Below are positions 1 through 64,000 of a DNA stretch of 64,000 nt, piece after piece. Source of the DNA: Erythrobacter sp. SD-21 (GTDB lineage: Bacteria; Pseudomonadota; Alphaproteobacteria; Sphingomonadales; Sphingomonadaceae); contig NZ_ABCG01000008.1 in the NCBI RefSeq assembly GCF_000181515.1, forward strand, positions 62,001-126,000. The letters run 5' to 3'. The notes below the pieces were generated by a model. It saw only the letters and a list, made by a program, of their open reading frames with translations, searched no databases and was not told the DNA's origin. The position numbers and the translations under genes were made by a program. Every line of letters begins with the position of its first letter. The stretch's first letter is position 1.

Positions 1-552
1 GCAGTGCGTAGCGGCAAGCCACTGAAGATCGCAGCAAAGATCGATGCTGTCGACCAGGAATACTGGGACACACACATCCGACCATTGGTGGAGGCGCATG
101 ACACGATCGAGTATATCGGTGAGGTCGATGAGGCTGAAAAGGCGACGCTTCTGGCCGGGGCGGGCGCTCTACTGTTCCCGATCGATTGGCCCGAACCCTT
201 TGGCCTTGTGATGATCGAGGCGATGTCCTGCGGCACTCCGATCGTCGCTTGGAAGAACGGCTCAGTGCCGGAAGTCATGGACGACATGGTAAGTGGCCGG
301 ATCGTCGACAGCATGGACGAAGCAGTTGCCGCTGTAAAAGAAGTTATCGCGATGGACCGAGCGGCAGTCCGGGCGCGCTTCGAGGAGCGTTTTACCGCCG
401 AGCGGATGGCGAAGGACTATGTGAGCATCTACGAAAGGCTAATCACCGAACATCGTACAAAAGGATCGGGCTTTATGCTCAGCGAGGAGGGCGACACTAA
501 TTCACCTGCCCGTGCGACCGGCGCCGACCCCGTTATTTTAACAAGAGGTTAG
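1..552 (+). CDS. Glycosyltransferase family 4, C-terminal part (cut by window edge)
   Basis: The reading frame is open from the first base, so the start lies outside the window and only the last ~183 residues are present. The visible part is the C-terminal nucleotide-sugar-binding lobe of a GT-B fold transferase. The signature is FPIDWPEPFGLVMIEAMSCG followed by TPIVAWKNGSVPEV, where the E-x7-E pattern (EPFGLVMIE) binds the donor sugar nucleotide. The C-terminal tail after residue ~150 is unremarkable. The stop is 6 bases before the next gene, a glucosidase, so the two are probably co-transcribed. Acceptor and donor cannot be told from this fragment. Confidence 0.85.
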   Translation, partial: AVRSGKPLKIAAKIDAVDQEYWDTHIRPLVEAHDTIEYIGEVDEAEKATLLAGAGALLFPIDWPEPFGLVMIEAMSCGTPIVAWKNGSVPEVMDDMVSGRIVDSMDEAVAAVKEVIAMDRAAVRARFEERFTAERMAKDYVSIYERLITEHRTKGSGFMLSEEGDTNSPARATGADPVILTRG

Positions 553-558
553 CCCCCC

Positions 559-2745
559 ATGGACGAACTATCCATTCAACCGAACCCTATGGCGACGGAG
601 AAGAACGGACAGCATCAGGTCCAATCGGCGAGTTCAATTCAAGATCAAAACTTGCGTGCAGTAAAGCACGGCGACGCTTTCGCACTATTTAACAAGCTTG
701 GCGATATCATCGGAACGGAAAATGCGCCCGAAGGAATCTATTACCGCGATATGCGGCATTTATCGTTCTGGCGTATGACGATATGCGGTATGCATCCAAT
801 GATGCTCGGTTCGGCAATCGATGATCGTGTCGATGCCCTGATTGTCGATATGACCAATACCGGGCTGACCAATCGGCAAGGACGGCGTATCGAAGCCGAC
901 ATCCTGCATATCGGGCGGATCAAGTTCCTTTACCAAGGTAACGCCTTCGAGCGGCTTGTCGTGCGCAATTTCGACGATACGCCGCATCATTTCACGATCG
1001 AGCTAACGATCGGTGCGGATTTCCGCGACATGTTCGAGGTGCGCGGGGCAAAGCGCGACAGGCGCGGCGTTCAACATCCACCTCTTTGCAATAGCGATGG
1101 GGTGCAATACAGCTATATCGGCCTCGACGATATTCTCCGCAAGACTTCGATATCGTTCGAACCCGCACCCGACATCGTTGAACCGCACCGCATTCGCTTC
1201 AATGTCGATCTTTCCCCGGGAGAGCGTAAGGTATTCTACACCCGGATCGCGTTTGGCGATGAAGATGCTGTGGAACCAGCCCGCTCCTATCTTGAAGCCT
1301 ATCGCGCTCTGAGAAAAGGACGGCGCGAAGCACTCGAATGCCGTCCGAAAATCGGGTCGTCCAACACTATGTTCGATGCCATGATCGCCCGCAGTATCGC
1401 GGATGTGACCACGCTGACAACACAGACGCCGCAAGGTCCGGCAGCATATGCCGGTATCCCTTGGTACTGCACATTGTTCGGGCGCGATTCTCTTATCACC
1501 GCTTTGCAAAGCCTGTGGTATGATCCTTCGCTTGCTCACGGTACGCTTCTACGGCTGGCAGAATTGCAGGCCCGGACTGACGATCCTGTTGCCGATGCCG
1601 AACCGGGCAAGATCCTACACGAAACTCGTCTGAACGAAATGGCGAACACCGGCGAGGTACCGTTTCGCCATTATTACGGCAGCGTGGATTCAACACCCCT
1701 GTTCGTATTTCTCGCCGGCGAGTATTTCCGCCGAACCGGAGATCTGCAAACGATCGAACGGCTATGGCCGCATCTCGTAGCGGCGACCGACTGGATCGAT
1801 AGCTCTGGAGACCGCGACGATGACGGTTTCTTCGAATACGGCCGTCGTAACGAAGACGGACTCCGAAATCAGGGCTGGAAGGACAGCCACGACGCCATTT
1901 CGCACGCGGATGGGCGACTGGCCGAGGGGCCGATAGCGTTGGTCGAAATGCAGGCCTATGTGTATGGAGCTTGGCGCGCGATGGGCGAACTGTCCGTCGC
2001 TCTCGGCAAAGCGGACGAGGTGAAAGATTGGCGCGCAAAGGCGGCCGATCTCAAACGCCGCTTCTCCGATCGGTTTTTCGATACCGAGCTCGGCTGCTAT
2101 ATTCTCGCGCTCGATGGCGAGAAGAAAGCTTGCCGTGTCGTCTCTTCGAATGCGGGCCACGCGCTTCTGACAGGAATTGCTTCGAGACCACATGCCGAGT
2201 GGGTCGCGAAACGTCTTCTCGAACCTGATAGCTTTTCCGGATGGGGTATACGAACGCTGGCGCGGGGCGAGAAGCGGTACAATCCAATGAGCTATCATAA
2301 CGGCTCGATTTGGCCGCATGACAACGCTTTGATTGTCGCAGGATTTGCTCGGTATGGCCTCCAGCGCGCGGCCAACCAAGTATTCACCGGACTGTTCGAG
2401 GCATCCTTTTATTTCGACCAGCAGCGCCTGCCCGAGTTGTTTTGCGGCTTCGAACGCAAGACCGGGCGAGGCCCCACCATGTATCCCGTGGCATGCGCGC
2501 CGCAGGCATGGTCGAGCGCGGCTCCCCTCTATCTCATACAGGCCGCGCTGGGTCTCAGCATTAAGGCCCCGCGCGATATCAATTTCGCCACGCCGCAATT
2601 GCCCGTTTTTCTGTCCAATGTGTCACTCGATGGGCTTGTCTGCGGCGAGGAGTCGGTCGATCTCGACATTGAGAGAACGGGTCGCGCGAACAGTGTCTTC
2701 GTTCACCGGAACGGCGAAAAAGTGCGAGTCTCAATCAAACTTTGA
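559..2745 (+). CDS. Amylo-alpha-1,6-glucosidase / glycogen-debranching family protein
   Basis: The 728-residue protein has an N-terminal beta-rich domain (about residues 30-250, beginning KHGDAFALFNKLGDI) typical of the bacterial GDE N-terminal domain, then an alpha/alpha-barrel glycoside hydrolase. Visible barrel motifs are IPWYCTLFGRDSLITALQSL near 300, GWKDSHDAI near 440 and YHNGSIWPHDNAL near 578. Acidic residues in these motifs are the likely catalytic ones. Members are annotated as debranching enzymes acting on alpha-1,6 branches of glycogen-like or small oligosaccharide substrates; true substrates are mostly unproven. The start ATG follows an AGAGG about 10 bases upstream. Pairing with a GT4 gene suggests turnover or synthesis of a storage or compatible-solute glucan. 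Confidence 0.88.
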   Translation: MDELSIQPNPMATEKNGQHQVQSASSIQDQNLRAVKHGDAFALFNKLGDIIGTENAPEGIYYRDMRHLSFWRMTICGMHPMMLGSAIDDRVDALIVDMTNTGLTNRQGRRIEADILHIGRIKFLYQGNAFERLVVRNFDDTPHHFTIELTIGADFRDMFEVRGAKRDRRGVQHPPLCNSDGVQYSYIGLDDILRKTSISFEPAPDIVEPHRIRFNVDLSPGERKVFYTRIAFGDEDAVEPARSYLEAYRALRKGRREALECRPKIGSSNTMFDAMIARSIADVTTLTTQTPQGPAAYAGIPWYCTLFGRDSLITALQSLWYDPSLAHGTLLRLAELQARTDDPVADAEPGKILHETRLNEMANTGEVPFRHYYGSVDSTPLFVFLAGEYFRRTGDLQTIERLWPHLVAATDWIDSSGDRDDDGFFEYGRRNEDGLRNQGWKDSHDAISHADGRLAEGPIALVEMQAYVYGAWRAMGELSVALGKADEVKDWRAKAADLKRRFSDRFFDTELGCYILALDGEKKACRVVSSNAGHALLTGIASRPHAEWVAKRLLEPDSFSGWGIRTLARGEKRYNPMSYHNGSIWPHDNALIVAGFARYGLQRAANQVFTGLFEASFYFDQQRLPELFCGFERKTGRGPTMYPVACAPQAWSSAAPLYLIQAALGLSIKAPRDINFATPQLPVFLSNVSLDGLVCGEESVDLDIERTGRANSVFVHRNGEKVRVSIKL

Positions 2746-2858
2746 ACGCGTCGCAAACATTCGAGAACGCAAGTGCTCACGCTAATGGATTTGTAGATTT
2801 AGGCACACACAAGTGCGATAGGATAAGTTCTTTTCCTCTGCGTCTTACTCACCAGTAT

Positions 2859-3434
2859 CTACAGTAGCTCGAATTTCTCGATCCGGAAATTCGGTGCTTG
2901 CATGGCACCGATGCAGTTCCAATGCCCCGCTTCCGTGAAAAGTTCGACAACCTCGTGTCCATCTAAGGGTAAATCGGTCGGGCCTGTCCAGTTAACCAGA
3001 AGGCAAACGCCATTGCCCGTCATCGATTGACGTGCTCGCGCCGAGGCGTCTCGTATTTCCTGTTCGCTTAAGAAATAGAGCACTTCTGAAAAAACGACGA
3101 GATTGAAAAGGCCGGCGGGCCATTCGTTGGGAATTTCACCCTGTCGTAATTCAATGTTCGAGATATCTCGCAACCGCTTTTGCGCAATCGAGAGCGCACA
3201 ATCCGACACATCAATACCGATGATCCGATCGCAAACCTTTGCAAGTTCCTTTGTCAACACGCCGGTCGCACAACCGATCTCCAAAGCAATGCGGAATCGG
3301 CGACAACCGAGCGCGGCGATTGTCTGCGCTCGCTTGCTTCGCTCATAGGAACTCGTCTCGAAGTCCCAAGGATCGGGGTCGGCGGCAAAAAGGGTGTCAA
3401 AACGCTCCCTTCGCGGGGTTGCGCGGTCAACCAC
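2859..3434 (-). CDS. NodS-like class I SAM-dependent methyltransferase
   Basis: The 191-residue protein carries the SAM-binding motif LEIGCATGVL at residues 51-60. The N-terminal signature DPDPWDFETSSYERSKR at about 19-35 is characteristic of the NodS family of N-methyltransferases, which in rhizobia methylate the free amine of a deacetylated chitooligosaccharide. The acidic residue after beta-2 (IIGIDVSD) is present. The GTG start overlaps the end of the deacetylase gene by 8 bases, so translation is probably coupled. A methyl donor to a freshly deacetylated amino sugar is the natural inference from the neighbour, but the acceptor is unknown. It is the last gene of the four-gene operon. Confidence 0.85.
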   Translation of the reverse strand: MVDRATPRRERFDTLFAADPDPWDFETSSYERSKRAQTIAALGCRRFRIALEIGCATGVLTKELAKVCDRIIGIDVSDCALSIAQKRLRDISNIELRQGEIPNEWPAGLFNLVVFSEVLYFLSEQEIRDASARARQSMTGNGVCLLVNWTGPTDLPLDGHEVVELFTEAGHWNCIGAMQAPNFRIEKFELL

Positions 3435-4149
3435 GGATAAATAGTTCGGGGTGAGTGGCGAAATGGGTGACTAAGGATGCAGGCATTGTGAATCCGTTCG
3501 GGTCGTCGATCACTTGTGGATCGGTCTGCGAACGGTAGGCAGCGATTGCTTTGCACTTTAGATCTACCAGACCGGGGGCATGAAAGGTTTGCAGGCCAGT
3601 TGGAATGGCACGTTTTCCGAACCGTCCCCATACTGCGAACGACCAAAACGGTACCGATAACCTTCTTGCCACCTCAAGGCCGAGCGCTGCTGCCGTTTCA
3701 TGATCACAATGGGGATCGCCTCGCCAGGTCGACCATACTACGCTCGCGCTCTGCGCCAGGGAGAACGGAAGGACCCGGAGTAGTTGGCTACGATGGTAAC
3801 GGCTTTTCCCGTCGGGCAGATGCAGACGCAGTACGTTGACCTCGCCCATAGGTGCGAGAAAACTCAATGCGCGTACGAACTCATTCGAACGAAGGTCAGC
3901 CAGTTTCTTTGGGCCGAGTTTGCTAGCATTGGGATGCGATCCTTCTCCATCGGTCAGCAATACGATCGCTATCCGGCGGTTTCTCAGCGCGGCTGCCGCC
4001 AATGCCAGTCCGCATCCGAACGTTTCGTCGTCCGGATGGGGCGCGATGATCAGGACCGTTCCATCGGGGGCAAGGGTGTCGATCTCGACTCTGTTCGCCG
4101 TTTCTGCAGCGGTAAGGAGGGAGCCGACGGGGTATTGTGGAACGCTCAT
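3427..4149 (-). CDS. PIG-L (LmbE) family N-deacetylase
   Basis: The 240-residue protein has the zinc-binding motif IIAPHPDDETFGCG at residues 34-46 (His-x-Asp-Asp) and a second His cluster DPHCDHETAA near residue 140, which completes the usual PIG-L metal site. The family hydrolyses N-acetyl groups from GlcNAc-containing small molecules, as MshB and BshB do in thiol biosynthesis and PIG-L does in GPI anchors. Its ATG overlaps the stop of the acyl-CoA dehydrogenase (ATGA) and its own stop overlaps the methyltransferase start, so all three are translated together. The likely substrate is the product of the GT2 gene of the same operon (inference). Confidence 0.88.
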   Translation of the reverse strand: MSVPQYPVGSLLTAAETANRVEIDTLAPDGTVLIIAPHPDDETFGCGLALAAAALRNRRIAIVLLTDGEGSHPNASKLGPKKLADLRSNEFVRALSFLAPMGEVNVLRLHLPDGKSRYHRSQLLRVLPFSLAQSASVVWSTWRGDPHCDHETAAALGLEVARRLSVPFWSFAVWGRFGKRAIPTGLQTFHAPGLVDLKCKAIAAYRSQTDPQVIDDPNGFTMPASLVTHFATHPELFIRG

Positions 4150-5252
4150 ATCATCTCGACCAATTTACCAGAGAGGAAAAGAGCGCGGCCGGCTTTTTCT
4201 CGTTTGGCATCTGGTGCAGCTTGGCAGAGAAAGAGGGACAGATCGCGCTTCATCCTTTCGAAAGGTTCGCCTTCTTGGTGCGCAGCCATTCCAACAGATC
4301 GGTCAACAGTTTCCATTGTCTCGCGGCAGGTGGCCTCGGTCACTTCGCGAGCGAGCAAGGCCAAGGTGGCCTTGTCCGGCCCGGCATCGGAACCTTCGAT
4401 TTCACGCGCGCATCGCACCAGCCACAGCCGGCATGTTTCCAGAGCCGTGGCGCAGGCAACCACGCGCCGTCTCTGGTCAAGATCGTCGGTTCGTCCACGA
4501 GCAGTCAGGTGCGCCAGCAGTTTCAGGTAAAGTGCTTCGGCTCCGCCGAGGTGCGCGGCGCAATAGCGCCAGATACCGCCTTCGAAATGCGGTTCGCGAA
4601 GATAATCGCCCTTTTGTCCGATATGGCTGTCGGCAGAAAGAACGAGGCCGCGGAAATCGTAACGGCCCGACCGGGTGGCGCGCATTCCGGCCATGGTCCA
4701 GCCCGTCGCATCGGACCGCTTGGTAGAGCTGGTGGGCGCGAGAAGCATGTAGGGGCCGCCATCACCGTCCGACACGATTACGATCGCCCGATCGACCAGC
4801 CCGAGCCCGGATGCGAAGCGCTTCGCCCCGGACAGGCGAATTTCCTCGCCTACGCAAACCATCGTCAGGGGATTGCCGGGGTCGTCCGCGCCCCATACAC
4901 CGAACAGAGCCCCGCGGCGAATTTCCCCGAACGTCGCAGCGCGCTGCCTTTCGTCGCCATAAAGCGCGATCAGTTTCACCGCGTTCATATGGCCTTCGAA
5001 CAGCCGTACGACCGACAGGTTCGCGCGCCCTAGGAATCGCAGAGCGTCGAGAGCAGCGAGACTGCCGCTCGGTTCGGTCCCCCAACCTCGCCCGCCATCG
5101 GCAGTGGGAAGACAGGCGGACAGCCAGCCTTCCTTTCGCAAGGTTTCGATATCGGGTGCCAGATCGCCCTCCGGGCTGTCGACGCGCGAGGCTCGTTCGG
5201 CGATCGGAATGAGTAGCTCGCCAAAATTAGATGTCTCGAGCAAGTCAGTCAT
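4146..5252 (-). CDS. Acyl-CoA dehydrogenase-like flavoprotein
   Basis: The product has 368 residues starting at the ATG at 5252, which overlaps the GT2 stop by 8 bases (ATGACTGA). A longer open frame upstream is rejected because it would run through the GT2 gene. The sequence follows the acyl-CoA dehydrogenase plan: N-terminal helices, a middle domain with GVWGADDPGNPLTMV and GAKRFASGLG, and a C-terminal helical domain. It is divergent: I cannot point with confidence to the catalytic Glu of the fatty-acid beta-oxidation enzymes. In this operon it more likely modifies or oxidises an acyl or amino-sugar intermediate than acts in fatty-acid degradation (inference). Confidence 0.8.
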   Translation of the reverse strand: MTDLLETSNFGELLIPIAERASRVDSPEGDLAPDIETLRKEGWLSACLPTADGGRGWGTEPSGSLAALDALRFLGRANLSVVRLFEGHMNAVKLIALYGDERQRAATFGEIRRGALFGVWGADDPGNPLTMVCVGEEIRLSGAKRFASGLGLVDRAIVIVSDGDGGPYMLLAPTSSTKRSDATGWTMAGMRATRSGRYDFRGLVLSADSHIGQKGDYLREPHFEGGIWRYCAAHLGGAEALYLKLLAHLTARGRTDDLDQRRRVVACATALETCRLWLVRCAREIEGSDAGPDKATLALLAREVTEATCRETMETVDRSVGMAAHQEGEPFERMKRDLSLFLCQAAPDAKREKAGRALFLSGKLVEMI

Positions 5253-6300
5253 GCGCGAAAGCCAATTCGCGTTCGAAGCTGTGGGCTTTTTCGAGCTCGA
5301 TAAGGACTCTCGAATAGGGAAGGGGCGCGGGAGCGCTCGCTGCGCGTAGGCTCGCCAAGATTTCGCGGTAATCTCGATGCGGAAACCGGTTCGCCGCGAA
5401 AGCCCATTCGCGAAGTAGCGCATACGGGATCAGGGCCGGGTCGCATAACGGATCGTCCTCGGCCGCACGCGATTTCAGACAGGCGCCACAACCTCCTTGC
5501 GCTCGACCCAGAAGCCGTGCGGATGTTCGTGTTTCGCAATCGTTCATCATTGCCACTTTCAGTCCTGCCGCGAGTACCGCTTCGCACATAGCGGAATCTT
5601 CTCCGATTGGGGGCGTCGGTAATCCGCCGATCCTGCAGTAAGCATCGGATCGGATGGCGAGGCTTGCCCCCGATGCGCGATAGGCGAAGCAATCCGCCGA
5701 CTTACCGGTCCACGTCCGCCAAAGCTGGTTGCTGGCTTCGAAATAGGCCCGTTCTGCTTCCCCCACTGCAGCGACATGCGTTGGCAAGAGCGCGAGTTCC
5801 TGCGCATCAAGGAGAACATCCTCGCATATGAGATCGTATCCTGACGCGATGTGGAACCAGCGCGATTCGATCCAATTCGGCCCGACATAGCTGTCGGCGT
5901 CGGTAGTCAACAGCACTCCATCCGGCGCGTACCGCCACGCAATGTCGAGAGCCAAGCGCCTGGCGTGCGGCGCATCACGAATTTCGGGAGCGAAGGAGAT
6001 TTCGACGATGGCGAACGCCACCAATGCTTTTTGTAACCTCCGACGGATGATCGCAGCCGAAGCGTCCGTGGTATCGTTGACGACGAAAACCAATCCACCA
6101 CGCATGGGGGAAGATACCATTGCGGTTAGCAAGGCATCCAACGCGCGCGGCAGCAACGCCGCCTCATCTTTCACTGGAACCGCGACGACATAGTCGAGCG
6201 GGCCTTCGAAACCTTCGCTGCACCGCAAAGCGGAAGTCCGACCGGCGAATATCGGACCGGCCAGCACTTCCGCGATGTGCGCGGCGAGAGAACCGCTCAT
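5245..6300 (-). CDS. Glycosyltransferase family 2
   Basis: The 351-residue protein has a GT-A fold. The beta-1 segment DYVVAVPVKDEAALLPRALD lies at about residues 37-56, and the DXD-type motif DADSYVGPNW follows near 130. A late ED pair in PPIGEDSAMCEA resembles the catalytic base region. No transmembrane helices are obvious, so it is probably cytosolic. It is the first gene of the overlapping set GT2 - acyl-CoA dehydrogenase - PIG-L - NodS-like methyltransferase, with 28 bases between it and the DUF892 gene upstream. The upstream segment GGGATGGAACTGAAATG provides a modest ribosome-binding site. Confidence 0.86.
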   Translation of the reverse strand: MSGSLAAHIAEVLAGPIFAGRTSALRCSEGFEGPLDYVVAVPVKDEAALLPRALDALLTAMVSSPMRGGLVFVVNDTTDASAAIIRRRLQKALVAFAIVEISFAPEIRDAPHARRLALDIAWRYAPDGVLLTTDADSYVGPNWIESRWFHIASGYDLICEDVLLDAQELALLPTHVAAVGEAERAYFEASNQLWRTWTGKSADCFAYRASGASLAIRSDAYCRIGGLPTPPIGEDSAMCEAVLAAGLKVAMMNDCETRTSARLLGRAQGGCGACLKSRAAEDDPLCDPALIPYALLREWAFAANRFPHRDYREILASLRAASAPAPLPYSRVLIELEKAHSFERELAFAHD

Positions 6301-6328
6301 TTCAGTTCCATCCCGGGTGTAAGCGCGC

Positions 6329-6829
6329 TTAGCCTTTTTTCGCTTCGAGGTTGATGCTGCGCTCCGCTAGATCGGTCATGTTCTCGTCCGCATCGTAGAT
6401 TTCGGACGTGATCGTATCGAGCTTGGTAGCGTGGTCCTTATTGCCGAGCGCTTCGGCGAACGCCTTCGCCGTTCCGAAGCCTGCAATGCCGTAGTGACAC
6501 ATGCGCTGATATTGCGCGACGATCAGCACATCGCGAACGTCCGCGTCTTCGATATCGGCTTCCAGGGCATGCTTGCGGGCTTCTTTGACCAGACCCTCCA
6601 TGCCCTTGCAGTGCTCCTTTTCGCTTTCACCGCACTCTTTGAGAAGGGACTTGAGCGTCTTCGTATGCTTCTCGATCCCATCCGCTGCCCTACTTAAACG
6701 GTCAGTCAGACTTCGATCCTGAGCTGCATCAGCCAGATCGCGAACGACTTTCGTCATCTGATCGTTGGCCGACCACAGATCGGCGAGTTCTTCGGTATAA
6801 CAGTCGGAAAGATTGGCAGGTGCTGACAT
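6329..6829 (-). CDS. DUF892 (YciE/YciF-like) ferritin-like protein
   Basis: The 166-residue alpha-helical protein begins MSAPANLSDCYTEELADLW, the typical opening of the YciF/DUF892 family, which folds as a ferritin-like four-helix bundle and is induced by stress in enterobacteria. Repeated Glu and His positions (EKHTKTL, EKEHCKGMEG, QYQRMCHYG) are consistent with a possible di-metal site. The start at 6829 was chosen over an upstream in-frame ATG because GGAG sits 7 bases before it. A GGAAC-N17-GTAT promoter candidate lies 50-80 bases upstream. Genes of this family are frequent members of alphaproteobacterial general stress regulons. Confidence 0.85.
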   Translation of the reverse strand: MSAPANLSDCYTEELADLWSANDQMTKVVRDLADAAQDRSLTDRLSRAADGIEKHTKTLKSLLKECGESEKEHCKGMEGLVKEARKHALEADIEDADVRDVLIVAQYQRMCHYGIAGFGTAKAFAEALGNKDHATKLDTITSEIYDADENMTDLAERSINLEAKKG

Positions 6830-6880
6830 CAGAAACTCCATTTCGAGAGGGGCAGATCGTTTCGTCGGGTGACAGTAGAG

Positions 6881-6906
6881 ATACCGATCCAATCTCTCCT
6901 CGTTCC
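6881..6906 (-). promoter_or_regulatory. Candidate EcfG-type (general stress) promoter of the DUF892 gene
   Basis: On the minus strand GGAAC (6906-6902) is followed after exactly 17 bases by GTAT (6884-6881). The alphaproteobacterial EcfG consensus is GGAAC-N16/17-CGTT, so the -35 is perfect and the -10 is imperfect. A start of transcription near 6875 would leave a leader of about 45 bases. Confidence 0.4.
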
Positions 6907-6968
6907 GGAAACCATACTTTATCCTCGCGAAAATTGTTGTGTTTGTCCTTGGGTATTGGGCCCAGAGC

Positions 6969-8219
6969 CTAATCTTTCGCCGTCAGATCCACCAATGCGG
7001 TGACGGGAAATTCGCTTTCAACGCGTTTCTCGATCCGGTCCGCGACGGCGGACACTTCTTGCTTGTCGAGGGAGGCCTGCACCTGAACCGAGACCCAGAC
7101 CGGATTATCTCCCTGCTCGCGCGAGCGGGTGAAGTGAGAATTGACCGTCACGAGCCGGATTTCCGGAGACCGGTCGAGCTCGTTCACCACCAGAGCCGAC
7201 ACCCGCTGCGAAATCGAGGATTGCTGGAATTGCGGGACATTCGAAAACTGCAGAACCAGCAGCACTGCTAGCGCCACCATGCTGCTCGCAACCGAGGCGA
7301 TCGAAATCCACCCCTTGCCCCGTGGATAGCGCGCGCCTTTCGTTCGCATGCCGTAGATCCGAAAAACCGCACAACCCGCCAGATTTATTCCAACGATCTG
7401 GATACCGAGCGCCCACAGGCTGGACACGACAATGTCCATCTGACCGATCGCAAGTCCCATGCCGACAAGTCCGGCGGGCGGTGCCAGTGCGGCCGCTACC
7501 AACATGCCGGTGGCAGCCCCACTCACCAGACTGCTGCGTTCTGACTGTACCAGATTGAGAGCGCCCGCCACGCCTGCTGCTAGGGGAAGCAGCAGGGATA
7601 CGGTCGACCGCATACTGGTTTCGATCATGAGTTCTGTCGCGATTTGCTGATTGAATGCCATACTGAGCAGGAAGGCAGTCGTAATGCTGGCCGCGAGCGC
7701 TGCGACATAGCGCAGGAGCGAGCGTCCCAAGAGGTTCGCGTCTCCGCGCGCGGTCGCGATCGCGAGCGTCATCGCCGGCCCCGCGAAGGGGGCGATCAGC
7801 ATCGCGGCAACGAGAAGGAAAACGCTTTCGGTGAACAGCCCGATCCAGACGATCACGCCGCCGACGACCGCGTATGCGAGGAAGCCCGGCCACGATCCAA
7901 TGCTCTGCAAGGCGCCGAGAAAGACTTCGAGCGGGCTGCGTGGCTGGATATCCAACATCTGGCTTTCGGGTTCCGAAGTTGGGGGACGCAGCGAAATTAT
8001 GCCTTGAGGGGCGAATAGCGCGCGCAGATCCTGATTGTCCTCGACCTCGGCAAGAAAGTCTTCGATCCGCCCGTTCGGAGCTTCCAAGATCAGCACCCGC
8101 CGCACCTCTTCTTGCTCGCGAGCCTCGAATTGGGCGAACAGGGTCAGTCCATGCGTTTGGGCAGCTGCGACCGTGGCTGCAGCTTCATCAGACGAGACGG
8201 TTAAAGCAAGCTGTCGCAT
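6969..8219 (-). CDS. DUF389 integral membrane protein
   Basis: The 416-residue protein has an N-terminal cytosolic domain (about 1-95) followed by several hydrophobic segments, including PGFLAYAVVGGVIVWIGLF, VFLLVAAMLIAPFAGPAMTL and a glycine/alanine-rich pair near 220-260. The MLIAPFAGPAMTLAIATARG segment is the diagnostic conserved core of the DUF389 (TIGR00341-like) family, whose biochemical role is unknown. A C-terminal soluble domain follows residue ~310. The ATG directly abuts the stop of the upstream SDR gene, so it belongs to the katE-led operon. A role in envelope or osmotic stress would fit the neighbours but is not shown. Confidence 0.85.
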   Translation of the reverse strand: MRQLALTVSSDEAAATVAAAQTHGLTLFAQFEAREQEEVRRVLILEAPNGRIEDFLAEVEDNQDLRALFAPQGIISLRPPTSEPESQMLDIQPRSPLEVFLGALQSIGSWPGFLAYAVVGGVIVWIGLFTESVFLLVAAMLIAPFAGPAMTLAIATARGDANLLGRSLLRYVAALAASITTAFLLSMAFNQQIATELMIETSMRSTVSLLLPLAAGVAGALNLVQSERSSLVSGAATGMLVAAALAPPAGLVGMGLAIGQMDIVVSSLWALGIQIVGINLAGCAVFRIYGMRTKGARYPRGKGWISIASVASSMVALAVLLVLQFSNVPQFQQSSISQRVSALVVNELDRSPEIRLVTVNSHFTRSREQGDNPVWVSVQVQASLDKQEVSAVADRIEKRVESEFPVTALVDLTAKD

Positions 8220-9014
8220 TCAGGGTTTGGCCGCCATCCGATGCAACTGGGCCAGAAGCTCGTCAGGCAGAACACCAGCAAAAGCATGCTGCACCTTGTT
8301 TAGCAACCCGCTCACTTCTTGCGTTTCGCCCTTCAACAGGGCGTCGTAACCATCCTTCGCCACTTTCGCCGGATCGGCCTTCGCGTCGGATCGGCCAACG
8401 TAGGTCTCTTGCATGTCCGCACGTTCGAAGAACTGTGTGTCGGTGAGCCCGGGGAGCAGGCAGGAGACGACTACGTTGCTGTCATTCAACTCATTGCTAA
8501 GTCCGACGCAGAAATCGTCAACGAAGGCTTTGGTCGAATTGTAGACGAGATTGAACGGTCCGGGGATGTCGTCCACAATGGAGCCGGTGACCAGAATACG
8601 GCCAGAATTGGCAGCGCGCATTTTTCCGCCAATCTTGTGGATCAGCGAGACGGTGCCGGTGATGTTGGTATCGATCGTACGCTTGATCGCCATCCAATCC
8701 TGGTTGAAAAACGCGTCGCCTTCGCCTTGGCCTGCATTGGCCATCAGGACATCGACCTGACGGCCAGCGATCTTGTCGATAACCTCGTCGATCCCAGTTT
8801 GCGTCGCGAGATCGCTTTCGAGAGTCTCGATATTCCCCGTCCCGGAGGAAATGTCGCGCAAGGCGGAAGCGCCTTCGTCCAGCCCTTGATCAGCGACGAG
8901 CAGCAGATCGCAATCGTCCCGCGCGGCCAGTATCGCGAGCTCGAAACCAATACCACTGGATGCGCCGGTAATCACGCAAAAGCCCGATAGCTTATCGATG
9001 GGGTTCTTGCTCAT
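8220..9014 (-). CDS. Short-chain dehydrogenase/reductase
   Basis: The 264-residue Rossmann protein has the cofactor motif VITGASSGIGFELA near the N terminus, NAG in MANAGQGEGD, and the catalytic YNSTK (Tyr-x3-Lys) preceded by a Ser in LVTGSIVDD. This is the classical SDR layout; the substrate cannot be predicted. The start at 9014 forms an ATGA overlap with the stop of the alcohol dehydrogenase, and the stop is adjacent to the DUF389 start. The C-terminal ~50 residues (KVAKDGYDALLKGE onward) match SDRs often found beside stress catalases. Confidence 0.88.
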   Translation of the reverse strand: MSKNPIDKLSGFCVITGASSGIGFELAILAARDDCDLLLVADQGLDEGASALRDISSGTGNIETLESDLATQTGIDEVIDKIAGRQVDVLMANAGQGEGDAFFNQDWMAIKRTIDTNITGTVSLIHKIGGKMRAANSGRILVTGSIVDDIPGPFNLVYNSTKAFVDDFCVGLSNELNDSNVVVSCLLPGLTDTQFFERADMQETYVGRSDAKADPAKVAKDGYDALLKGETQEVSGLLNKVQHAFAGVLPDELLAQLHRMAAKP

Positions 9015-10204
9015 GCCGTCTGCCCCTGCTCCATGCCGGGCTTGAGGATGACCTTCGTCCAACTGTCCTGCTTCTCACGGAAGCATTTGTAGCCGCGCGC
9101 TGCATCCTCCAGCGGCAAGCGATGGGAAATCAGGAAGGTCGTATCGAGCGTACCGTCCTCGATCTTTTCAAGCAGATCCTTGGTGTAGCGCTGGACATGC
9201 GTCTGTCCGCTCCGAACCTGCAGGCCTTTCTCCATCAGCGCGCCAAGCGGGAATTTATCGGTCATTCCCCCATAGACACCGGGGATCGACACTCGCCCAC
9301 CAGGCCGCACCGCCAAGATCGCCTGCTTCAGGGCACTCGCCCGGTCGGCTCCGATGCCGATCTTCTGCTTGGCAATGTCAATCATGTTGTCGATTGCGAA
9401 ACCGTGCGATTCCATGCCGACGGCATCGATGACCGCGTCGCAGCCGATCCCACCCGACATCTCCATCAGGGCGTCACGCACGTCCGTCTTGCGGAAATCG
9501 ATGACTTCCGCTCCCAGCTTCTTCGCCAGTTCGAGTCGGTGGGGGTAGTGATCGATCGCGATCACCTTGCTCGCGCCCATTACGATCGCAGATTGGATCG
9601 CGAAAAGTCCAACCGGCCCACAACCCCAGACAGCCACTGTATCGTCGGGCTGGATTTCGGCGTTTTCCGCACCCATCCACCCGGTCGGAAGGATGTCGGA
9701 AAGGAACAGGACCTTCTCGTCCTCCAGATGATCGGGAATCACAATCGGCCCGACATCGGAGAAGGGCACGCGGACATATTCCGCCTGCCCGCCCGAATAG
9801 CCGCCTGTCAGGTGCGAATAGCCGAACAGCGCCGACATCGGATGGCCGTACAGCGTGGCGGACATATCTTGCTTTTCCACCGGGTTCGAATTTTCGCAGG
9901 CGGAATACTGCTTGATCTGGCAGTGGAAACAACCGCCGCAGCTGATCGTGAACGGTACGACGACGCGCTGCCCCTTTTTCAACGTACTTTCGGCCCCTGT
10001 TTCGACGACCTCGCCCATGAATTCATGGCCGAGAACATCGCCTGGCACCACGCCGGGGATCACTCCATCGTAGAGATGCAAGTCGCTGCCGCAGATCGCG
10101 GTAGAGGTTATCTTGAGGATCGCGTCGCGCGGGTTGATGATTTCGGGATCGTCGACAGTATCGACGCGAACATCGTGGGTTCCGTGCCAGGTAAGCGCTC
10201 TCAT
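9011..10204 (-). CDS. Zinc-dependent alcohol dehydrogenase (formaldehyde-dehydrogenase-like MDR)
   Basis: The 397-residue medium-chain dehydrogenase has a catalytic zinc site in ICGSDLHLYDG and GDVLGHEFMGEVVE (Cys, His, Glu). A structural zinc-like Cys cluster is GCFHCQIKQYSACE, with fewer spacings than the classical four-Cys lobe. The NAD-binding motif is VWGCGPVGLFAIQ near 170. The long insertion TGGYSGGQAEYVRVPF is typical of the glutathione-independent formaldehyde-dehydrogenase subgroup. The ATG overlaps the SRPBCC stop. Substrate is uncertain; detoxification of aldehydes formed under oxidative stress is a reasonable inference from the catalase operon. Confidence 0.88.
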   Translation of the reverse strand: MRALTWHGTHDVRVDTVDDPEIINPRDAILKITSTAICGSDLHLYDGVIPGVVPGDVLGHEFMGEVVETGAESTLKKGQRVVVPFTISCGGCFHCQIKQYSACENSNPVEKQDMSATLYGHPMSALFGYSHLTGGYSGGQAEYVRVPFSDVGPIVIPDHLEDEKVLFLSDILPTGWMGAENAEIQPDDTVAVWGCGPVGLFAIQSAIVMGASKVIAIDHYPHRLELAKKLGAEVIDFRKTDVRDALMEMSGGIGCDAVIDAVGMESHGFAIDNMIDIAKQKIGIGADRASALKQAILAVRPGGRVSIPGVYGGMTDKFPLGALMEKGLQVRSGQTHVQRYTKDLLEKIEDGTLDTTFLISHRLPLEDAARGYKCFREKQDSWTKVILKPGMEQGQTA

Positions 10205-10851
10205 CGTCCGGTCTCCTGCTGCTTGGCTCGGCGGGTAGCGTCTTCGGTGTGAGCCGAGGTGGCAATTTCGCCCGTTTCCATCAGCATCTTGAATCGCTTG
10301 AGGTCGTGACGCGCCTGCACTTCGGGTTCGCGCTGAAACAGTTTCGCAATCGCGCGTCCCAGTTCGCCCGCAGGGGGATTGTAGAACATCACGAGAGACA
10401 CCCGGGTACCGCGATCGCCAGGCGCATCGGTGAAAGTGACCTCACCGTTTGTCTCGATGTCGGAGCCTTCCAACGATCGCCACGCGATAGTCTCGTTGGC
10501 GACGTCCTGAACAACTTCGGTCCGCACCTCGACCGTTTGACCGGCCGGAGCTTTGATCGTCCAGATATGCGCGTCGCCGTCTTTCCTGATCGTCTGTAGA
10601 TTCTCCATAAAGCGTGCGAGATTGCCGAAGTCCTTCCAGTACTCGTAGAGTTCGGCACGAGGCTTGCGGATGGTAACGGTCCGGCCAACAATCGGATTGT
10701 CGGTTCCAGGTCGCTTGCGCGTATAGAGCGGTGCGTTGTCGTCACCGTCCTTATGGCGCTGGGCGAGAAAGCTTGCGAAGGCTGCACCTCCGGCGGCCAG
10801 GGCAATCCCTGCTACCGCTCCGGCCAGCCCGGGTGTCTTACGATCTGCCAT
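10201..10851 (-). CDS. SRPBCC-family protein with N-terminal membrane anchor
   Basis: The 216-residue protein has a short hydrophobic stretch near the N terminus (GLAGAVAGIALAAGGAAFASFL, only partly quoted here) that could anchor it. A START-like ligand-binding fold follows, beginning VTIRKPRAELYEYWKDF. Conserved features of the cyclase/dehydrase-type SRPBCC group include LARFMENLQTI and WRSLEGSDIET. The ligand is unknown. It starts 21 bases after the catalase stop and overlaps the next gene by 4 bases, so it lies inside the operon. Confidence 0.82.
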   Translation of the reverse strand: MADRKTPGLAGAVAGIALAAGGAAFASFLAQRHKDGDDNAPLYTRKRPGTDNPIVGRTVTIRKPRAELYEYWKDFGNLARFMENLQTIRKDGDAHIWTIKAPAGQTVEVRTEVVQDVANETIAWRSLEGSDIETNGEVTFTDAPGDRGTRVSLVMFYNPPAGELGRAIAKLFQREPEVQARHDLKRFKMLMETGEIATSAHTEDATRRAKQQETGR

Positions 10852-10872
10852 GATCTTTTGATCCTTTCGTCG

Positions 10873-12966
10873 TTAGTCCTGCTTTACGCTTTCGCGATCC
10901 CAGAAACGCAGCTTCCCGCATTTCTCGATAAAGTCGCTCGCTGCATCTTTGCCGGAGGAGACATCAACGAAACCGTCATCCATCCAGTTCCAGACGCCTG
11001 CAGTCTCGAAGAGTGGTTTGACGGCGGGGACGTAGGCGACGAACTTCGCGTGGGCGAAGGCGTCGTTGACGAAGTCGACGCTGGGTTTGTCGGTGTTGTA
11101 GCGCTTGGCCGAAGCTTCGCTCATAATTACTGCGACTGCGTCGTACACGACAGAGGGACCGCCATCGATCTTCTCGTCGGCTTCCATCATGGTGCCGTCG
11201 GACAGCTTGGCGCCAGCGACATGAGGTGCGACGATCTCGACCATTCCGCCTGCGTTCTGCGCGTTATCCTTCAGCGCCTTGACCACATCCGCATCAGCGC
11301 CCTCGGCGATATAGATGCCGAGCTTGCGTCCCTTGAAGCTGCCGGGGCCGTTCTTGACGATCGACAGCGCCGGGCTTTCGGCAAGGTCGGTGATCGGTTC
11401 GCGCGCCGCCGGGACTTTTCCGGGCAGTTCGGGAAGGCCGATCCCGTCGGCGACCTCTTGCGCGAGGGCTTCGTCGATATGGCGCAGATGGCCGATCATC
11501 CGTTTGCGAATGCTCATGCGGCCCACCTTCGACAGTTCGAAAGTCAGCGCGTTGGCCATGTGTGTCTGCTCGACAGGAGTCTGCGAGACATAGAATTGGC
11601 GTGCCTGGCTGTAGTGATCGGCAAAGGTTTCGCTGCGCACGCGCAATTTGGGACCTTCGACCGGAGCTTCGTAGCTCTGGAACCCCCTCATCGGACAAGC
11701 TCGGGGGCCGCGATCTTCCTCGGCACCGTCACCGTCGCCCCAGCTGTTGGGCTCGTAATTCACGCGGCCCTTGGGGTTGGTCATAGCCATGTGGCCATCC
11801 TGCTGAAAGTGACGCACCGGGCACTTGGGCGCATTGATCGGCAGATGCGTGAAATTGGGGCCGCCCAACCGCTTCAGTTGCGTGTCGAGATAGCTGAAAT
11901 TGCGCCCTTGCAGCAGCGGATCGTCCGAATGGTCGATACCGGGCACGAGGTTCTGCGTGCAGAAGGCGACCTGTTCGGTCTCGGCGAAGAAATTGTCGAC
12001 ATTTGCGTCAAGCGTAAGTGTGCCGATGATTTCAACCGGCACCTGCTCTTCGGGAATGATCTTTGTCGCGTCGAGCACGTCAAATTCGAACTGATCGGCG
12101 AATTCCTCGTAGAATACCTGGATGCCTAAGTCCCACTGCGGGAAGTCGCCTGCGTCGATCGCATCCCACATATCGCGGCGATGGAAGTCGGGGTCCATCC
12201 CGTTGACCTTGAGCGCCTCGTTCCAGATCACCGACTGGAGACCCAGCTTCGGTTTCCAGTGGAACTTGACGAAATGGCTCCGACCCTTCTCGTTCACCAG
12301 CCGGAAGGTGTGGACGCCGAAGCCTTCCATGAACCGGAAGGAACGAGGGATCGTGCGGTCCGACATGATCCACATGACCATGTTCATCGCCTCCGGGCTC
12401 AAGCTAATGAAATCCCAGAAATTGTCATGCGCGGTCTGCGCCTGCGGGAACCCGCGGTCGGGCGCGGGCTTGGCGGCGTGGATCAGGTCGGGGAATTTGA
12501 TTGCGTCCTGGATGAAGAAGACCGGGATGTTGTTGCCGACGAGGTCCCAGTTGCCCTCCTGGGTGTAAAACTTGGTCGCGAACCCGCGCACGTCGCGCGC
12601 TAGATCGGGAGAACCTTTGTTGCCTGCCACGGTCGAGAAGCGCGTGAAGGTAGGCACTTTGACGCCTTCTTCATTGAAGATGCGCGCGCGAGAATATTGC
12701 GGAATGGCTTTTTTCAGCTCGAAATGGCCGTGCACACCATAACCCCGGGCATGAACCACGCGTTCGGGAATACGCTCGTGATCGAAGTGGAAGATCTTTT
12801 CACGCGCAATCTGGTCTTCGAGCAGCTGCGGTCCCCGCGGACCGGCAGTAAGCCAGTTCTGATCGTCCGCAATCGGATGACCCTGCGCAGTGGTCATCAC
12901 GTCTTCATCGCTTCTCGGCCTTTGATGATTGGCTCCGCCTTTGGAGAGCTCGAATTCTTTAGGCAT
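10873..12966 (-). CDS. katE: Large-subunit catalase (HPII/KatE type, clade 2)
   Basis: The 697-residue protein decomposes hydrogen peroxide using haem. The distal His is H72 in [15 protein letters not shown]. The Asn of [11 protein letters not shown] lies near 145, and the haem-proximal Tyr region is [17 protein letters not shown]. Beyond about residue 530 it carries the extra flavodoxin/DJ-1-like C-terminal domain ([18 protein letters not shown]) that marks large catalases. The start at 12966 is preferred to an upstream in-frame codon because AAGGAAA lies just before it. It leads a five-gene overlapping operon. A GGAAC box lies 50-54 bases upstream but has only a poor -10 partner. Confidence 0.95.
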
Positions 12967-13032
12967 GACTGGTTTCCTTTCGATCCTGTCATTCGAAGCT
13001 CTGGTAGAGGTCGATGTTCCCTGATCGAACAA

Positions 13033-13466
13033 AGGTTAGTCGAAAGGCGCAAAGGGGACGGGGCGTCTTGAAGCAGCAAAAGAAATGAACTTCATCGGCT
13101 CGGGGAAATGATCAGCCAAAGGTGGTCCGGTTCTTCAATATCGGAGGGCTCCGGCTGCACACATACGACCGGTATAGGGCAAGGTGGCCGCTATTCGCGC
13201 TATAATGAAAGTCCGCTTTCGGGTTCGCCAATGAAGAGGGTATTTGACCGATTAGAGGGCGCAAAGCGGACTAAAGCTAGATCGTCCTTTCGTACCAGAC
13301 AGAAGCGACGCCGTCCTCATCGCACGCCCATAGGCATTCGCAATGCTGGTAACACTTCACTCCCCTCTTCGGTGCTATCGCAGGCAGGCGAAACAGCTCG
13401 TCTGGTAGAGCATCCCGCTGCGAAGGAGATGCTGCGCAGAAGTGTTCACTTGGGCATCTCATCCTA
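13033..13466. other. Gene-free interval upstream of katE with an inverted repeat and a tRNA-like fragment
   Basis: No convincing gene is visible; open frames here lack family character. It holds the katE 5' region, an inverted repeat (13210-13272), and at about 13387-13440 a stretch containing AGCTCGTCTGGTAGAGC. That stretch has the self-complementary GCTC/GAGC D-arm of a tRNA followed by a possible anticodon loop CTGCGAA. No matching acceptor stem or T-arm follows, so it is at most a 5'-half remnant. Confidence 0.5.
13210..13272. repeat. Inverted repeat with TCCGCTTT arms
   Basis: The arms AGTCCGCTTT (13210-13219) and AAAGCGGACT (13263-13272) are a perfect 10-base inverted repeat around a 43-base centre. 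The left arm continues CGGGTT. The same TCCGCTTTC core recurs at 15021-15043 (inverted and degenerate) and twice at 16791-16864, all within the decayed zone. Confidence 0.6.
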
Positions 13467-14150
13467 TCATCCTTTGCAACTCCACCAGTCCGGCCAAGCG
13501 ACTTTGCGCGGAGCTCGTGTCGCGATCCACACTTCCTTTTGTTCCGCGATCGAGAGTTGCCGGTCCCCGAGCCGATCAAGCGCGTTTTCGACGATCCATG
13601 GATTGAGTTCCCACCTCACCCGGTCCTCGTCGGTCGGATATTTCTTAATGGCAATTCCGAGCGGTTCGAGAATGGAGTCCACGCGGAGTCCGACCATCTT
13701 AAAGATGATGATGACCTCGAGCATTTCGTGATCCTCGCCGCGGGTCGATCGCGCCTTCTCGATTGCTTCGAGAGATGATCGCGCAGCCGCGCTGTCTCCA
13801 GCGAGCCCTTCTGCGTAAGTTGAAGAAGAAAGGCTTCGGCCGCAGTGACGCGCCGCTTGCGGCTATCCTCTTTGATGGTCACAATCTGGCCGAGCACCGT
13901 ATCGTGCAGGATCTGGCGGTGGCGAGAGGCGTTCTTGCCGCATGAGGGTCAAGGTCAGTCTTTGTTCGAAGTTCACCAACAGATCCTCGGCCGAGTTGCT
14001 TTTGAGGCCTTGGCGCACCATGCTTCTTTCTAGCTTTCGTTGACCGGTGATGACGCTCTGAAATCCCTCGACCTGTCCAGCTAGGACTTGGGATGGTGAA
14101 GTCGAAAGACTGCAACTGCGGCGGTTCATCAGCCTGTCTCCTGACGACAA
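13467..14150 (-). pseudogene. Frameshifted DUF5681-like gene
   Basis: Reading the minus strand, three frames must be joined to give one sensible protein. The first segment contains NSAEDLLVNFEQRLTLTL (until about 13940). The second contains GKNASRHRQILHDTVLGQIV and KRRVTAAEAFLLQLTQKG (until about 13807). The third contains SSLEAIEKARSTRGEDHEML and ends PDWWSCKG at 13467. The second break is at a GGG run (forward CCC at 13806-13808), where one extra G would restore GLAGDSAA. The first needs one base removed near 13935. The middle part resembles DUF5681 proteins, often linked to mobile elements. The N-terminal glycine-rich motif is not recognisable, so more damage is likely there. Confidence 0.55.
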
Positions 14151-14165
14151 GATCGTCGTGGGCTC

Positions 14166-14535
14166 TCAATTCATGGCTGCGTTCACAGCTCCTAGCAAAT
14201 CTTTTCCCGCCACCGGTTTCGCAAACATCACGCTCTTGGATATGTTCTGTTTCTTCCAGTCGGAATTGCTATCGCCAGAAACAAAGATGATAGGCAGTTC
14301 ACCAATCAATTCGCGTGAACGCCTAGCAATATCCCAGCCATCAGGGCCCCTCCCGAGATTTATGTCGGTCAAAAGCACATCTATCCGAACCTCGCTGTCT
14401 GCCATTATCTCGTATGCCTCCAGCGCATCCACCGCTTCCAACGCGTGAAAGTCTGCTTCCTCAAAAAATGTCGACGAGATCCATGCGAATTAACGCCTCG
14501 TCTTCGACGATAAGAATCGTGAATTGGTCGGTCAC
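14166..14535 (-). pseudogene. Single-domain response regulator, frameshifted at a homopolymer
   Basis: A strong GAGGAGG lies 7 bases before a GTG start at 14535. Translation gives FTILIVEDEALIRMDLVDIF and then a stop. The break is at a run of six T (forward A 14463-14468). Removing one base continues into EEADFHALEAVDALEAYEIM and the rest of a receiver domain: phospho-acceptor Asp in LLTDINL, switch Ser in IIFVSGDS, and Lys in FAKPVAGKDLL. The corrected product is ~122 residues with no output domain, like sensor-kinase-associated receivers. It may be a real null allele, a sequencing error, or a slippage site; neighbouring broken genes favour decay. Confidence 0.8.
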
Positions 14536-14683
14536 CCGCGGTCCTCCTCGGGATTCTACATCATTTGATAAAAGCCAGGGGGTGGGGGACGTTCCGGTGA
14601 AATGCGGGCTTGTCCCGTAGTGTGACATTCTGGCACTTGCGTGAGAATTTAGAATTCACCTGCGCTCATGATAGCCTCCGCTC

Positions 14684-14880
14684 ATGAGACGGGGCGAATC
14701 AGAACTTGAGATGGTGCAGCGACATGTGTCGCTTGGCCAAAGGCTGATCAGAAGACAGCGTGAGCTAGTCTGCGAAAATAAAAATGTCAGCCTATCGGGT
14801 TGGCCCGCGATACTCTTGATCAGTTAAAAACAACCCAGCGAATGCACGAAAGGCATCTTCAGCAGCTTGAGAGAGAATGA
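14684..14880 (+). pseudogene. Small conserved helical protein, frameshifted
   Basis: The ATG at 14684 opens MRRGESELEMVQRHVSLGQR and RLIRRQRELV, then runs out of frame near 14799. The downstream part in the next frame reads LARDTLDQLKTTQRMHERHL and ends QQLERE at 14880. Joined by one base the two halves form a ~65-residue amphipathic helical protein of a type common as an unnamed ORF in rhizobia and sphingomonads. The function is unknown. It is the third frameshifted gene in 1.5 kb. Confidence 0.6.
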
Positions 14881-15020
14881 GGCCATGCCGTTGGCATGCG
14901 ACCCTCAACGCTTTTCTCGGGACCAGTGTTCTTCACCAGCTCACAATTCATGTCCGCGTGCCACCCATCTTACGACGCTTTCACCGAGCTAGTGATGTGC
15001 CAGAAGCGGGCTGGCAGCTA

Positions 15021-15043
15021 ACGACCCGAAAGCAGACGTCCGC
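15021..15043 (-). repeat. Degenerate copy of the TCCGCTTTCGGGTC motif
   Basis: The forward text ACGACCCGAAAGCAGACGTC and following CGC reads on the minus strand as GCGGACGTCTGCTTTCGGGT. This shares the CTTTCGGGT half with the copy at 13211 but has an insertion between the GTCCGC and CTTTC parts. Confidence 0.4.
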
Positions 15044-15089
15044 ATAAACCGCTGCGAAGCGCGCGCTTTGAAAACCATGTTGCTACGGT

Positions 15090-15139
15090 TGCAAGTGGAT
15101 CAGAGACTTGAACCCGCGGCACGCGGTGTATGATTGCAA
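15090..15139 (-). other. tRNA 3'-half-like remnant with CAT anticodon loop
   Basis: On the minus strand the segment contains AATCATA (a CAT anticodon loop), then CCGCGTGCC and GGGTTCAAGTCTC, in the order and spacing of the anticodon arm, variable loop and T-arm of an alphaproteobacterial CAT tRNA. The T-stem no longer pairs properly, the acceptor strand is degraded and no D-arm precedes it. It looks like a decayed partial copy; comparison is to tRNA sequence from memory. Confidence 0.4.
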
Positions 15140-15263
15140 ATGAAAGGGCAGATGGACGCGTCCCATCGAAAGCGGCGGAAACGCTCGCGTCAAACCTGAC
15201 TTCCTAGCCCTATTTGCCACGCACCGCGATTTGCTGCAATGTTTGGCAAACAAGGGGGTAGCC

Positions 15264-16682
15264 GTGAGTATACTCAAGTTTGCCGCATTGGCCTTCGCAT
15301 CGATAATCGCCGCTCCTTCGGTCGTGGAAGCCCAAATCAGGATCACGAACGTCTCGGTTCTCGATGTCGAGAACGGAGAATTTTTACCTAACCGCACAGT
15401 TATGATTGTGGACGGCATGATCGCGGCTGTCGCGCCATCCGATGAGGAACCGCCAGGTGCGGACGCACAGCTTATTGATGGGACCGGCAAATTTCTGATA
15501 CCGGGTCTCATCGATATGCATGTGCATACCGACCGTTCGGCACTGCCGCTGTTTTTGGAACACGGCGTCACTACAGTCCGCGATATGGGCACCCATTTTG
15601 CGCCGTTGGAGGCCGGATCTGGCGGTCAGTTGCAATTGCGTTCCGACGTGGCCCGCGGTATCGTCGCAGGCCCCGAATTGTTCCTCTCATTGCGCATTCT
15701 CGATGGAATTGAGCGCGACCGCTGGCTAATGCATTTTGCCCATGCCGACACCCCCGAAGAAGGAGCAGCACTGGTCGATCAGGTCGCCGATGCGGGCGGA
15801 GATTTCATTAAAATCTACACTGACCTCGACCCCGATGTGTTTCACGCGATTGCCACGAGAGCGCGCGCGAGAAATTTGCCGATGGTCGGTCATGTGCCCG
15901 GACGTGTAGGCTATGCACAAGCGGCAGAAATGGACTTGGCCACCGCCGAGCACCTGCGCGGGTTCTTCATCGATGCATCCAGCGAGGAAGACCGCTGGCG
16001 CGACATGTACGAATTGGCGGCACTAAGCGGAGACGCTTCACAAACCTACGCCTTGGCCAACGGTCGCCTGTTGGAGATTGCGGCAACCTACGACCACGAA
16101 AAGGCAGCGGCATTATTCAGTCTGCTCCGGGACAACGAGGTTGGCATCGTTCCAACTCTCGTGGTGCTGGACGATCCCCGCTGGCGATATCCCTCCGCTC
16201 AACCGGACCCGGCCCTGGTGGCGCGGTTGAGCGAGATTTATAGTAATATCGTCACGCCATCCGACGACCCGAGAGGGCCTTTTGCGACCGTGACCGACGG
16301 GCTCGCGGCTCATCTCCGCCAGCGCCAATTGGTTGGCGATATGCACCGCGCGGGCGTCGCGATCCTAGTCGGGACTGATGCATCAAATCCGTTCGTCCTG
16401 CCCGGTATCTCGCTGCACGAGGAGCTGGCACAGCTGGTGCGTGCCGGTTTGACAAATGCGGAAGTGTTGCGGGCGGCGACTATTACCAATGCGCGGTATC
16501 TGGACGCTGATAACCGCATCGGCTCGATCGCAGTCGGCAAGGAAGCTGACCTCGTGTTGCTGCGCAACAACCCGTTAGTCGACATTGCAGCCACAAGAGA
16601 CATCGATGCCGTATTGTTCGATGGTGAGGTCGTCCAATTCGAGAGTGATGGTGCGCAAGGCGGTCAGAGCGCTCCGCAGTAG
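15264..16682 (+). CDS. Exported amidohydrolase-family metallohydrolase
   Basis: The 472-residue protein starts at GTG 15264, preferred over an upstream TTG because AAGGGGG is 5 bases before it. It then begins with a clear signal peptide, SILKFAALAFASIIAAPSVV, and likely cleavage after VEA. Metal-ligand motifs of the amidohydrolase superfamily are present: LIPGLIDMHVHTD (His-x-His), the Lys of GGDFIKIYTD, VGHVPG, TAEHLRG and the Asp of LVGTDASNP. A C-terminal beta segment (GSIAVGKEADLVLL) is typical. Likely a periplasmic hydrolase of a cyclic amide or peptide-like substrate; the substrate is unknown. It is intact although its surroundings are decayed, and tRNA-like fragments flank it on both sides. 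Confidence 0.88.
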   Translation: MSILKFAALAFASIIAAPSVVEAQIRITNVSVLDVENGEFLPNRTVMIVDGMIAAVAPSDEEPPGADAQLIDGTGKFLIPGLIDMHVHTDRSALPLFLEHGVTTVRDMGTHFAPLEAGSGGQLQLRSDVARGIVAGPELFLSLRILDGIERDRWLMHFAHADTPEEGAALVDQVADAGGDFIKIYTDLDPDVFHAIATRARARNLPMVGHVPGRVGYAQAAEMDLATAEHLRGFFIDASSEEDRWRDMYELAALSGDASQTYALANGRLLEIAATYDHEKAAALFSLLRDNEVGIVPTLVVLDDPRWRYPSAQPDPALVARLSEIYSNIVTPSDDPRGPFATVTDGLAAHLRQRQLVGDMHRAGVAILVGTDASNPFVLPGISLHEELAQLVRAGLTNAEVLRAATITNARYLDADNRIGSIAVGKEADLVLLRNNPLVDIAATRDIDAVLFDGEVVQFESDGAQGGQSAPQ

Positions 16683-16711
16683 CATGGCGCTCGCCGACAG
16701 TTCGAATAATT

Positions 16712-16750
16712 TGGTAGCGGAGGAGGGACTCGAACCCCTCTCCCGCAAGT
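16712..16750 (-). other. tRNA 3'-end fragment (T-arm, acceptor strand, CCA)
   Basis: The minus strand reads GAGGGGTTCGAGTCCCTC then CTCCGCTACCA: a T-loop TTCGAGT, an acceptor 3' strand, discriminator A and encoded CCA. An AGCGGA about 80 bases upstream could pair with the acceptor strand, but no D-arm or anticodon arm can be drawn between them. I therefore read it as a 3' fragment, as left by integration at a tRNA or by decay. Confidence 0.55.
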
Positions 16751-16790
16751 TAAGTTTCCTCTATTCAACACAATCTGCTTCTGAAGCTCT

Positions 16791-16864
16791 TGTCCGCTTT
16801 CCACCCCATAATCGGACATCCACGGTGCTCAATACCGGAGCAAAGCTGTCGGTCCGCTTTCAGG
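16791..16864 (+). repeat. Two direct copies of the GTCCGCTTTC motif
   Basis: TGTCCGCTTTCCACC (16791-16805) and GTCCGCTTTCAGG (16852-16864) share GTCCGCTTTC with the left arm at 13211-13220. No copy was noticed in the core genes to the right. Confidence 0.5.
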
Positions 16865-17034
16865 CATACACAGGGAGCGCTTGAGCGTCCCGAATGAGGG
16901 AGCAAAGCGTACCTATGAGGTTAGACATCACCCTTGGGATGCCGCAGATTCTCGTCACGCGATTTGGACCGGTTAGACAAATTTTTCCGCAGATTTCCGC
17001 CATTGTGTCGCCCCAACTCGGGGAGCCATTTTCC

Positions 17035-17772
17035 TTACATCGCCAGCAGCAAACGGGCGCCCACCCACGCGGTGAGCAGCGCCGTGCCCCAGCGTATCCA
17101 GCGCTGCGGGAGGAATTTGAGGGCGAGGAGGCTGCCGATTTGTCCCCCGATGGCCACGGCCACGATAAGCGGCAGACCGAGATCGAACGCCGCGAGGAAC
17201 CGGCCCTCCCCTCCCTTGAAGATTTGCCCGGCGAGGCCGAAGAGCGAGTTCACGAGAATGAACAGGCTCGCGGTGGCAGCGATTGCGCGCGCGTGGTTCC
17301 ACCGGGTGAGATGCAGAAGCGGCGCGAGGAATATCCCCCCTCCGATTCCAACCAGGCCGGCGAGATAGCCCAGCGGGGCGGCGGCTAGCGGAACCAGTCC
17401 GGCGCCCTTGCCGCGTGCCTCGTCGGTGCTTTTCACCGGGAGCAGCATGGTGGCAGCGGTCAGCAGCAGGCTTGCTCCCAATATGGTCAAGAATGTGCCT
17501 TCGCCGATGGGCGTTAGGCCTCCGAGAAGCGCAGCAGGCGCCGCGATGGCGGTCAGTTGCAAAGCTCGGCGCCACGGCGTGACGCCCGCTCGAGCAAAGC
17601 GCGCGGTGCTTCCCGCCACGACAACGATGTTGCAGCTCAAGGCAATCAGAGGGAGAATCCGATAATCGACGCCCGAGAGCGCCAGCAAGGCGTTGTAGGT
17701 CGAGCCTCCGCCGAAGCCGACGCTGGCGTAGAGAAGCGCCGCAAGCAGGAAAGCGATGGCGAGTGCGACCAT
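17035..17772 (-). CDS. TauE/SafE-family sulfite or organosulfonate exporter-like permease
   Basis: The 245-residue protein is almost wholly hydrophobic, about eight predicted membrane segments in two halves. The N-terminal half contains LLYASVGFGGGSTYNALLAL and the C-terminal half GYLAGLVGIGGGIFLAPLLH. The duplicated VGxGGG motif is the family hallmark. The protein sits in the inner membrane; members move small sulfur-containing or other anions, and this one's substrate is not known. It stands alone, divergent from the acetyltransferase gene, with 60 bases between the starts that must hold both promoters. Confidence 0.88.
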   Translation of the reverse strand: MVALAIAFLLAALLYASVGFGGGSTYNALLALSGVDYRILPLIALSCNIVVVAGSTARFARAGVTPWRRALQLTAIAAPAALLGGLTPIGEGTFLTILGASLLLTAATMLLPVKSTDEARGKGAGLVPLAAAPLGYLAGLVGIGGGIFLAPLLHLTRWNHARAIAATASLFILVNSLFGLAGQIFKGGEGRFLAAFDLGLPLIVAVAIGGQIGSLLALKFLPQRWIRWGTALLTAWVGARLLLAM

Positions 17773-17832
17773 CCGGCCTGCCTAGACCGGGGTGCTTGGC
17801 CGGGCTAGTGCCTGTGTCGGGGGAGACGAGAG

Positions 17833-18447
17833 ATGCAGGCAGCAGACATAGACTTGGGCAGCGAGCTGGTGCGCGCTGGTCCGGCTCAGGCCCGCAAACT
17901 CGGCGATATCACCGCCGATGCCTTTCGCGACGATCCCTTCAACCGCTGGCTGTTCGGCAATTTCGCCGGCGTAGAGCATCTCTTCCGCCTCCAGGCCCGA
18001 CGCATCTATGCTCCGCGCGGCTTCTGCTATACTTCTGGCGACGAGGGCGCCTGCATGTGGATGTTGCCGGGCGGGAACGGGAGCTTCAGTCTGGCCGACT
18101 ATCTGGCTTTCGCCCTCCCCACCCTGTCCAAGAGCGGCCCCGGTGCCGTTGTGCGCGGCGTGCAGACCGGCCGGGCCATGGATGAAGTCCACCCGGACTT
18201 CGCACACGCCTACCTGTTCAGCGTTGGAGTGAAGCCGCGCGCGCAGGGTAAGGGGCTGGGCCGCCGGCTTATACAGCCTGTGCTCGATGCTTGCGATCGG
18301 AGAGGCGTGCGCGCCTATCTGGAAAATTCGAACCCGGTCAACACCGGCTTCTACACCTCACTCGGCTTTGCACCGTGCGGCGAAATCCGACCGACCGAGG
18401 ATGCACCGCCGCTTTTGCCGATGGTGCGCGAGCCGCGCAGCGCCTGA
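17833..18447 (+). CDS. GNAT-family N-acetyltransferase
   Basis: The 204-residue protein has the acetyl-CoA-binding motif VKPRAQGKGLGRRLIQPVLD (the R/Q-x2-G-x-G/A loop) at about residues 133-152, followed by YLENSNPVNTGFYTSLGF, where the Asn and Tyr are the usual late motif. The N-terminal part (DAFRDDPFNRWLFG) is common to a group of uncharacterised GNATs. Acceptor unknown. It converges on secA with 28 bases between stops. Confidence 0.85.
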   Translation: MQAADIDLGSELVRAGPAQARKLGDITADAFRDDPFNRWLFGNFAGVEHLFRLQARRIYAPRGFCYTSGDEGACMWMLPGGNGSFSLADYLAFALPTLSKSGPGAVVRGVQTGRAMDEVHPDFAHAYLFSVGVKPRAQGKGLGRRLIQPVLDACDRRGVRAYLENSNPVNTGFYTSLGFAPCGEIRPTEDAPPLLPMVREPRSA

Positions 18448-18475
18448 ACGCCGCGCGGACCCATTCTCACAAAGC

Positions 18476-21274
18476 CTACACGCGGGCGCCGATGGCGCCG
18501 TGGCAATGCTTATATTTGTTGCCCGAACCGCAGGGACACGGCTCGTTGCGGCTGATGTTCTTACCCGCATAAGGGTTCTCCTGCGCAGAACCGCCGGAAC
18601 CGGCCGCAGCACGAGCGCTGCCCGCCAGCGCGCCGAACAGCGCGGCGCGGCTTTCCGACCCGTCGCCATCGTTCGAATTGTCGAGCCCGGTCAGCGGATC
18701 GATGTGCCCCGTCAGGAAGTCGGGCAATTCGGGAAGGTCGATCTGCGGCAGCGGCGCGGGTTCCGCGAGCTGGATCGTCAGCAGCTTGGAGGATATGTCC
18801 TCGCGCAGCTTGTCGAGCATGCTTTCGAACAGCGCGAAGGCTTCCTGCTTGTATTCGTTGAGCGGCTGCTTCTGCGCATGGGCGCGCAGGCCCACGACCT
18901 GGCGCAGCGCGTCGAGCGTGGCGAGGTGATCCTTCCACTGGTGGTCGAGCTCCTGCAGCAGCAGGCTCTTCTCGATCCGGCGCCAGATGGCGGGATCGGC
19001 CTTGGCGATCTTCTCGTCCATCCGACGGTCGGCTTCCTCGCGGATGCGCTCTTCCGCCAGTTCGGGCTCGATCGCTTCTTCTTCCAGCCACTCTTCCATC
19101 GGGAAGGACATGCCGAAGACATCCTCGACCTTGGTCTTGAGGCCTTCCATGTCCCACTGTTCGGGATAGGAGCCCGGCGGGCAGTGCTCGCCGACCATGG
19201 CGTTGATCGCATCGTGCCGCATGTCGACCACGACATCGTCGACCGCTTCGCTATCCATGATCTCGGCCCGCTGCTCGTAGATGACCTTGCGCTGGTCATT
19301 CATCACGTCGTCGTACTGAACGACCTGCTTGCGGATTTCGTAGTTGCGCGCCTCGACCTTCTTCTGCGCGGTCTCGATAGCCTTGGAGAGCCACTTGGAC
19401 CCGATCGCCTCGCCGTCTTCGAGGTTCGAGTTCATCATGCGGGCGAACAGCGTGTCCGGCCCGAAGATGCGCAGGAGATCGTCTTCGAGGCAGAGGTAGA
19501 AGCGCGACAGACCCGGGTCGCCCTGGCGGCCCGAACGGCCGCGCAGCTGGTTGTCGATACGGCGGCTTTCGTGGCGCTCGGTGGCAAGCACGAACAGGCC
19601 GCCCGCTTCGAGCACGCGCTGTTTCTCCGCGGCGACCTCTTCCTTGATCTTCGCAATCGCGGCATCGCGTTCGGGCCCTTCGGGCATTTCCGAAAGCTCG
19701 TCCTCGGTGCGGAACTCGACGTTACCGCCGAGCTGGATGTCGGTGCCGCGACCGGCCATGTTGGTGGCGATGGTGACCGCCCCGATGCGGCCCGCCTGCG
19801 CCACGATATGCGCCTCGCGCTCATGCTGGCGGGCGTTGAGGATTTCGTGCTTCACGCCTTCCTTGTCGAGGAAGTCGGACAGGAGCTCGCTCTTCTCGAT
19901 CGAGACCGTACCCACGAGGACCGGCTGGCCGATCTCGTGCTTTTCCTTGATCGCCTTGGCGATGGCTTTGAACTTGTCCTGCGTGTTCTTGTAGAACTCG
20001 TCTTCCTCGTCGATGCGCTGGACGGGGACGTTGGTCGGGATCTCGACCACGTTCATCTTGTAGATGTCCCAGAATTCCGCCGCTTCGGTAGCCGCCGTGC
20101 CGGTCATGCCCGACAGCTTGGGATACATGCGGAAATAGTTCTGGAAGGTGATTGAGGCTAGCGTCTGGTTCTCCGGCTCGATATTCACGCCTTCCTTCGC
20201 CTCTACCGCCTGGTGCAGGCCGTTCGACCAGCGGCGACCGTCCATCATGCGGCCGGTGAACTCGTCGATGATGACGACCTTGCCCTCTTCACCCATGGTA
20301 CCGTCGGGCTGCATCTTCTTTTCGAACTTCACGATGTAATCGGTGTCGCGCTTGAACATGATGTTCGCTTTCAGCGCCTGGTCGAGGTGGTGAACCACCT
20401 GCGTGTTCTCGACATCGTAGAGATTGTCGGTCTCGAGGAGGCCGGCGTCCTTGAGCATCTGCTCGATCGCGTCCGTGCCTTCTTCGGTCCAGGTGATGTT
20501 CTTGGTCTTCTCGTCGGCCTCGTACCACTCGGACTCGATCTTTTTCACGATCTCGTCGACGGTGACATAAAGCTCCGACTTGTCCTCGGTTGGGCCAGAG
20601 ATGATCAGCGGGGTGCGCGCTTCGTCGATCAGGATCGAATCCACTTCGTCGACGATGGCGAAGTTGAAGGGGCGCTGCACCATCTGGCTGCGCTCGTGCT
20701 TCATGTTGTCGCGCAGGTAATCGAACCCGAACTCGTTGTTCGTACCGTAGGTTATGTCGGCGCCATAGGCATCGCGGCGCTGCTGTTCGCCGAGGTTCGG
20801 CACGATCACGCCGATGGTCAGGCCGAGGAAGTTGTGGAGCTGGCCCATCCATTCCGCGTCGCGGCTGGCGAGGTAATCGTTGACGGTGACGACATGGACG
20901 CCCTTGCCCTCGATCGCGTTGAGATAGGTGGCCAGCGTTGCCACCAGCGTCTTGCCCTCACCCGTGCGCATCTCGGCAATCTCGCCGCGGTGAAGCACGA
21001 TGCCGCCGATCATCTGCACATCGAAGTGGCGCATGCCGAGGACACGGACCGAGGCCTCGCGCACGGTGGCGAAGGCTTCGGGCAGGATATCGTCCAGCGT
21101 CTTTCCGTCCGCGAGCTGGGCGCGGAACTTGTCGGTCTGCGCACGCAGTTCCTCGTCGCTCAGCGCCTGCAGCTGCGGCTCGAGCGAGTTGATCTGGTCG
21201 ACGATCTTGCGAATGGAATTGACGTAACGGTCGTTGGACGAGCCGAAGATGGCCTTGCCGATGGATTTAAGCAT
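18476..21274 (-). CDS. secA: Preprotein translocase ATPase SecA
   Basis: The 932-residue motor drives precursor proteins through SecYEG. Visible parts: Walker A in [19 protein letters not shown] near 103, [19 protein letters not shown] near 211, the second helicase domain with [16 protein letters not shown], and the C-terminal zinc-binding SEC-C motif [14 protein letters not shown] for SecB and lipid contacts. The ATG at 21274 begins [18 protein letters not shown], the conserved N terminus; an upstream in-frame codon is rejected. A TATAAT (minus strand, 21310-21305) about 30 bases upstream may be its own -10 box. A small exported protein is encoded just upstream in the same direction. Confidence 0.98.
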
Positions 21275-21316
21275 GATGGGGCGGGAGCCTCGATTTGAAC
21301 GGGAATTATACGGGAA

Positions 21317-21346
21317 ATGCCCGCGCACACCGATAGTGCCGGGCAT
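21317..21346 (-). promoter_or_regulatory. Stem-loop in the leader between the small exported protein gene and secA
   Basis: ATGCCCG (21317-21323) pairs with CGGGCAT (21340-21346), a 7-base stem with a 16-base loop. No T-run follows on the minus strand, so it is not a clear terminator. It sits 43 bases before the secA start codon and does not obviously cover the weak GAGG ribosome-binding site. Confidence 0.35.
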
Positions 21347-21370
21347 GGGGATACGGGAGCTGGCTACAAG

Positions 21371-21646
21371 CTATTCGTAAGCGCGGTCGACGCCGAACAT
21401 CACCGAGGGAATATAGACGGTGACGGGTTCCTGCGGCTTGCAGGGCGTGACTCGTTCGCCGCGCAGCTCCTGCTTGCGCTGCTTTTCGGTGCAGGCGTTC
21501 TGCGTTTCGCGGCTTTCGGTATCGCGGCTGTCGGTCGGGCGTTCGACGCCCACGCCCACGGCGCTGTTCACCGCTGCCTGCACAGGCGTACCCATCGCGG
21601 CGAGGCCGGTTAGCAGGGCAATAAGGGCGAGCAGTTGGCGAACCAT
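21371..21646 (-). CDS. Small exported protein of unknown function upstream of secA
   Basis: The 91-residue protein has a clean signal peptide, MVRQLLALIALLTGLAAMG, with cleavage likely after VQA near residue 24. The mature ~67 residues contain two Cys (NACTEK, TPCKPQEP) that could form a disulfide, and end VTVYIPSVMFGVDRAYE. I do not recognise the family. It is read in the same direction as secA with 96 bases between, and diverges from argJ. The position recalls E. coli secM, but no RAGP or RAPP-type arrest motif is present near the C terminus. Confidence 0.7.
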   Translation of the reverse strand: MVRQLLALIALLTGLAAMGTPVQAAVNSAVGVGVERPTDSRDTESRETQNACTEKQRKQELRGERVTPCKPQEPVTVYIPSVMFGVDRAYE

Positions 21647-21756
21647 GGTCGGGAACGCAGATAGCGCACAATTCTGATCGATTAAAGACCAGGCGCGATT
21701 TTTTGCGCATGCGAGCGCGCTTGCCTGCCCCCTTGCAGCCGTATAGCGCGCTTTGC

Positions 21757-22983
21757 ATGGACCTTGCCCAGTCGCCTCTTGCACGCCCCTTCCCCGACCT
21801 CCCCGCCATCGACGGGGTCATCCTGCGCGTGGCACGGGCGCGTTACAAGAACTGGGACAGGGCCGACCTGACCTTCGCCGAGTTTGCTCCTGCGACCAGT
21901 GTCGCCGGGGTGTTCACCAAGTCCGCCTGCGCCTCGAGCGAGGTCGAAATGGGGCGTGAGCAGGTCCGGCTCGGTTCCGCGCGCGCGCTCGTCGTCAATG
22001 CGGGCAATTCGAACGCCTTTACCGGCGTGCGCGGACGCGAGGCGGTGGAACAGATCATGGCGCAGGTCGCCGAGGCGCTCGATTGCGAGCCGAGTTCGGT
22101 GTTCGTCTCTTCGACCGGCGTCATCGGCGTGCCGCTGCCCAAGGACAAGGCGCGCGCGGGCGTTGCTGCCGTGCTCGAAGCCGAACCTTGTGGGTGGGAG
22201 GAAGCCGCGAGCGCCATTGGCACAACCGACACCTTCACCAAAGGCGCGAAGTCTTCGGCCTTGCTAGGCGAGACGCGCGTCGAACTGGCCGGGATTATCA
22301 AGGGCAGCGGCATGATCGCACCTGACTTGGCGACCATGCTCGGCTATATCTTCACCGACGCCGCCATCGGAGCGGCGTTCTTCCAAGAGATGCTCTCCAA
22401 GGCCAACGCAGCGACCTTTTCCTGCATCACGGTGGACGGCGACACCTCCACTAGCGACACGGTGCTGGCCTTCGCCACGGGCGCTGCGGGCAACACTCCG
22501 CTCGCCTCGTGGGACGATGCGGGTGCCGACGCCTTCTATGCCGCCCTCCTCGATATCTGCCGCGAGCTGGCGCAGCTCGTCGTGCGCGATGGCGAAGGCG
22601 CGCAGAAGTTCATCGAGATTGCGATAGCAGGAGCCAAGGATGATGAGAGCGCCCGCCGCGTCGGTCTTGCCATCGCCAATTCGCCGCTGGTCAAGACTGC
22701 GATTGCCGGCGGAGACGCCAATTGGGGCCGAGTGGTCATGGCCGTGGGCAAGGCCGGCGAACCGGCGGATCGCGACCGGCTCTCGATCGGCTTCGGCGGG
22801 ACTTGGGCCGCAAAGGACGGTCAGCCGCTGGCAAACTATGACGAGGCTCCCGTGGCCAGGCATCTGGAAGGCGAGGACATCCGCATGGACGTCGATCTCG
22901 GCATCGGCGAAGGCCGCGCGACTGTGTGGACCTGCGATCTCACGCATGGCTACATCTCGATCAACGCGGACTACCGCTCTTGA
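21757..22983 (+). CDS. argJ: Bifunctional ornithine acetyltransferase / N-acetylglutamate synthase
   Basis: The 408-residue protein transfers acetyl from N-acetylornithine to glutamate in the cyclic arginine pathway. The autocatalytic cleavage motif is SGMIAPDLATMLGYIF at about residue 185-200, with Thr of ATML as the new N-terminal nucleophile of the beta chain. Other hallmarks are NAGNSNAFTG, SSTGVIGVPLP, and the end CDLTHGYISINADYRS, which is the strictly conserved ArgJ C terminus. The ATG at 21757 (MDLAQSPLARPF) is chosen over an upstream in-frame ATG as the usual start. The stop overlaps the next gene's TTG. Confidence 0.96.
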   Translation: MDLAQSPLARPFPDLPAIDGVILRVARARYKNWDRADLTFAEFAPATSVAGVFTKSACASSEVEMGREQVRLGSARALVVNAGNSNAFTGVRGREAVEQIMAQVAEALDCEPSSVFVSSTGVIGVPLPKDKARAGVAAVLEAEPCGWEEAASAIGTTDTFTKGAKSSALLGETRVELAGIIKGSGMIAPDLATMLGYIFTDAAIGAAFFQEMLSKANAATFSCITVDGDTSTSDTVLAFATGAAGNTPLASWDDAGADAFYAALLDICRELAQLVVRDGEGAQKFIEIAIAGAKDDESARRVGLAIANSPLVKTAIAGGDANWGRVVMAVGKAGEPADRDRLSIGFGGTWAAKDGQPLANYDEAPVARHLEGEDIRMDVDLGIGEGRATVWTCDLTHGYISINADYRS

Positions 22984-23801
22984 CACTTCGACAGGCTCAG
23001 GGCGAGCGGGTCTTGGATGGCGAGATCCTCGCCCTGATGCAGCGCGCGACCGAGGAGGCCATCCTCCCGCGCTTTCGCAACCTTTCCGAAGGCGAAGTTG
23101 AAGACAAGGGCGGCAACGACCCCGTCACCATCGCCGACAAGGAATCCGAGGTTCTGCTGCGCGAGGGCCTGAGCCGGCTCGACGGCAGCCTCGGTTTTGT
23201 GGGCGAAGAGACCGCGCATGCCGATCCCTCGATCCTCGAGCGCCTCGACGCTCCCTGCTGGATCGTCGATCCTGTCGACGGGACGCGCAACTTCGCGAGC
23301 GGCAAGCCGCCCTTCGGCATCATCATCGCGCGCGCCGAGGGCGGGCTCACCCAGTCGGGCTGGCTCTACGATTGCCTCACCGGGCGCTTTTGCGCCGCGC
23401 ATCGAGGCAAGGGCGCCTTCGTCGACGGGTCCCGCATCGAAGCGCGCGCCACGGGCCGCACCCCGCCCATTGCCGCGATCTCGCTCATCTTCATGGAAGA
23501 AGAGCGCCGCCAGGCCACCCGCCGCCATATCTCGCCCAATTACGAACTGGTCGACATTCCCTTCTGCGCCGCCGAGCAATATCCGCGCCTCGGCCTTGGC
23601 GAGAACGATGTCTCGATCTTTGAACGCACGCTGGCGTGGGACCATGCGGCGGGCGCGCTGTGGCTCGAAGAAGCGGGCGGCAAGGTTGCCCGGCCCGACG
23701 GCTCGCCCTACCGGGTAAACGAATGGGACCGGAAGGGCTTGCTCGGTGCCTCGACCCCCGAATTATGGGAGGAACTGGCGCAGCGTTACGCGCAAATGTG
23801 A
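22980..23801 (+). CDS. Inositol-monophosphatase-family phosphatase (possibly histidinol-phosphatase)
   Basis: The product is ~273 residues if started at TTG 22980, which overlaps the argJ stop (TTGA). ATG 23037 is an alternative but would cut the first helix. Metal-binding motifs of the IMPase fold are complete: GGNDPVTIADKESE, FVGEETAH (Glu), WIVDPVDGTRNFASG (DPVDGT), and WDHAAGALWLEEAGG (catalytic Asp). Members hydrolyse inositol phosphate, histidinol phosphate (HisN) or PAP; sequence by eye does not separate these. Codons 3-7 are made of a dispersed repeat. Beside argJ an amino-acid role such as HisN is attractive (inference). Confidence 0.85.
   Translation: MTLRQAQGERVLDGEILALMQRATEEAILPRFRNLSEGEVEDKGGNDPVTIADKESEVLLREGLSRLDGSLGFVGEETAHADPSILERLDAPCWIVDPVDGTRNFASGKPPFGIIIARAEGGLTQSGWLYDCLTGRFCAAHRGKGAFVDGSRIEARATGRTPPIAAISLIFMEEERRQATRRHISPNYELVDIPFCAAEQYPRLGLGENDVSIFERTLAWDHAAGALWLEEAGGKVARPDGSPYRVNEWDRKGLLGASTPELWEELAQRYAQM
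22986..23001 (+). repeat. Dispersed CTTCGACAGGCTCAGG repeat copy 1
   Basis: This 16-base core is a widespread short repeat in sphingomonad genomes (from memory). Here it lies immediately after the TTGA stop-start overlap and is translated LRQAQ. A second copy in the identical frame and position begins the era gene at 46495. Confidence 0.7.
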
Positions 23802-23903
23802 CGCTTGTCTGACGCAGTCTCTGGATCGGTGGCGCGTCGAAACGCTTTTCAAGTACGAGCCCCCGGCCTACCCTCCCCGACCATACGATACGAAAGGTGC
23901 CCC

Positions 23904-26105
23904 GTGACGCTTGGCGATACCCCCGCGCCCGCCCTCGAAACCGCTGCCAGGGAGCCGGACGGTGACAACGCACCGGTCGCGCCCGAGGCAGCCGAGGATC
24001 GCTACGTCAATCGCGAGCTGAGCTGGCTGAGCTTCAACCGCCGCGTCCTCGCCGAGAGCGAGAACACCGATTACCCGCTGCTCGAACGCCTGCGCTTTCT
24101 GTCGATTTCAGGCAGCAATCTCGACGAGTTCACCACCGTGCGCATCGCCGGGCTCGAAGGGCAGGTGCAGCGCGGGATCGAGACCACCGGAATCGACGGG
24201 CTAAGCCCGCGCCAGCAGCTCGACGCAATCCGCGGACAGGTTCTGGAGCTGGAGGACCGCCAGCAGGAAAGCCTCGAGGTGCTGCGGGGGCTTCTGGCCG
24301 AGGTAGGCATCATGCTGATGGTCCCGGACGAATTGTCCAAGGGCCAGCAGAAGTGGCTCGCCGAATATTTCGAACACGATATCGTCCCGCTGATTACCCC
24401 GCAGGCGATCGACCCCTCGCACCCCTTCCCCTTTGTTGCGAGCGGTGGAATGGGCGTCTTGTTCCGCCTCAAGCGCGGCAAGCGAAAGGGCGAGCTGGTC
24501 GAAATGGTCCTCATCCCCAGCGGTGTCCCGCGTTTCGTGCGCGTGCCGCAGGACAAGGGGCAGGAACAGGCGATTTATGTGGCCATCGAGCAATTGGTCA
24601 CGCGCTTTGCCGACCAGATGTTCCCCGGCTTCAAGATCCTTGGCGACGGCATTTTCCGGGTCCTGCGCGACAGCGATATCGAGGTGGAAGACGAGGCAGA
24701 GGACCTCGTGCGCTACTTCCGCACCGCGATACAGCGTCGCCGGCGCGGCCGAGCGGTCCTGCTCGAACTCGACGACGAGTGCGACGAGGCCGCGGAAACG
24801 CTGCTACGCGAACAATTCGATGTCGATGCCGCGATGATCGTCAAGACTGGCGGCATGCTCGGCCTTTCCGATCTCGACGCGATCTGCAACGAGCCGCGGC
24901 CCGACCTCAAGTTCCCGCCTTTCTCCCCGCGCTATCCCGAACGCGTGCTGGCCCACGACGGGGATGTCTTCACCGCGATCCGCGAGAAGGACATGGTCAT
25001 CCACCACCCGTACGAAAGTTTCGAGGTCGTGGTCGATTTTCTGCACCAGGCCGCGGTCGACCTGGCGGTGGTCTCGATCAAGCAGACGCTCTACCGCGCC
25101 GGCGACCAGTCGCCCGTTATTGCCGCGCTGGTCGAAGCGGCGCAGAACGGCAAGGCGGTAACGGCGGTCGTGGAATTAAAGGCGCGCTTCGACGAGGAAC
25201 GCAACATCCGCTGGGCCAACGAGCTGGAACGCGCAGGGGTACAGGTGATCTACGGTTTCACCGAATGGAAGACCCACGCTAAGGTCAGCCTCGTGGTACG
25301 GCGAGAGGAGGATGGCTACGCCACCTATTGCCACTTCGGGACGGGGAACTACCACCCGATCAACGCCAAGATCTACACCGACCTCAGCTACTTCACCGCC
25401 GATCAGACGCTGGGACGCGATGCAGCGAAAATGTTCAATTTCATCACCGGCTATATTGAGCCGGACGACCTGGAAGAGATCGCCATCTCGCCCATCGGCA
25501 TGCGCGAGAAGCTCTATGAGCTGATCGATACCGAAATCGTCAATGCCAAGGCCGGCAAACCTTCGGGCATCTGGGTGAAGATGAACTCGATTACCAACAA
25601 GGCGATCATCGACAAGCTCTACGAAGCCAGCCAGGCGGGTGTGGAAGTGCGGATGGTGGTGCGCGGTATCTGCTCCTTGCGTGCGGGCATCCCGGGCATG
25701 TCGGAGAACATCAGCGTCAAGTCGATCATCGGCCGCTTCCTCGAACACGCCCGCATGTGGGCCTTTGCCAATGGCAAGGCGATGCCCAGCCGTCAGGCGA
25801 AAGTATACCTCACCAGCGCCGACGCGATGAGCCGCAATCTCGATCGGCGGGTGGAGGTCATGGTGCCGATCACGAACAAGACCGTGCACGACCAGCTCCT
25901 GAAACAGGTCATGCTCGCCAATATTCTCGACACCGAACGCAGCTGGCGCCTCGACGCCGACGGGCAGTATCGCCGCATGGGCAAGGGCGAGGACGGCTTC
26001 AACTGCCACCAGTATTTCATGTCCAATCCCTCGCTGTCGGGTCGCGGCTCTGCGCTGGAGAAACACGACGTGCCGCATCTCACCCTGCCGGGCGCAAAGG
26101 CATGA
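23904..26105 (+). CDS. ppk: Polyphosphate kinase 1
   Basis: The 733-residue enzyme makes polyphosphate from ATP. The N domain begins RYVNRELSWLSFNRRVLAE, a signature opening. The catalytic phospholipase-D-like half contains ELKARFDEERNIRWANELE, HAKVSLVVRRE and FGTGNYHPINAKIYTD, which includes the autophosphorylated His region. The GTG at 23904 is preferred to an upstream TTG because AAAGG stands ~7 bases before it. The stop overlaps the ppx start (ATGA), so synthesis and hydrolysis enzymes are translationally coupled. Confidence 0.96.
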   Translation: MTLGDTPAPALETAAREPDGDNAPVAPEAAEDRYVNRELSWLSFNRRVLAESENTDYPLLERLRFLSISGSNLDEFTTVRIAGLEGQVQRGIETTGIDGLSPRQQLDAIRGQVLELEDRQQESLEVLRGLLAEVGIMLMVPDELSKGQQKWLAEYFEHDIVPLITPQAIDPSHPFPFVASGGMGVLFRLKRGKRKGELVEMVLIPSGVPRFVRVPQDKGQEQAIYVAIEQLVTRFADQMFPGFKILGDGIFRVLRDSDIEVEDEAEDLVRYFRTAIQRRRRGRAVLLELDDECDEAAETLLREQFDVDAAMIVKTGGMLGLSDLDAICNEPRPDLKFPPFSPRYPERVLAHDGDVFTAIREKDMVIHHPYESFEVVVDFLHQAAVDLAVVSIKQTLYRAGDQSPVIAALVEAAQNGKAVTAVVELKARFDEERNIRWANELERAGVQVIYGFTEWKTHAKVSLVVRREEDGYATYCHFGTGNYHPINAKIYTDLSYFTADQTLGRDAAKMFNFITGYIEPDDLEEIAISPIGMREKLYELIDTEIVNAKAGKPSGIWVKMNSITNKAIIDKLYEASQAGVEVRMVVRGICSLRAGIPGMSENISVKSIIGRFLEHARMWAFANGKAMPSRQAKVYLTSADAMSRNLDRRVEVMVPITNKTVHDQLLKQVMLANILDTERSWRLDADGQYRRMGKGEDGFNCHQYFMSNPSLSGRGSALEKHDVPHLTLPGAKA

Positions 26106-27640
26106 GCCGGGGCCGTACCCGCATGCCGCAATGGCAGCGCCGCCTGATCCACCCTCCCCGCGCGGTGATCGACATCGGCTCGAACACCGTTCGTCTCGTC
26201 ATCTACGAAGGAACCGGACGCGCACCGGAGACCGCTTGGAACGAGAAGGTGGCAGCAAGGCTGGGCCGCGACATTTCCGATACCGGCCGGATCCCCGAGG
26301 AAGCGGCCAGCGAAGCCCTGACCGCTCTGGCGCGCTACCGGATCATCGTCGAGGACCGGAAGATCGAGGACGTGCAGACCGTAGCCACAGCCGCCGCGCG
26401 CGACGCGACCAACGGCGCTCAATTCCTCGCGAAGGTCGCCGATCTCGGCCTGAATCCGCGCCTGCTTAGCGGCGAGGAAGAGGCCTGCGCCTCGGCCTTC
26501 GGGGCCATCGGGGCCTTCCCGGGAGCGCAGGGGATCGTAGCCGATTTGGGCGGCGGCAGCCTGGAACTGGTGTCGATCGGCGAAGGCGATTGCCGCGATG
26601 CGGTGAGCCTGCCTTTCGGAACGCTGCGCCTGCCAGCTTTCCGCGCCGCCGAAAGCGATCTTGCCGACACCGTGCGCGAGCATCTTTCCGATGTCGGCTG
26701 GATGCGCAGCCACACCGGCCCCCTCTACATGATCGGCGGCACCTGGCGTGCGCTTGCCTATTTCGCGATGAAGGAGGCCGATTACCCGCTGAGCGATCCT
26801 CACGGCTACATCCTCTCGGTCGAGGACGCGCGGCGGCTGGCAAGCGATTTAATCGAGGCCTTGCCGGACAAGCTGCAGAACATTTCCGGCATCAGCGAAA
26901 TGCGCGCCTCCTACCTGCCCGATGCGGCGGCGCTGCTGCTGCCACTGCTCGACGAGCTGGAACCCGACCACCTCGTCTTTTCGAGCTGGGGTATCCGGGA
27001 GGGCCTGCTCTATTCGCGACTGACCGACCTTCAACGCTCGCTTGACCCTCTTCTCTCGGGCGTCCACGCCTTTGCCGAGCCGCGCGATGCGCCGGTCATC
27101 GATGCGACGCGCGTGGCGGGATGGACGGTCGACCTTGCCAACGGCAACGGCAAGCGCAACGAGCGTCTGCGGCTGGCAGCGGCGCAACTGGCCTCGGCGC
27201 TGCAGCGGGTCGAGCCGAATCTACGCATCCATCATGCGCAGGAGTGGTCGCTCGACAAGCGCTGGATCGATTGCAGTCCGCGGGATCGCGGCATGATCTG
27301 CGCCGCGCTGTTCGGCAGTCTGGGGAAGACCGAACTTCCCTCCAAACTTAGCGATCTGGCGAGCGAGGATGACCTGCGCGAAGGCATCACCTGGGGGCTG
27401 GGGTTCCGGCTTGCGCGACGACTTGGGGCGGGTTCGCGCCTAGCGCTCGCCAACAGCCGGTTGCGGCTGAAGCCAAAGGCGCTTGTGCTCTATCTCGACG
27501 AAAGCCGTGCCCCTCTGGCCACAAGCCTGCTGACGCGGGATTTCGAGATTCTTGCCGACTGGCTGGACCGCGAGGCGAAGATAAAAATCGGCGATTACCG
27601 GTTCGAAAGCGAGCTGGAAGAAACGACTGAGGTCGACTGA
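26102..27640 (+). CDS. ppx: Exopolyphosphatase / Ppx-GppA phosphatase
   Basis: The 512-residue protein is of the ASKHA fold. Phosphate-binding loops are AVIDIGSNTVRLVIYEG near residue 22 and GIVADLGGGSLELVSIGEG near 145, with the catalytic Glu in LSGEEEACASAFGA. A C-terminal helical extension after ~310 is the HD-like domain of long Ppx enzymes. It hydrolyses polyphosphate, or pppGpp in GppA-type enzymes. The 4-base overlap with ppk supports the polyphosphate role. Confidence 0.92.
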   Translation: MSRGRTRMPQWQRRLIHPPRAVIDIGSNTVRLVIYEGTGRAPETAWNEKVAARLGRDISDTGRIPEEAASEALTALARYRIIVEDRKIEDVQTVATAAARDATNGAQFLAKVADLGLNPRLLSGEEEACASAFGAIGAFPGAQGIVADLGGGSLELVSIGEGDCRDAVSLPFGTLRLPAFRAAESDLADTVREHLSDVGWMRSHTGPLYMIGGTWRALAYFAMKEADYPLSDPHGYILSVEDARRLASDLIEALPDKLQNISGISEMRASYLPDAAALLLPLLDELEPDHLVFSSWGIREGLLYSRLTDLQRSLDPLLSGVHAFAEPRDAPVIDATRVAGWTVDLANGNGKRNERLRLAAAQLASALQRVEPNLRIHHAQEWSLDKRWIDCSPRDRGMICAALFGSLGKTELPSKLSDLASEDDLREGITWGLGFRLARRLGAGSRLALANSRLRLKPKALVLYLDESRAPLATSLLTRDFEILADWLDREAKIKIGDYRFESELEETTEVD

Positions 27641-27643
27641 CTC

Positions 27644-28063
27644 TCAATCTTCGGAAAAACGCCTCTCTGGCCGTTTCCAGCTGACACCGGCGGGCGGTGG
27701 TGCGCCCCATCGGTTGTCCCCGCTTTGGCCCGGCACGAGCCCCAACCACACCAGCAGGACGAGGAAGGCCAGATTGAGCAGGCCCAGCGACGTCAGCGCC
27801 TCGTCGTAACCAAACCTTGCGAGCACCGTAAAGGTGAGGAGCGCGTGGAGAAGGACGCCCGCCAGAGCGTATTTGGCCGAATAGCCCACATCATGCAGGC
27901 GCGTTCCCGCAAGGATCGCCAGGACGACTTCGATAGCCCCGGTCCCGCCTTGCTCGCCGACGATCCCGAAGGTCACCAAGATGCCCACTATGGCGACAAT
28001 TCCGAGGAGGTTTGCCCAATAAGTTGCGCGGTTGATGCGGTATCCGACGATGCGGTCGAGCAT
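27644..28063 (-). CDS. DUF805-like small membrane protein
   Basis: The 139-residue protein has about four hydrophobic helices. It starts MLDRIVGYRINRATYWANLL, the R-x-N-R-x-x-Y/F-W pattern that opens DUF805 (YhaH-like) proteins, and ends with the family-like tail VPGQSGDNRWGAPPP before a charged end. Function unknown. It converges on ppx with 3 bases between stops and follows apaG by 17 bases on the same strand, so is probably co-transcribed with it. Confidence 0.75.
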   Translation of the reverse strand: MLDRIVGYRINRATYWANLLGIVAIVGILVTFGIVGEQGGTGAIEVVLAILAGTRLHDVGYSAKYALAGVLLHALLTFTVLARFGYDEALTSLGLLNLAFLVLLVWLGLVPGQSGDNRWGAPPPAGVSWKRPERRFSED

Positions 28064-28080
28064 GCGCGGGGTCCGGGCAT

Positions 28081-28482
28081 TCAGCCCGCAGTCGCGGGTG
28101 CGGCAAGCGGGAAGAAGGGAATACGCACTTCGAAGGGCGTCCCATCCTCGCGATGGAAGGTGTAGAAACCTTCCATCGACCCGTGCGGCGTGTCGAGCGG
28201 ACAACCCGACACGTAATCGTGACTATCGCCCGGCCGCAGCACCGGTTGTTCGCCCACGACACCGTCCCCATCGACATGCGCGACCAATCCCGCCCCGTCG
28301 GTGATGCGCCAGTGGCGGGTCATCAGCTGGACGCGTTCGTGCGAGGCGTTCTCGATACGGATGTGATAGACCCAGAACCATTTGTCCGCCTCGGGCTGGG
28401 ATTGCTCGGGCAGGAAGTTCACCGCGACCCGCACGGTGATGCCATCGGTCATGGCGCTATGCTGGAAAAGCTCCTTGATCAC
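28081..28482 (-). CDS. apaG: ApaG-domain protein
   Basis: The 133-residue protein consists of a single ApaG immunoglobulin-like beta fold. Diagnostic segments are YHIRIENASHERVQLMTRHW, RITDGAG, VVGEQPVLRPGDSHDYVSGC and GSMEGFYTFHREDG. The family is tied genetically to Co2+/Mg2+ resistance and Ap4A metabolism in enterobacteria, but its biochemical activity is not settled. Length is normal for the family. Confidence 0.95.
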   Translation of the reverse strand: MIKELFQHSAMTDGITVRVAVNFLPEQSQPEADKWFWVYHIRIENASHERVQLMTRHWRITDGAGLVAHVDGDGVVGEQPVLRPGDSHDYVSGCPLDTPHGSMEGFYTFHREDGTPFEVRIPFFPLAAPATAG

Positions 28483-28621
28483 GCCCTCAACCTAATGGCT
28501 GTGCCCGGTCGTGCAAGAGCCCATACGCCTTATCCCACCGTCTTAAGATCGGTTAACCGCACATGATGAAGAATTCATAAGCAACATGCGCCACTTTCTG
28601 TTCACGGAAAGGGGTAGCGCC

Positions 28622-28726
28622 ATGCTGTTCGCATTCATCAACCGGCTTATGGCCGACCAGGACGGGGAAGGACGCATCGAACTGATGCTCGCCGCGCAGG
28701 TCGTGCTCGCCGTCATCGTCCTCTGA
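28622..28726 (+). CDS. Putative 34-residue hydrophobic small protein
   Basis: The ATG at 28622 is preceded by GGAAAGGGG with a 7-base gap, a better ribosome-binding site than many genes here. The product begins MLFAFINRLMADQDGEGRIE, and its C-terminal 13 residues (MLAAQVVLAVIVL) could sit in the membrane. No family is recognised. An upstream in-frame ATG at 28586 would add 12 residues but lacks a ribosome-binding site. It stands between apaG and the isomerase gene, opposite in direction to both. Confidence 0.45.
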   Translation: MLFAFINRLMADQDGEGRIELMLAAQVVLAVIVL

Positions 28727-28746
28727 TACAAAGGACCTAGCAGCCC

Positions 28747-29358
28747 TCAGGGCTTGCCACCGCCCAGATAGCTTTCGAGCTGTTCGAGGCGTTCCTTGCC
28801 GAACCACATTTCATCGTCGACGAAGAAGGTCGGGATACCAAACGCGCCGCGTTCGACCGCGTCGGTGGTGTTGTCGGCCAGTTTCTGTTTCACCGCATCA
28901 TCCTGGGTCCGCGCAAGAAGGTTTTCCGCATCGAAACCCGCCTCGGCGAGTTCGCGGCCTACGGCTTCTGCATCGCTGCAATCGATATTGCGCTCCCAAA
29001 CCGCAGGCAGCAGGGCCTCGACCAGCGCCTGGCGTTGCGCTTCATCCTCGGCGGCAACGAGCACGCGCTGAAGCAGTATGGAATTGAACGGCAGGTCGGG
29101 ATGCATCGAGAACCGGTCCATCCCGTGCCGATCGAGGAAGCGTCGGAATTCCAGCGCCGCATAAGGCACCTTCCCCTTCACATCCGCATCCCGCATCATC
29201 GGCGGGGCGTTCCCCGTAAGCTTGTGCATCCCGCCGAGAAACACGGGCGTGACCGACAGTTCCGAACCCGTCCGCGCCACGATGTCCTTGAGCGGATACC
29301 ACGCGAGATAGCCATTCGGTGCGGCGAGATCGAAGATGTATTCGACGGTTTTGGACAT
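28747..29358 (-). CDS. 2-hydroxychromene-2-carboxylate isomerase-like (DsbA-fold) protein
   Basis: The 203-residue thioredoxin-fold protein belongs to the DsbA/kappa-GST group. The opening VEYIFDLAAPNGYLAWYPL has Ser replaced at the usual active-site SPxxY position (here AAPNGY), and the end has RGAFGIPTFFVDDEMWFGKE, the conserved cis-Pro segment. Classical members isomerise 2-hydroxychromene-2-carboxylate in naphthalene degradation with glutathione; many genomic homologues have other unknown roles. There is no aromatic-degradation cluster here. The start MSKTVEYIF is chosen from family alignment memory. Confidence 0.8.
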   Translation of the reverse strand: MSKTVEYIFDLAAPNGYLAWYPLKDIVARTGSELSVTPVFLGGMHKLTGNAPPMMRDADVKGKVPYAALEFRRFLDRHGMDRFSMHPDLPFNSILLQRVLVAAEDEAQRQALVEALLPAVWERNIDCSDAEAVGRELAEAGFDAENLLARTQDDAVKQKLADNTTDAVERGAFGIPTFFVDDEMWFGKERLEQLESYLGGGKP

Positions 29359-29419
29359 CAAAATTCTCCCTTCCCACCTGATGGTGGAAACCTCGCGCCC
29401 AAGCAACGTTGGCTAGGCT

Positions 29420-29911
29420 ATGACCGAACAATTCCACCCCAGCGCCATGAGCTGGCTCGATGTCGCACTACGCCTGGGTTTTGCCACGGTGCTGCCGCTC
29501 ATCATCGGGCTCGAACGTTTTTTCCATAAGAAGCCGATCGATTTCCGGCCCTTCGTGATCATTTCGGTGGCGGCGTGCGGGTTGCTGATCGGATCGGTGG
29601 AGCTCCTGGAATCACAAGCCGACGAGCAGGCGCGGATCGATCCGACACGCGTTATCGAGGGAGTTATCACCGGCATCGGCTTCATCGGAGCGGGCGCAAT
29701 GTTCCGTCAGGGCAATTATGTGCAAGGCGCAGGATCTGCTGCTTCGATTTGGTGTGCAGGAGCCATCGGGCTTGTCAGCGGCATGGGCGAACTTTGGCTG
29801 GCGACAATCATGTCGGCGCTGGTCCTGATCCTTCTGATCGCGAGCCGACCCTTCACCGAAAAATGGGACCCGGGATCGCAGGCCGACGGAAATGCCGAGC
29901 AAGCCGACTAA
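29420..29911 (+). CDS. MgtC/SapB-family membrane protein
   Basis: The 163-residue protein has about five hydrophobic segments. Family landmarks are LGFATVLPLIIGLERFFHKK and GVITGIGFIGAGAMFRQGN, followed by GAGSAASIWCAGAIGLVSGM. MgtC-type proteins affect Mg2+ homeostasis, acid survival and ATP synthase in pathogens. Its stop codon overlaps that of the convergent metZ by 4 bases. It lacks the long cytosolic C-terminal domain of Salmonella MgtC. Confidence 0.87.
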   Translation: MTEQFHPSAMSWLDVALRLGFATVLPLIIGLERFFHKKPIDFRPFVIISVAACGLLIGSVELLESQADEQARIDPTRVIEGVITGIGFIGAGAMFRQGNYVQGAGSAASIWCAGAIGLVSGMGELWLATIMSALVLILLIASRPFTEKWDPGSQADGNAEQAD

Positions 29912-31113
29912 AGCCCCGCCGCCTTCAGGGCGCGGTCGAGGTCTTCCTTCACATCCTCGACATCCTCAAGCCCGACGTTGATGCGCAGCAAGCCCTCGGT
30001 CACGCCCATCGCCTCGCGGTCCTCGCCGGTCATGCCGGCATGCGTGGTGCTCGCCGGATGGCACATGAGGCTGCGCGCATCGCCGATATTGTTCGAAATA
30101 TCGACCAGCTGTAGCGCGTCGAGAATGGCGAAGGCGCGCTCGCGGCTCTCGACGTCGAGCGCGAAGATCGGGCCGGTGGCAGTCATCTGCTCCAGCGCCA
30201 GCGCGTGGCGCGGGTGGCTCGGCAGGCCGGGATGGAGGATGCGGGGCACGCGCGGTTCGATGAATTTGCCCAGTTCGACCGCATTCTCGCTCTGCTTCAT
30301 CGCCCGCAGGCTCAGGGTTTCGAGGCCTTTCAGGACCACCCAAGCGTTGAAGGGTGCGATATTGGGGCCGGTGTTGCGCTGGAAGGGCAGCAGGACCTCG
30401 TCCATCCATTCCTGCGAAGCGCAGACGGCGCCGGCCAGCACCCTGCCCTGCCCGTCCATCAGCTTGGTCGCCGAATAGGCCACGACATCGGCGCCGAAAT
30501 CCATCGGACGCTGCAGCGCGCTGGTGGCAAAGGCGTTGTCGACCACGGTGGTGATGCCGTGCGCCCTGGCCACCTCGCACACATGCTTGAGATCGACCAC
30601 GTCGAGCGTGGGGTTGGCCGGGGTCTCGAAAAAGAAGACCTTGGTGTTGGGACGGATCGCCGCCTCCCACGCGTCGTTGTCGGCGCTGTCGACGACGGTC
30701 GTCTTGATCCCGAAGCGCGGGAGGAGATGGTCGAGCAGCCAGCGACACGACCCGAAGGCCGCCCTCGCCCCGATCACATGATCGCCGGCCGAGACCTGAC
30801 ACAGGAGCGCGGTGGTCATCGCCGCCATTCCGCTGGCCTGCGCGCGGCAGGCCTCCGCGCCCTCAATCAACGCAATGCGCTCTTCCAGCATGGCGACGGT
30901 GGGGTTCTGAAGGCGCGAGTAGGTCATGCCCTGCGCCTCGCCCGCGAAGCGATCGGCCACCGTCTGCGCGTCGTCGTAGGTGTAGCCCGAGGTCAGGAAT
31001 AGCGCCTCGCTCGTCTCGCCATGCTCGCTGCGCCACGTGCCGCCGCGCACCGCCTGCGTTGCGGGGCGCCATTGCGAGGTTATCGAGCGGTCGGTTCCGG
31101 TAGTCTTCTTCAT
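29908..31113 (-). CDS. metZ: O-succinylhomoserine sulfhydrylase (Cys/Met metabolism PLP enzyme)
   Basis: The 401-residue enzyme of the cystathionine gamma-synthase family has the PLP lysine in VAYSATKLMDGQGR. Other motifs are TYSRLQNPTVAMLEERIALI, ASGMAAMTTALL and the end GLEDVEDVKEDLDRAL. The opening HGETSEALFLTSGYTYD and overall length match MetZ, which makes homocysteine directly from O-succinylhomoserine and sulfide. Cystathionine gamma-synthase is the main alternative. Confidence 0.9.
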   Translation of the reverse strand: MKKTTGTDRSITSQWRPATQAVRGGTWRSEHGETSEALFLTSGYTYDDAQTVADRFAGEAQGMTYSRLQNPTVAMLEERIALIEGAEACRAQASGMAAMTTALLCQVSAGDHVIGARAAFGSCRWLLDHLLPRFGIKTTVVDSADNDAWEAAIRPNTKVFFFETPANPTLDVVDLKHVCEVARAHGITTVVDNAFATSALQRPMDFGADVVAYSATKLMDGQGRVLAGAVCASQEWMDEVLLPFQRNTGPNIAPFNAWVVLKGLETLSLRAMKQSENAVELGKFIEPRVPRILHPGLPSHPRHALALEQMTATGPIFALDVESRERAFAILDALQLVDISNNIGDARSLMCHPASTTHAGMTGEDREAMGVTEGLLRINVGLEDVEDVKEDLDRALKAAGL

Positions 31114-31196
31114 GGCGGGCGGGATAGCATGACGCGGTGGAGCGACAAGTAAAGGCTGTTGTCAGGTGAAAAACGCGCGCTTAATCGCTGAGCACG

Positions 31197-32468
31197 ATGA
31201 GCCGCGCGCCCGAGCAACCTGTCGATCCGATCCACTGGTGCGCCGCTTTGGCGTTCGCCTTCTGGGTGGTGGTGCTGTGGAACCTCGCGATCCCGACCAC
31301 GCCCTATTTCGACGAGGTCCATTACGTCCCGGCCGCCCGCGACCTGCTCGTGCTGGGCGAATTTTCCAACCGCGAGCATCCGCTGTTCGGCAAAGAGATG
31401 ATCGCACTGAGCATCGCGGTCTTCGGCGACAATCCTTGGGGCTGGCGCTTCATGTCTTCGCTCGCGGGGGCGCTGGCGCTGTTCGCCACCATGCGCGCCG
31501 TCTGGTTCGCAACGCTCAGCCGCTACGCCACGCTGGCGAGCGGCGTGCTGGTCGCGACCGGCTTCCACCTGTTCGTCCACGCGCGCATTGCCATGCTCGA
31601 CATCTTCATGATCGCCGCGCTCGCGGTCGCCTTCTGGCAACTGGCTGCCGCGATGCGCGAACCAGAAACGGGTCGCAGGCGGCTGTTCTTCGCAGGTATC
31701 ACGCTCGGTCTTGCCATGGCAGCCAAGTGGAACGCGCTCATCATAGCGGCGCTGCCGGGTCTTGGGTTCCTTGCGCTGCGCTGGTTTGCGGGACGACGCC
31801 GCCTTTTGCTCAGCCGCCGCGGGATGCCGGTGCCGGGAATTACGCTGATCGAAGCCTTCGTCTGGCTCGGCCTGCTGCCGCTCGCGGTCTACTGGTTGAC
31901 CTTTGCGCCCGGCTACTTCTTCGCCGTGAACCCGATTACCGAGGGGATCGTGGCGCAACACAGGGTGATGCTCGACCTCCAGACCCAGGTCCTGCCGCCG
32001 CACAACTACCAATCGACCTGGCCGGAATGGATCGCGAATTGGCGCGCGCTCTGGTATCTTTACGAGCCTGCCGACGGGGCGCAGCGAGGCGTCATGCTCA
32101 TCGGCAACCCGCTGACCATGCTGCTCGGCCTCCCCGCCCTCCTGTGGTGCGCGTGGCGGGGAGTTTCGGCGCGTCGACCGGCGCATGGCGCACTGGCGCT
32201 GCTCTATGCGGTATCGCTCGGCTTCTGGATCTTCGCCGCCAAGCCGGTGCAGTTCTACCACCACTATTTCCTGCCCGGCACCGTGCTGCTGGTCGCGCTG
32301 GCGCTGGCCTTGGACGATTTGCGGAGTGCGGGTTGGAGGCGAACCGCGTGGATCGTGCCGGCAGTAAGCCTCGTGGTTTTCGTGTATTTCTACCCCATCC
32401 TCGCCGCAGAACCGCTTTCGGGACCGATGAGCTTCAAGGCTTGGGCCTGGCTCCCCTCGTGGAAATGA
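31197..32468 (+). CDS. PMT-family (dolichyl-phosphate-mannose-type) glycosyltransferase
   Basis: The 423-residue integral membrane protein has about ten hydrophobic helices. The first periplasmic loop carries the acidic pair FDEVHYVPAARDLL near residue 40, followed by NREHPLFGKEMIAL; these are the catalytic and substrate-binding motifs of GT-C enzymes of the PMT/ArnT class. They transfer a sugar from a polyprenyl-phosphate donor to protein or lipid. The adjacent convergent GT2-GtrA gene could supply the lipid-linked donor (inference). Confidence 0.9.
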   Translation: MSRAPEQPVDPIHWCAALAFAFWVVVLWNLAIPTTPYFDEVHYVPAARDLLVLGEFSNREHPLFGKEMIALSIAVFGDNPWGWRFMSSLAGALALFATMRAVWFATLSRYATLASGVLVATGFHLFVHARIAMLDIFMIAALAVAFWQLAAAMREPETGRRRLFFAGITLGLAMAAKWNALIIAALPGLGFLALRWFAGRRRLLLSRRGMPVPGITLIEAFVWLGLLPLAVYWLTFAPGYFFAVNPITEGIVAQHRVMLDLQTQVLPPHNYQSTWPEWIANWRALWYLYEPADGAQRGVMLIGNPLTMLLGLPALLWCAWRGVSARRPAHGALALLYAVSLGFWIFAAKPVQFYHHYFLPGTVLLVALALALDDLRSAGWRRTAWIVPAVSLVVFVYFYPILAAEPLSGPMSFKAWAWLPSWK

Positions 32469-32472
32469 CCGC

Positions 32473-33564
32473 TCAGTAGCGGCCCCAGACGAAGCGGCTC
32501 GACAGGGCGTAGTTCCAGACCGAGCCGATGGCGATCCCGATCAGCGCGGCGAGCAGCGAATGGAGGCCGCGCGCATAGAGCAGGCTCGCCATTGCCACAT
32601 TCGCAAGCGCGCCGACCGAGCAGGCGACGACGAAACTGGCCCACCCGCGCAGGAGCTTGCTCGTCGTTTTGAGCCGCCGGTCGCGATAGGTGAGAAAGTT
32701 GTTGAGCCAGAAGTTGAAAGTCATCGCGCCCAGTGTGGCGATGGCCTGGCTCCAGGCGAATTGCGCCCCTGCCGCCCACAGGCAGAGGTAGAGGATGGCA
32801 AGGTGCACGCCGACGCCCAGTGCACCGACCGTGCCGAACAGGGCGAACCGCGTGGGGATGATCCGCCCGAAGCTCTTGTCATAAAGCCCGGCGAGGAAAT
32901 CGACCGCGATCGCCCGGTCGAGCTTGCTTTCGCCCGACCGCCGCGCGGCGAACTGCATGGGCACTTCGCACACGCGCAGCGGCGTGTCTGCGGTCGCGAG
33001 AAGGTCGAGCAATATCTTGAAGCCGATCCCCGAAAGGCGCGGCACCAATGCCAGCGCCGTTTGCGTGCGCAGCAGGAAATACCCGCTCATCGGATCGGTC
33101 AGGTCGACGCCGGTGAGCTTGCGGGCGAGGCGGTTGGCGACACCCGACAGCTTTTCGCGCCCCGGGTTGGCCCAGTCCTTCGTGCTCGCGCCATCGATAA
33201 AGCGGCTGGCGACGGCGACGTCCGCCTCGCCCGAACGGACCGCCTCCAACATCTCCACGAGCAAGGCCGGATCGTGCTGATGGTCGGCATCCATCACCGC
33301 CACGAAGGGCGCAGCCGTGGCGCAGAAGCCCTCGATGGCCGCGCTTGCGAGGCCACGCCGCCCGATGCGGTGGATGACGCGCACCCGCCCATCCTCTCGC
33401 GCAAGCCGGCGAGCCTCATCGGCCGTGCCGTCGGCCGAATTGTCATCGACGACGAGCACTTCCCAGCCCTCCGTCCCCAACGCCTGCTCGATCCGCTCGA
33501 CCAGCGGGGCCAAGTTCTCGCGCTCGTTGAGCGTGGGCAGGATGATCGCAAGCTCGAGCGTCAT
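32473..33564 (-). CDS. GT2 polyprenyl-phosphate glycosyltransferase fused to a GtrA domain
   Basis: The 363-residue protein has two parts. Residues ~1-230 are a dolichol-phosphate-mannose-synthase-like GT-A domain: IILPTLNERENLAPLVERIE, VVDDNSADGTAD, and MDADHQHDPALLVEM with the DXD motif. Residues ~235-363 are a GtrA-like membrane domain with about four helices (FALFGTVGALGVGVHLAILY; FNFWLNNFLTYRDRRL). The fusion implies synthesis and flipping of a polyprenyl-phosphate sugar, which the neighbouring PMT-family enzyme could use. Stops of the two genes are 4 bases apart, convergent. Confidence 0.9.
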   Translation of the reverse strand: MTLELAIILPTLNERENLAPLVERIEQALGTEGWEVLVVDDNSADGTADEARRLAREDGRVRVIHRIGRRGLASAAIEGFCATAAPFVAVMDADHQHDPALLVEMLEAVRSGEADVAVASRFIDGASTKDWANPGREKLSGVANRLARKLTGVDLTDPMSGYFLLRTQTALALVPRLSGIGFKILLDLLATADTPLRVCEVPMQFAARRSGESKLDRAIAVDFLAGLYDKSFGRIIPTRFALFGTVGALGVGVHLAILYLCLWAAGAQFAWSQAIATLGAMTFNFWLNNFLTYRDRRLKTTSKLLRGWASFVVACSVGALANVAMASLLYARGLHSLLAALIGIAIGSVWNYALSSRFVWGRY

Positions 33565-33595
33565 GCGCGCGGCGTGGCGCGCTTTCGCTTCGAAT

Positions 33596-34663
33596 TCAAG
33601 ACTCTGCGGCGAGAGCGTTCAGCACGGCGTCGCCGATCTGGCTGGTCGAAGCCGTCCCGCCGAGGTCCGCCCCGCGCACATCGCCCGCCACGACCTTGGC
33701 TACTGCTCTCTCGATCCGGCCCGCTTCCCCCTCGCGCCCCAGCGAATGGCGCAGCAGCATGGCGAGGCTGAGGATGGCCGCAATCGGGTTCGCCTTGCCC
33801 TGCCCCGCGATGTCGGGCGCGCTGCCGTGGATCGGTTCGTAGAGGCCGAAAGTGCCGTACTCGGTCTGCCGCTCGCCCATGCTGGCGCTGGCCATGAGGC
33901 CGATCGAGCCCACGCAGGCGCTCGCCTGGTCGGAGAGGATGTCGCCAAACAGATTGCCAGTAAGGATCACATCGAACTGGCCGGGGCTGCGGACTATCTG
34001 CATGGCCGCGTTGTCCACATACATGTGATCGAGCGTGACATCGGGATAGTCCTTCGCCACCTCCACCACGGTTTCGCGCCAGATGCGGCTGCTTTCGAGG
34101 ACATTGGCCTTGTCCACGCTGGTTAACCTTCCTCGGCGTTTTTGCGCAGCACGGAAACCGGTGTGGGCGATGCGGCGCACCTCGGCTTCGTTATAGGACA
34201 TCGCGTCCCATCCCTCGCGCCCGCCGTCGCTCGCGCGTTCGCCCTTGTCGCCGAAATAGACGTCGCCGTTGAGTTCGCGCACCACCAGCAGGTCGATCCC
34301 GCGCGCAATCTCGGGTTTGAGCGAGGACATGTCCTCCAACCCCGGATAGCCCGCCGCAGGGCGCAGGTTCGCGAAGAGACCGAGCTCGCTGCGCAGGCCG
34401 AGGATCGCCTGTTCGGGGCGATGTTCGCGCGGCAGATCGTCGCATTCGGGATTGCCCACCGCGCCGAACAGCACGGCATCGGCAGCGCAGGCCATCTCGA
34501 TCGTTTCCGTCGGCAGCGGATGGCCATGGCGCTTGTAGGCGATTCCGCCCACATCGCCTTCCCACAGAGTGAGCTGCGGGAAAAAGAGCGCATCGAGCAC
34601 CCGTACAGCCTCGGCAATGACTTCGGGTCCGATTCCGTCGCCGGGGAATATCGCGAGTTTCAT
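33596..34663 (-). CDS. leuB: 3-isopropylmalate dehydrogenase
   Basis: The 355-residue enzyme oxidises and decarboxylates 3-isopropylmalate in leucine synthesis. Landmarks: [48 protein letters not shown], the metal site [20 protein letters not shown] with [10 protein letters not shown], and [20 protein letters not shown]. The start follows the recO stop by one base, so the two share a transcript. Confidence 0.96.
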
Positions 34664-34664
34664 G

Positions 34665-35261
34665 TCAGGCCATCCGTTCGAGCCGGTGCATCAGGAGTAC
34701 CCGTGCGGCTAGAACGTCGGCGCGGGTGTCGGCAAGCAGGTAGCGCGCGATCGGGGCCTCATTCGCGCGCAGAATTTCCAGAGCTTGCTCAAGTCCCTCT
34801 ATCACAGGCTTCGTTCCCCCATAGCCGAGCTCGCGCAAGAGAAGCACTTCGTAGGTCGCCAAAGCGCCCGCCCAACCCCGCGCCGAGGGGGCGTTGCAGA
34901 TCGCCTCGAGCAGGGCCGCAAGCGCGCTGTAAAGGCTGGGATAGGGGTTGCGCTCCGGCAAGGCGCTGGCGGTCAGCGCGCAGGTCCATGCGATGGCGGC
35001 AGCAGGCAAAGGTTCGGTCAGCCAAGGCCCGCGGCTCTGCGCCAGTTCGAGGCGCGCGAAGGGCAGCTGGCTGTCGGACTTGGCGCGGATTTCGGCTTCG
35101 ACGAGATTGCCGGGGATCACGACCGGGCGCAGCTGTCGCCCGCGCCCACCCGCGACATAGGCCGCCACAACGCCGCTCTCCTCGGTCAGGAGGCGTGCAA
35201 TGACGGCCGTTTCGCCATGCGGTCGGGCGGCAAGCAGGATGGCAGGGGCGCGCAAATGCAT
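34665..35261 (-). CDS. recO: DNA repair protein RecO
   Basis: The 198-residue protein has the N-terminal OB-fold segment [20 protein letters not shown] and [20 protein letters not shown], the RecO signature. RecO loads RecA on SSB-coated DNA with RecR in gap repair. It is shorter than the ~240-residue E. coli form, and I see no Cys4 zinc knuckle in the C-terminal half; this is common in the group (from memory). ubiK lies upstream by 32 bases and leuB follows. Confidence 0.88.
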
Positions 35262-35293
35262 CGCGCCGCCTTACCTGCCCGCAGGGGCTGGTG

Positions 35294-35539
35294 TCACTTG
35301 TGCTTGGCTTCCAGCGCCGTCACTCGGGCGGCGAGGCCTTCGGTCTGTTCGCGCGCCTTGGCGGCCATCTGCTTGACCGCGTCAAATTCCTCGCGGGTCA
35401 CGAAATCCATGCCGCCGAAAGCTTCCTTGGCCCGTTCGCGCGCAGTCTCGCGCGCTTCGCGGGTCATGCCGGCCAGCGTTCCGGCCGCCGAATTGGCGAG
35501 TTTGACGAAGTCGGCGATCATGGGGCTCTGGCTCTGCAT
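35294..35539 (-). CDS. UbiK/BMFP-family small coiled-coil protein
   Basis: The 81-residue protein matches the YqiC/UbiK membrane-fusogenic family. It has an amphipathic N-terminal helix (ADFVKLANSAAGTLAGM) and a C-terminal coiled coil that starts FVTREEFDAVKQMAAKAREQ, a strongly conserved segment, ending ALEAKHK. In enterobacteria UbiK helps assemble the ubiquinone-biosynthesis complex. No ubi gene lies nearby. Confidence 0.85.
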   Translation of the reverse strand: MQSQSPMIADFVKLANSAAGTLAGMTREARETARERAKEAFGGMDFVTREEFDAVKQMAAKAREQTEGLAARVTALEAKHK

Positions 35540-35570
35540 GGCCGCTATCTAGGCGTGCGCGTGCAGGGTT

Positions 35571-36125
35571 TCAATTGCCGATCCGCACGCGCTCGATCCG
35601 CTCCCCCTGCGCGCCGCCGTCGGCATCGGGGTTGAGGCGCAGGAACTCGTAATTGAGCAGCGCCGCAAAGCAGATCCACACGAGATATGGGAGCAGGAGC
35701 ACGGCCGCGAGGCGGCGCACCTTCCAGAACAGCGCGATCACCGCCAGCAGCGTCACGATCATCAACCCGATCACCACCAGCGCCCCCGTGATCTGCTGCA
35801 GTCCGAAGAAGACCGGCGACCAGGCGAGGTTGAGCACGAAATGCACGGCAAAGACCCACAGTGCCGCCGTCCTCCCCCGCGCGCCCCAAGCCGCAGCGAC
35901 CAGCGCGACCGCGAAGCCGATCATGATGTAAAGGATCGTCCAGACAATGCCGAACCACTTGGGCTCGGGGAAAATGTCGGGCTTGGCGAGCATCCGGAAC
36001 CACTCGGTATCGGCCGAACCGATCCGGCCCGACAGGAAGCCGAGCAGCACGCAGAGCGGCACAAGAAACAGTGCCCAGCGGATCAAACTAGCGCGAAGCT
36101 GCCCGCGTGAAGCCAGCATGTTCAT
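35571..36125 (-). CDS. TspO/MBR-family tryptophan-rich sensory protein
   Basis: The 184-residue membrane protein has five helices. Family segments are WFRMLAKPDIFPEPKWFGIV, WTILYIMIGFAVALV and VLNLAWSPVFFGLQQ, with LLPYLVWICFAALLNYEFLR near the end. TspO binds porphyrins and cholesterol-like ligands and modulates tetrapyrrole or stress responses in photosynthetic alphaproteobacteria. An in-frame ATG at 36119 is an alternative start; a much longer upstream frame is antisense noise. Confidence 0.9.
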   Translation of the reverse strand: MNMLASRGQLRASLIRWALFLVPLCVLLGFLSGRIGSADTEWFRMLAKPDIFPEPKWFGIVWTILYIMIGFAVALVAAAWGARGRTAALWVFAVHFVLNLAWSPVFFGLQQITGALVVIGLMIVTLLAVIALFWKVRRLAAVLLLPYLVWICFAALLNYEFLRLNPDADGGAQGERIERVRIGN

Positions 36126-36199
36126 GTGTGAAGGTCCCTCGATGCGCCCCGAATCGTTAGCCGTCTTGTGGCGCGGCATTGCATTGGTTGCAATCGCGC

Positions 36200-36925
36200 T
36201 CAGAAGCGCAGGAGGATCTTCTGCACGAGTTTCGGCGAGACGGAGTGCAGGCGCTTCAGCGTCTTCACGAGGCCGATGTGCGCCTCCTCGCGGCGTTTCT
36301 CCATCGCTTCCACGATCGCCGCGGCGCAATCGGGCGCGGACATCTTCTTCGCCTCCCGCCCCCTCGTCATCTCGGTATCGACCATCGGCGGCAGCGCTTC
36401 GAGCATATGGATGCCCCTTTCGCGCAACTGCTCGCGAGCGGCGATGGAATAGGACCTGAGGCCTGCCTTGGTCGCGCAATAGAGCGGAGCCGAGGTGCTC
36501 GGCGTGATGGCGAGGCCCGAGGTGACGTTGACGATCATCGGATCGCGCCCGGCTTTCAGGTTCTCGTGCAAGCGGGCCGAGAGCAGGATCGGCGCGGTGA
36601 GGTTGGCGTGAATGTTAGCCTCGATATCGGCCGAGCTGATCTTTCCCGTGCGGTAATCATGCTCCAGCCCCATCCCGGCGTTATTGACGAGGATGTCGAG
36701 CGGAGCGTCGCTCCAGGCAGCGGCAACGGCATCGACGCCCGCCGCGTTGGCGAAATCGCCCTCGATCGTGCGGAAGCCTTCCGCTTCCATCGCCGCCAGC
36801 TTGTGCGCGGCGCGCCCGGTCACCGTCACCTCGGCTCCGCGATCCCGCAGCTGGAACGCCAATTCGCGCCCGATGCCGTCGCTCCCGCCGGTGACGAGGA
36901 TGTGCTTGCCGGTAAAAGCCGTCAT
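36200..36925 (-). CDS. Short-chain dehydrogenase/reductase (DltE-like)
   Basis: The 241-residue protein has the cofactor motif ILVTGGSDGIGRELAFQL, NNAGMG, the Ser of VNVTSGLA and catalytic YCATK. The ATG overlaps the stop of the upstream epimerase-type gene by 4 bases (ATGA), so the two reductases are a pair. The C-terminal part (VDTEMTRGREAKKMSAP) resembles short-chain reductases annotated DltE-like. Substrate unknown. Confidence 0.87.
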   Translation of the reverse strand: MTAFTGKHILVTGGSDGIGRELAFQLRDRGAEVTVTGRAAHKLAAMEAEGFRTIEGDFANAAGVDAVAAAWSDAPLDILVNNAGMGLEHDYRTGKISSADIEANIHANLTAPILLSARLHENLKAGRDPMIVNVTSGLAITPSTSAPLYCATKAGLRSYSIAAREQLRERGIHMLEALPPMVDTEMTRGREAKKMSAPDCAAAIVEAMEKRREEAHIGLVKTLKRLHSVSPKLVQKILLRF

Positions 36926-37941
36926 GCCTTCACGATGCCTTTTTCGACGAGGCTCTTTACCGTGTCTTCCAGCGTCTGTTCGGCGGGGATGTAGGTGAAT
37001 CCGAGCTTTTCCTCGGTATGGCGACCGGAGACATCGCGCACATTGCCGAGTTCGCCCTTGACCTGGCGCATTTCGGGCATAAAGAGCGCGAGGAATTTCG
37101 CCAGCCAGTCGGGCATGCGGCGCGTGGGAACCTTGCCTGCATGCTGCGGCACGCGGGCGCGTATCGTGTCGGCCATCTCGCGGATCCATAGGAATTTCTG
37201 CGAGGTCGGGAAGCGTTCGCCGCGCACGGTTTCCGCAGGCGCCTCCAACGCGCGGATGTGCGCCTCCCCCACGTCGCGCACGTCGGTGATGCAGATGCCC
37301 ATGTTGGGAATGAGCGGGATCGAGCCGTCGATAATCTTCTTCACCATCTCGACGCTGGTGGACATGTCTTCGTCATAGACCGGGCCGAAGACAGCGACCG
37401 GATTGATGGAGCAGAACACCATGTCGGGCGCGTACTGCGCCACCCAGTCGCGCGCGGCGCGCTCGGCCACGGTCTTGGACTGGATATAGGGCGGCGGGTT
37501 CGCGGTGAGATCGGTCCAGTCGGTGTAGTCGAAGTGGTCCTTGTCCGGATGGCCATAGGCGATGGCGGCGGCCGAGCTGGTTTGCACGAAGCGCTTCACG
37601 CCCGCCTTGTGCGCGAATTCGAGCGCACGCAGCGTGCCGTCGCGCGCAGGGATTATGAGATCGTCGGCGTTTTTCGGCACGTCGAGCGGGAATGGCGAGG
37701 CGACGTGCGCCACCGCGTCGCAGCCTGCATTGGCCTCTGCCCAGCCATCGTCGGAGAGGAGGTCGGCGGAGAAGACCTTGAGCTTGTCGCCAGCCTCCGG
37801 CCAGCGTGTGCGCAGCTTCGGTTCGCTCTTCGCGGCATCGCGCACCGTGGTGTGGACCGTGTATCCCTTTGCCAGCAGCCGGTCGATGACCTCGCCGCCG
37901 ATATAGCCCGTGCCACCGGTTACAAGAACAGTGCCTGCCAT
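36922..37941 (-). CDS. NAD(P)-dependent aldehyde/dihydroflavonol-reductase-like extended SDR
   Basis: The 339-residue protein opens VLVTGGTGYIGGEVIDRLLA, followed by YTVHTTVRDAAK, typical of the DFR/cinnamyl-CoA-reductase group of extended SDRs. The active site is YIQSKTVAE (Tyr-x3-Lys) and QTSSAAAIAYG supplies the Ser. These enzymes reduce aldehydes or ketones with NADPH. It is the first gene of a two-reductase operon with the SDR downstream. Confidence 0.88.
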   Translation of the reverse strand: MAGTVLVTGGTGYIGGEVIDRLLAKGYTVHTTVRDAAKSEPKLRTRWPEAGDKLKVFSADLLSDDGWAEANAGCDAVAHVASPFPLDVPKNADDLIIPARDGTLRALEFAHKAGVKRFVQTSSAAAIAYGHPDKDHFDYTDWTDLTANPPPYIQSKTVAERAARDWVAQYAPDMVFCSINPVAVFGPVYDEDMSTSVEMVKKIIDGSIPLIPNMGICITDVRDVGEAHIRALEAPAETVRGERFPTSQKFLWIREMADTIRARVPQHAGKVPTRRMPDWLAKFLALFMPEMRQVKGELGNVRDVSGRHTEEKLGFTYIPAEQTLEDTVKSLVEKGIVKA

Positions 37942-37992
37942 GTCTCAGCCTCCCTTTCGGAGGAGCCTAGGCGAAGGGTCTGTGCGCTGCAA

Positions 37993-38853
37993 TTAACCTT
38001 GCGGGGGCGGAGGTGGCGGTGCCGGATCGCGCAAATGCGGATGCTGGGTCAGGAAGCGCTCCTGCGATTCCGGCGAACCGACCACGAGAATCTCGCCTGG
38101 TCCGCATTTGTCCATGATTTCGCGCTCCAGTTCGGGCGCGATATAGGCCGATGGCGGGCCGCCCCAGTTCATCTGCTCACCGATGCGGGCAAGCGTGCGC
38201 CCCGAAACGCGGTCGCGCAGGATGTAGAAGCCCTCGCCATCGACATCGAGCCCGATTTCCTCGTGGAAGAACGCCAGCTTTTCCGGTTTCCCGTCACCGA
38301 GATCGCCGTGGAAACAGCCATCGCGCAGTTCGACCCTGCCCCACAACAGCGCCTCGTTCTGCGCACCCGTGCGCGCGGTCGATGCGGGCCACACGCGAAT
38401 ACCCGGACTGGCCGCATCCGAGACGCGGGGAAGGACGAGTTCGGGCACGAAGGTCCAGGCGATATGGGTCGGGACGCTCCAGCCGTTGCGCTGCGCCCAG
38501 TTCTCGAATTCGCTCGCGGTCAGGCCGGTGTCGATGGATTTGACCGGACCATCAGGCCCTTTCCCCGCAAGGCCGTAGCCGTTCAGCGCGTTTCGTGCGT
38601 CCAGCCGGGCAATCCAGCGTTCGCCTATCGCCTTTGCATCGGCGGGCAGCGGCGAGCTGGCCTCGCGGCGGACCCAGCTGCCTGTGCCAAGCGCCGGTTC
38701 GGCCAGAAGCGCCTTGTAATCAGGCGTCGGTGCGTTTGTTTGCGTGGCATAGGTCGCCGCATCCTCCGGAGCAGTCTGCGCCGCCTCGGGGCTATCGTCG
38801 GCAGGAGCGCAGGCCGCACAGGCCAGCAGCGCTAGGCTCATCATCCTGATCAT
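37993..38853 (-). CDS. Hypothetical lipoprotein with proline-rich tail
   Basis: The 286-residue protein begins with a short signal and a plausible lipobox (SLALLACAAC), then an acidic, low-complexity linker. The body contains LTASEFENWAQRNGWSVPTH, FVPELVLPRVSDAA and IWN-free, glycine-poor segments with no family I recognise. The C terminus ends PAPPPPPPQG. Likely anchored to a membrane of the envelope and exposed to the periplasm. It sits alone between the epimerase-type gene and gor. Confidence 0.7.
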   Translation of the reverse strand: MIRMMSLALLACAACAPADDSPEAAQTAPEDAATYATQTNAPTPDYKALLAEPALGTGSWVRREASSPLPADAKAIGERWIARLDARNALNGYGLAGKGPDGPVKSIDTGLTASEFENWAQRNGWSVPTHIAWTFVPELVLPRVSDAASPGIRVWPASTARTGAQNEALLWGRVELRDGCFHGDLGDGKPEKLAFFHEEIGLDVDGEGFYILRDRVSGRTLARIGEQMNWGGPPSAYIAPELEREIMDKCGPGEILVVGSPESQERFLTQHPHLRDPAPPPPPPQG

Positions 38854-38894
38854 GCTGGCATTTTCCGCGCTCCGGTCTGTCCAGAGGCTGAACG

Positions 38895-40247
<1,353 letters not shown>

Positions 40248-40315
40248 AGGGCGCTCCTGTCTGAGTGAGCGCGCGATATGGCGAGTGGCGGCTGCAAGGG
40301 CAACCGCCGCTTCAC

Positions 40316-41683
40316 TCAGCCCTGGCTACTACGACGGTTTCGGCTGCGATTGCGATTGCCGCCGGGCCGACCACCCGGCCTTCCGCCCTGCCCGGCGCCG
40401 GCAGGCTTGCCCTTGCGCGCAGGATGCTTCTGTTTGGGCTTAGGTTTTGCCGCACCGCCGGTCGGACGCACCTTGGGGCGCGCAAGCTTGGGCTTCTGTT
40501 CGCGCTTGGTCGGGCCGACACCTTCGACCACGGCGCGGAAATTGTCGGGCAGCGGCAGGCGCTCGAATTCCGCGTCGGTCTTCTTGCGGATGTCCTTGAG
40601 GTAATCGCGCTCGTCCTCGGCGCAGAAGGCGATGGCCACGCCGTCACGGCCTGCGCGTGCGGTACGACCGATGCGGTGGACATATTGCTCCGGCACGTTG
40701 GGCAGTTCGTAGTTGAGCACGTGGCTGACGCCCGGAATGTCGATACCGCGCGCGGCGACATCGGTGGCAACGAGGATCGGCGTCTTGGCGCGCTTGAACT
40801 CGTCCAGCGCTCGCTCGCGCTGCGGCTGGCTCTTGTTGCCATGGATGGCGTTGGCGGGGATGCCGCTCTGTCCGAGCTTCTTCACGATCCGGTCGCAGCC
40901 ATGCTTGGTGCGGGCGAAGATGAGCACGCGCTCGAACTTGCCGGGGACCTGGTGGCGTTCGGACAGGATCATCTCGAGCAACGTCTGCTTCTCGTCCTGC
41001 TGGACCATGAAGAGATACTGGTCGATGCGCTCTGCCGTGGTGCTTTCCGGGGTCACACTGACCTTGACCGGGTTGCGGCAATATTTGCCGACCAGTTCCT
41101 GAATCTGCTTGGGCATGGTGGCGCTGAAGAACAGCGTCTGGCGGTCATCGGGCACCAGCTCGCTGATCTTGCGCAGAGCATGGATGAAGCCGAGGTCGAG
41201 CATCTGATCGGCCTCGTCGAGGATCAGGATTTCGACCTTGTCGAGAGTAAAGGCCTTCTGGTCGATCAGGTCGAGCAGGCGGCCGGGCGTGGCGACGAGA
41301 ATGTCGGTACCGCGATGCAGCTTGTTCCGATCCTTGTTAACGCTCGTGCCGCCAACAATGCTGTGCACCTTTAGCCCGGCAAGTGCGCCGTAGTCTTTCG
41401 CGCTATCGGCAATCTGGCCTGCCAGTTCGCGTGTCGGTGCAAGGATAAGCATACGGCAGGACTTGAACGGCGACTGCTTGTCTGCGTCGCGCAGCCGATC
41501 GATGCTGGGCAGCATGAAGGCGGCGGTCTTGCCGGTGCCGGTCTGGGCAATGCCCATAAGGTCGCGGCCTTCGAGCACGGGCGGAATGGCCTGCGCCTGG
41601 ATCGGCGTCGGCGTGGTATAGCCCTTAATGTCGAGGGCCTGGAGCACGGGCTGCGACAGCCCGAGGTCGGTAAATTGTGTCAT
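40316..41683 (-). CDS. DEAD-box RNA helicase (RhlE-like)
   Basis: The 455-residue helicase has the Q motif LGLSQPVLQALDIKGYTTPT, P-loop AQTGTGKTAAF near 46-56, DEAD in ILILDEADQML near 155, SAT, and in domain 2 ATDVAARGIDIPGVSHV and HRIGRTARAG. A basic Gly/Arg/Lys-rich tail after ~375 (KPKPKQKHPARKGKP) is typical of RhlE-type helicases and probably binds RNA. A long leader region upstream holds a stem-loop. Confidence 0.93.
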   Translation of the reverse strand: MTQFTDLGLSQPVLQALDIKGYTTPTPIQAQAIPPVLEGRDLMGIAQTGTGKTAAFMLPSIDRLRDADKQSPFKSCRMLILAPTRELAGQIADSAKDYGALAGLKVHSIVGGTSVNKDRNKLHRGTDILVATPGRLLDLIDQKAFTLDKVEILILDEADQMLDLGFIHALRKISELVPDDRQTLFFSATMPKQIQELVGKYCRNPVKVSVTPESTTAERIDQYLFMVQQDEKQTLLEMILSERHQVPGKFERVLIFARTKHGCDRIVKKLGQSGIPANAIHGNKSQPQRERALDEFKRAKTPILVATDVAARGIDIPGVSHVLNYELPNVPEQYVHRIGRTARAGRDGVAIAFCAEDERDYLKDIRKKTDAEFERLPLPDNFRAVVEGVGPTKREQKPKLARPKVRPTGGAAKPKPKQKHPARKGKPAGAGQGGRPGGRPGGNRNRSRNRRSSQG

Positions 41684-42107
41684 GAATAAACTCGCAAAAC
41701 ATGCGGCGCGCTGACGGATTCCGGGCGGAATCGTCGCACGTCGCGGGGGTTGGAACCACCCGCGTGAAATGGGAAGTCTGAAAAAACTGGACCGAGGCGC
41801 GGCCGGGGCGATGGATGTCTCTCACATCGCCGCTTCACGCTGGCTTGCGCGCTTCGATGGGCGCCATGTGGATGCTGCAATGCAAAAAGTCAATACACGG
41901 TTGTGCAGCGCACAAGCCGAGCGCTTGCCCGAATTGTCATTCGCAGCAGGCGAGAGAGTAACCGCTTGGAATTACTTGGCGATGCAGCGTCAGAAAAACT
42001 CGCTAATCAATGTTAAAATCTAACCCGCAATAGTATACTATGATGCTATCGTCGGTCACAATCTCTGGGCACCGGCGGCTGAGAGACAAGCTTGCGCTCC
42101 CCCGGTC
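41684..42107. other. 424-base divergent intergenic region between helicase and Crp-like gene
   Basis: No gene is supported; an 84-codon plus-strand frame has no family character. On the helicase side a GC stem-loop (CGCGGG pairing with CCCGCG, 41742-41764) lies in the presumed 5' leader. On the other side a perfect palindrome TAGTATACTA (42031-42040) lies 67 bases before the crp-like start and could be an operator or promoter element. An AT-rich patch surrounds it. Confidence 0.4.
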
Positions 42108-42887
42108 ATGGAGGAGTGGGCGATTTTCCGAAATACATCCGAAGGGCGCGAAGCGCTGCAATTCTACCTGCGTAAGGTGGACAGGCGCGGGGCTCTGTCG
42201 GAGGAAGCGCGCGAGGCGTTCCTGTCGCTCGACGTGAAACTGCAGGATTACGAAATGTACCGCCAGATCGTCAGCGAAGGCGAATTGACCAACCATTGCG
42301 CATTGATCGTTTCCGGCTGCGCGAGCCGTTTCAAAACGCTGGCCAATGGCGAACGGCAGATCAATTCGTTCCACTTCCGCGGCGACATGGTCGATCTGCA
42401 ATCGGCGCTGATGCTGAAATCCGATCACAGCATACGCACGCACAGCCCGTGCCGGGTGGCCCGGATCGAGTGCCGCGCGGTTTTGCAACTGGCGCAGCAA
42501 TTTCCCGAATGGGCGCGTGTCCTCTGGTTCGACACGCTGGTCGACGCGGCGATCTTCCGCGAATGGACGCTCAATGTCGGGCGCAGGTCGGCAGTCAGCC
42601 GGGTGGCGCATCTGCTGCTGGAAATCGCGCACCGGCTGCAGGATATCGGCGAGAGCGACGGGTATGAATTCCAGATGCCGGTAACGCAAACCGATCTCGC
42701 CGACGCCGCCGGGCTGAGCGCGGTGCACACCAACCGCTCGCTGCAGACGCTGCGCCAGCGCGGGCTGGTTCGCAGCTTCGGCCGCACGATGATCGTCCTG
42801 GACATGCCCGCGATGTGCGCGGAAGCGGGGTTCGACAGAAACTATCTCTACCCCGCCGGGCCTCGCGGTCTGCCCGCTGCGGTCTGA
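42108..42887 (+). CDS. Crp/Fnr-family transcription regulator
   Basis: The 259-residue protein has an N-terminal cyclic-nucleotide-binding-like beta barrel (about 30-150; LIVSGCASRFKTLANGERQI, FHFRGDMVDLQSALM) and a C-terminal winged helix with QTDLADAAGLSAVHTNRSLQ near 195-215. No N-terminal Cys cluster is present, so it is not a canonical oxygen-sensing FNR. The ligand is unknown. The product has a long first helix before the barrel (MEEWAIFRNTSEGREAL). Confidence 0.88.
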   Translation: MEEWAIFRNTSEGREALQFYLRKVDRRGALSEEAREAFLSLDVKLQDYEMYRQIVSEGELTNHCALIVSGCASRFKTLANGERQINSFHFRGDMVDLQSALMLKSDHSIRTHSPCRVARIECRAVLQLAQQFPEWARVLWFDTLVDAAIFREWTLNVGRRSAVSRVAHLLLEIAHRLQDIGESDGYEFQMPVTQTDLADAAGLSAVHTNRSLQTLRQRGLVRSFGRTMIVLDMPAMCAEAGFDRNYLYPAGPRGLPAAV

Positions 42888-42918
42888 CCGGCGCAATTGT
42901 CTGCCCCGCCGGGCCGCT

Positions 42919-43329
42919 CTACGGTACCTGTGCGCCTTGGAGCTCCATCGCCGGAGATACTGCCCCGACGACAACCCAGATCCGGCTGTCAGGCGAATAG
43001 CGAAGGCTGGCAAAGCTATTTCCGTCGCGCGTGATCCGGCAGAGACCGTTCAGCCGTTGCCGTTCGATGTAGTAGAACAGCGGCGCGGCATCGTCGCCAT
43101 AACAATGCCGAACATCCGCCGAGCCCTTACCGTCTGGCTCGTAGATCAATTCGAAATGATGCTTGCCAAGGTAATTCACGATCCACCTCGCGACTTGAAT
43201 GTCGAGGTTAAGATGAAGTGAACCGATTCGGCCTTCACATTGGTTAAAGCGCCGGAAATATTGCGGATTTTCTAGACACCCTCCCCAGTTCAGTCTCGCC
43301 ACATGAAGCGATGCAGTGCTGGCAGCCAA
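42919..43329 (-). CDS. Hypothetical protein, uncertain start
   Basis: An open frame of up to 136 codons ends at 42919. The C-terminal two thirds look protein-like (WIVNYLGKHHFELIYEPDGK; APLFYYIERQRLNGLCRI; SRIWVVVGAVSPAMEL), but there is no ATG and the first codon is TTG. GTG 43183 is an alternative internal start. It may be a small hypothetical gene or a 5'-degraded remnant. No family recognised. It lies between the Crp-like gene and pgi. Confidence 0.35.
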   Translation of the reverse strand: MAASTASLHVARLNWGGCLENPQYFRRFNQCEGRIGSLHLNLDIQVARWIVNYLGKHHFELIYEPDGKGSADVRHCYGDDAAPLFYYIERQRLNGLCRITRDGNSFASLRYSPDSRIWVVVGAVSPAMELQGAQVP

Positions 43330-43341
43330 ATTTCCGCGGCG

Positions 43342-44919
43342 TCAAAGTCCGGCTTGCTCGAGAAGCCTCCGCGTGCTGGCGTCGAAATCGGCCTCGCCGT
43401 TTTCGATTGCCTTCGCCATCTGCTTGCCCAGCTCGACGCCGAACTGGTCGAAGGGGTTGATCCCCATCAGCACGGCGCCCGCAAAGGTGCGGTGTTCGTG
43501 GAAGGCGATCAGAGCGCCTAGCGTGGCGGCATCGAGATCGTCGCACAGGATCGTAGCCGAGGGACGGTCGCCCGGATAATTGCGCGCCGGGTCCTCGCCC
43601 TTCTTGCCCGCCATCAGCGCCGCTCCTTGCGCGAAGCAGTTCATCAGCAGGATGCGGTGATGCGCCGGATCCAGTGCGTCGCCCGGGGCGATGCTGGCGA
43701 TGAAATCGACCGGGATCAAATGCGTGCCCTGATGGAGCAGCTGGAACACCGCGTGCTGCGCGTCGGTGCCCACCCCGCCCCAGGTGATCGGCGCGGTGGG
43801 GCCGTCGACCGGCTGCATATCGGCGGTCACGCGCTTGCCGTTGCTCTCCATCTCTAGCTGCTGGAGATAGTCAGGGAACAGCCCCAACCGCTCGTCATAG
43901 GCAAAAACGGCGCGCGTCTGGCAGCCGCGCACGCGGGTGTAATAGAGGTCGGCGAAGGCTGCGCGTAGGACGAGGTTGTCCTCCAGCGGCGTGTCGCGGA
44001 AATGCGCGTCGACTTCGGCCGCCCCGGCCAGCATTTCGCGAAATTCGTCCATGCCCACCGCCATGGCGATTGGGAACCCGATGCTCGACCAGACGGAATA
44101 GCGCCCGCCGACGCTTTCCTGAAACGGGAGGACGCGCGTCTCGTCGACGCCCCATTCCACCGCGGCTTCGGGGTTGGCGGTCAGGGCCACCACGCGGCCG
44201 CCCGGATCGGACACGCCGTTCTCGCCCAGCCATTTCAGCGCGCTGGCGGCGTTGGTCATGGTCTCGATGGTGGTGAAGGTCTTGCTGGCCACCGCGATCA
44301 GCGTCTTGGCCGGATCGCACTTCGCAAAGGCCGTCTCCAGCGCCACGCCGTCGATGTTGGAGACGACATGGACATCGCAGCGGGCGAATTCGCGGGCAAG
44401 CGCGTCGACGCCCAGAGCCGGGCCGAGCGCGCTGCCGCCGATACCGATGTGGATGAGGTGCTCGATCTCGCCAAGCGCGCCCTCGTGGATCGCCTCGACC
44501 AGCATGCCCATGCGGTCGATCAGCGCGGCGGCTTCTTCCACCTTCGCCTCGTCGCCCACACCACGCAGGGTAGCGTGGTCGGCGGCGCGGCCTTCGGTCG
44601 GGTTGACGATCTCCCCTCCGAAGAGCTTGGCGCGCATTCCGGCGAAATCCATCGCCTCGGCCAGCTCGGCGAACTTGCCCAGCACGGCCCAGTCGAGATG
44701 GGTTTTCGACCAGTCGAACAGTATTCCGCCAGGCGCCATGGGATCGCCCTTGGCCTCGCCCGCCAGTTCGATCCGGCCCGAAAGCATTGCCACGCGGTCC
44801 TTGCCGCCCGGCTCGTCCGCCCCCTCACCTCCGTCACGGCTTGCGCTGAACAGTTCGAGCAGCGTGGGCTTTGGCAGCGCGGCCAGTTCGCTCCAGATAT
44901 CGGCGGCAGATTTGGTCAT
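43342..44919 (-). CDS. pgi: Glucose-6-phosphate isomerase
   Basis: The 525-residue enzyme interconverts glucose-6-phosphate and fructose-6-phosphate. Signatures are HIGIGGSALGPALGVDALAR, VASKTFTTIETMTNAASALK, GGRYSVWSSIGFPIAMAVG and the late INPFDQFGVELGKQMA, with the active-site Lys in that last motif. The start MTKSAADIWSELAAL was chosen; a TTG nine bases upstream has better ribosome-binding-site spacing and is an alternative. Confidence 0.95.
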   Translation of the reverse strand: MTKSAADIWSELAALPKPTLLELFSASRDGGEGADEPGGKDRVAMLSGRIELAGEAKGDPMAPGGILFDWSKTHLDWAVLGKFAELAEAMDFAGMRAKLFGGEIVNPTEGRAADHATLRGVGDEAKVEEAAALIDRMGMLVEAIHEGALGEIEHLIHIGIGGSALGPALGVDALAREFARCDVHVVSNIDGVALETAFAKCDPAKTLIAVASKTFTTIETMTNAASALKWLGENGVSDPGGRVVALTANPEAAVEWGVDETRVLPFQESVGGRYSVWSSIGFPIAMAVGMDEFREMLAGAAEVDAHFRDTPLEDNLVLRAAFADLYYTRVRGCQTRAVFAYDERLGLFPDYLQQLEMESNGKRVTADMQPVDGPTAPITWGGVGTDAQHAVFQLLHQGTHLIPVDFIASIAPGDALDPAHHRILLMNCFAQGAALMAGKKGEDPARNYPGDRPSATILCDDLDAATLGALIAFHEHRTFAGAVLMGINPFDQFGVELGKQMAKAIENGEADFDASTRRLLEQAGL

Positions 44920-44972
44920 GGCGGGCAAAAATCCTTTGAAGGGCGGTTGCCTCGCGACTAGGGCTTTCGGCG

Positions 44973-45824
44973 ATGAATGAGAACCCCCGCCTTGTGCAAC
45001 CGGATGCCGACGCCGATCCGGACGCCGTGACCGCAGTCGACACGAGTGCCGAAGAGCAGGAAAGCTGGGGCGATTTCGCCAAGTTCGTGCTCAAGCTGGT
45101 GCTGGTCGTCGTGATCTTTCGCAGCTTCATCTTCTCGCCCTTCACGATCCCGAGCGAGAGCATGCTTCCGGGACTCAGGAACGGCGATTACCTCGTCGCG
45201 GCGAAGTGGCCCTATGGCTATTCGCGCCTGTCGCTACCCTTCGAAGCGCCGCTGATCCCGGGCCGCATCTTCGCCGACATGCCCGAGCGCGGCGACGTGG
45301 TGATCTTCAAGCACCCGGTCGACGGCACCGATTACGTCAAGCGCGCCATCGGCCTGCCGGGCGACACCGTGACCTTGCGTGGCGGCACCATCTTTCTCAA
45401 TGGCGAACCGCTTAAACAGCGCCGCGGCGAGTATGTCGACATCCCGATGAGCGTGAATACCGGCTGCCGCGCCGACGGCGGCATCGTCGTGGGCGAGAGC
45501 ACCTGTCGCTACCGCCAGATCACCGAAACGATGCCCTCGGGGAAAAGCTACGCGACGATCGACTTCGGACCGCGGCCGAAAGACGATTTCGGCCCCATCG
45601 TAGTGCCGCAGGGCAAGATCTTCGTCATGGGCGACAACCGCGACAACTCGCTCGACAGCCGCTTCCCTCCGGTCGCGGGCGGCGGCGTCGGGCTGGTCGA
45701 TACCGATTTTCTCGTCGCGCGCGCGAGCATGGTGCTGTGGTCGACCGACGGCAGTGCCGAATGGCTGCTGCCCTGGACGTGGTTCACGGCTGCGCGATGG
45801 GACCGGATCGGAAGCGACATATGA
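44973..45824 (+). CDS. lepB: Signal peptidase I
   Basis: The 283-residue inner-membrane protease removes signal peptides. One transmembrane segment (FVLKLVLVVVIFRSFIF) precedes the catalytic Ser S63 in TIPSESMLPGL; the general base is K123 in DYVKRAIGLPGD. The box FVMGDNRDNSLDSR is the conserved region E. The stop overlaps the rnc start (ATGA), giving the common lepB-rnc-era order. The first ~30 residues are acidic and cytosolic. Confidence 0.96.
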   Translation: MNENPRLVQPDADADPDAVTAVDTSAEEQESWGDFAKFVLKLVLVVVIFRSFIFSPFTIPSESMLPGLRNGDYLVAAKWPYGYSRLSLPFEAPLIPGRIFADMPERGDVVIFKHPVDGTDYVKRAIGLPGDTVTLRGGTIFLNGEPLKQRRGEYVDIPMSVNTGCRADGGIVVGESTCRYRQITETMPSGKSYATIDFGPRPKDDFGPIVVPQGKIFVMGDNRDNSLDSRFPPVAGGGVGLVDTDFLVARASMVLWSTDGSAEWLLPWTWFTAARWDRIGSDI

Positions 45825-46492
45825 GCGCGCTCGAACCCGACACTCGCGAGTGGCTCGAAAAAACGGGTTTCACCGTCAACAATGAGGCGCTTTGGCAGGC
45901 CGCGCTGACCCATGGCAGCATGGGCGAGAAGGACGACTACGAACGGCTCGAATTTCTCGGCGACCGGGTGCTCGGCCTGTCTATCGCCCACTGGCTTTAC
46001 GAACAGAGCGACGCGCCTGAAGGCAAGCTTGCCCAGCGTCTCAACGCCATCGTAAGCCGCGAGATGTGCGCCATCGTGGCGCGCGGGATCGAGTTGTCGG
46101 AGCATATGCGCATATCCAAGCAGGCGCGCGCCGATGGCGGCAAGGACAGCGACAATATCCTCGGCGACGTGATGGAAGCGCTTCTGGGCGCGCAGTTCCT
46201 CGACAATGGCTTCAAGAAGTCGCGTGAGCTGGTGCACGTGCTCTGGCGCCCCGCGCTGGAAAGTGGAGCGGGCGAAAGCAAGCACCCCAAGAGCGCGCTG
46301 CAGGAATGGGCCGCTGGCAACCGCCGCAAACCGCCCGAATACGAGGTGGTGGAGCGGTCAGGACCGGATCACGCGGCCCAGTTCACCGTCAAGGTCAGCG
46401 TACACAAGGTCGGGGAGGCTACCGCCACCGCCGGCAGCAAGGGCGAGGCCGAAAGGGCCGCCGCCAAGAAATTCATGGAGAAGTTCGGATGA
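45821..46492 (+). CDS. rnc: Ribonuclease III
   Basis: The 223-residue nuclease cleaves double-stranded RNA in rRNA and mRNA processing. The signature is YERLEFLGDRVLGLSIA at about 41-57, and the second metal-ligand motif is DNILGDVMEALLGAQFLD. A double-stranded RNA-binding domain begins HPKSALQEWAAGNRRKPPEY and ends AERAAAKKFMEKFG. The ATG overlaps lepB and its stop overlaps era. Confidence 0.97.
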   Translation: MSALEPDTREWLEKTGFTVNNEALWQAALTHGSMGEKDDYERLEFLGDRVLGLSIAHWLYEQSDAPEGKLAQRLNAIVSREMCAIVARGIELSEHMRISKQARADGGKDSDNILGDVMEALLGAQFLDNGFKKSRELVHVLWRPALESGAGESKHPKSALQEWAAGNRRKPPEYEVVERSGPDHAAQFTVKVSVHKVGEATATAGSKGEAERAAAKKFMEKFG

Positions 46493-47847
46493 CCCTTCGA
46501 CAGGCTCAGGACGGGTCGGAAACGCGGTGCGGCCTCGTTGCCGTCATCGGCGCTCCCAATGCGGGCAAATCGACGCTGGTAAACCAGCTCGTCGGCCAGA
46601 AGGTCGCGATCACCAGCGCCAAGGCGCAAACGACGCGCGCGCGGATGCTCGGCATTGCGCTGCACAAGAGTGAAGAGGCGGATACGCAGATGGTCCTCAT
46701 CGATACGCCGGGTATCTTCTCGCCCAAGCGCAAGCTCGATCGCGCCATGGTGAGCGCAGCATGGGACGGGACGGAAAGCGCCGATGCCGTGCTGCTGATG
46801 GTCGACCCGATCAAGCAGCGCCGCCACGAACTGGAACCGCTGGTCGAGGCGCTTGCGAAGCGCCCCGAACGCAAGATCCTCGTGCTCAACAAGGTCGACG
46901 CGGCGAAGAAGGAACCGCTGCTCGCGCTGGCGCAGGAGCTGGCCGAAAAGGTCGAATTCGCCGAAGTTTATTTCGTCTCCGCGCTGACCAGCGACGGCGT
47001 ACCCGAACTCAAGGAATCGCTCGCGGCGATGATGCCCGAAGGCCCGTGGATGTATCCCGAGGATCAGGTCTCCGACGCCAGCGAACGCCTGCTCGCCACC
47101 GAAATCACCCGTGAACAGCTCTACAAGCAGCTGCACGAAGAACTGCCCTACGACAGCGCGGTACGGCCCGAAAAATACATCCAGCGCCCCGATGGCAGCG
47201 TGGAAATCCACCAGCAAATCGTCGTCATGCGCGACAACCAGCGCGCAATCGTCCTCGGCAAGGGTGGCAGCCGGATCAAGGAAATCGGCACCGCCGCGCG
47301 CGAGGAACTGAGCGAACTGCTGGGCCAGAAGGTCCACCTCTTCCTCCACGTCAAGACCGACGAACGGTGGAGCGAGGACAAGGAAATGTTCGAGGAAATG
47401 GGGCTCGAGTGGAAGGGGTAATTGGCCCCGACTTTCAACCCGAGTCAGAAACGCTTGAATTCCGGGATCGGTGAATTCGCGAACTGGATCTTGAGACCGT
47501 CCGAAGTGGTTAAATTCTCCGGCGTCAAAAGCTTCGTATACTTCGCTCCAATCCTGAGGCGTCTCGATGTGCGTTTCGTTGGGTTGAAGCTGGAGCATGA
47601 GTTCCAGCATCTCGCCCTCGACAACGTTGGCGATCCAATCCGCAGTTTCGTGATCGAGCGCTCCTGACCGGTAGCGCCGCGCAAGAACAACCGCGACGGC
47701 ATTGAAAGTCGCAATCGCGAAATCCTTGGATCGACGCAAGGGCTCTACCCGGCAAACGTCGACGCCCCCGTACGCTTCCAAGTCTTGCTGGACGCCACTC
47801 AGGTAAGCCTGCGCCGCATTTTTGACGTCGTCCGCGGAAGCGCTCAT
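46369..47847 (-). CDS. Hypothetical protein whose frame runs on antisense to era
   Basis: GAGG five bases before ATG 47847 gives a strong start. The first ~140 residues look real: SASADDVKNAAQAYLSGVQQ, VLARRYRSGALDHETADWI and PQDWSEVYEAFDAGEFNHFG, ending around DPGIQAFLTRVESRGQ near 47425. No stop follows there; the frame stays open to 46369, entirely antisense to era and the end of rnc. The original stop may have been lost, or homologues may end elsewhere. Family not recognised. Only the part above 47425 is supported as coding. Confidence 0.5.
   Translation of the reverse strand: MSASADDVKNAAQAYLSGVQQDLEAYGGVDVCRVEPLRRSKDFAIATFNAVAVVLARRYRSGALDHETADWIANVVEGEMLELMLQLQPNETHIETPQDWSEVYEAFDAGEFNHFGRSQDPVREFTDPGIQAFLTRVESRGQLPLPLEPHFLEHFLVLAPPFVGLDVEEEVDLLAQQFAQFLARGGADFLDPAATLAEDDCALVVAHDDDLLVDFHAAIGALDVFFGPYRAVVGQFFVQLLVELFTGDFGGEQAFAGVGDLILGIHPRAFGHHRRERFLEFGYAVAGQRGDEINFGEFDLFGQLLRQREQRFLLRRVDLVEHEDLAFGALRKRLDQRFQFVAALLDRVDHQQHGIGAFRPVPCCAHHGAIELALGREDTRRIDEDHLRIRLFTLVQRNAEHPRARRLRLGAGDRDLLADELVYQRRFARIGSADDGNEAAPRFRPVLSLSKGHPNFSMNFLAAALSASPLLPAVAVASPTLCTLTLTVNWAA
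46489..47421 (+). CDS. era: GTPase Era
   Basis: The 310-residue GTPase assists 30S assembly. G1 is GAPNAGKST at residues 21-29, the effector T region is KAQTTRARMLGI, G3 is DTPGIF, and G4 is NKVD. The C-terminal KH domain contains IVLGKGGSRIKEIG for 16S rRNA. Its first codons are ATG ACC followed by the dispersed CTTCGACAGGCTCAGG repeat, so MTLRQAQDGSE is a repeat-derived N terminus absent from typical Era. Confidence 0.96.
   Translation: MTLRQAQDGSETRCGLVAVIGAPNAGKSTLVNQLVGQKVAITSAKAQTTRARMLGIALHKSEEADTQMVLIDTPGIFSPKRKLDRAMVSAAWDGTESADAVLLMVDPIKQRRHELEPLVEALAKRPERKILVLNKVDAAKKEPLLALAQELAEKVEFAEVYFVSALTSDGVPELKESLAAMMPEGPWMYPEDQVSDASERLLATEITREQLYKQLHEELPYDSAVRPEKYIQRPDGSVEIHQQIVVMRDNQRAIVLGKGGSRIKEIGTAAREELSELLGQKVHLFLHVKTDERWSEDKEMFEEMGLEWKG
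46495..46510 (+). repeat. Dispersed CTTCGACAGGCTCAGG repeat copy 2
   Basis: This is identical over 16 bases to copy 1 at 22986 and in the same codon phase, just after the ATGA stop-start overlap of rnc and era. Confidence 0.75.
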
Positions 47848-47876
47848 CGATCCTCTTTGGAACTTCGTTTCGAACG

Positions 47877-48059
47877 TTACCGCTTCTTCGCGATCTTGAT
47901 CTTGTTCTGCTTGGCGAAGCTCTTGGTCGATTCCTCGCTTCGGCCCAGCGCCTTTGCGATCTGCTTGAGGCCCTGGCCCTTGCCGGCGAGGGTGCGGAGT
48001 TGGCCCGCCTCCTCGCCCGTCCAGGGTTGCTGGTGCCGCTCGAAGCGCTCCTTGCCCAT
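47877..48059 (-). CDS. 60-residue HTH/SANT-like basic small protein
   Basis: The ATG shares one base with the topA stop (TGATG), so it is translationally coupled to topoisomerase I. The product contains QPWTGEEAGQLRTLAGKGQG followed by LKQIAKALGRSEESTKSFAK, a helix-turn-helix pattern like a Myb/SANT or homeodomain-like repeat, and a basic tail. It may bind DNA. I know of no named family; similar small ORFs downstream of topA are likely in relatives. Confidence 0.75.
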   Translation of the reverse strand: MGKERFERHQQPWTGEEAGQLRTLAGKGQGLKQIAKALGRSEESTKSFAKQNKIKIAKKR

Positions 48060-50620
48060 CAGCCGGCCTTCTTCTTGGCCACGGGCTTCTTCTTCGCCGC
48101 TGCCTTCTTGGCAGGAGCTTTCTTCTTGGCAGGAGCCTTGCGCTTCTTCTTCGCCGGGCCCTTTGCCGCGCGGGCATCGATCAGTTCGATCGCCTGCGCC
48201 TCGGTCACGTCCTCGGGCTTCATTTCCTTAGGGATCGTGGCGTTGGTGGTGCCGTCAGTGACATAGGGGCCGTAGCGGCCCGGCATGACCTTGATCTCGC
48301 CGCCGCTGGTCGGGTGCTCGCCCAGCGTCTTGATCGGTTCGGCCTTACCCCGTCCACCGCCCTTGCGGTTGGCAGCTTCGGCGAGGAGCGAGACCGCTGC
48401 ATTCATGCCCGTCTCGAAGACATCGCGGGTGCTGGTCAGCTTGGCATATTTGCCGTCGTGGCGCAGGTACGGGCCGTAGCGGCCGATATTGGCCTCGATT
48501 TCCTTGCCCGTTTCCGGATGCGCACCGACGATGCGCGGCAGGCTGAGTAGCTTCAGCGCCCACTCGAGATCAAAATCGTCGAGGTCCTTGGGGATGCTCG
48601 CGCGTTTCGCGTCCTTGCCCTCGCCCAGCTGGATGTACGGACCGAAACGACCTGTCTTGCGCTCGACCGGGAGGCCCGTCTCCGGGTCCTTACCCATAAC
48701 GCCATCATCCGCGCCGTCATCCCCGTCGCTGCCGGGCTTGGCGAATTGGCGAGTGAACTTGCACTCTGGATAATTGGCGCAGGCGACGAAGGCACCGTAG
48801 CGGCCGCCGCGCAGCGCGAGGCGTCCGCCTTCGCGCCCTTCCGTCTCGCACAGCGGGCAATGGCGCGGATCCTTGCCATCGGCGCGTTCGGGGAAGAGAT
48901 AATCGGAGAGGAAATCGTCGAGTACCTCGGTGACTTCCGAGGGCTTCTTCTCCATGATCTCTTCGGTCTTGGGTTTGAAGTCCTTCCAGAACTCGGCGAG
49001 CAGCTTCTTCCACTCTTCGCGTCCGTCCGAAACCGTGTCGAGTTCATCCTCCATCCCGGCGGTGAAATCGAAGGACACGTAGCGCTCGAAAAACCGCTCA
49101 AGAAACGCCGTGAGGAGACGCCCCGATTCCTCTGCAAAGAAACGGTTTTTCTCCATCCGGACATAGTTGCGATCGCGCAAGGTCTGGAGCGTCGAAGCAT
49201 AGGTCGAGGGGCGACCGATGCCGAGTTCCTCAAGACGCTTCACAAGGCTCGCCTCGCTGAAACGCGGCGGCGGCTGGGTGAAATGCTGGTTCGCTTCGAC
49301 CGCCTTCTTGAGCGGACTGTCGCCCTTGCTGACGTTTGGCAGCACGCCATCCTCGTCATTCTCCGAAGGCTCGTCGCGGCCTTCCTGGTAGACGGCGAAA
49401 TAGCCGGGGAATTTGACCACCTGGCCGGTGGCGCGCAGCTCGTGCTTGCCCGTGCCATCGCGCAGCGTGATGGTCGTGCGTTCCAGATTGGCGGATGCCA
49501 TCTGGCTTGCCATCGCGCGCTTGAAGATCAGGTCGTAGAGCTTGGCCTCGTCACCCGAACCGGCGCGGTCCTTGCGGAAATCGGTCGGGCGAATTGCCTC
49601 GTGGGCTTCCTGCGCGTTCTTGGCCTTGGTGGAATAGAAGCGCGGCTTGTCGGGCAGGTAATAGGCGTCGTAGCGGTCGGCAATAGCCTTGCGGCAGGCG
49701 TCGATCGCGCTGCCGTCCATCTGCACGCCATCGGTACGCATATAGGTAATGTGCCCCGCCTCGTAGAGCGACTGGGCAAGACGCATCGTATGGCTGGCGG
49801 AAAAGCCCAGCTTGCGCGCGGCTTCCTGCTGCAGCGTCGAGGTGGTGAATGGCGGTGCGGGGCTCCGCTTCAAGGGCTTGGTCTCGATATCCTCGACCGT
49901 GAAGCGCGCATCCTCGACCGCCTTCTTGGCAGCCGTGGCGCTGCCTTTGTCGCCCAAGGTGAGCTTCTGCAACTTCTTGCCGTCGAACTTCACCAGCCGC
50001 GCGTCGAACTGCGTCCCGTCCTGCTCCAGCTTGGCGAGGACCGACCAGTACTCGTCCGCCTTGAAATGTTCGATCTCGATCTCGCGGTCGACGATCAATC
50101 GCAGCGCGACCGACTGCACGCGGCCCGCACTCTTCGCACCCGGCAGGCGGCGCCAGAGCACCGGTGAAAGCGTGAAGCCATAGAGATAATCGAGCGCGCG
50201 GCGGGCGAGATAGGCATCGATCAGATCCTGATCGAGCGCACGCGGAGCCTTCATCGCATCGGTAACGGCCTGCTTGGTGATTGCGTTGAAGGTGACGCGG
50301 TCGACCTTCTCGGGCAGCGCCTTGCGCTTTCGCAGCAATTCACGAACGTGCCAGCTGATCGCTTCCCCTTCGCGGTCAGGGTCGGTCGCGAGAACGAGGC
50401 GGTCGGCCTTCTTGGCGTTGTCGCTGATTTCCTTGAAGCGGCTCTGCTTGTCGCGATAGAGCTCCCAGTCCATCGCGAAGTCCTCGTCCGGGCGCACGCT
50501 GCCATCTTTGGGCGGCAGGTCGCGGACATGGCCGTAGGAGGCGAGGACCTTGAAGTCCTTGCCGAGGTATTTTTCGATGGTTTTCGCCTTTGCCGGCGAT
50601 TCTACGATGACCAGTTGCAT
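48059..50620 (-). CDS. topA: DNA topoisomerase I
   Basis: The 853-residue type IA enzyme relaxes negative supercoils. An N-terminal Toprim domain (LVIVESPAKAKTIEKYLGKD; ATDPDREGEAISWHV) leads to the active-site Tyr in HITYMRTDGVQMD near residue 292. One four-Cys zinc ribbon remains (CPLCETEGREGG, FVACANYPECKF) followed by repeated ribbon-like modules without Cys (GRYGPYLRHDGKYAKLTS). The tail is a Lys/Ala/Pro-rich stretch typical of alphaproteobacterial TopA. Confidence 0.96.
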   Translation of the reverse strand: MQLVIVESPAKAKTIEKYLGKDFKVLASYGHVRDLPPKDGSVRPDEDFAMDWELYRDKQSRFKEISDNAKKADRLVLATDPDREGEAISWHVRELLRKRKALPEKVDRVTFNAITKQAVTDAMKAPRALDQDLIDAYLARRALDYLYGFTLSPVLWRRLPGAKSAGRVQSVALRLIVDREIEIEHFKADEYWSVLAKLEQDGTQFDARLVKFDGKKLQKLTLGDKGSATAAKKAVEDARFTVEDIETKPLKRSPAPPFTTSTLQQEAARKLGFSASHTMRLAQSLYEAGHITYMRTDGVQMDGSAIDACRKAIADRYDAYYLPDKPRFYSTKAKNAQEAHEAIRPTDFRKDRAGSGDEAKLYDLIFKRAMASQMASANLERTTITLRDGTGKHELRATGQVVKFPGYFAVYQEGRDEPSENDEDGVLPNVSKGDSPLKKAVEANQHFTQPPPRFSEASLVKRLEELGIGRPSTYASTLQTLRDRNYVRMEKNRFFAEESGRLLTAFLERFFERYVSFDFTAGMEDELDTVSDGREEWKKLLAEFWKDFKPKTEEIMEKKPSEVTEVLDDFLSDYLFPERADGKDPRHCPLCETEGREGGRLALRGGRYGAFVACANYPECKFTRQFAKPGSDGDDGADDGVMGKDPETGLPVERKTGRFGPYIQLGEGKDAKRASIPKDLDDFDLEWALKLLSLPRIVGAHPETGKEIEANIGRYGPYLRHDGKYAKLTSTRDVFETGMNAAVSLLAEAANRKGGGRGKAEPIKTLGEHPTSGGEIKVMPGRYGPYVTDGTTNATIPKEMKPEDVTEAQAIELIDARAAKGPAKKKRKAPAKKKAPAKKAAAKKKPVAKKKAG

Positions 50621-50700
50621 GAGGTGGAAAAACGTCCCTTACGTGTGCGTATGCGTATACGCGCGAAAATGGGGACCGCTCCCGAGACCCGTCAAGCGAC

Positions 50701-50735
50701 AAAAAACCCGGAGCGGCCCGAGGGCGCGCTCCGGG
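50701..50735 (-). terminator. Rho-independent terminator downstream of the VWA gene
   Basis: On the minus strand CCCGGAGCG pairs with CGCTCCGGG (9-base stem, 11-base loop) and is followed at once by TTTTTT. It lies between the VWA stop and topA and should separate their transcripts. Confidence 0.8.
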
Positions 50736-50815
50736 ATAAAGGAAAAGGACTTGCTCGAAACCGATCAAGCCCTTCGGGTCGCAGAGCCTGCCTAACCGGC
50801 CCTACCCCGGAGGAC

Positions 50816-50833
50816 CCCACCCAATTGGGTGGG
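50816..50833 (-). terminator. Stem-loop just after the VWA stop codon
   Basis: CCCACCC pairs with GGGTGGG around AATT, ten bases beyond the VWA stop. No T-run follows, so on its own it is a weak terminator or an RNA-stabilising hairpin; the true terminator is probably the one at 50701-50735. Confidence 0.4.
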
Positions 50834-50843
50834 TCTCGAAAGT

Positions 50844-52424
50844 TTATCCCGCTTTGTCCCGAGTTGAGCTTTGCGCGAAATCGGGCGGGAGGATGCATCG
50901 GCCTGCATCGTACTCGCCGACCGCGCGGATCACCTCGTTTTTCTCCGGCTCGATCCGGCGGCCCGAGATCTGGCTGTCGATCACGCGGCGCAGCAGCTGG
51001 TCGAGGCGGGTGACGAGATAGCAGTCGAGCGCCGGCTTGGCGTGGGGGTTGCCGATGCCGCTATCGTCGGTGAGGAAAGTGTAGCGCGACTGGGTGGCGG
51101 CGGCCATGGCGCGCATGACGTATTCGGCCACATCCGCCACGCCCGAAGCGCCGACCGGCACGACATGCACGCGTTCGGCGCGCAAGTGTTCAGCGGCGAG
51201 CCAGGTTCGCGGGATGTCCTCGTCATGCGGCGGCGCGTCGCCCACCAGCAGCAGCGACTTCACCGCATCCTTGCGCCATTCGAGCTGGGCGGCGCGGACC
51301 AGCGCGTCCTGCATCGCTTCCTCGTAATCGCCTCCACCGCCGGCGTGTTGGGCCGCAAGACGGGTTTGGGCGCGGGCGACATCGCTGTCGAAGTCGAAAG
51401 TCTGGGTAACGAAATCGTCGCCCTCGTCGCGATAGAAGCTGAAGGCGACGCGGATATCGATGTCCCGGTGGCGCGCCTCGAGCTGGTCGATGATCGAGCG
51501 CAGTTCTTCCTTGAGGAACCGCAGTTCGTCGCCCATCGAGCCGGTGACGTCGACCACGAGCGCAAGGTCGAGCTTGCGCACGGCCTCAGCGGCACGATCG
51601 GAGCGGATGGTGACGCTCTGCGCGCCTTCACCTGCAGACAGGCGCACCATGCGCCATTCGCTGCGACCGGCGCGGACCCATACGGTTTCGCTCAGCCGGT
51701 CCAACGCTGGGAAGAACACCGCGCTGCCATCGGCGACCGAATTGAGGGTGATCGAATTGCCATCCTCGCAGCGCAGTTCGATGGGCATGAAGGGAACCGC
51801 CTGCCCGCGCGCGTCCTTCGCCTCCACCCGCAAGATGCGCGAGGTGTCGAGCACGGGCAGCGATGCGATGCGCTGGCCCAGGTCGGACTTGCGGACATAG
51901 GCGGCATAAAGCTCGGGATTGAGGAGGTCGTCGTGCTCACCTGCGGTCAGCAGGCCGCTCTGCGGACGCGGCTGCGGCGGGCGCGGAGGATAGGGCGGCG
52001 GCGGATAGCCGGGCATGGTGCTGCTCGCCGGCGGAGGCGGTGCCGCAGTGGGCGGCGGAGCGCGCTCGGCATCGACGGTCGCACCGGGGCTCGCGCTTTC
52101 CATGGACTCGCGCTTCATGCGCGGACCGGTCACGACAATGCGGTCGCCCTCATCCGCGGCCGCGGCGGCGGGTGGTGGCGGAGGGGGCGGCGCTGCTTCC
52201 ATGGCCACAGGCGGCGGTGCGAGATGGCGGGGGCGCTGTTGCTGGTCGATCACGGTTTCCTCGCCGAGGTCGGGCAAAGGCGCAGGCGTACGGCAATAGC
52301 CGAGGTCGCGCGAAGGCGGCGGGACGGTGGCGCGGAGATCCGGCTGTTCGCCATGCGCTTGCAAGACGGCAGGGCCTGGAACCAGCAGAGAAAGGGCACA
52401 GGCCCCGGCAATCATCTTCTTCAT
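50844..52424 (-). CDS. Exported von Willebrand factor A domain protein with proline-rich linkers
   Basis: The ~526-residue protein has a signal peptide (MKKMIAGACALSLLVPGPAV), a Pro/Ala-rich region (about 70-165), then a domain with LRVEAKDARGQAVPFMPIEL, and a VWA domain. The VWA MIDAS motif is LALVVDVTGSMGDELRFLKE (D-x-S/T... DVTGSM) with AFSFYRDEGDDFVT and LLVGDAPPHDED. The segment GDRIVVTGPR near residue 95 is strikingly like the conserved N-terminal segment of sphingomonad TonB-dependent receptors. Probably periplasmic or envelope-associated; ligand unknown. The ATG at 52424 follows GGGGAGA. Confidence 0.85.
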   Translation of the reverse strand: MKKMIAGACALSLLVPGPAVLQAHGEQPDLRATVPPPSRDLGYCRTPAPLPDLGEETVIDQQQRPRHLAPPPVAMEAAPPPPPPPAAAAADEGDRIVVTGPRMKRESMESASPGATVDAERAPPPTAAPPPPASSTMPGYPPPPYPPRPPQPRPQSGLLTAGEHDDLLNPELYAAYVRKSDLGQRIASLPVLDTSRILRVEAKDARGQAVPFMPIELRCEDGNSITLNSVADGSAVFFPALDRLSETVWVRAGRSEWRMVRLSAGEGAQSVTIRSDRAAEAVRKLDLALVVDVTGSMGDELRFLKEELRSIIDQLEARHRDIDIRVAFSFYRDEGDDFVTQTFDFDSDVARAQTRLAAQHAGGGGDYEEAMQDALVRAAQLEWRKDAVKSLLLVGDAPPHDEDIPRTWLAAEHLRAERVHVVPVGASGVADVAEYVMRAMAAATQSRYTFLTDDSGIGNPHAKPALDCYLVTRLDQLLRRVIDSQISGRRIEPEKNEVIRAVGEYDAGRCILPPDFAQSSTRDKAG

Positions 52425-52527
52425 CACGACTCTCCCCGATCGAACGCGAAATGATACTGTATCACATTTGATCAGGGATGGAAGATGAACGGTTCCTGAC
52501 GTGCGACCGGAGATTAAGAGCCAAATG

Positions 52528-53646
52528 TCAGGAAGAGAGGCTCACCCGCCCTGCCGCATGGCGTTCCAGCCGTCCGGCAATCTCGAGTTCAAGCAGCGCC
52601 AATTGCACCGCAGCAGCGCCCTTACCGGACTGGCGCACCAGCTCGTCCACCGCGATGGGCGCGGTCGTAAGAAGGCTGGCGATGTCGGCGGGTTCGGCCT
52701 CCGCGAATTCGGCCGGTTCGAAGTCAAAATGCGACACCGGCTCGCGGAAGGTCGAGCGCGGGCTTCCATCGAAACCGGTGAGCAGTTCGGCCACGTCTTC
52801 GGGCGATTGCACCAGCACGGCGCCTTCGCGGATGAGGTGGTTGCAGCCGTGGCTGCGCGCCTCCAGCGGGCTGCCGGGGATCGCCATGACCTCCCTCCCC
52901 ACCTCGCCTGCCAGCCGGGCGGTGATGAGGCTGCCGGACTTGATCGCAGCCTCGACCACCAGCGTGCCTGCGGCGAGCCCGGCGATGATGCGGTTGCGGC
53001 TGGGAAAGTGGCTGCCGCGCGGCTCCGTGCCAGGAGTCTGTTCGGCGATGAGCAAGCCTTCTCGCGCGATCCGTTCCTGCAATTCACTGTGCTGCGGCGG
53101 GTAGGCGATGTCGATCCCGCTGGCGATGACGCCGACGGTCTGCGGGAGTGCGCCCTCATGCGCCGCACCGTCGATCCCGCGCGCCAGCCCCGAGACCACC
53201 GTGAAACGGGCCTCGGCTAGCCCTTTCCCGAAATCGCGCGCCAGCTTGACCGCGGCCGCGCTGGCGTTGCGCGCACCCACCATGGCGACACAGGGCCTGG
53301 CGGCCAGCGACAGGTCGCCGCGCCAGGTCAGGATCGGCGGCGCGCTGTCGATTTCGCCGAGGAGGCGCGGATAGTCAAGCTGGTCGTGGAACAGGTATTT
53401 TGCGCCGGAAGCGCGCACAGCATCGACCTCGCGCTCGATCCTGTCGCGAGGCGCGGCGCGGTATTGCCGCCCGCCCTTCTTGCCGAGTTCCGGCAGGGCC
53501 TCCAGCGCCTCACCCGCGGTACCGAAGCGCGCCAGCAGCATGGCGTAGCTGACCGGGCCGATATTGGGCGAACGCAGCAGGCGGATGCGGGCGAACGCCT
53601 CGTCCTGAGTCAGCGTGGCCGGCGCGGGATGGACCGCCTCGTTCAC
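52528..53646 (-). CDS. dprA: DNA processing protein DprA
   Basis: The 372-residue protein loads RecA on incoming single-stranded DNA in transformation. The Rossmann core contains CVAMVGARNASAAAVKLARD, FTVVSGLARGIDGAAHEGAL, GVIASGIDIAYPPQHSELQE and SHFPSRNRIIAGLA. A C-terminal DprA winged-helix (IAVDELVRQSGKGAAAVQLA) is present. The start is GTG 53646, overlapping the plsY stop (GTGA). No other competence genes are in the window. Confidence 0.94.
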   Translation of the reverse strand: MNEAVHPAPATLTQDEAFARIRLLRSPNIGPVSYAMLLARFGTAGEALEALPELGKKGGRQYRAAPRDRIEREVDAVRASGAKYLFHDQLDYPRLLGEIDSAPPILTWRGDLSLAARPCVAMVGARNASAAAVKLARDFGKGLAEARFTVVSGLARGIDGAAHEGALPQTVGVIASGIDIAYPPQHSELQERIAREGLLIAEQTPGTEPRGSHFPSRNRIIAGLAAGTLVVEAAIKSGSLITARLAGEVGREVMAIPGSPLEARSHGCNHLIREGAVLVQSPEDVAELLTGFDGSPRSTFREPVSHFDFEPAEFAEAEPADIASLLTTAPIAVDELVRQSGKGAAAVQLALLELEIAGRLERHAAGRVSLSS

Positions 53647-54248
53647 CCCTTGGAGCCGACCTTCGGTTCGGTCCCGGCGGCGAGGCGCTTGATGTTTTCC
53701 CGATGCAGGAAGATCACCAGCGCGGCAATCAGCACCAGCACCTTCACCCAGGTCGGCCAGCCGAACAGGAAGGCTGCCACAGCGGTCGCGACGACGGCGC
53801 TCATCCCTGCGAGCGAACTGATCCGCGTGATCGCGAGCATGCCCAGCCACACCAAAGCGTAGACCACGCCCAGCGGCCAGGCTAGGCCGAAGCTGACCCC
53901 GGCATTGGTCGCCACGCCCTTGCCGCCCCTGAAGCCCAGCCAGACCGGGAAACAATGGCCGATCACGGCGAAAAGCGCGGTCCAGCCTGCGTCTTCCCAG
54001 AACAAGTGCTTGGCGATCAGGACCGGTATCAGCCCCTTGGCGAGATCGAGCAGGAGCGTTGCCGCGGCCAGCCCCTTGCTGCCGGTGCGCAGCACGTTGG
54101 TCGCCCCGATATTGCCGCTGCCCTGTTGGCGAATGTCGCCCTTGCCCGCCAGTTTCGCGAGGATCAGGCCGAAGGGGATCGAGCCGAAGGCATAGCCGAG
54201 CAGCGCGGCCCACAGGACGCTGATCGAAAAGTCTGTACCGAAATCCAT
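53643..54248 (-). CDS. plsY: Acyl-phosphate:glycerol-3-phosphate acyltransferase PlsY
   Basis: The 201-residue membrane enzyme makes lysophosphatidic acid. Motifs are GSIPFGLILAKLAGKGDIRQ, GSGNIGATNVLRTGSKGLAA (motif 1), HCFPVWLGFRGGKGVATNAG (motif 2) and FLHRENIKRLAAGTEPKVG (motif 3), with about five helices. The start MDFGTDFSISVLWA is chosen; an in-frame ATG six codons upstream is possible. It is coupled to dprA downstream. Confidence 0.95.
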   Translation of the reverse strand: MDFGTDFSISVLWAALLGYAFGSIPFGLILAKLAGKGDIRQQGSGNIGATNVLRTGSKGLAAATLLLDLAKGLIPVLIAKHLFWEDAGWTALFAVIGHCFPVWLGFRGGKGVATNAGVSFGLAWPLGVVYALVWLGMLAITRISSLAGMSAVVATAVAAFLFGWPTWVKVLVLIAALVIFLHRENIKRLAAGTEPKVGSKG

Positions 54249-54365
54249 CCCGTAAGTCCCCGGCATTGCCGCAAGACTTGTGAAAGCCCTGCCTTTTTGT
54301 CTAGCGAGGCATCTAGAGCGATTTGCTCCGCTGCGGCAAGCGGCGAGCTGCCAAAAGGGACCGAT

Positions 54366-55160
54366 TTGAACTCTTCCTCCCCGATCCTGCTGTTCGATTC
54401 CGGCGTGGGCGGGCTGACCGTGCTGGCCGAGTTGCGCCAGCTCATGCCCAAGGCCCCCGTGATCTACGCCGCCGACATGGCCGGACTGCCCTATGGCACG
54501 AAGACCGAGGCCGAAGTCGCCGCGCGTGTCGCCGGCCTGCTTGGGCGGATGGCCGAACGCTACAATCCGCGCCTGATCTGCATTGCCTGCAACACGGCGA
54601 GCACGATCGCGCTGGGCATGGTGCGCGAAGTGCTGGAAACGCCCATCGTCGGCACGGTCCCGGCGATCAAGCCCGCCGCTGCGCTCACGAAAACGGGCAC
54701 GATCGGCTTGCTCGGCACGCAGGCGACCGTGCGCCAGGGCTATGTCGACGATCTCGAGCGCGAGTTCGCCTCGGACAAGACGCTGCTGCGTTACGGGGCG
54801 AACGATCTGGTCGCGCTGGGCGAACACAAGTTGCGCGGCGAGTCCGTCAGCGTCGACGAAGTTGCCAAAGCGGCGCGCGGCCTCGTGCTGCAGGTGGGCG
54901 GCGAGGATCTCGACACCGTCGTGCTTGCCTGCACGCACTTCCCCCTGCTCGAACCCGAACTGCGCGAGGCTTTCGGCAAGCACGTCACCTTCGTCCACGG
55001 AGCGCAGGGTATTGCCCGCCGAATTGCGCACCTGCTGGAGGGCGAGCGTTTCTCCTTTTGGAGCAAGAGTTTTGCCGTCACGACTGGCGAACTCGACGAT
55101 TTCCGCCGCCTGGCGGGCGCGTTCGAGCGGCACGGTATTACCCGCCTCAAGCGCTTCTGA
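54366..55160 (+). CDS. murI: Glutamate racemase
   Basis: The 264-residue enzyme makes D-glutamate for peptidoglycan. Motifs: LLFDSGVGGLTVLAELRQLM (Asp and Ser), AGLPYGTK, the first catalytic Cys in IACNTAST, the second in VVLACTHFPLLEPE. The start is TTG 54366 with AAAGGGA seven bases before it; upstream frames are not supported. It diverges from plsY. Confidence 0.93.
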   Translation: MNSSSPILLFDSGVGGLTVLAELRQLMPKAPVIYAADMAGLPYGTKTEAEVAARVAGLLGRMAERYNPRLICIACNTASTIALGMVREVLETPIVGTVPAIKPAAALTKTGTIGLLGTQATVRQGYVDDLEREFASDKTLLRYGANDLVALGEHKLRGESVSVDEVAKAARGLVLQVGGEDLDTVVLACTHFPLLEPELREAFGKHVTFVHGAQGIARRIAHLLEGERFSFWSKSFAVTTGELDDFRRLAGAFERHGITRLKRF

Positions 55161-55365
55161 ACCGTTTACCGGGGCTTGCGCACGGCGGGACGCAGCTTGC
55201 CAATTTCGAAATTGAGCAGCCCACCAGACTGGCGTATGGCGCGCAGCGCACCATATATCGAGGGTTATAGAACCAATGGCCAATGGCGGCCCACGGCAGT
55301 TTCCGATAGCGATTCAGGCATAGGGGATTGCCGCTGGGGATTGAGCGGCTATAGGCGAGGGCATC

Positions 55366-56586
55366 ATGAACTACGGACAGGTTTTCGACGAAGCGATCGG
55401 TCGTCTTCACAAAGAGGGCCGCTACCGTGTGTTCATCGACATCATGCGGAACAAGGGGGCCTACCCCAACGCGCGCTGCTTCCACGGTCATAACGGCCCC
55501 AAGCCGATCACCGTGTGGTGCTCCAACGACTATCTCGCCATGGGCCAGCATCCCAAGGTCATCGAAGCGATGGAAAACGCGCTGCACGATGTCGGCGCGG
55601 GTTCGGGCGGCACGCGCAATATCGGCGGGAACACGCACCTCCATGTCGAGCTGGAACGCGAGCTGGCGGATCTGCACGGCAAGGAAGGCGCGCTGCTGTT
55701 CACCAGCGGTTATGTCTCGAACGACGCGACGCTGTCGACGCTGGCAAAGCTGCTTCCGGGCTGCGTGATCTTCTCCGACGAATTGAACCACGCCAGCATG
55801 ATCGCCGGCATCCGCAATTCGGGCTGCGAGAAGCGCGTCTTCCGCCACAACGATCTCGAGCATCTGGAACAGCTGCTCGCGGCCGAAGATTTCGACACGC
55901 CGAAGGTCATCGCTTTTGAAAGCGTCTATTCGATGGACGGGGACGTCGCCCCGATCCATGCGATCTGCGACCTCGCCGAAAAGTACAACGCGCTGACCTA
56001 TATCGACGAAGTCCACGCGGTCGGCATGTATGGAGAACACGGCGGCGGCATCTCCGAACGCGACGAGGCTGCGCACCGCATCGACATCATCGAGGGCACG
56101 CTGGGCAAGGCGTTCGGCGTGATGGGCGGCTATATCGCAGCCGATACGCGCGTGATCGACTGCATCCGCAGCTACGCCCCGGGTTTCATCTTCACCACTT
56201 CGCTCAGCCCCGTGCTGGTCGCCGGCGTGCTCGCCGCGGTGAAGCACCTGAAGTCTTCGAACGAGGAGCGCGACGCGCAGCAGGCCGCTGCTGCCCTGCT
56301 CAAGGAAAAGATGCGCAAGGCGGGCCTGCCGGTCATGCCTTCGGTCACGCATATCGTGCCGCTGATGATTGGCGACCCGGTGCGCGCCAAGCAGATCAGC
56401 GACATCCTGCTCGCCGAATACGGCGTCTACGTCCAGCCGATCAACTTCCCCACCGTTCCCCGCGGTACGGAGCGCCTGCGCTTCACGCCGGGTCCTGCGC
56501 ATACCGCAGAGATGATGGACGAACTGGTCACCGCGCTGGTCGAGATCTGGGATCGGATGGAGCTGGAACTGCGCAAGGCAGCCTAG
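55366..56586 (+). CDS. hemA: 5-aminolevulinate synthase
   Basis: The 406-residue PLP enzyme condenses glycine and succinyl-CoA, the alphaproteobacterial entry to haem. Landmarks are [79 protein letters not shown] and the PLP lysine in [18 protein letters not shown]. The end [20 protein letters not shown] is typical. A 205-base upstream gap holds its promoter; I see no clear FNR box in it. Confidence 0.97.
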
Positions 56587-56590
56587 GCCA

Positions 56591-56869
56591 GTGGCGAAAG
56601 CGGCCGATCCAGACTTTCGCCACACGACACCGCCCGAAATCAAGGCCATGCTCGACGGCGATGCTACGCTATCTGAAAAGTGGCAAGCGCTGACCCCGTT
56701 GGCGCGCAACGAATGGATCTGCTGGACGATTTCCGCCAAGCAGGACGCGACCCGCACCAAGCGCCGCGCCCGGCTCCATCAGGAAGTTCTCGAAGGCAAG
56801 AAGCGACCCTGCTGCTGGCCCGGCTGCCCCCACCGCCGCGAATCCGCCCGCAAGTGGGTCGATGCGTGA
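56591..56869 (+). CDS. YdeI/OmpD-associated (OmdA) family small protein
   Basis: The 92-residue protein matches the C-terminal OmdA domain: ALTPLARNEWICWTISAKQD followed by ATRTKRRARLHQEVLEGKKR and CCWPGCPHR. The family is tied to resistance to antimicrobial peptides or bacteriocins in Salmonella, with weak biochemical evidence. It starts with GTG four bases after the hemA stop, so it is probably translated from the hemA message. Confidence 0.85.
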   Translation: MAKAADPDFRHTTPPEIKAMLDGDATLSEKWQALTPLARNEWICWTISAKQDATRTKRRARLHQEVLEGKKRPCCWPGCPHRRESARKWVDA

Positions 56870-56947
56870 CCTTGCCGCGCCGTAGGGGATTTTGCCGTAT
56901 CCCCGCGCTGCGCTAGTCACCCTCAGGAGAGACCCGAGGGAGTAAGC

Positions 56948-57640
56948 ATGAGCGGTAATCCGGAGCAGACCTACAGGGACGTGGTGATGGGACGCCGCTC
57001 GATCAGAGGCTATCTCGACAAGCCTGTCCCGCGCGCGCTGATCGAGGAAGTGCTGGAGATGGCGATGCGCTCGCCCACCTCAATGAACACCCAGCCCTGG
57101 CACTTCCACGTCATCACCGGCGAACCGCTTGATGCCATCCGCAGGGGCAACACCGAGCGCATCCTCGCCGGCGAGCCCGACAGTCGCGAATTTCGCCGCG
57201 GCGAACCCTTTGCCGGCGTCCACCGTGATCGCCAGGTCGGTGTCGCCAAGCAATTGTTCGGCGCCATGGGCATCGCGCGCGACGACAAGGAAGCGCGCCA
57301 GGACTGGGTCCTGCGCGGCTTCCGCCAGTTCGATGCGCCCGTCTGCGTTATTGTCACGTACGACAAGGAATTGTCCGGCAGCGATGACACGCCGTTCGAT
57401 TGCGGCGCAGTGACCACGGCCCTCGTCAACGCCGCATGGTCGCGCGGACTCGGCTGCGTCATCAATTCGCAAGGGATCATGCAAAGCCCCGTGGTGCGCG
57501 AACACGCCGGCATTCCCGATAACCAGGTCATCATGAAGGCCGTCGCCATGGGATGGCCCGACGAGACATTTCCCGCCAATGCGGTGGTAAGCACGCGCAA
57601 GAGCGTGGAGGAAGCGGCGCGTTTCGTCGGCTTCGACTGA
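56948..57640 (+). CDS. Nitroreductase-family FMN oxidoreductase
   Basis: The 230-residue protein opens VVMGRRSIRGYLDKPVPRAL and EEVLEMAMRSPTSMNTQPWH, which bind FMN phosphate. The C-terminal part has AWSRGLGCVINSQGIMQSPV and GWPDETFPANAV, where the GWPDE segment is typical of one nitroreductase subgroup. It reduces nitro or quinone compounds with NAD(P)H; the natural substrate is unknown. Confidence 0.9.
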   Translation: MSGNPEQTYRDVVMGRRSIRGYLDKPVPRALIEEVLEMAMRSPTSMNTQPWHFHVITGEPLDAIRRGNTERILAGEPDSREFRRGEPFAGVHRDRQVGVAKQLFGAMGIARDDKEARQDWVLRGFRQFDAPVCVIVTYDKELSGSDDTPFDCGAVTTALVNAAWSRGLGCVINSQGIMQSPVVREHAGIPDNQVIMKAVAMGWPDETFPANAVVSTRKSVEEAARFVGFD

Positions 57641-57881
57641 GCCTTCATCTTCGATTCGCTAGCGACTGGCTGAACGCGGAATTCGCCACCGCGCGCTGAA
57701 TTCCCTTCCTACTTCCGGGAAGATTCTTTTCCGGTAGCGGCTCTGTGCGAACGGCTCGGCAGCGAGTGGTTCGCTCCCTGCGATGGATGCCTTTTGCATT
57801 AATCTGGAATTCACTCCCGGAGGTCGACCGACCGTCTATCGAGGTCGGAAAGCCCCCTTCCGGCCCAGAGTGGAGACACCC

Positions 57882-58235
57882 ATGAAGAAGAATATCCTCC
57901 TTGTCGCGAGCGGCTCTTTCCTCGCCCTGCATGCCGTATCTGCCGCTGCGCAGGACGCACCTCCCGTCGAAGCCGAAACGACTGCGCCTGCACCCGATGA
58001 CGCCGATGCAGCGGTCACGACGTCGCCAGCAATGGACGAGGTTGCCAGCGAAATCGACGCCATGCAGGCGGAAGACAGCTCAACGGACGGTGCCGTCGTG
58101 GTCGCCGAACCCGATACCGCCGAGGCCTCGACCGATGCCTCGCTCGATCACGGCGACATGGATCATTCGGCGCAAGGCGAAGAAGAGCCGGCCGCCGACG
58201 CCGCCGAAATCGATCCGGAAGAAGGCGACAACTGA
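57882..58235 (+). CDS. Small acidic exported protein of unknown function
   Basis: The 117-residue protein has a signal peptide (MKKNILLVASGSFLALHAVS) with cleavage after SAAAQ. The mature part is highly acidic and low in complexity (DDADAAVTTSPAMDEVASEI; DPEEGDN at the end) and contains a small His/Asp/Met cluster DHGDMDHSAQ that could bind metal. The ATG at 57882 is chosen by the signal peptide. No family recognised. Two stem-loops follow. Confidence 0.7.
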   Translation: MKKNILLVASGSFLALHAVSAAAQDAPPVEAETTAPAPDDADAAVTTSPAMDEVASEIDAMQAEDSSTDGAVVVAEPDTAEASTDASLDHGDMDHSAQGEEEPAADAAEIDPEEGDN

Positions 58236-58253
58236 CATCAGCTTTTTGACAAG

Positions 58254-58291
58254 GGCGCCTGCCCCTCTCCCCCAAACCCCAAGCAGGCGCC
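58254..58291 (+). terminator. Stem-loop 1 after the small acidic protein gene
   Basis: GGCGCCTGC pairs with GCAGGCGCC, a perfect 9-base stem with a 20-base C-rich loop, 18 bases after the stop. There is no T-run after it. Confidence 0.45.
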
Positions 58292-58314
58292 AAGGCCGGT
58301 TTCCTCTCCGGCTT

Positions 58315-58341
58315 GCGGCCCGCGCCCTGTGCGCGGGCCGC
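58315..58341 (+). terminator. Stem-loop 2, probable terminator
   Basis: GCGGCCCGCGC pairs with GCGCGGGCCGC, a perfect 11-base stem with a 5-base loop, followed by AATTCTTTGG. The strong stem with a short T-containing tail suggests termination before the next gene. Confidence 0.6.
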
Positions 58342-58422
58342 AATTCTTTGGCCAATGGCGATTGCCGCGGCGGGACGGGAAAGAAGATCGCGGAGGATGG
58401 TTCGCTATGCAGGAGGACTACT

Positions 58423-59196
58423 ATGACCGGCACACTGACGAAGATTGGCGAGGATTTCTGGCGGGTGGAAGGCGACTTCCGCATCGGAGGTTTGCTGAAC
58501 CTCGGAACGCAGGCGTCCCTCGTCCGGCTTGGCGACGGCAACTTCGTCTTCCTCGACAGCTATACCTTGCCCGACAGCGTAAAGGCCGAGGTTGATCGGC
58601 TGACCGAAGGTACTAGCAAGCTGGCCGCGATCCTGAACCTGCACCCGTTCCACACGCTCCATTGCGAATGGATGCACCGAGCCTATCCCGAGGCGGCGCT
58701 CTACGGAACCGCCCGCCACCTTCGGCAGCTACCCGATCTGCCGTGGCAGGACGCGCGATGCGAAAGCGGCGTATTGGCCGAACGCTTCGGGGCGGATTTC
58801 GACTTTGCAATTCCCGAAGGCGTCCCGCTGGTGTGCGAGGATGAGAGCGTGCATTTCTCCTCCATCCTCGCGCTTCATCGCAAGAGCGGGACGATCCATA
58901 TCGACGACACGCTGGTCTATCTCGACAAGGGTTTTCCCTTCAGCCTGCTACCACTGAACCGCCGCGTCGATTTCCACCCGACGCTGGCCAAGGCGCTGGA
59001 GCCGCGCGCAGGCGCAGCAGACGAGTTTCGCGAATGGGCGATTGGGCTGGGTGTCGAATGGGCTGACGCCAAGCGGATAGCCGCGGCGCACAATTCGGTG
59101 CGCGAACTGGGAGCAGAGGAGTTTCCGGATCAGATCGGAGCGGCGCTCGGAAGGGTCAAATCCGTACTCGACGCGCATAAGGCCGAGCACGGATAA
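58423..59196 (+). CDS. Metallo-beta-lactamase-like protein with altered metal motif
   Basis: The 257-residue protein follows AGGAGG with an ATG at 58423. The N-terminal half has the beta-lactamase-fold pattern (ASLVRLGDGNFVFLDSYTLP), but where the fold needs HxHxDH it reads ILNLHPFHTLHCEW. Two or three His remain, the Asp does not. A later DDTLVYLDKG recalls the last strand region. This resembles DUF4336-type members that lack a full di-zinc site. Enzymatic activity is therefore doubtful. It stands alone, convergent with the decarboxylase gene by 4 bases. Confidence 0.75.
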   Translation: MTGTLTKIGEDFWRVEGDFRIGGLLNLGTQASLVRLGDGNFVFLDSYTLPDSVKAEVDRLTEGTSKLAAILNLHPFHTLHCEWMHRAYPEAALYGTARHLRQLPDLPWQDARCESGVLAERFGADFDFAIPEGVPLVCEDESVHFSSILALHRKSGTIHIDDTLVYLDKGFPFSLLPLNRRVDFHPTLAKALEPRAGAADEFREWAIGLGVEWADAKRIAAAHNSVRELGAEEFPDQIGAALGRVKSVLDAHKAEHG

Positions 59197-59200
59197 GAGG

Positions 59201-60403
59201 TCAGCGAAGGTTCACCACATTGTCCGCTTCGGGGCGAACGCGGCTGCCGTCGTACAGGCTCGCCATTGGTTCGTCGGTGACGATAATGCGTTCGGCGGCG
59301 CCAAAGCCGTTGAAGTCGGTCTTCATCGCCGCGCCGTATGCGCCGAGCATGCCGATCTCGATGTAATCGCCAGCCTGGATGTCCTCGGGCAGGCCGAAGG
59401 GACCGGGCATGTAATCGGCGTCGTCGCAGGTCGGGCCGTAGAAGGCGAAGTCCATCTCCGGCTTGATGAGGTCGTCCTCCAACGCGCGGACCGGGAATTT
59501 CCATTCCACATGCGCGGCATCGAACAGCGCGCCATAAGCGCCGTCGTTGATGTAGAGTTCCTCGCCGCGACGCTTTTCCACCTTCACCACGAGGCTCGAG
59601 TATTCGGCGCACAGCGCGCGGCCGGGTTCGCACCACAGCTCGGCGTTATAGGCGATCGGCAGCGCGTAGAAATGCTGGTGGATGATCTTGAAGTAATCTT
59701 CCAGCGGCGGCGGCTCCATGCCCGGGTAAACGCTGGGGAAACCCCCACCTACGTCGATCATGTCGATGACCACCGAAGCCTCCGCAATCGCGGCACGCGT
59801 GCGATCGAGAGCCTGCACATAGGCAAACGGGCTCATGGCCTGGCTGCCGACATGGAAGCACACGCCCAGCCAGTCGGCATACTGGCGGGTTTCCTGTAGC
59901 AGCGCGGGCGCTTCGGTAAGGTCGCAACCGAACTTGGAGGCAAGGCTCAGCGCCGCGTGTTCGGACGAGACGCGCAGACGGACGCAAAGGCGCAGGTCGG
60001 TGGCGGCTTCGCCATCCTCGCCGCGGGTAGCCTCGACGATCTTCAGCAGTTCTTCGGACGAGTCGAGGCTGAAAGTCTTCACGCCGTGCTGGAAATAGGC
60101 TTCGCGGATCGCGCCGGGTGATTTGACAGGGTGCATGAAGCACAGCGTCGCATCGGGCAGGACCGAACGGACCATGCGCACCTCTGCAATCGACGCGACG
60201 TCGTAATGCGTCACGCCGTTATCCCACAGGATCTGCACGAGATCGGGCGAAGGATTGGCCTTCACCGCGTAGAGCGATTTGCCCGGAAATTTCTCGACGA
60301 AGAAACGCGCTGCGCGCGCAGCGGCGTGCGGGCGGTTGAGGATAACAGGTTCGTCGGGCGCGAGCGCGCGAACTACGGACCGGGCGTCAGGAAAATGCTG
60401 CAA
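59201..60403 (-). CDS. Type III PLP ornithine/lysine-type decarboxylase
   Basis: The ~400-residue alanine-racemase-fold decarboxylase begins at a TTG (LQHFPDARSVVRALAPDE) that follows AGGGGG; a second TTG at 60448 is an alternative start. The PLP Lys is in SLYAVKANPSP (K48 from this start). Other sites are VGSQAMSP, DVGGGFPSVYPG, CEPGRALCAEY and the second-subunit Cys in GPTCDDADYMPGPF. Substrate Orn versus Lys cannot be set by eye. It supplies the diamine for the carboxyspermidine pathway encoded upstream. Confidence 0.88.
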   Translation of the reverse strand: MQHFPDARSVVRALAPDEPVILNRPHAAARAARFFVEKFPGKSLYAVKANPSPDLVQILWDNGVTHYDVASIAEVRMVRSVLPDATLCFMHPVKSPGAIREAYFQHGVKTFSLDSSEELLKIVEATRGEDGEAATDLRLCVRLRVSSEHAALSLASKFGCDLTEAPALLQETRQYADWLGVCFHVGSQAMSPFAYVQALDRTRAAIAEASVVIDMIDVGGGFPSVYPGMEPPPLEDYFKIIHQHFYALPIAYNAELWCEPGRALCAEYSSLVVKVEKRRGEELYINDGAYGALFDAAHVEWKFPVRALEDDLIKPEMDFAFYGPTCDDADYMPGPFGLPEDIQAGDYIEIGMLGAYGAAMKTDFNGFGAAERIIVTDEPMASLYDGSRVRPEADNVVNLR

Positions 60404-60591
60404 CTCAAGGGACCCCCTAAACAGTCCTTGCGGACCATGAAACGACAAGCTGCCTTGCGGTTAGGAAGTCCCCTTGGGGCAGCAGGAGCGGCGCATATAA
60501 ATCGTCGATCATGAAACGCAAGTGAATATCGATGCGCTTGTCCGCAAGTTTCAGCGGGGCGCGTCGGGCGTCTCGCAAGGTGGGCTGAGGC

Positions 60592-61770
60592 TTAGCTCAA
60601 CCGGTCGCGGAAGGTGTCGTAACCGAACTCTTTCACCAGCTCGAGCTGGTCGGTTTCGCTGTCCCACATATAGATGCTGGGCAGTTGGACGCCGTTGAAG
60701 GTGTTGGTCTTCACCATCGAATAATGCGCCTGGTCGAGGAAGGCGAAACGCTTGCCGACCTCTGCCCCGCCCGGAATGCGATAGTCGCCGATGACGTCGC
60801 CCGCGAGGCAGGAGGGGCCGCCGATGCGCACTTCGGGCGTTTCGTGGTCGCTCGCTTCGCCGAGCATGGCGGGGCGGTAGGGCGCCTCGATCACGTCGGG
60901 CATATGGCAGGTCGCAGAAACGTCGGCGATGGCGACGGGCAGGCCGTTATAGCCGGTGTCGAGGATGGTGCCGACGAGAATGCCAGCATCGAGCGCGACG
61001 GCCTCGCCCGGTTCGAGGTATATCTCCGCGCCTGTGTCGTCCTTCGCGTCCTTGAGGAACTCGATCAGCTCCTCACGCTGGTAATCGGCGCGCGTGATGT
61101 GGTGGCCACCGCCCATGTTGATCCACTTCAGTTGCCCGAACCACGGCTCGATCGCGTCGAACACGCGGTCCCAGGTCTGGATGAGCGGCTCGAGGTCCTG
61201 TTCGCACAGATTGTGGAAATGGATGCCCTCGACACCTTCCATGATTTCGGGCGTCAGCTGGTCGAGCGGGAAGCCGAGACGGCTGCCGGGGCTCGAAGGA
61301 TCGTAACGCGGCACCTCGCCGGTCGGCACCTGCGGATTGATGCGCAGGCCGACTTCGAAATCCTGACCCGACGCACGCGCGTTGTCGAGAATGAGCGCAG
61401 CGCGGCTCATCTGGCCGGGCGAATTGAAGATGACGTGGTCGGACAGGCGGCAGACCTCGTCCAGTTCCTCCGGCTTGTAGGCCGCGCAATAGGTGCTGAT
61501 CTCGCCGTCGTAGAATTCGCTTGCCAGCCGCGCTTCCCAAAGGCCCGAAGTGCACACACCGTCGAGATATTCGCCTATAATCGGCGCAGCGCTCCACATG
61601 GAGAAGGCCTTGAGCGCGGAGAGCACCTTGATCTCCGCCTCGTCGCGGATGTCTGCCAGAATCTGGCAATTGGCGCGCAGCTTGGCCGCATCCACCACGA
61701 AGGCGGGGCTGTCGACACGGTTCAAATCGAATTGGGCAAAGGCGCCCGGATCGCCGGCTTTTGTTTCCAT
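60592..61770 (-). CDS. nspC: Carboxynorspermidine/carboxyspermidine decarboxylase
   Basis: The 392-residue type III PLP decarboxylase has the PLP Lys in VLSALKAFSMWSAAPII near residue 50 and signatures GICTSGLWE-like (DGVCTSGLWEARLASEF), IHFHNLCEQDLEPL, INMGGGHHITRADY and LEPGEAVALDAG. This matches the NspC/CASDC clade, not diaminopimelate decarboxylase. It forms spermidine or norspermidine by decarboxylating the carboxy-polyamine. The partner dehydrogenase lies upstream beyond two lipoprotein genes. Confidence 0.92.
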   Translation of the reverse strand: METKAGDPGAFAQFDLNRVDSPAFVVDAAKLRANCQILADIRDEAEIKVLSALKAFSMWSAAPIIGEYLDGVCTSGLWEARLASEFYDGEISTYCAAYKPEELDEVCRLSDHVIFNSPGQMSRAALILDNARASGQDFEVGLRINPQVPTGEVPRYDPSSPGSRLGFPLDQLTPEIMEGVEGIHFHNLCEQDLEPLIQTWDRVFDAIEPWFGQLKWINMGGGHHITRADYQREELIEFLKDAKDDTGAEIYLEPGEAVALDAGILVGTILDTGYNGLPVAIADVSATCHMPDVIEAPYRPAMLGEASDHETPEVRIGGPSCLAGDVIGDYRIPGGAEVGKRFAFLDQAHYSMVKTNTFNGVQLPSIYMWDSETDQLELVKEFGYDTFRDRLS

Positions 61771-61816
61771 GGCAGCGCATCTAGGCGCGCCGGCCTCGAT
61801 GCGAAAGGGGAAGATG

Positions 61817-62812
61817 TCAGTCGGCGTCCGCCTCCTCCACCCCGGCGCGGGAGAGGTCGAACTTGATCACCCGGTTCGCCTTGTTGTCGACCATATAAGC
61901 GCTGCCGTCGGGGCCGATGGCGACATCGTGGCCGAGGCTGGTACCAGTGTGCGGTTCGACGCCAGCGTCGAAAACGCGCTCGAGCCCGCCGTCGGCTCGG
62001 TAGATGCGCCCGATCGCCGTGTTGCGCCCTGCGCGGTCGCGTCCCTCGATCGCCAATACATAGCCGCTGCCGATGGGTTTCACCGCATAGGGATGGCCCG
62101 TCCCGTCCTGCCGCCACCGGGCGAGCGGTTCGCCGTCGAGCGAGAGAACCTGAACCCGCGCGTTTTCGCGGTCGGCGACGTAGATCCGCTCGCTATCGGC
62201 GGCGATGGCGTGGGGCAGGTTGAACTCGCCAGCGTCCTCGCCCTCCTTACCCCACTGCTCGAGGAAATTGCCCGCGCGGTCGAACACCATGATGCGACGG
62301 TTGAGATAGCCATCGGCCACCAGCACGCGGTCGCCGACAAAGGTTACGTCGGCGGGACGCCCGAAATGGCTTTCGTCCTGCCCGGTCTCGCCGCGCGTGC
62401 CCAGCACCAGTTCCTCGGCGCCCTCATGGGTGAAGCGCAGCACCTGTTCGCGCGCGACGTCGGTGATCCAGACTTTGTTGTCGCCATCGATGGAAAGGCC
62501 GTGCGGCATCACCAATTCGCCTGCGCCCCATTTGCTGAGCAGCTTGCCATTGGCGGCGAACATGAAGACGGTGGGTTCGGAGATCGGATCGGAGGGGAAC
62601 GGCTGCGTCCATTCGCGCCCCGCGCGGTGCAGCACGAAGATATGCCCGTGGCTGTCGACATCGATGGCGGTGGGCTCGCCGAACACCGCGCTCTCGGGGA
62701 TGTCGGGCCAGCTTTCGTCGATGGTGACCGGCGGAGCTTCCTCGCGCGCAGGCTTGCTGCCGCTGCAGGAGGATAGCGCCAGCGCAGCCGCAGCAAGGAT
62801 CAGTCGACGCAC
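61817..62812 (-). CDS. NHL-repeat beta-propeller lipoprotein
   Basis: The 331-residue protein starts at GTG 62812, overlapping the end of the upstream lipoprotein gene by 13 bases. A signal with lipobox (LAAAALALSSC) gives a lipid-anchored protein. At least five NHL-type blades follow, e.g. EPTAIDVDSHGHIFVLHRAG, MPHGLSIDGDNKVWITDVAR, FGRPADVTFVGDRVLVADGY, FNLPHAIAADSERIYVADRE and GHDVAIGPDGSAYMVDNKAN. The family resembles peptidyl-alpha-hydroxyglycine amidating lyases but no catalytic assignment is made. A binding role is also possible. Confidence 0.85.
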   Translation of the reverse strand: MRRLILAAAALALSSCSGSKPAREEAPPVTIDESWPDIPESAVFGEPTAIDVDSHGHIFVLHRAGREWTQPFPSDPISEPTVFMFAANGKLLSKWGAGELVMPHGLSIDGDNKVWITDVAREQVLRFTHEGAEELVLGTRGETGQDESHFGRPADVTFVGDRVLVADGYLNRRIMVFDRAGNFLEQWGKEGEDAGEFNLPHAIAADSERIYVADRENARVQVLSLDGEPLARWRQDGTGHPYAVKPIGSGYVLAIEGRDRAGRNTAIGRIYRADGGLERVFDAGVEPHTGTSLGHDVAIGPDGSAYMVDNKANRVIKFDLSRAGVEEADAD

Positions 62813-63219
62813 AGCCCCGCCTCGATGGCGCCGTCCTCGACAATGCCGAAGCAGCCGAACAGGCGATCGTCGCGCTGGCAGATGCCGGTGACGGGCTCTC
62901 CGTGAGGTGCGCCAACCTGCCCTTCGGCGATGCAGCGGCCATCGCACTGGTCGCCATCGGTGCAGGCCTTGCCCGCGTCGGCATAGGGCGTGACGCAGAG
63001 TTCGGTCTGCGCCATTCCGCGCCTCTCGACCGTGCCGCCCTGCCCCTCGCAGGCGCGGCGGTCCTCGGCGGACATGGCGCCACCGGGGAGAGCAGGCATG
63101 CCTTGCGAAACGGTCGTCGTTTCGTCCACCGGTTCGCCCTGCTGGCCCGCTTCCGGCTCGGGCACGACGCACCCGGACAGGGCCAGCGGGGCAAGCAGGA
63201 GAAGACCGGTTAGCCGCAT
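62800..63219 (-). CDS. Cys-rich small lipoprotein
   Basis: The 139-residue protein has a lipobox LAPLALSGC. The mature part has ten further Cys, including RACEGQGGTVERRGMAQTEL with LC, and the cluster GKACTDGDQCDGRCIAEG, GICQ, FGCFG and LCVD, so several disulfides are likely. No family recognised. The ATG overlaps the stop of the carboxyspermidine dehydrogenase gene and the stop overlaps the NHL gene. Confidence 0.8.
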   Translation of the reverse strand: MRLTGLLLLAPLALSGCVVPEPEAGQQGEPVDETTTVSQGMPALPGGAMSAEDRRACEGQGGTVERRGMAQTELCVTPYADAGKACTDGDQCDGRCIAEGQVGAPHGEPVTGICQRDDRLFGCFGIVEDGAIEAGLCVD

Positions 63220-64000
63220 CAGAAGTCGACCGGGCCGTCCATTTCCTTCACCTGCCATGGCAGGCCGTGCTCGTTGAGCATGTCCATGAACGGATCGGGG
63301 TCCATCTCTTCCATGTTGAACACGCCGTCGCCCGACCACTTGCCGGTGACCATCATGGCCGAACCGATCATAGCGGGCACGCCGGTGGTGTAGGAAACGG
63401 CTTGGTTGCCGGTTTCCTCGTAAGCGGCCTCGTGGCTGCAGATGTTGTTGATGTAGAAGGTCTTCTCGCCCGATCCGTCGAGCGCTTCGCCGGTCGCGAT
63501 CACGCCGATATTGGTGTTGCCCTTGGTCGTTTCGCCTAGGGTTTCGGGCTTGGGCAGCACGGCGGCGAGGAACTGCAGCGGGATGATGTCCTTGCCCTGA
63601 TAACGGACCGGGTCGATCCGCGTCATGCCTACGTTCTGCAGCACGGTGAGGTGCTTGATGTACTCATCGCCGAAGGTCATCCAGAAGCGCGCGCGTTCGA
63701 GTTCCGGATTGAACTTGGCGAGGCTTTCCAGCTCCTCGTGATACATCATGTACATGTTCTTGGGGCCTACGCCCTCGAAGTCGAATTCGACCTTCTTGCC
63801 CATTGCCGGGGTCTCGACGAACTCGCCATCTTCCCAGTGACGGGCGGGCGCGGTCACTTCGCGAATGTTGATTTCGGGGTTGAAGTTGGTGGCAAAGGCC
63901 TGCCCGTGGTCGCCGCCGTTGCAGTCGAGAATGTCGAGCTGGCGGATGGTCTTCAGCTTGTGTTTCTTCAGCCACATGGTGAAGACGCTGGTCACGCCCG
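63219..64000 (-). CDS. Carboxynorspermidine/carboxyspermidine dehydrogenase (saccharopine dehydrogenase fold), 5' end outside window
   Basis: The frame is open through the right edge, so only the C-terminal ~260 residues are visible. Segments such as ILDCNGGDHGQAFATNFNPE, YMMYHEELESLAKFNPELER, LQNVGMTRIDPVRYQGKDII and SYTTGVPAMIGSAMMVTGKW match the Lys1-like carboxynorspermidine synthase group. It condenses aspartate semialdehyde with a diamine to give carboxy-polyamine, substrate for nspC downstream. Confidence 0.9.
   Translation of the reverse strand, partial: GVTSVFTMWLKKHKLKTIRQLDILDCNGGDHGQAFATNFNPEINIREVTAPARHWEDGEFVETPAMGKKVEFDFEGVGPKNMYMMYHEELESLAKFNPELERARFWMTFGDEYIKHLTVLQNVGMTRIDPVRYQGKDIIPLQFLAAVLPKPETLGETTKGNTNIGVIATGEALDGSGEKTFYINNICSHEAAYEETGNQAVSYTTGVPAMIGSAMMVTGKWSGDGVFNMEEMDPDPFMDMLNEHGLPWQVKEMDGPVDF

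Follow-up and report, generated by a model that had tools for sequence, protein, structure and literature searches.

A mobile four-gene unit of Erythrobacter sp. SD-21 with a probable role in amino-sugar modification

The Nod factor pathway (NodC, NodB, NodS and NodA) combines sugar transfer, N-deacetylation and N-methylation with an acyl step. PIG-L family deacetylases such as MshB and BshB operate in the mycothiol and bacillithiol pathways, where the glycosyltransferases MshA and BshA are of the GT4 family. Among flavin-dependent enzymes, KijD3 and nitrososynthase are sugar N-oxygenases of the group D flavin monooxygenases that act on amino sugars, and DszC/TdsC and MsuC are sulfur monooxygenases. 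The window analysed here, 64,000 nucleotides from Erythrobacter sp. SD-21, carries four overlapping genes that resemble each of these systems in part.

Layout, conservation and enzymes of the four-gene unit

All four genes lie on the minus strand and encode a GT2 glycosyltransferase (5245..6300; PF00535; 351 aa), an ACAD-fold flavoenzyme proposed to be a flavin oxygenase or oxidase (4146..5252; Pfam Acyl-CoA_dh_N; 368 aa), a PIG-L family N-deacetylase (3427..4149; PF02585; 240 aa) and a NodS-like SAM methyltransferase with a GTG start (2859..3434; PF05401; 191 aa). The overlaps described in the initial annotation, 8 bases for GT2/flavoenzyme, 4 for flavoenzyme/PIG-L and 8 for PIG-L/methyltransferase, are confirmed, with the flavoenzyme start set near 5252, where homologues begin (the listed open reading frame, 4146-5423, is longer). 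Among 52 related, and hence not mutually independent, loci, with start codons picked by script, the flavoenzyme and PIG-L genes overlap in 47, and the PIG-L and methyltransferase genes in 42/48 unfused pairs, being fused in 3. Given this recurrence, the overlaps exceed chance.

The genes also keep together elsewhere, rather than being only rarely adjacent: all four families are present in 49 of the 52 loci, which were found via the flavoenzyme, the remaining 3 being cut by contig edges, and in a reverse search from PIG-L the flavoenzyme adjoins in 5/7 loci, own genome included. Co-inheritance is also seen in the protein distances, which are correlated across the four families (Mantel r 0.82-0.91, calculated for 40 of the 52). 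Fused deacetylase-methyltransferases, mentioned for other genomes in the initial annotation, are found in 3 Advenella loci, with further examples in the protein database, Actinomycetota and Bacteroidota included; one protein (P0235) comprises an apparent PIG-L end, a methyltransferase and a GT2. The conservation of the unit thus supports the earlier proposal of a single coupled pathway, and the host is, as had been argued, non-rhizobial, its closest named relatives being Erythrobacter/Qipengyuania.

The GT2 protein matches Glycos_transf_2 (27.1 bits; cut-off 23.3; Pfam), and D134/D136 and E234/D235 are invariant in 26/26 sequences, none of which has the QxxRW motif of NodC, a processive membrane GT. 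Its structure model has a pLDDT of 89.7; TM-scores in the fold search are low (0.38-0.51 by query, among the 50 matches listed). The highest 19-residue hydropathy is 1.54 in the window protein and 0.85-2.03 across the 26 sequences; judged in this way, the enzyme has no clear membrane segment and is probably soluble.

Within the unit, the deacetylase matches only PIG-L in Pfam (71.7 bits; cut-off 28.2), not the polysaccharide-deacetylase family of NodB. Its metal site, PHPDDE plus HxxH, is complete (H38, D40, D41, H147 and H150 in 23/23 sequences), and among its relatives of solved structure are deacetylases of diacetylchitobiose, GlcNAc-malate and GlcNAc-inositol. Scores against the BshB1 and BshB2 equivalogs are well below cut-off (36.6 versus 182.5, and 24.0 versus 195.25, respectively). 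The methyltransferase belongs to the Pfam NodS family (61.8 bits; cut-off 24) and scores 71.8 bits against the NodS equivalog NF041650, for which the cut-off is 300; in the PDB it matches 4isc (147.6 bits) and NodS, 3ofj (99.2 bits). In PADLOC it matches part of mad2 (51.6 bits), the other three proteins matching nothing at E 0.01; the match being weak and partial, an anti-phage role finds little support.

The flavoenzyme: dehydrogenase or oxygenase

The flavoenzyme has the ACAD fold, and its Acyl-CoA_dh_N match (23.0 bits; Pfam) is barely above the cut-off of 22.9. The position of the SCAD/MCAD-type catalytic Glu is occupied by A345, as placed by a profile alignment extended gap-free to the canonical L002, and is Ala in 33/33 sequences. 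The isovaleryl-type (IVD) catalytic position, which an IVD sequence together with the profile alignment would place at G226, is Gly in 33/33. Because the catalytic Glu is absent, a role in β-oxidation is rejected.

In profile comparisons with the PDB the flavoenzyme matches DszC at 76.8 bits, over positions 7-206 only, and MsuC at 61.4 bits, the best ACAD-named entry scoring 51.0. S148 and W185, the equivalents of the DszC active-site residues Ser163 and Trp205, are invariant in 33/33 sequences. A weak second match (6.8 bits) puts Gln where the LHDP motif of MsuC has its His, a residue that presumably corresponds to DszC His391. By these sequence comparisons the flavoenzyme is closer to flavin monooxygenases than to ACADs. 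The NodA-like acyl chemistry suggested in the initial annotation is not supported for an enzyme that lacks the ACAD catalytic Glu and whose best sequence matches are flavin monooxygenases. In structural comparisons, the second-ranked Foldseek match is KijD3 with a dTDP-amino sugar, the substrate being named as an amino sugar in the title of the PDB entry; VIA-align gives no separation of ACADs from monooxygenases.

Genomic context, stress-gene linkage and mobility

Linkage to peroxide defence and mobility both lay outside the view of the initial annotation. In the window the unit forms the end of a ten-gene, minus-strand directon that starts with a large heme catalase (10873..13032; PF00199, 583.5 bits), the sole PF00199 match in the genome. 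Between them are genes for an SRPBCC (Polyketide_cyc2) protein (10201..10851; PF10604), a zinc-dependent alcohol dehydrogenase (9011..10204; PF08240/PF00107) that is near the unit in 18/52 related loci versus 0/60 controls, a short-chain dehydrogenase (8220..9062; PF00106), a DUF389 protein (6969..8219; PF04087) and a DUF892 protein (6329..6892; PF05974). The DUF892 gene, which is upstream on the same strand in 10/52 related loci, ends 28 bp upstream of GT2 and possibly shares a transcript with the four-gene unit.

Stress genes (catalase, Mn-catalase, DUF892, Ku or LigD) are near the unit in 29/52 loci versus 1/60 control windows. In 6 loci GT2 is preceded, in the same orientation, by a heme-catalase match whose end is 21-24 bp away; in at least three of these the gene end is 5-17 bp from GT2, and L052 shows a 4-bp overlap between the catalase gene and GT2. 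In 4 loci a Mn-catalase match overlaps the last gene of the unit by 46 bp, and within the locus DNA compared 25/52 loci have neither catalase kind.

General-stress (EcfG) promoter control is unsupported. Over the 52 loci (957,690 bases) GGAAC-N15..18-CGTT was counted 34 times, versus 29 times in 1,200,000 control bases, and in the window 2 times (1.96 expected); only 3/52 loci have it in the 400 bases preceding the cassette's first gene. Sigma-70 and terminator scans do no better than shuffles.

The unit behaves as mobile accessory DNA, often in company with peroxide-defence genes. An 8.36-kb block carrying it is common to five loci of different genera and is 94-98% identical; at the block ends, convincing inverted or direct repeats were not found (best 8 and 5 bp). 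The unit occurs in Alphaproteobacteria (Erythrobacter/Qipengyuania and Gluconacetobacter among them), Advenella, Deinococcus (D. radiodurans included) and Nostoc, the core being extended to the last two by plasmids, and in Phycisphaera only the flavoenzyme was seen.

The enzyme set is widely exchanged, annotated singly under general family names, and recurs near catalase and end-joining genes. In the accessible literature, judged by titles and starts of abstracts, neither a description of the four-gene set nor a named product was found. Passages of PMC12029717 mention no deacetylase, and those of PMC7143949, PMC12197293, PMC1274311 and PMC10778927 concern other genes of the Deinococcus region, or genes that could not be mapped. 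The product would reveal amino-sugar chemistry that stress-hardy bacteria, including Deinococcus, carry on plasmids, and would show whether ACAD-fold enzymes oxidise amino sugars beyond antibiotic pathways.

Possible pathway and relation to known systems

The explanation that we favour, with moderate confidence, is that one mobile unit makes an N-modified amino-sugar conjugate via flavin oxidation, with a stress-protective product. GT2 would move an N-acetyl amino sugar onto an acceptor, PIG-L would take off the N-acetyl group and the NodS-like methyltransferase would methylate the freed amine, presumably in this order; the flavoenzyme would oxidise, most likely by flavin-dependent oxygenation, possibly on nitrogen, rather than by β-oxidation. 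Since the unit is mobile and often found with peroxide-defence genes, its product most likely helps in enduring stress, probably of an oxidative or desiccation type. The more specific proposal, that the cassette yields an undescribed N-methylated, N-oxygenated amino-sugar stress protectant, with the ACAD-fold enzyme as a sugar N-oxygenase, is somewhat unlikely.

Compatible with the favoured explanation, and a possibility to be taken seriously if not the one we would choose, is that the unit acts in tailoring some larger polysaccharide or glycolipid of the cell surface, the stress linkage being secondary because envelope glycans are common plasmid and island cargo. Three further GT families, membrane-type GT2, GT2 and GT4, have neighbouring members in 9, 8 and 9 of the 52 loci, versus 0/60 controls each, and several GT genes are added beside it on Sphingobium and Novosphingobium plasmids. 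However, in the locus DNA compared, GT4 is missing in 43/52 loci and membrane GT2 in 43/52 (in a comparison that covered the three GT families), the GT2 of the unit itself appears to be soluble, and the multi-GT version in Novosphingobium is also joined by catalase. The close catalase linkage might alternatively reflect removal of H2O2 released by the flavoenzyme, acting as an oxidase or uncoupled oxygenase, rather than stress protection by the product. The heme catalase directly before, and in L052 overlapping, GT2 and the overlapping Mn-catalase matches are consistent with this idea, which fits the proposed chemistry; it is nevertheless unlikely, given that Ku, LigD and DUF892, needless for H2O2 removal alone, are also enriched and that nearly half of the loci compared carry neither catalase kind.

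Two further readings depart more from the proposed oxygenation of an amino-sugar conjugate. Were the flavoenzyme a genuine dehydrogenase of an acyl thioester or sugar acyl group, the product would be an unsaturated N-acyl, N-methyl amino-sugar glycolipid, a view close to that of the initial annotation. The Pfam ACAD domain, the ACADs, which top the VIA list and in the PDB profile comparison cover more of the profile than DszC, and the presence of ColB1, an assembly-line flavoprotein, among the matches argue for it; the replacement of both candidate Glu positions by Ala and Gly, and the fact that no acyltransferase, acyl carrier or CoA ligase was noticed among the annotated recurrent neighbour clusters, make it rather improbable. 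By analogy with mycothiol or bacillithiol, the product might instead be a low-molecular-weight sugar-amine redox cofactor or protectant. Resemblance of the PIG-L protein to BshB1 and MshB and the linkage to peroxide defence point that way, but the low BshB1 score, the absence of a thiol-adding enzyme from the four and a glycosyltransferase of GT2 rather than GT4 type render this the most doubtful of the readings.

In comparison with known systems, the likeness to the Nod factor pathway drawn in the initial annotation stands for sugar transfer, N-deacetylation and N-methylation, the methyltransferase being in the Pfam NodS family, but not for a NodA-like acyl step, a NodC-like GT2 or a NodS equivalog. 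PIG-L replaces NodB, a flavoenzyme is added and NodA is absent from the unit (PF02474 has zero matches in this genome, but equally zero in 14 control genomes). With the NodS cut-off failed and a different GT type, membership of the Nod factor pathway is rejected. The deacetylase shares family and metal motifs with MshB/BshB and the diacetylchitobiose deacetylases, but scores below the BshB1/BshB2 cut-offs and has other pathway partners. The flavoenzyme resembles DszC/TdsC and MsuC in its best PDB sequence matches and in the Ser163 and Trp205 equivalents of DszC; by contrast, the DszC match is N-terminal only, Gln and Arg are at the His391 and His92 positions, respectively, and a sulfur context was not noticed around the unit. 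With KijD3 and nitrososynthase it shares the ACAD fold, with a structural match, but it is only ~18-20% identical to them and accompanies PIG-L and GT2.

Organization of the unit in the window

The unit is composed of four minus-strand genes, assigned by Pfam as encoding a GT2 glycosyltransferase (6300-5245), an acyl-CoA-dehydrogenase-fold flavoenzyme (ACAD, 5252-4146, barely supported), a PIG-L deacetylase (4149-3427) and a NodS-like methyltransferase (MT, 3434-2859), which overlap by 8 (GT2/ACAD), 4 (ACAD/PIG-L) and 8 (PIG-L/MT) bases. The same strand continues upstream of GT2 with genes for DUF892, DUF389, a short-chain dehydrogenase, a zinc alcohol dehydrogenase, an SRPBCC protein and a large heme catalase, no gap exceeding 76 bases according to the listed ORF ends. 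From the catalase through MT, ten genes are therefore co-directional (13032 to 2859, minus strand) and may form a single transcript. The catalase is the sole PF00199 match in the 2.97-Mb genome. On the opposite side, a GDE_N_bis/amylo-glucosidase-type gene (559-2745, Pfam) is convergent with the unit, and was found again in 2/52 related loci; in the window (4-2745) it is accompanied by a GT4 glycosyltransferase gene, cut by the window edge, that likewise converges on the operon.

Conservation and mobility

Scanning genome contigs with an alignment of ACAD homologues (A1, 27 rows) gave 52 loci, mainly from Alphaproteobacteria, together with three from Advenella. The full set of four families occurs in 49 of them; the incomplete loci (L046 and L049, without GT2, and L057, without MT) each lie at a contig edge. 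GT2 lies on the upstream side in 43 loci, 31 of them with a spacing of no more than 60 bp, and on the downstream side in 7, four of which (L043, L045, L048 and L053) have a different GT2 with low scores (121-149 bits). With start codons picked by script, overlaps join ACAD to PIG-L in 47/52 loci and PIG-L to MT in 42 of the 48 unfused pairs. Over 40 of the 52 loci, distances among the four proteins are correlated (Mantel r 0.82-0.91), a correlation to which the shared ancestry of the strains contributes. No published description of the four-gene set was found in the literature searched for it.

Because these loci were found via ACAD, a reverse search from PIG-L was also run. PIG-L matches at 1e-35 occur in 7 of 385 genomes of the window's class, and ACAD adjoins PIG-L in five of the seven (own included); in one of the other two, G126, ACAD and MT are located elsewhere (L062). 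In two genomes, G249 and G126 (loci L061, L062 and L079 taken together), ACAD has MT but no PIG-L in its 1.5-kb flanks; G126 has a PIG-L of this family ~280 kb away. In a phylum sample, ACAD was matched at 1e-40 in 13/398 genomes (own included), all in the window's class; the 1.5-kb flanks contain PIG-L and MT in ten, MT alone in two and PIG-L alone in one. Strong ACAD matches in 6/60 genomes of the window's genus (own included) imply that the unit is accessory.

PIG-L and MT are a single protein in the three Advenella loci, and further such fusions occur among database proteins. In the 616-residue database protein P0235, a NodS-like MT is joined to a GT2 and preceded by an apparent PIG-L end, recognized by eye and alignment cover, with no Pfam call. 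Split genes were also seen, i.e. PIG-L in L047 (10948-11640) and ACAD in L055 (9872-11051), each as two ORFs, reflecting decay or sequencing error.

A block of 8.36-8.37 kb, with DUF892-GT2-ACAD-PIG-L-MT facing ADH-SRPBCC-catalase, is present in L013 (labelled Erythrobacter, 8053-16412) and, at 93.5-97.8% identity to it, in L014 (Novosphingopyxis), L016 (Aurantiacibacter), L019 (Citromicrobium) and L056 (Qipengyuania). Outside the block, none of these four has sequence alignable to L013, and neither terminal repeats nor target duplications are clear at the block ends. Within the flanking stretches compared, the left flank is common to L014 and L056, and both flanks to L016 and L019, so the five loci represent at least three settings. 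The L013 block is surrounded by what we take, by eye, to be ParA/ParB-like and secretion-type genes. In the ACAD tree, a Sphingomonas groups with Gluconacetobacter (well supported), and Fulvimarina (Aurantimonadaceae) falls among Palleronia, where inner support is weak.

Plasmid records matching at 1e-20 number 47, including 8 from Deinococcus, 13 from Sulfitobacter and one from Nostoc. Among 12 regions inspected, drawn from the 40 matches listed, ACAD, PIG-L and MT occur together in 11, the exception being Methylobacterium sp. FF17, and a glycosyltransferase adjoins in nine; in D. radiodurans an opposite-strand helicase gene lies between PIG-L and MT. A Phycisphaera protein also matches ACAD at 51%, a record of the flavoenzyme alone. 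The plasmid and genome neighbourhoods thus define a core of ACAD-PIG-L-MT, usually with GT2 in variable orientation. In D. radiodurans (L071, 7546-9885), ACAD forms the C-terminal portion of a 779-residue protein, the first 427 residues of which have no Pfam (1e-4) or PDB sequence (1e-3) match and, judged by eye from sequence motifs, resemble a family-1-type glycoside hydrolase; the gene in D. gobiensis is of similar length.

Association with stress genes

The 52 loci (957,690 bases) were compared with 60 fixed-position control windows of 20 kb each (1,200,000 bases; 32 drawn from the genus of the window, 10 from the order and 18 from other genera with matches). Heme catalase was found in 22/52 loci versus 0/60 controls, Mn-catalase in 5 versus 0, DUF892 in 11 versus 1, LigD in 5 versus 0 and Ku in 4 versus 0. 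At least one of these five markers is present in 29/52 loci (none in 23) versus 1/60 controls, which were unmatched for Rhodobacterales and for islands or plasmids; some of the excess may therefore be general to stress-type islands. A marker was also found in 9 of 20 further stretches, some of which repeat earlier loci and two of which were fetched around PIG-L hits without ACAD. Markers were named in 3/12 inspected plasmid regions, i.e. catalase in Sulfitobacter indolifex and Novosphingobium resinovorum, and Ku with LigD in Bradyrhizobium japonicum.

In L025, L027, L028, L029, L030 and L050, the catalase match stops 21-24 bp short of GT2 and is on the same strand; measured from the gene end, the distance is 5 bp in L025 and L027 and 17 bp in L050. 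The catalase gene of L052 shares 4 bp with GT2. In L043, L045, L048 and L053, the Mn-catalase match shares 46 bp with the last gene. Catalase-linked loci are scattered in the ACAD tree (Erythrobacteraceae and kin; Gluconacetobacter/Sphingomonas/L41A/Advenella; Rhodobacterales), making a single founding event unlikely as the origin of the link, although rows belonging to one clade do not count as independent.

Proposed product and relation to known enzymes

With moderate confidence, we propose that the unit makes an amino-sugar conjugate and constitutes mobile, often stress-linked cargo. The pathway would involve sugar transfer onto an acceptor, N-deacetylation and N-methylation of an amino sugar, and flavin-dependent oxidation; the acceptor, the succession of the steps and any role in stress are putative. 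Rival readings are not all mutually exclusive: a surface-glycan version is compatible with the proposed conjugate, since 8-9 of the 52 loci carry further GT families.

The PIG-L metal motifs are intact in 23/23 rows, and among its solved relatives are diacetylchitobiose, GlcNAc-malate and GlcNAc-inositol deacetylases, along with deacetylases of glycopeptides. In GT2, of which the solved relatives are remote, DxD-type and ED residues are kept in 26/26 and QxxRW is absent from 26/26; the GT2 of the window has no strongly hydrophobic stretch. Against the PADLOC models, MT (2859-3434) gives a partial match to mad2 (51.6 bits), probably just a methyltransferase domain in common. Its closest solved relative is 4isc (147.6 bits), followed by NodS (99.2 bits), but its score of 71.8 falls short of the cut-off of 300 set for the NodS equivalog.
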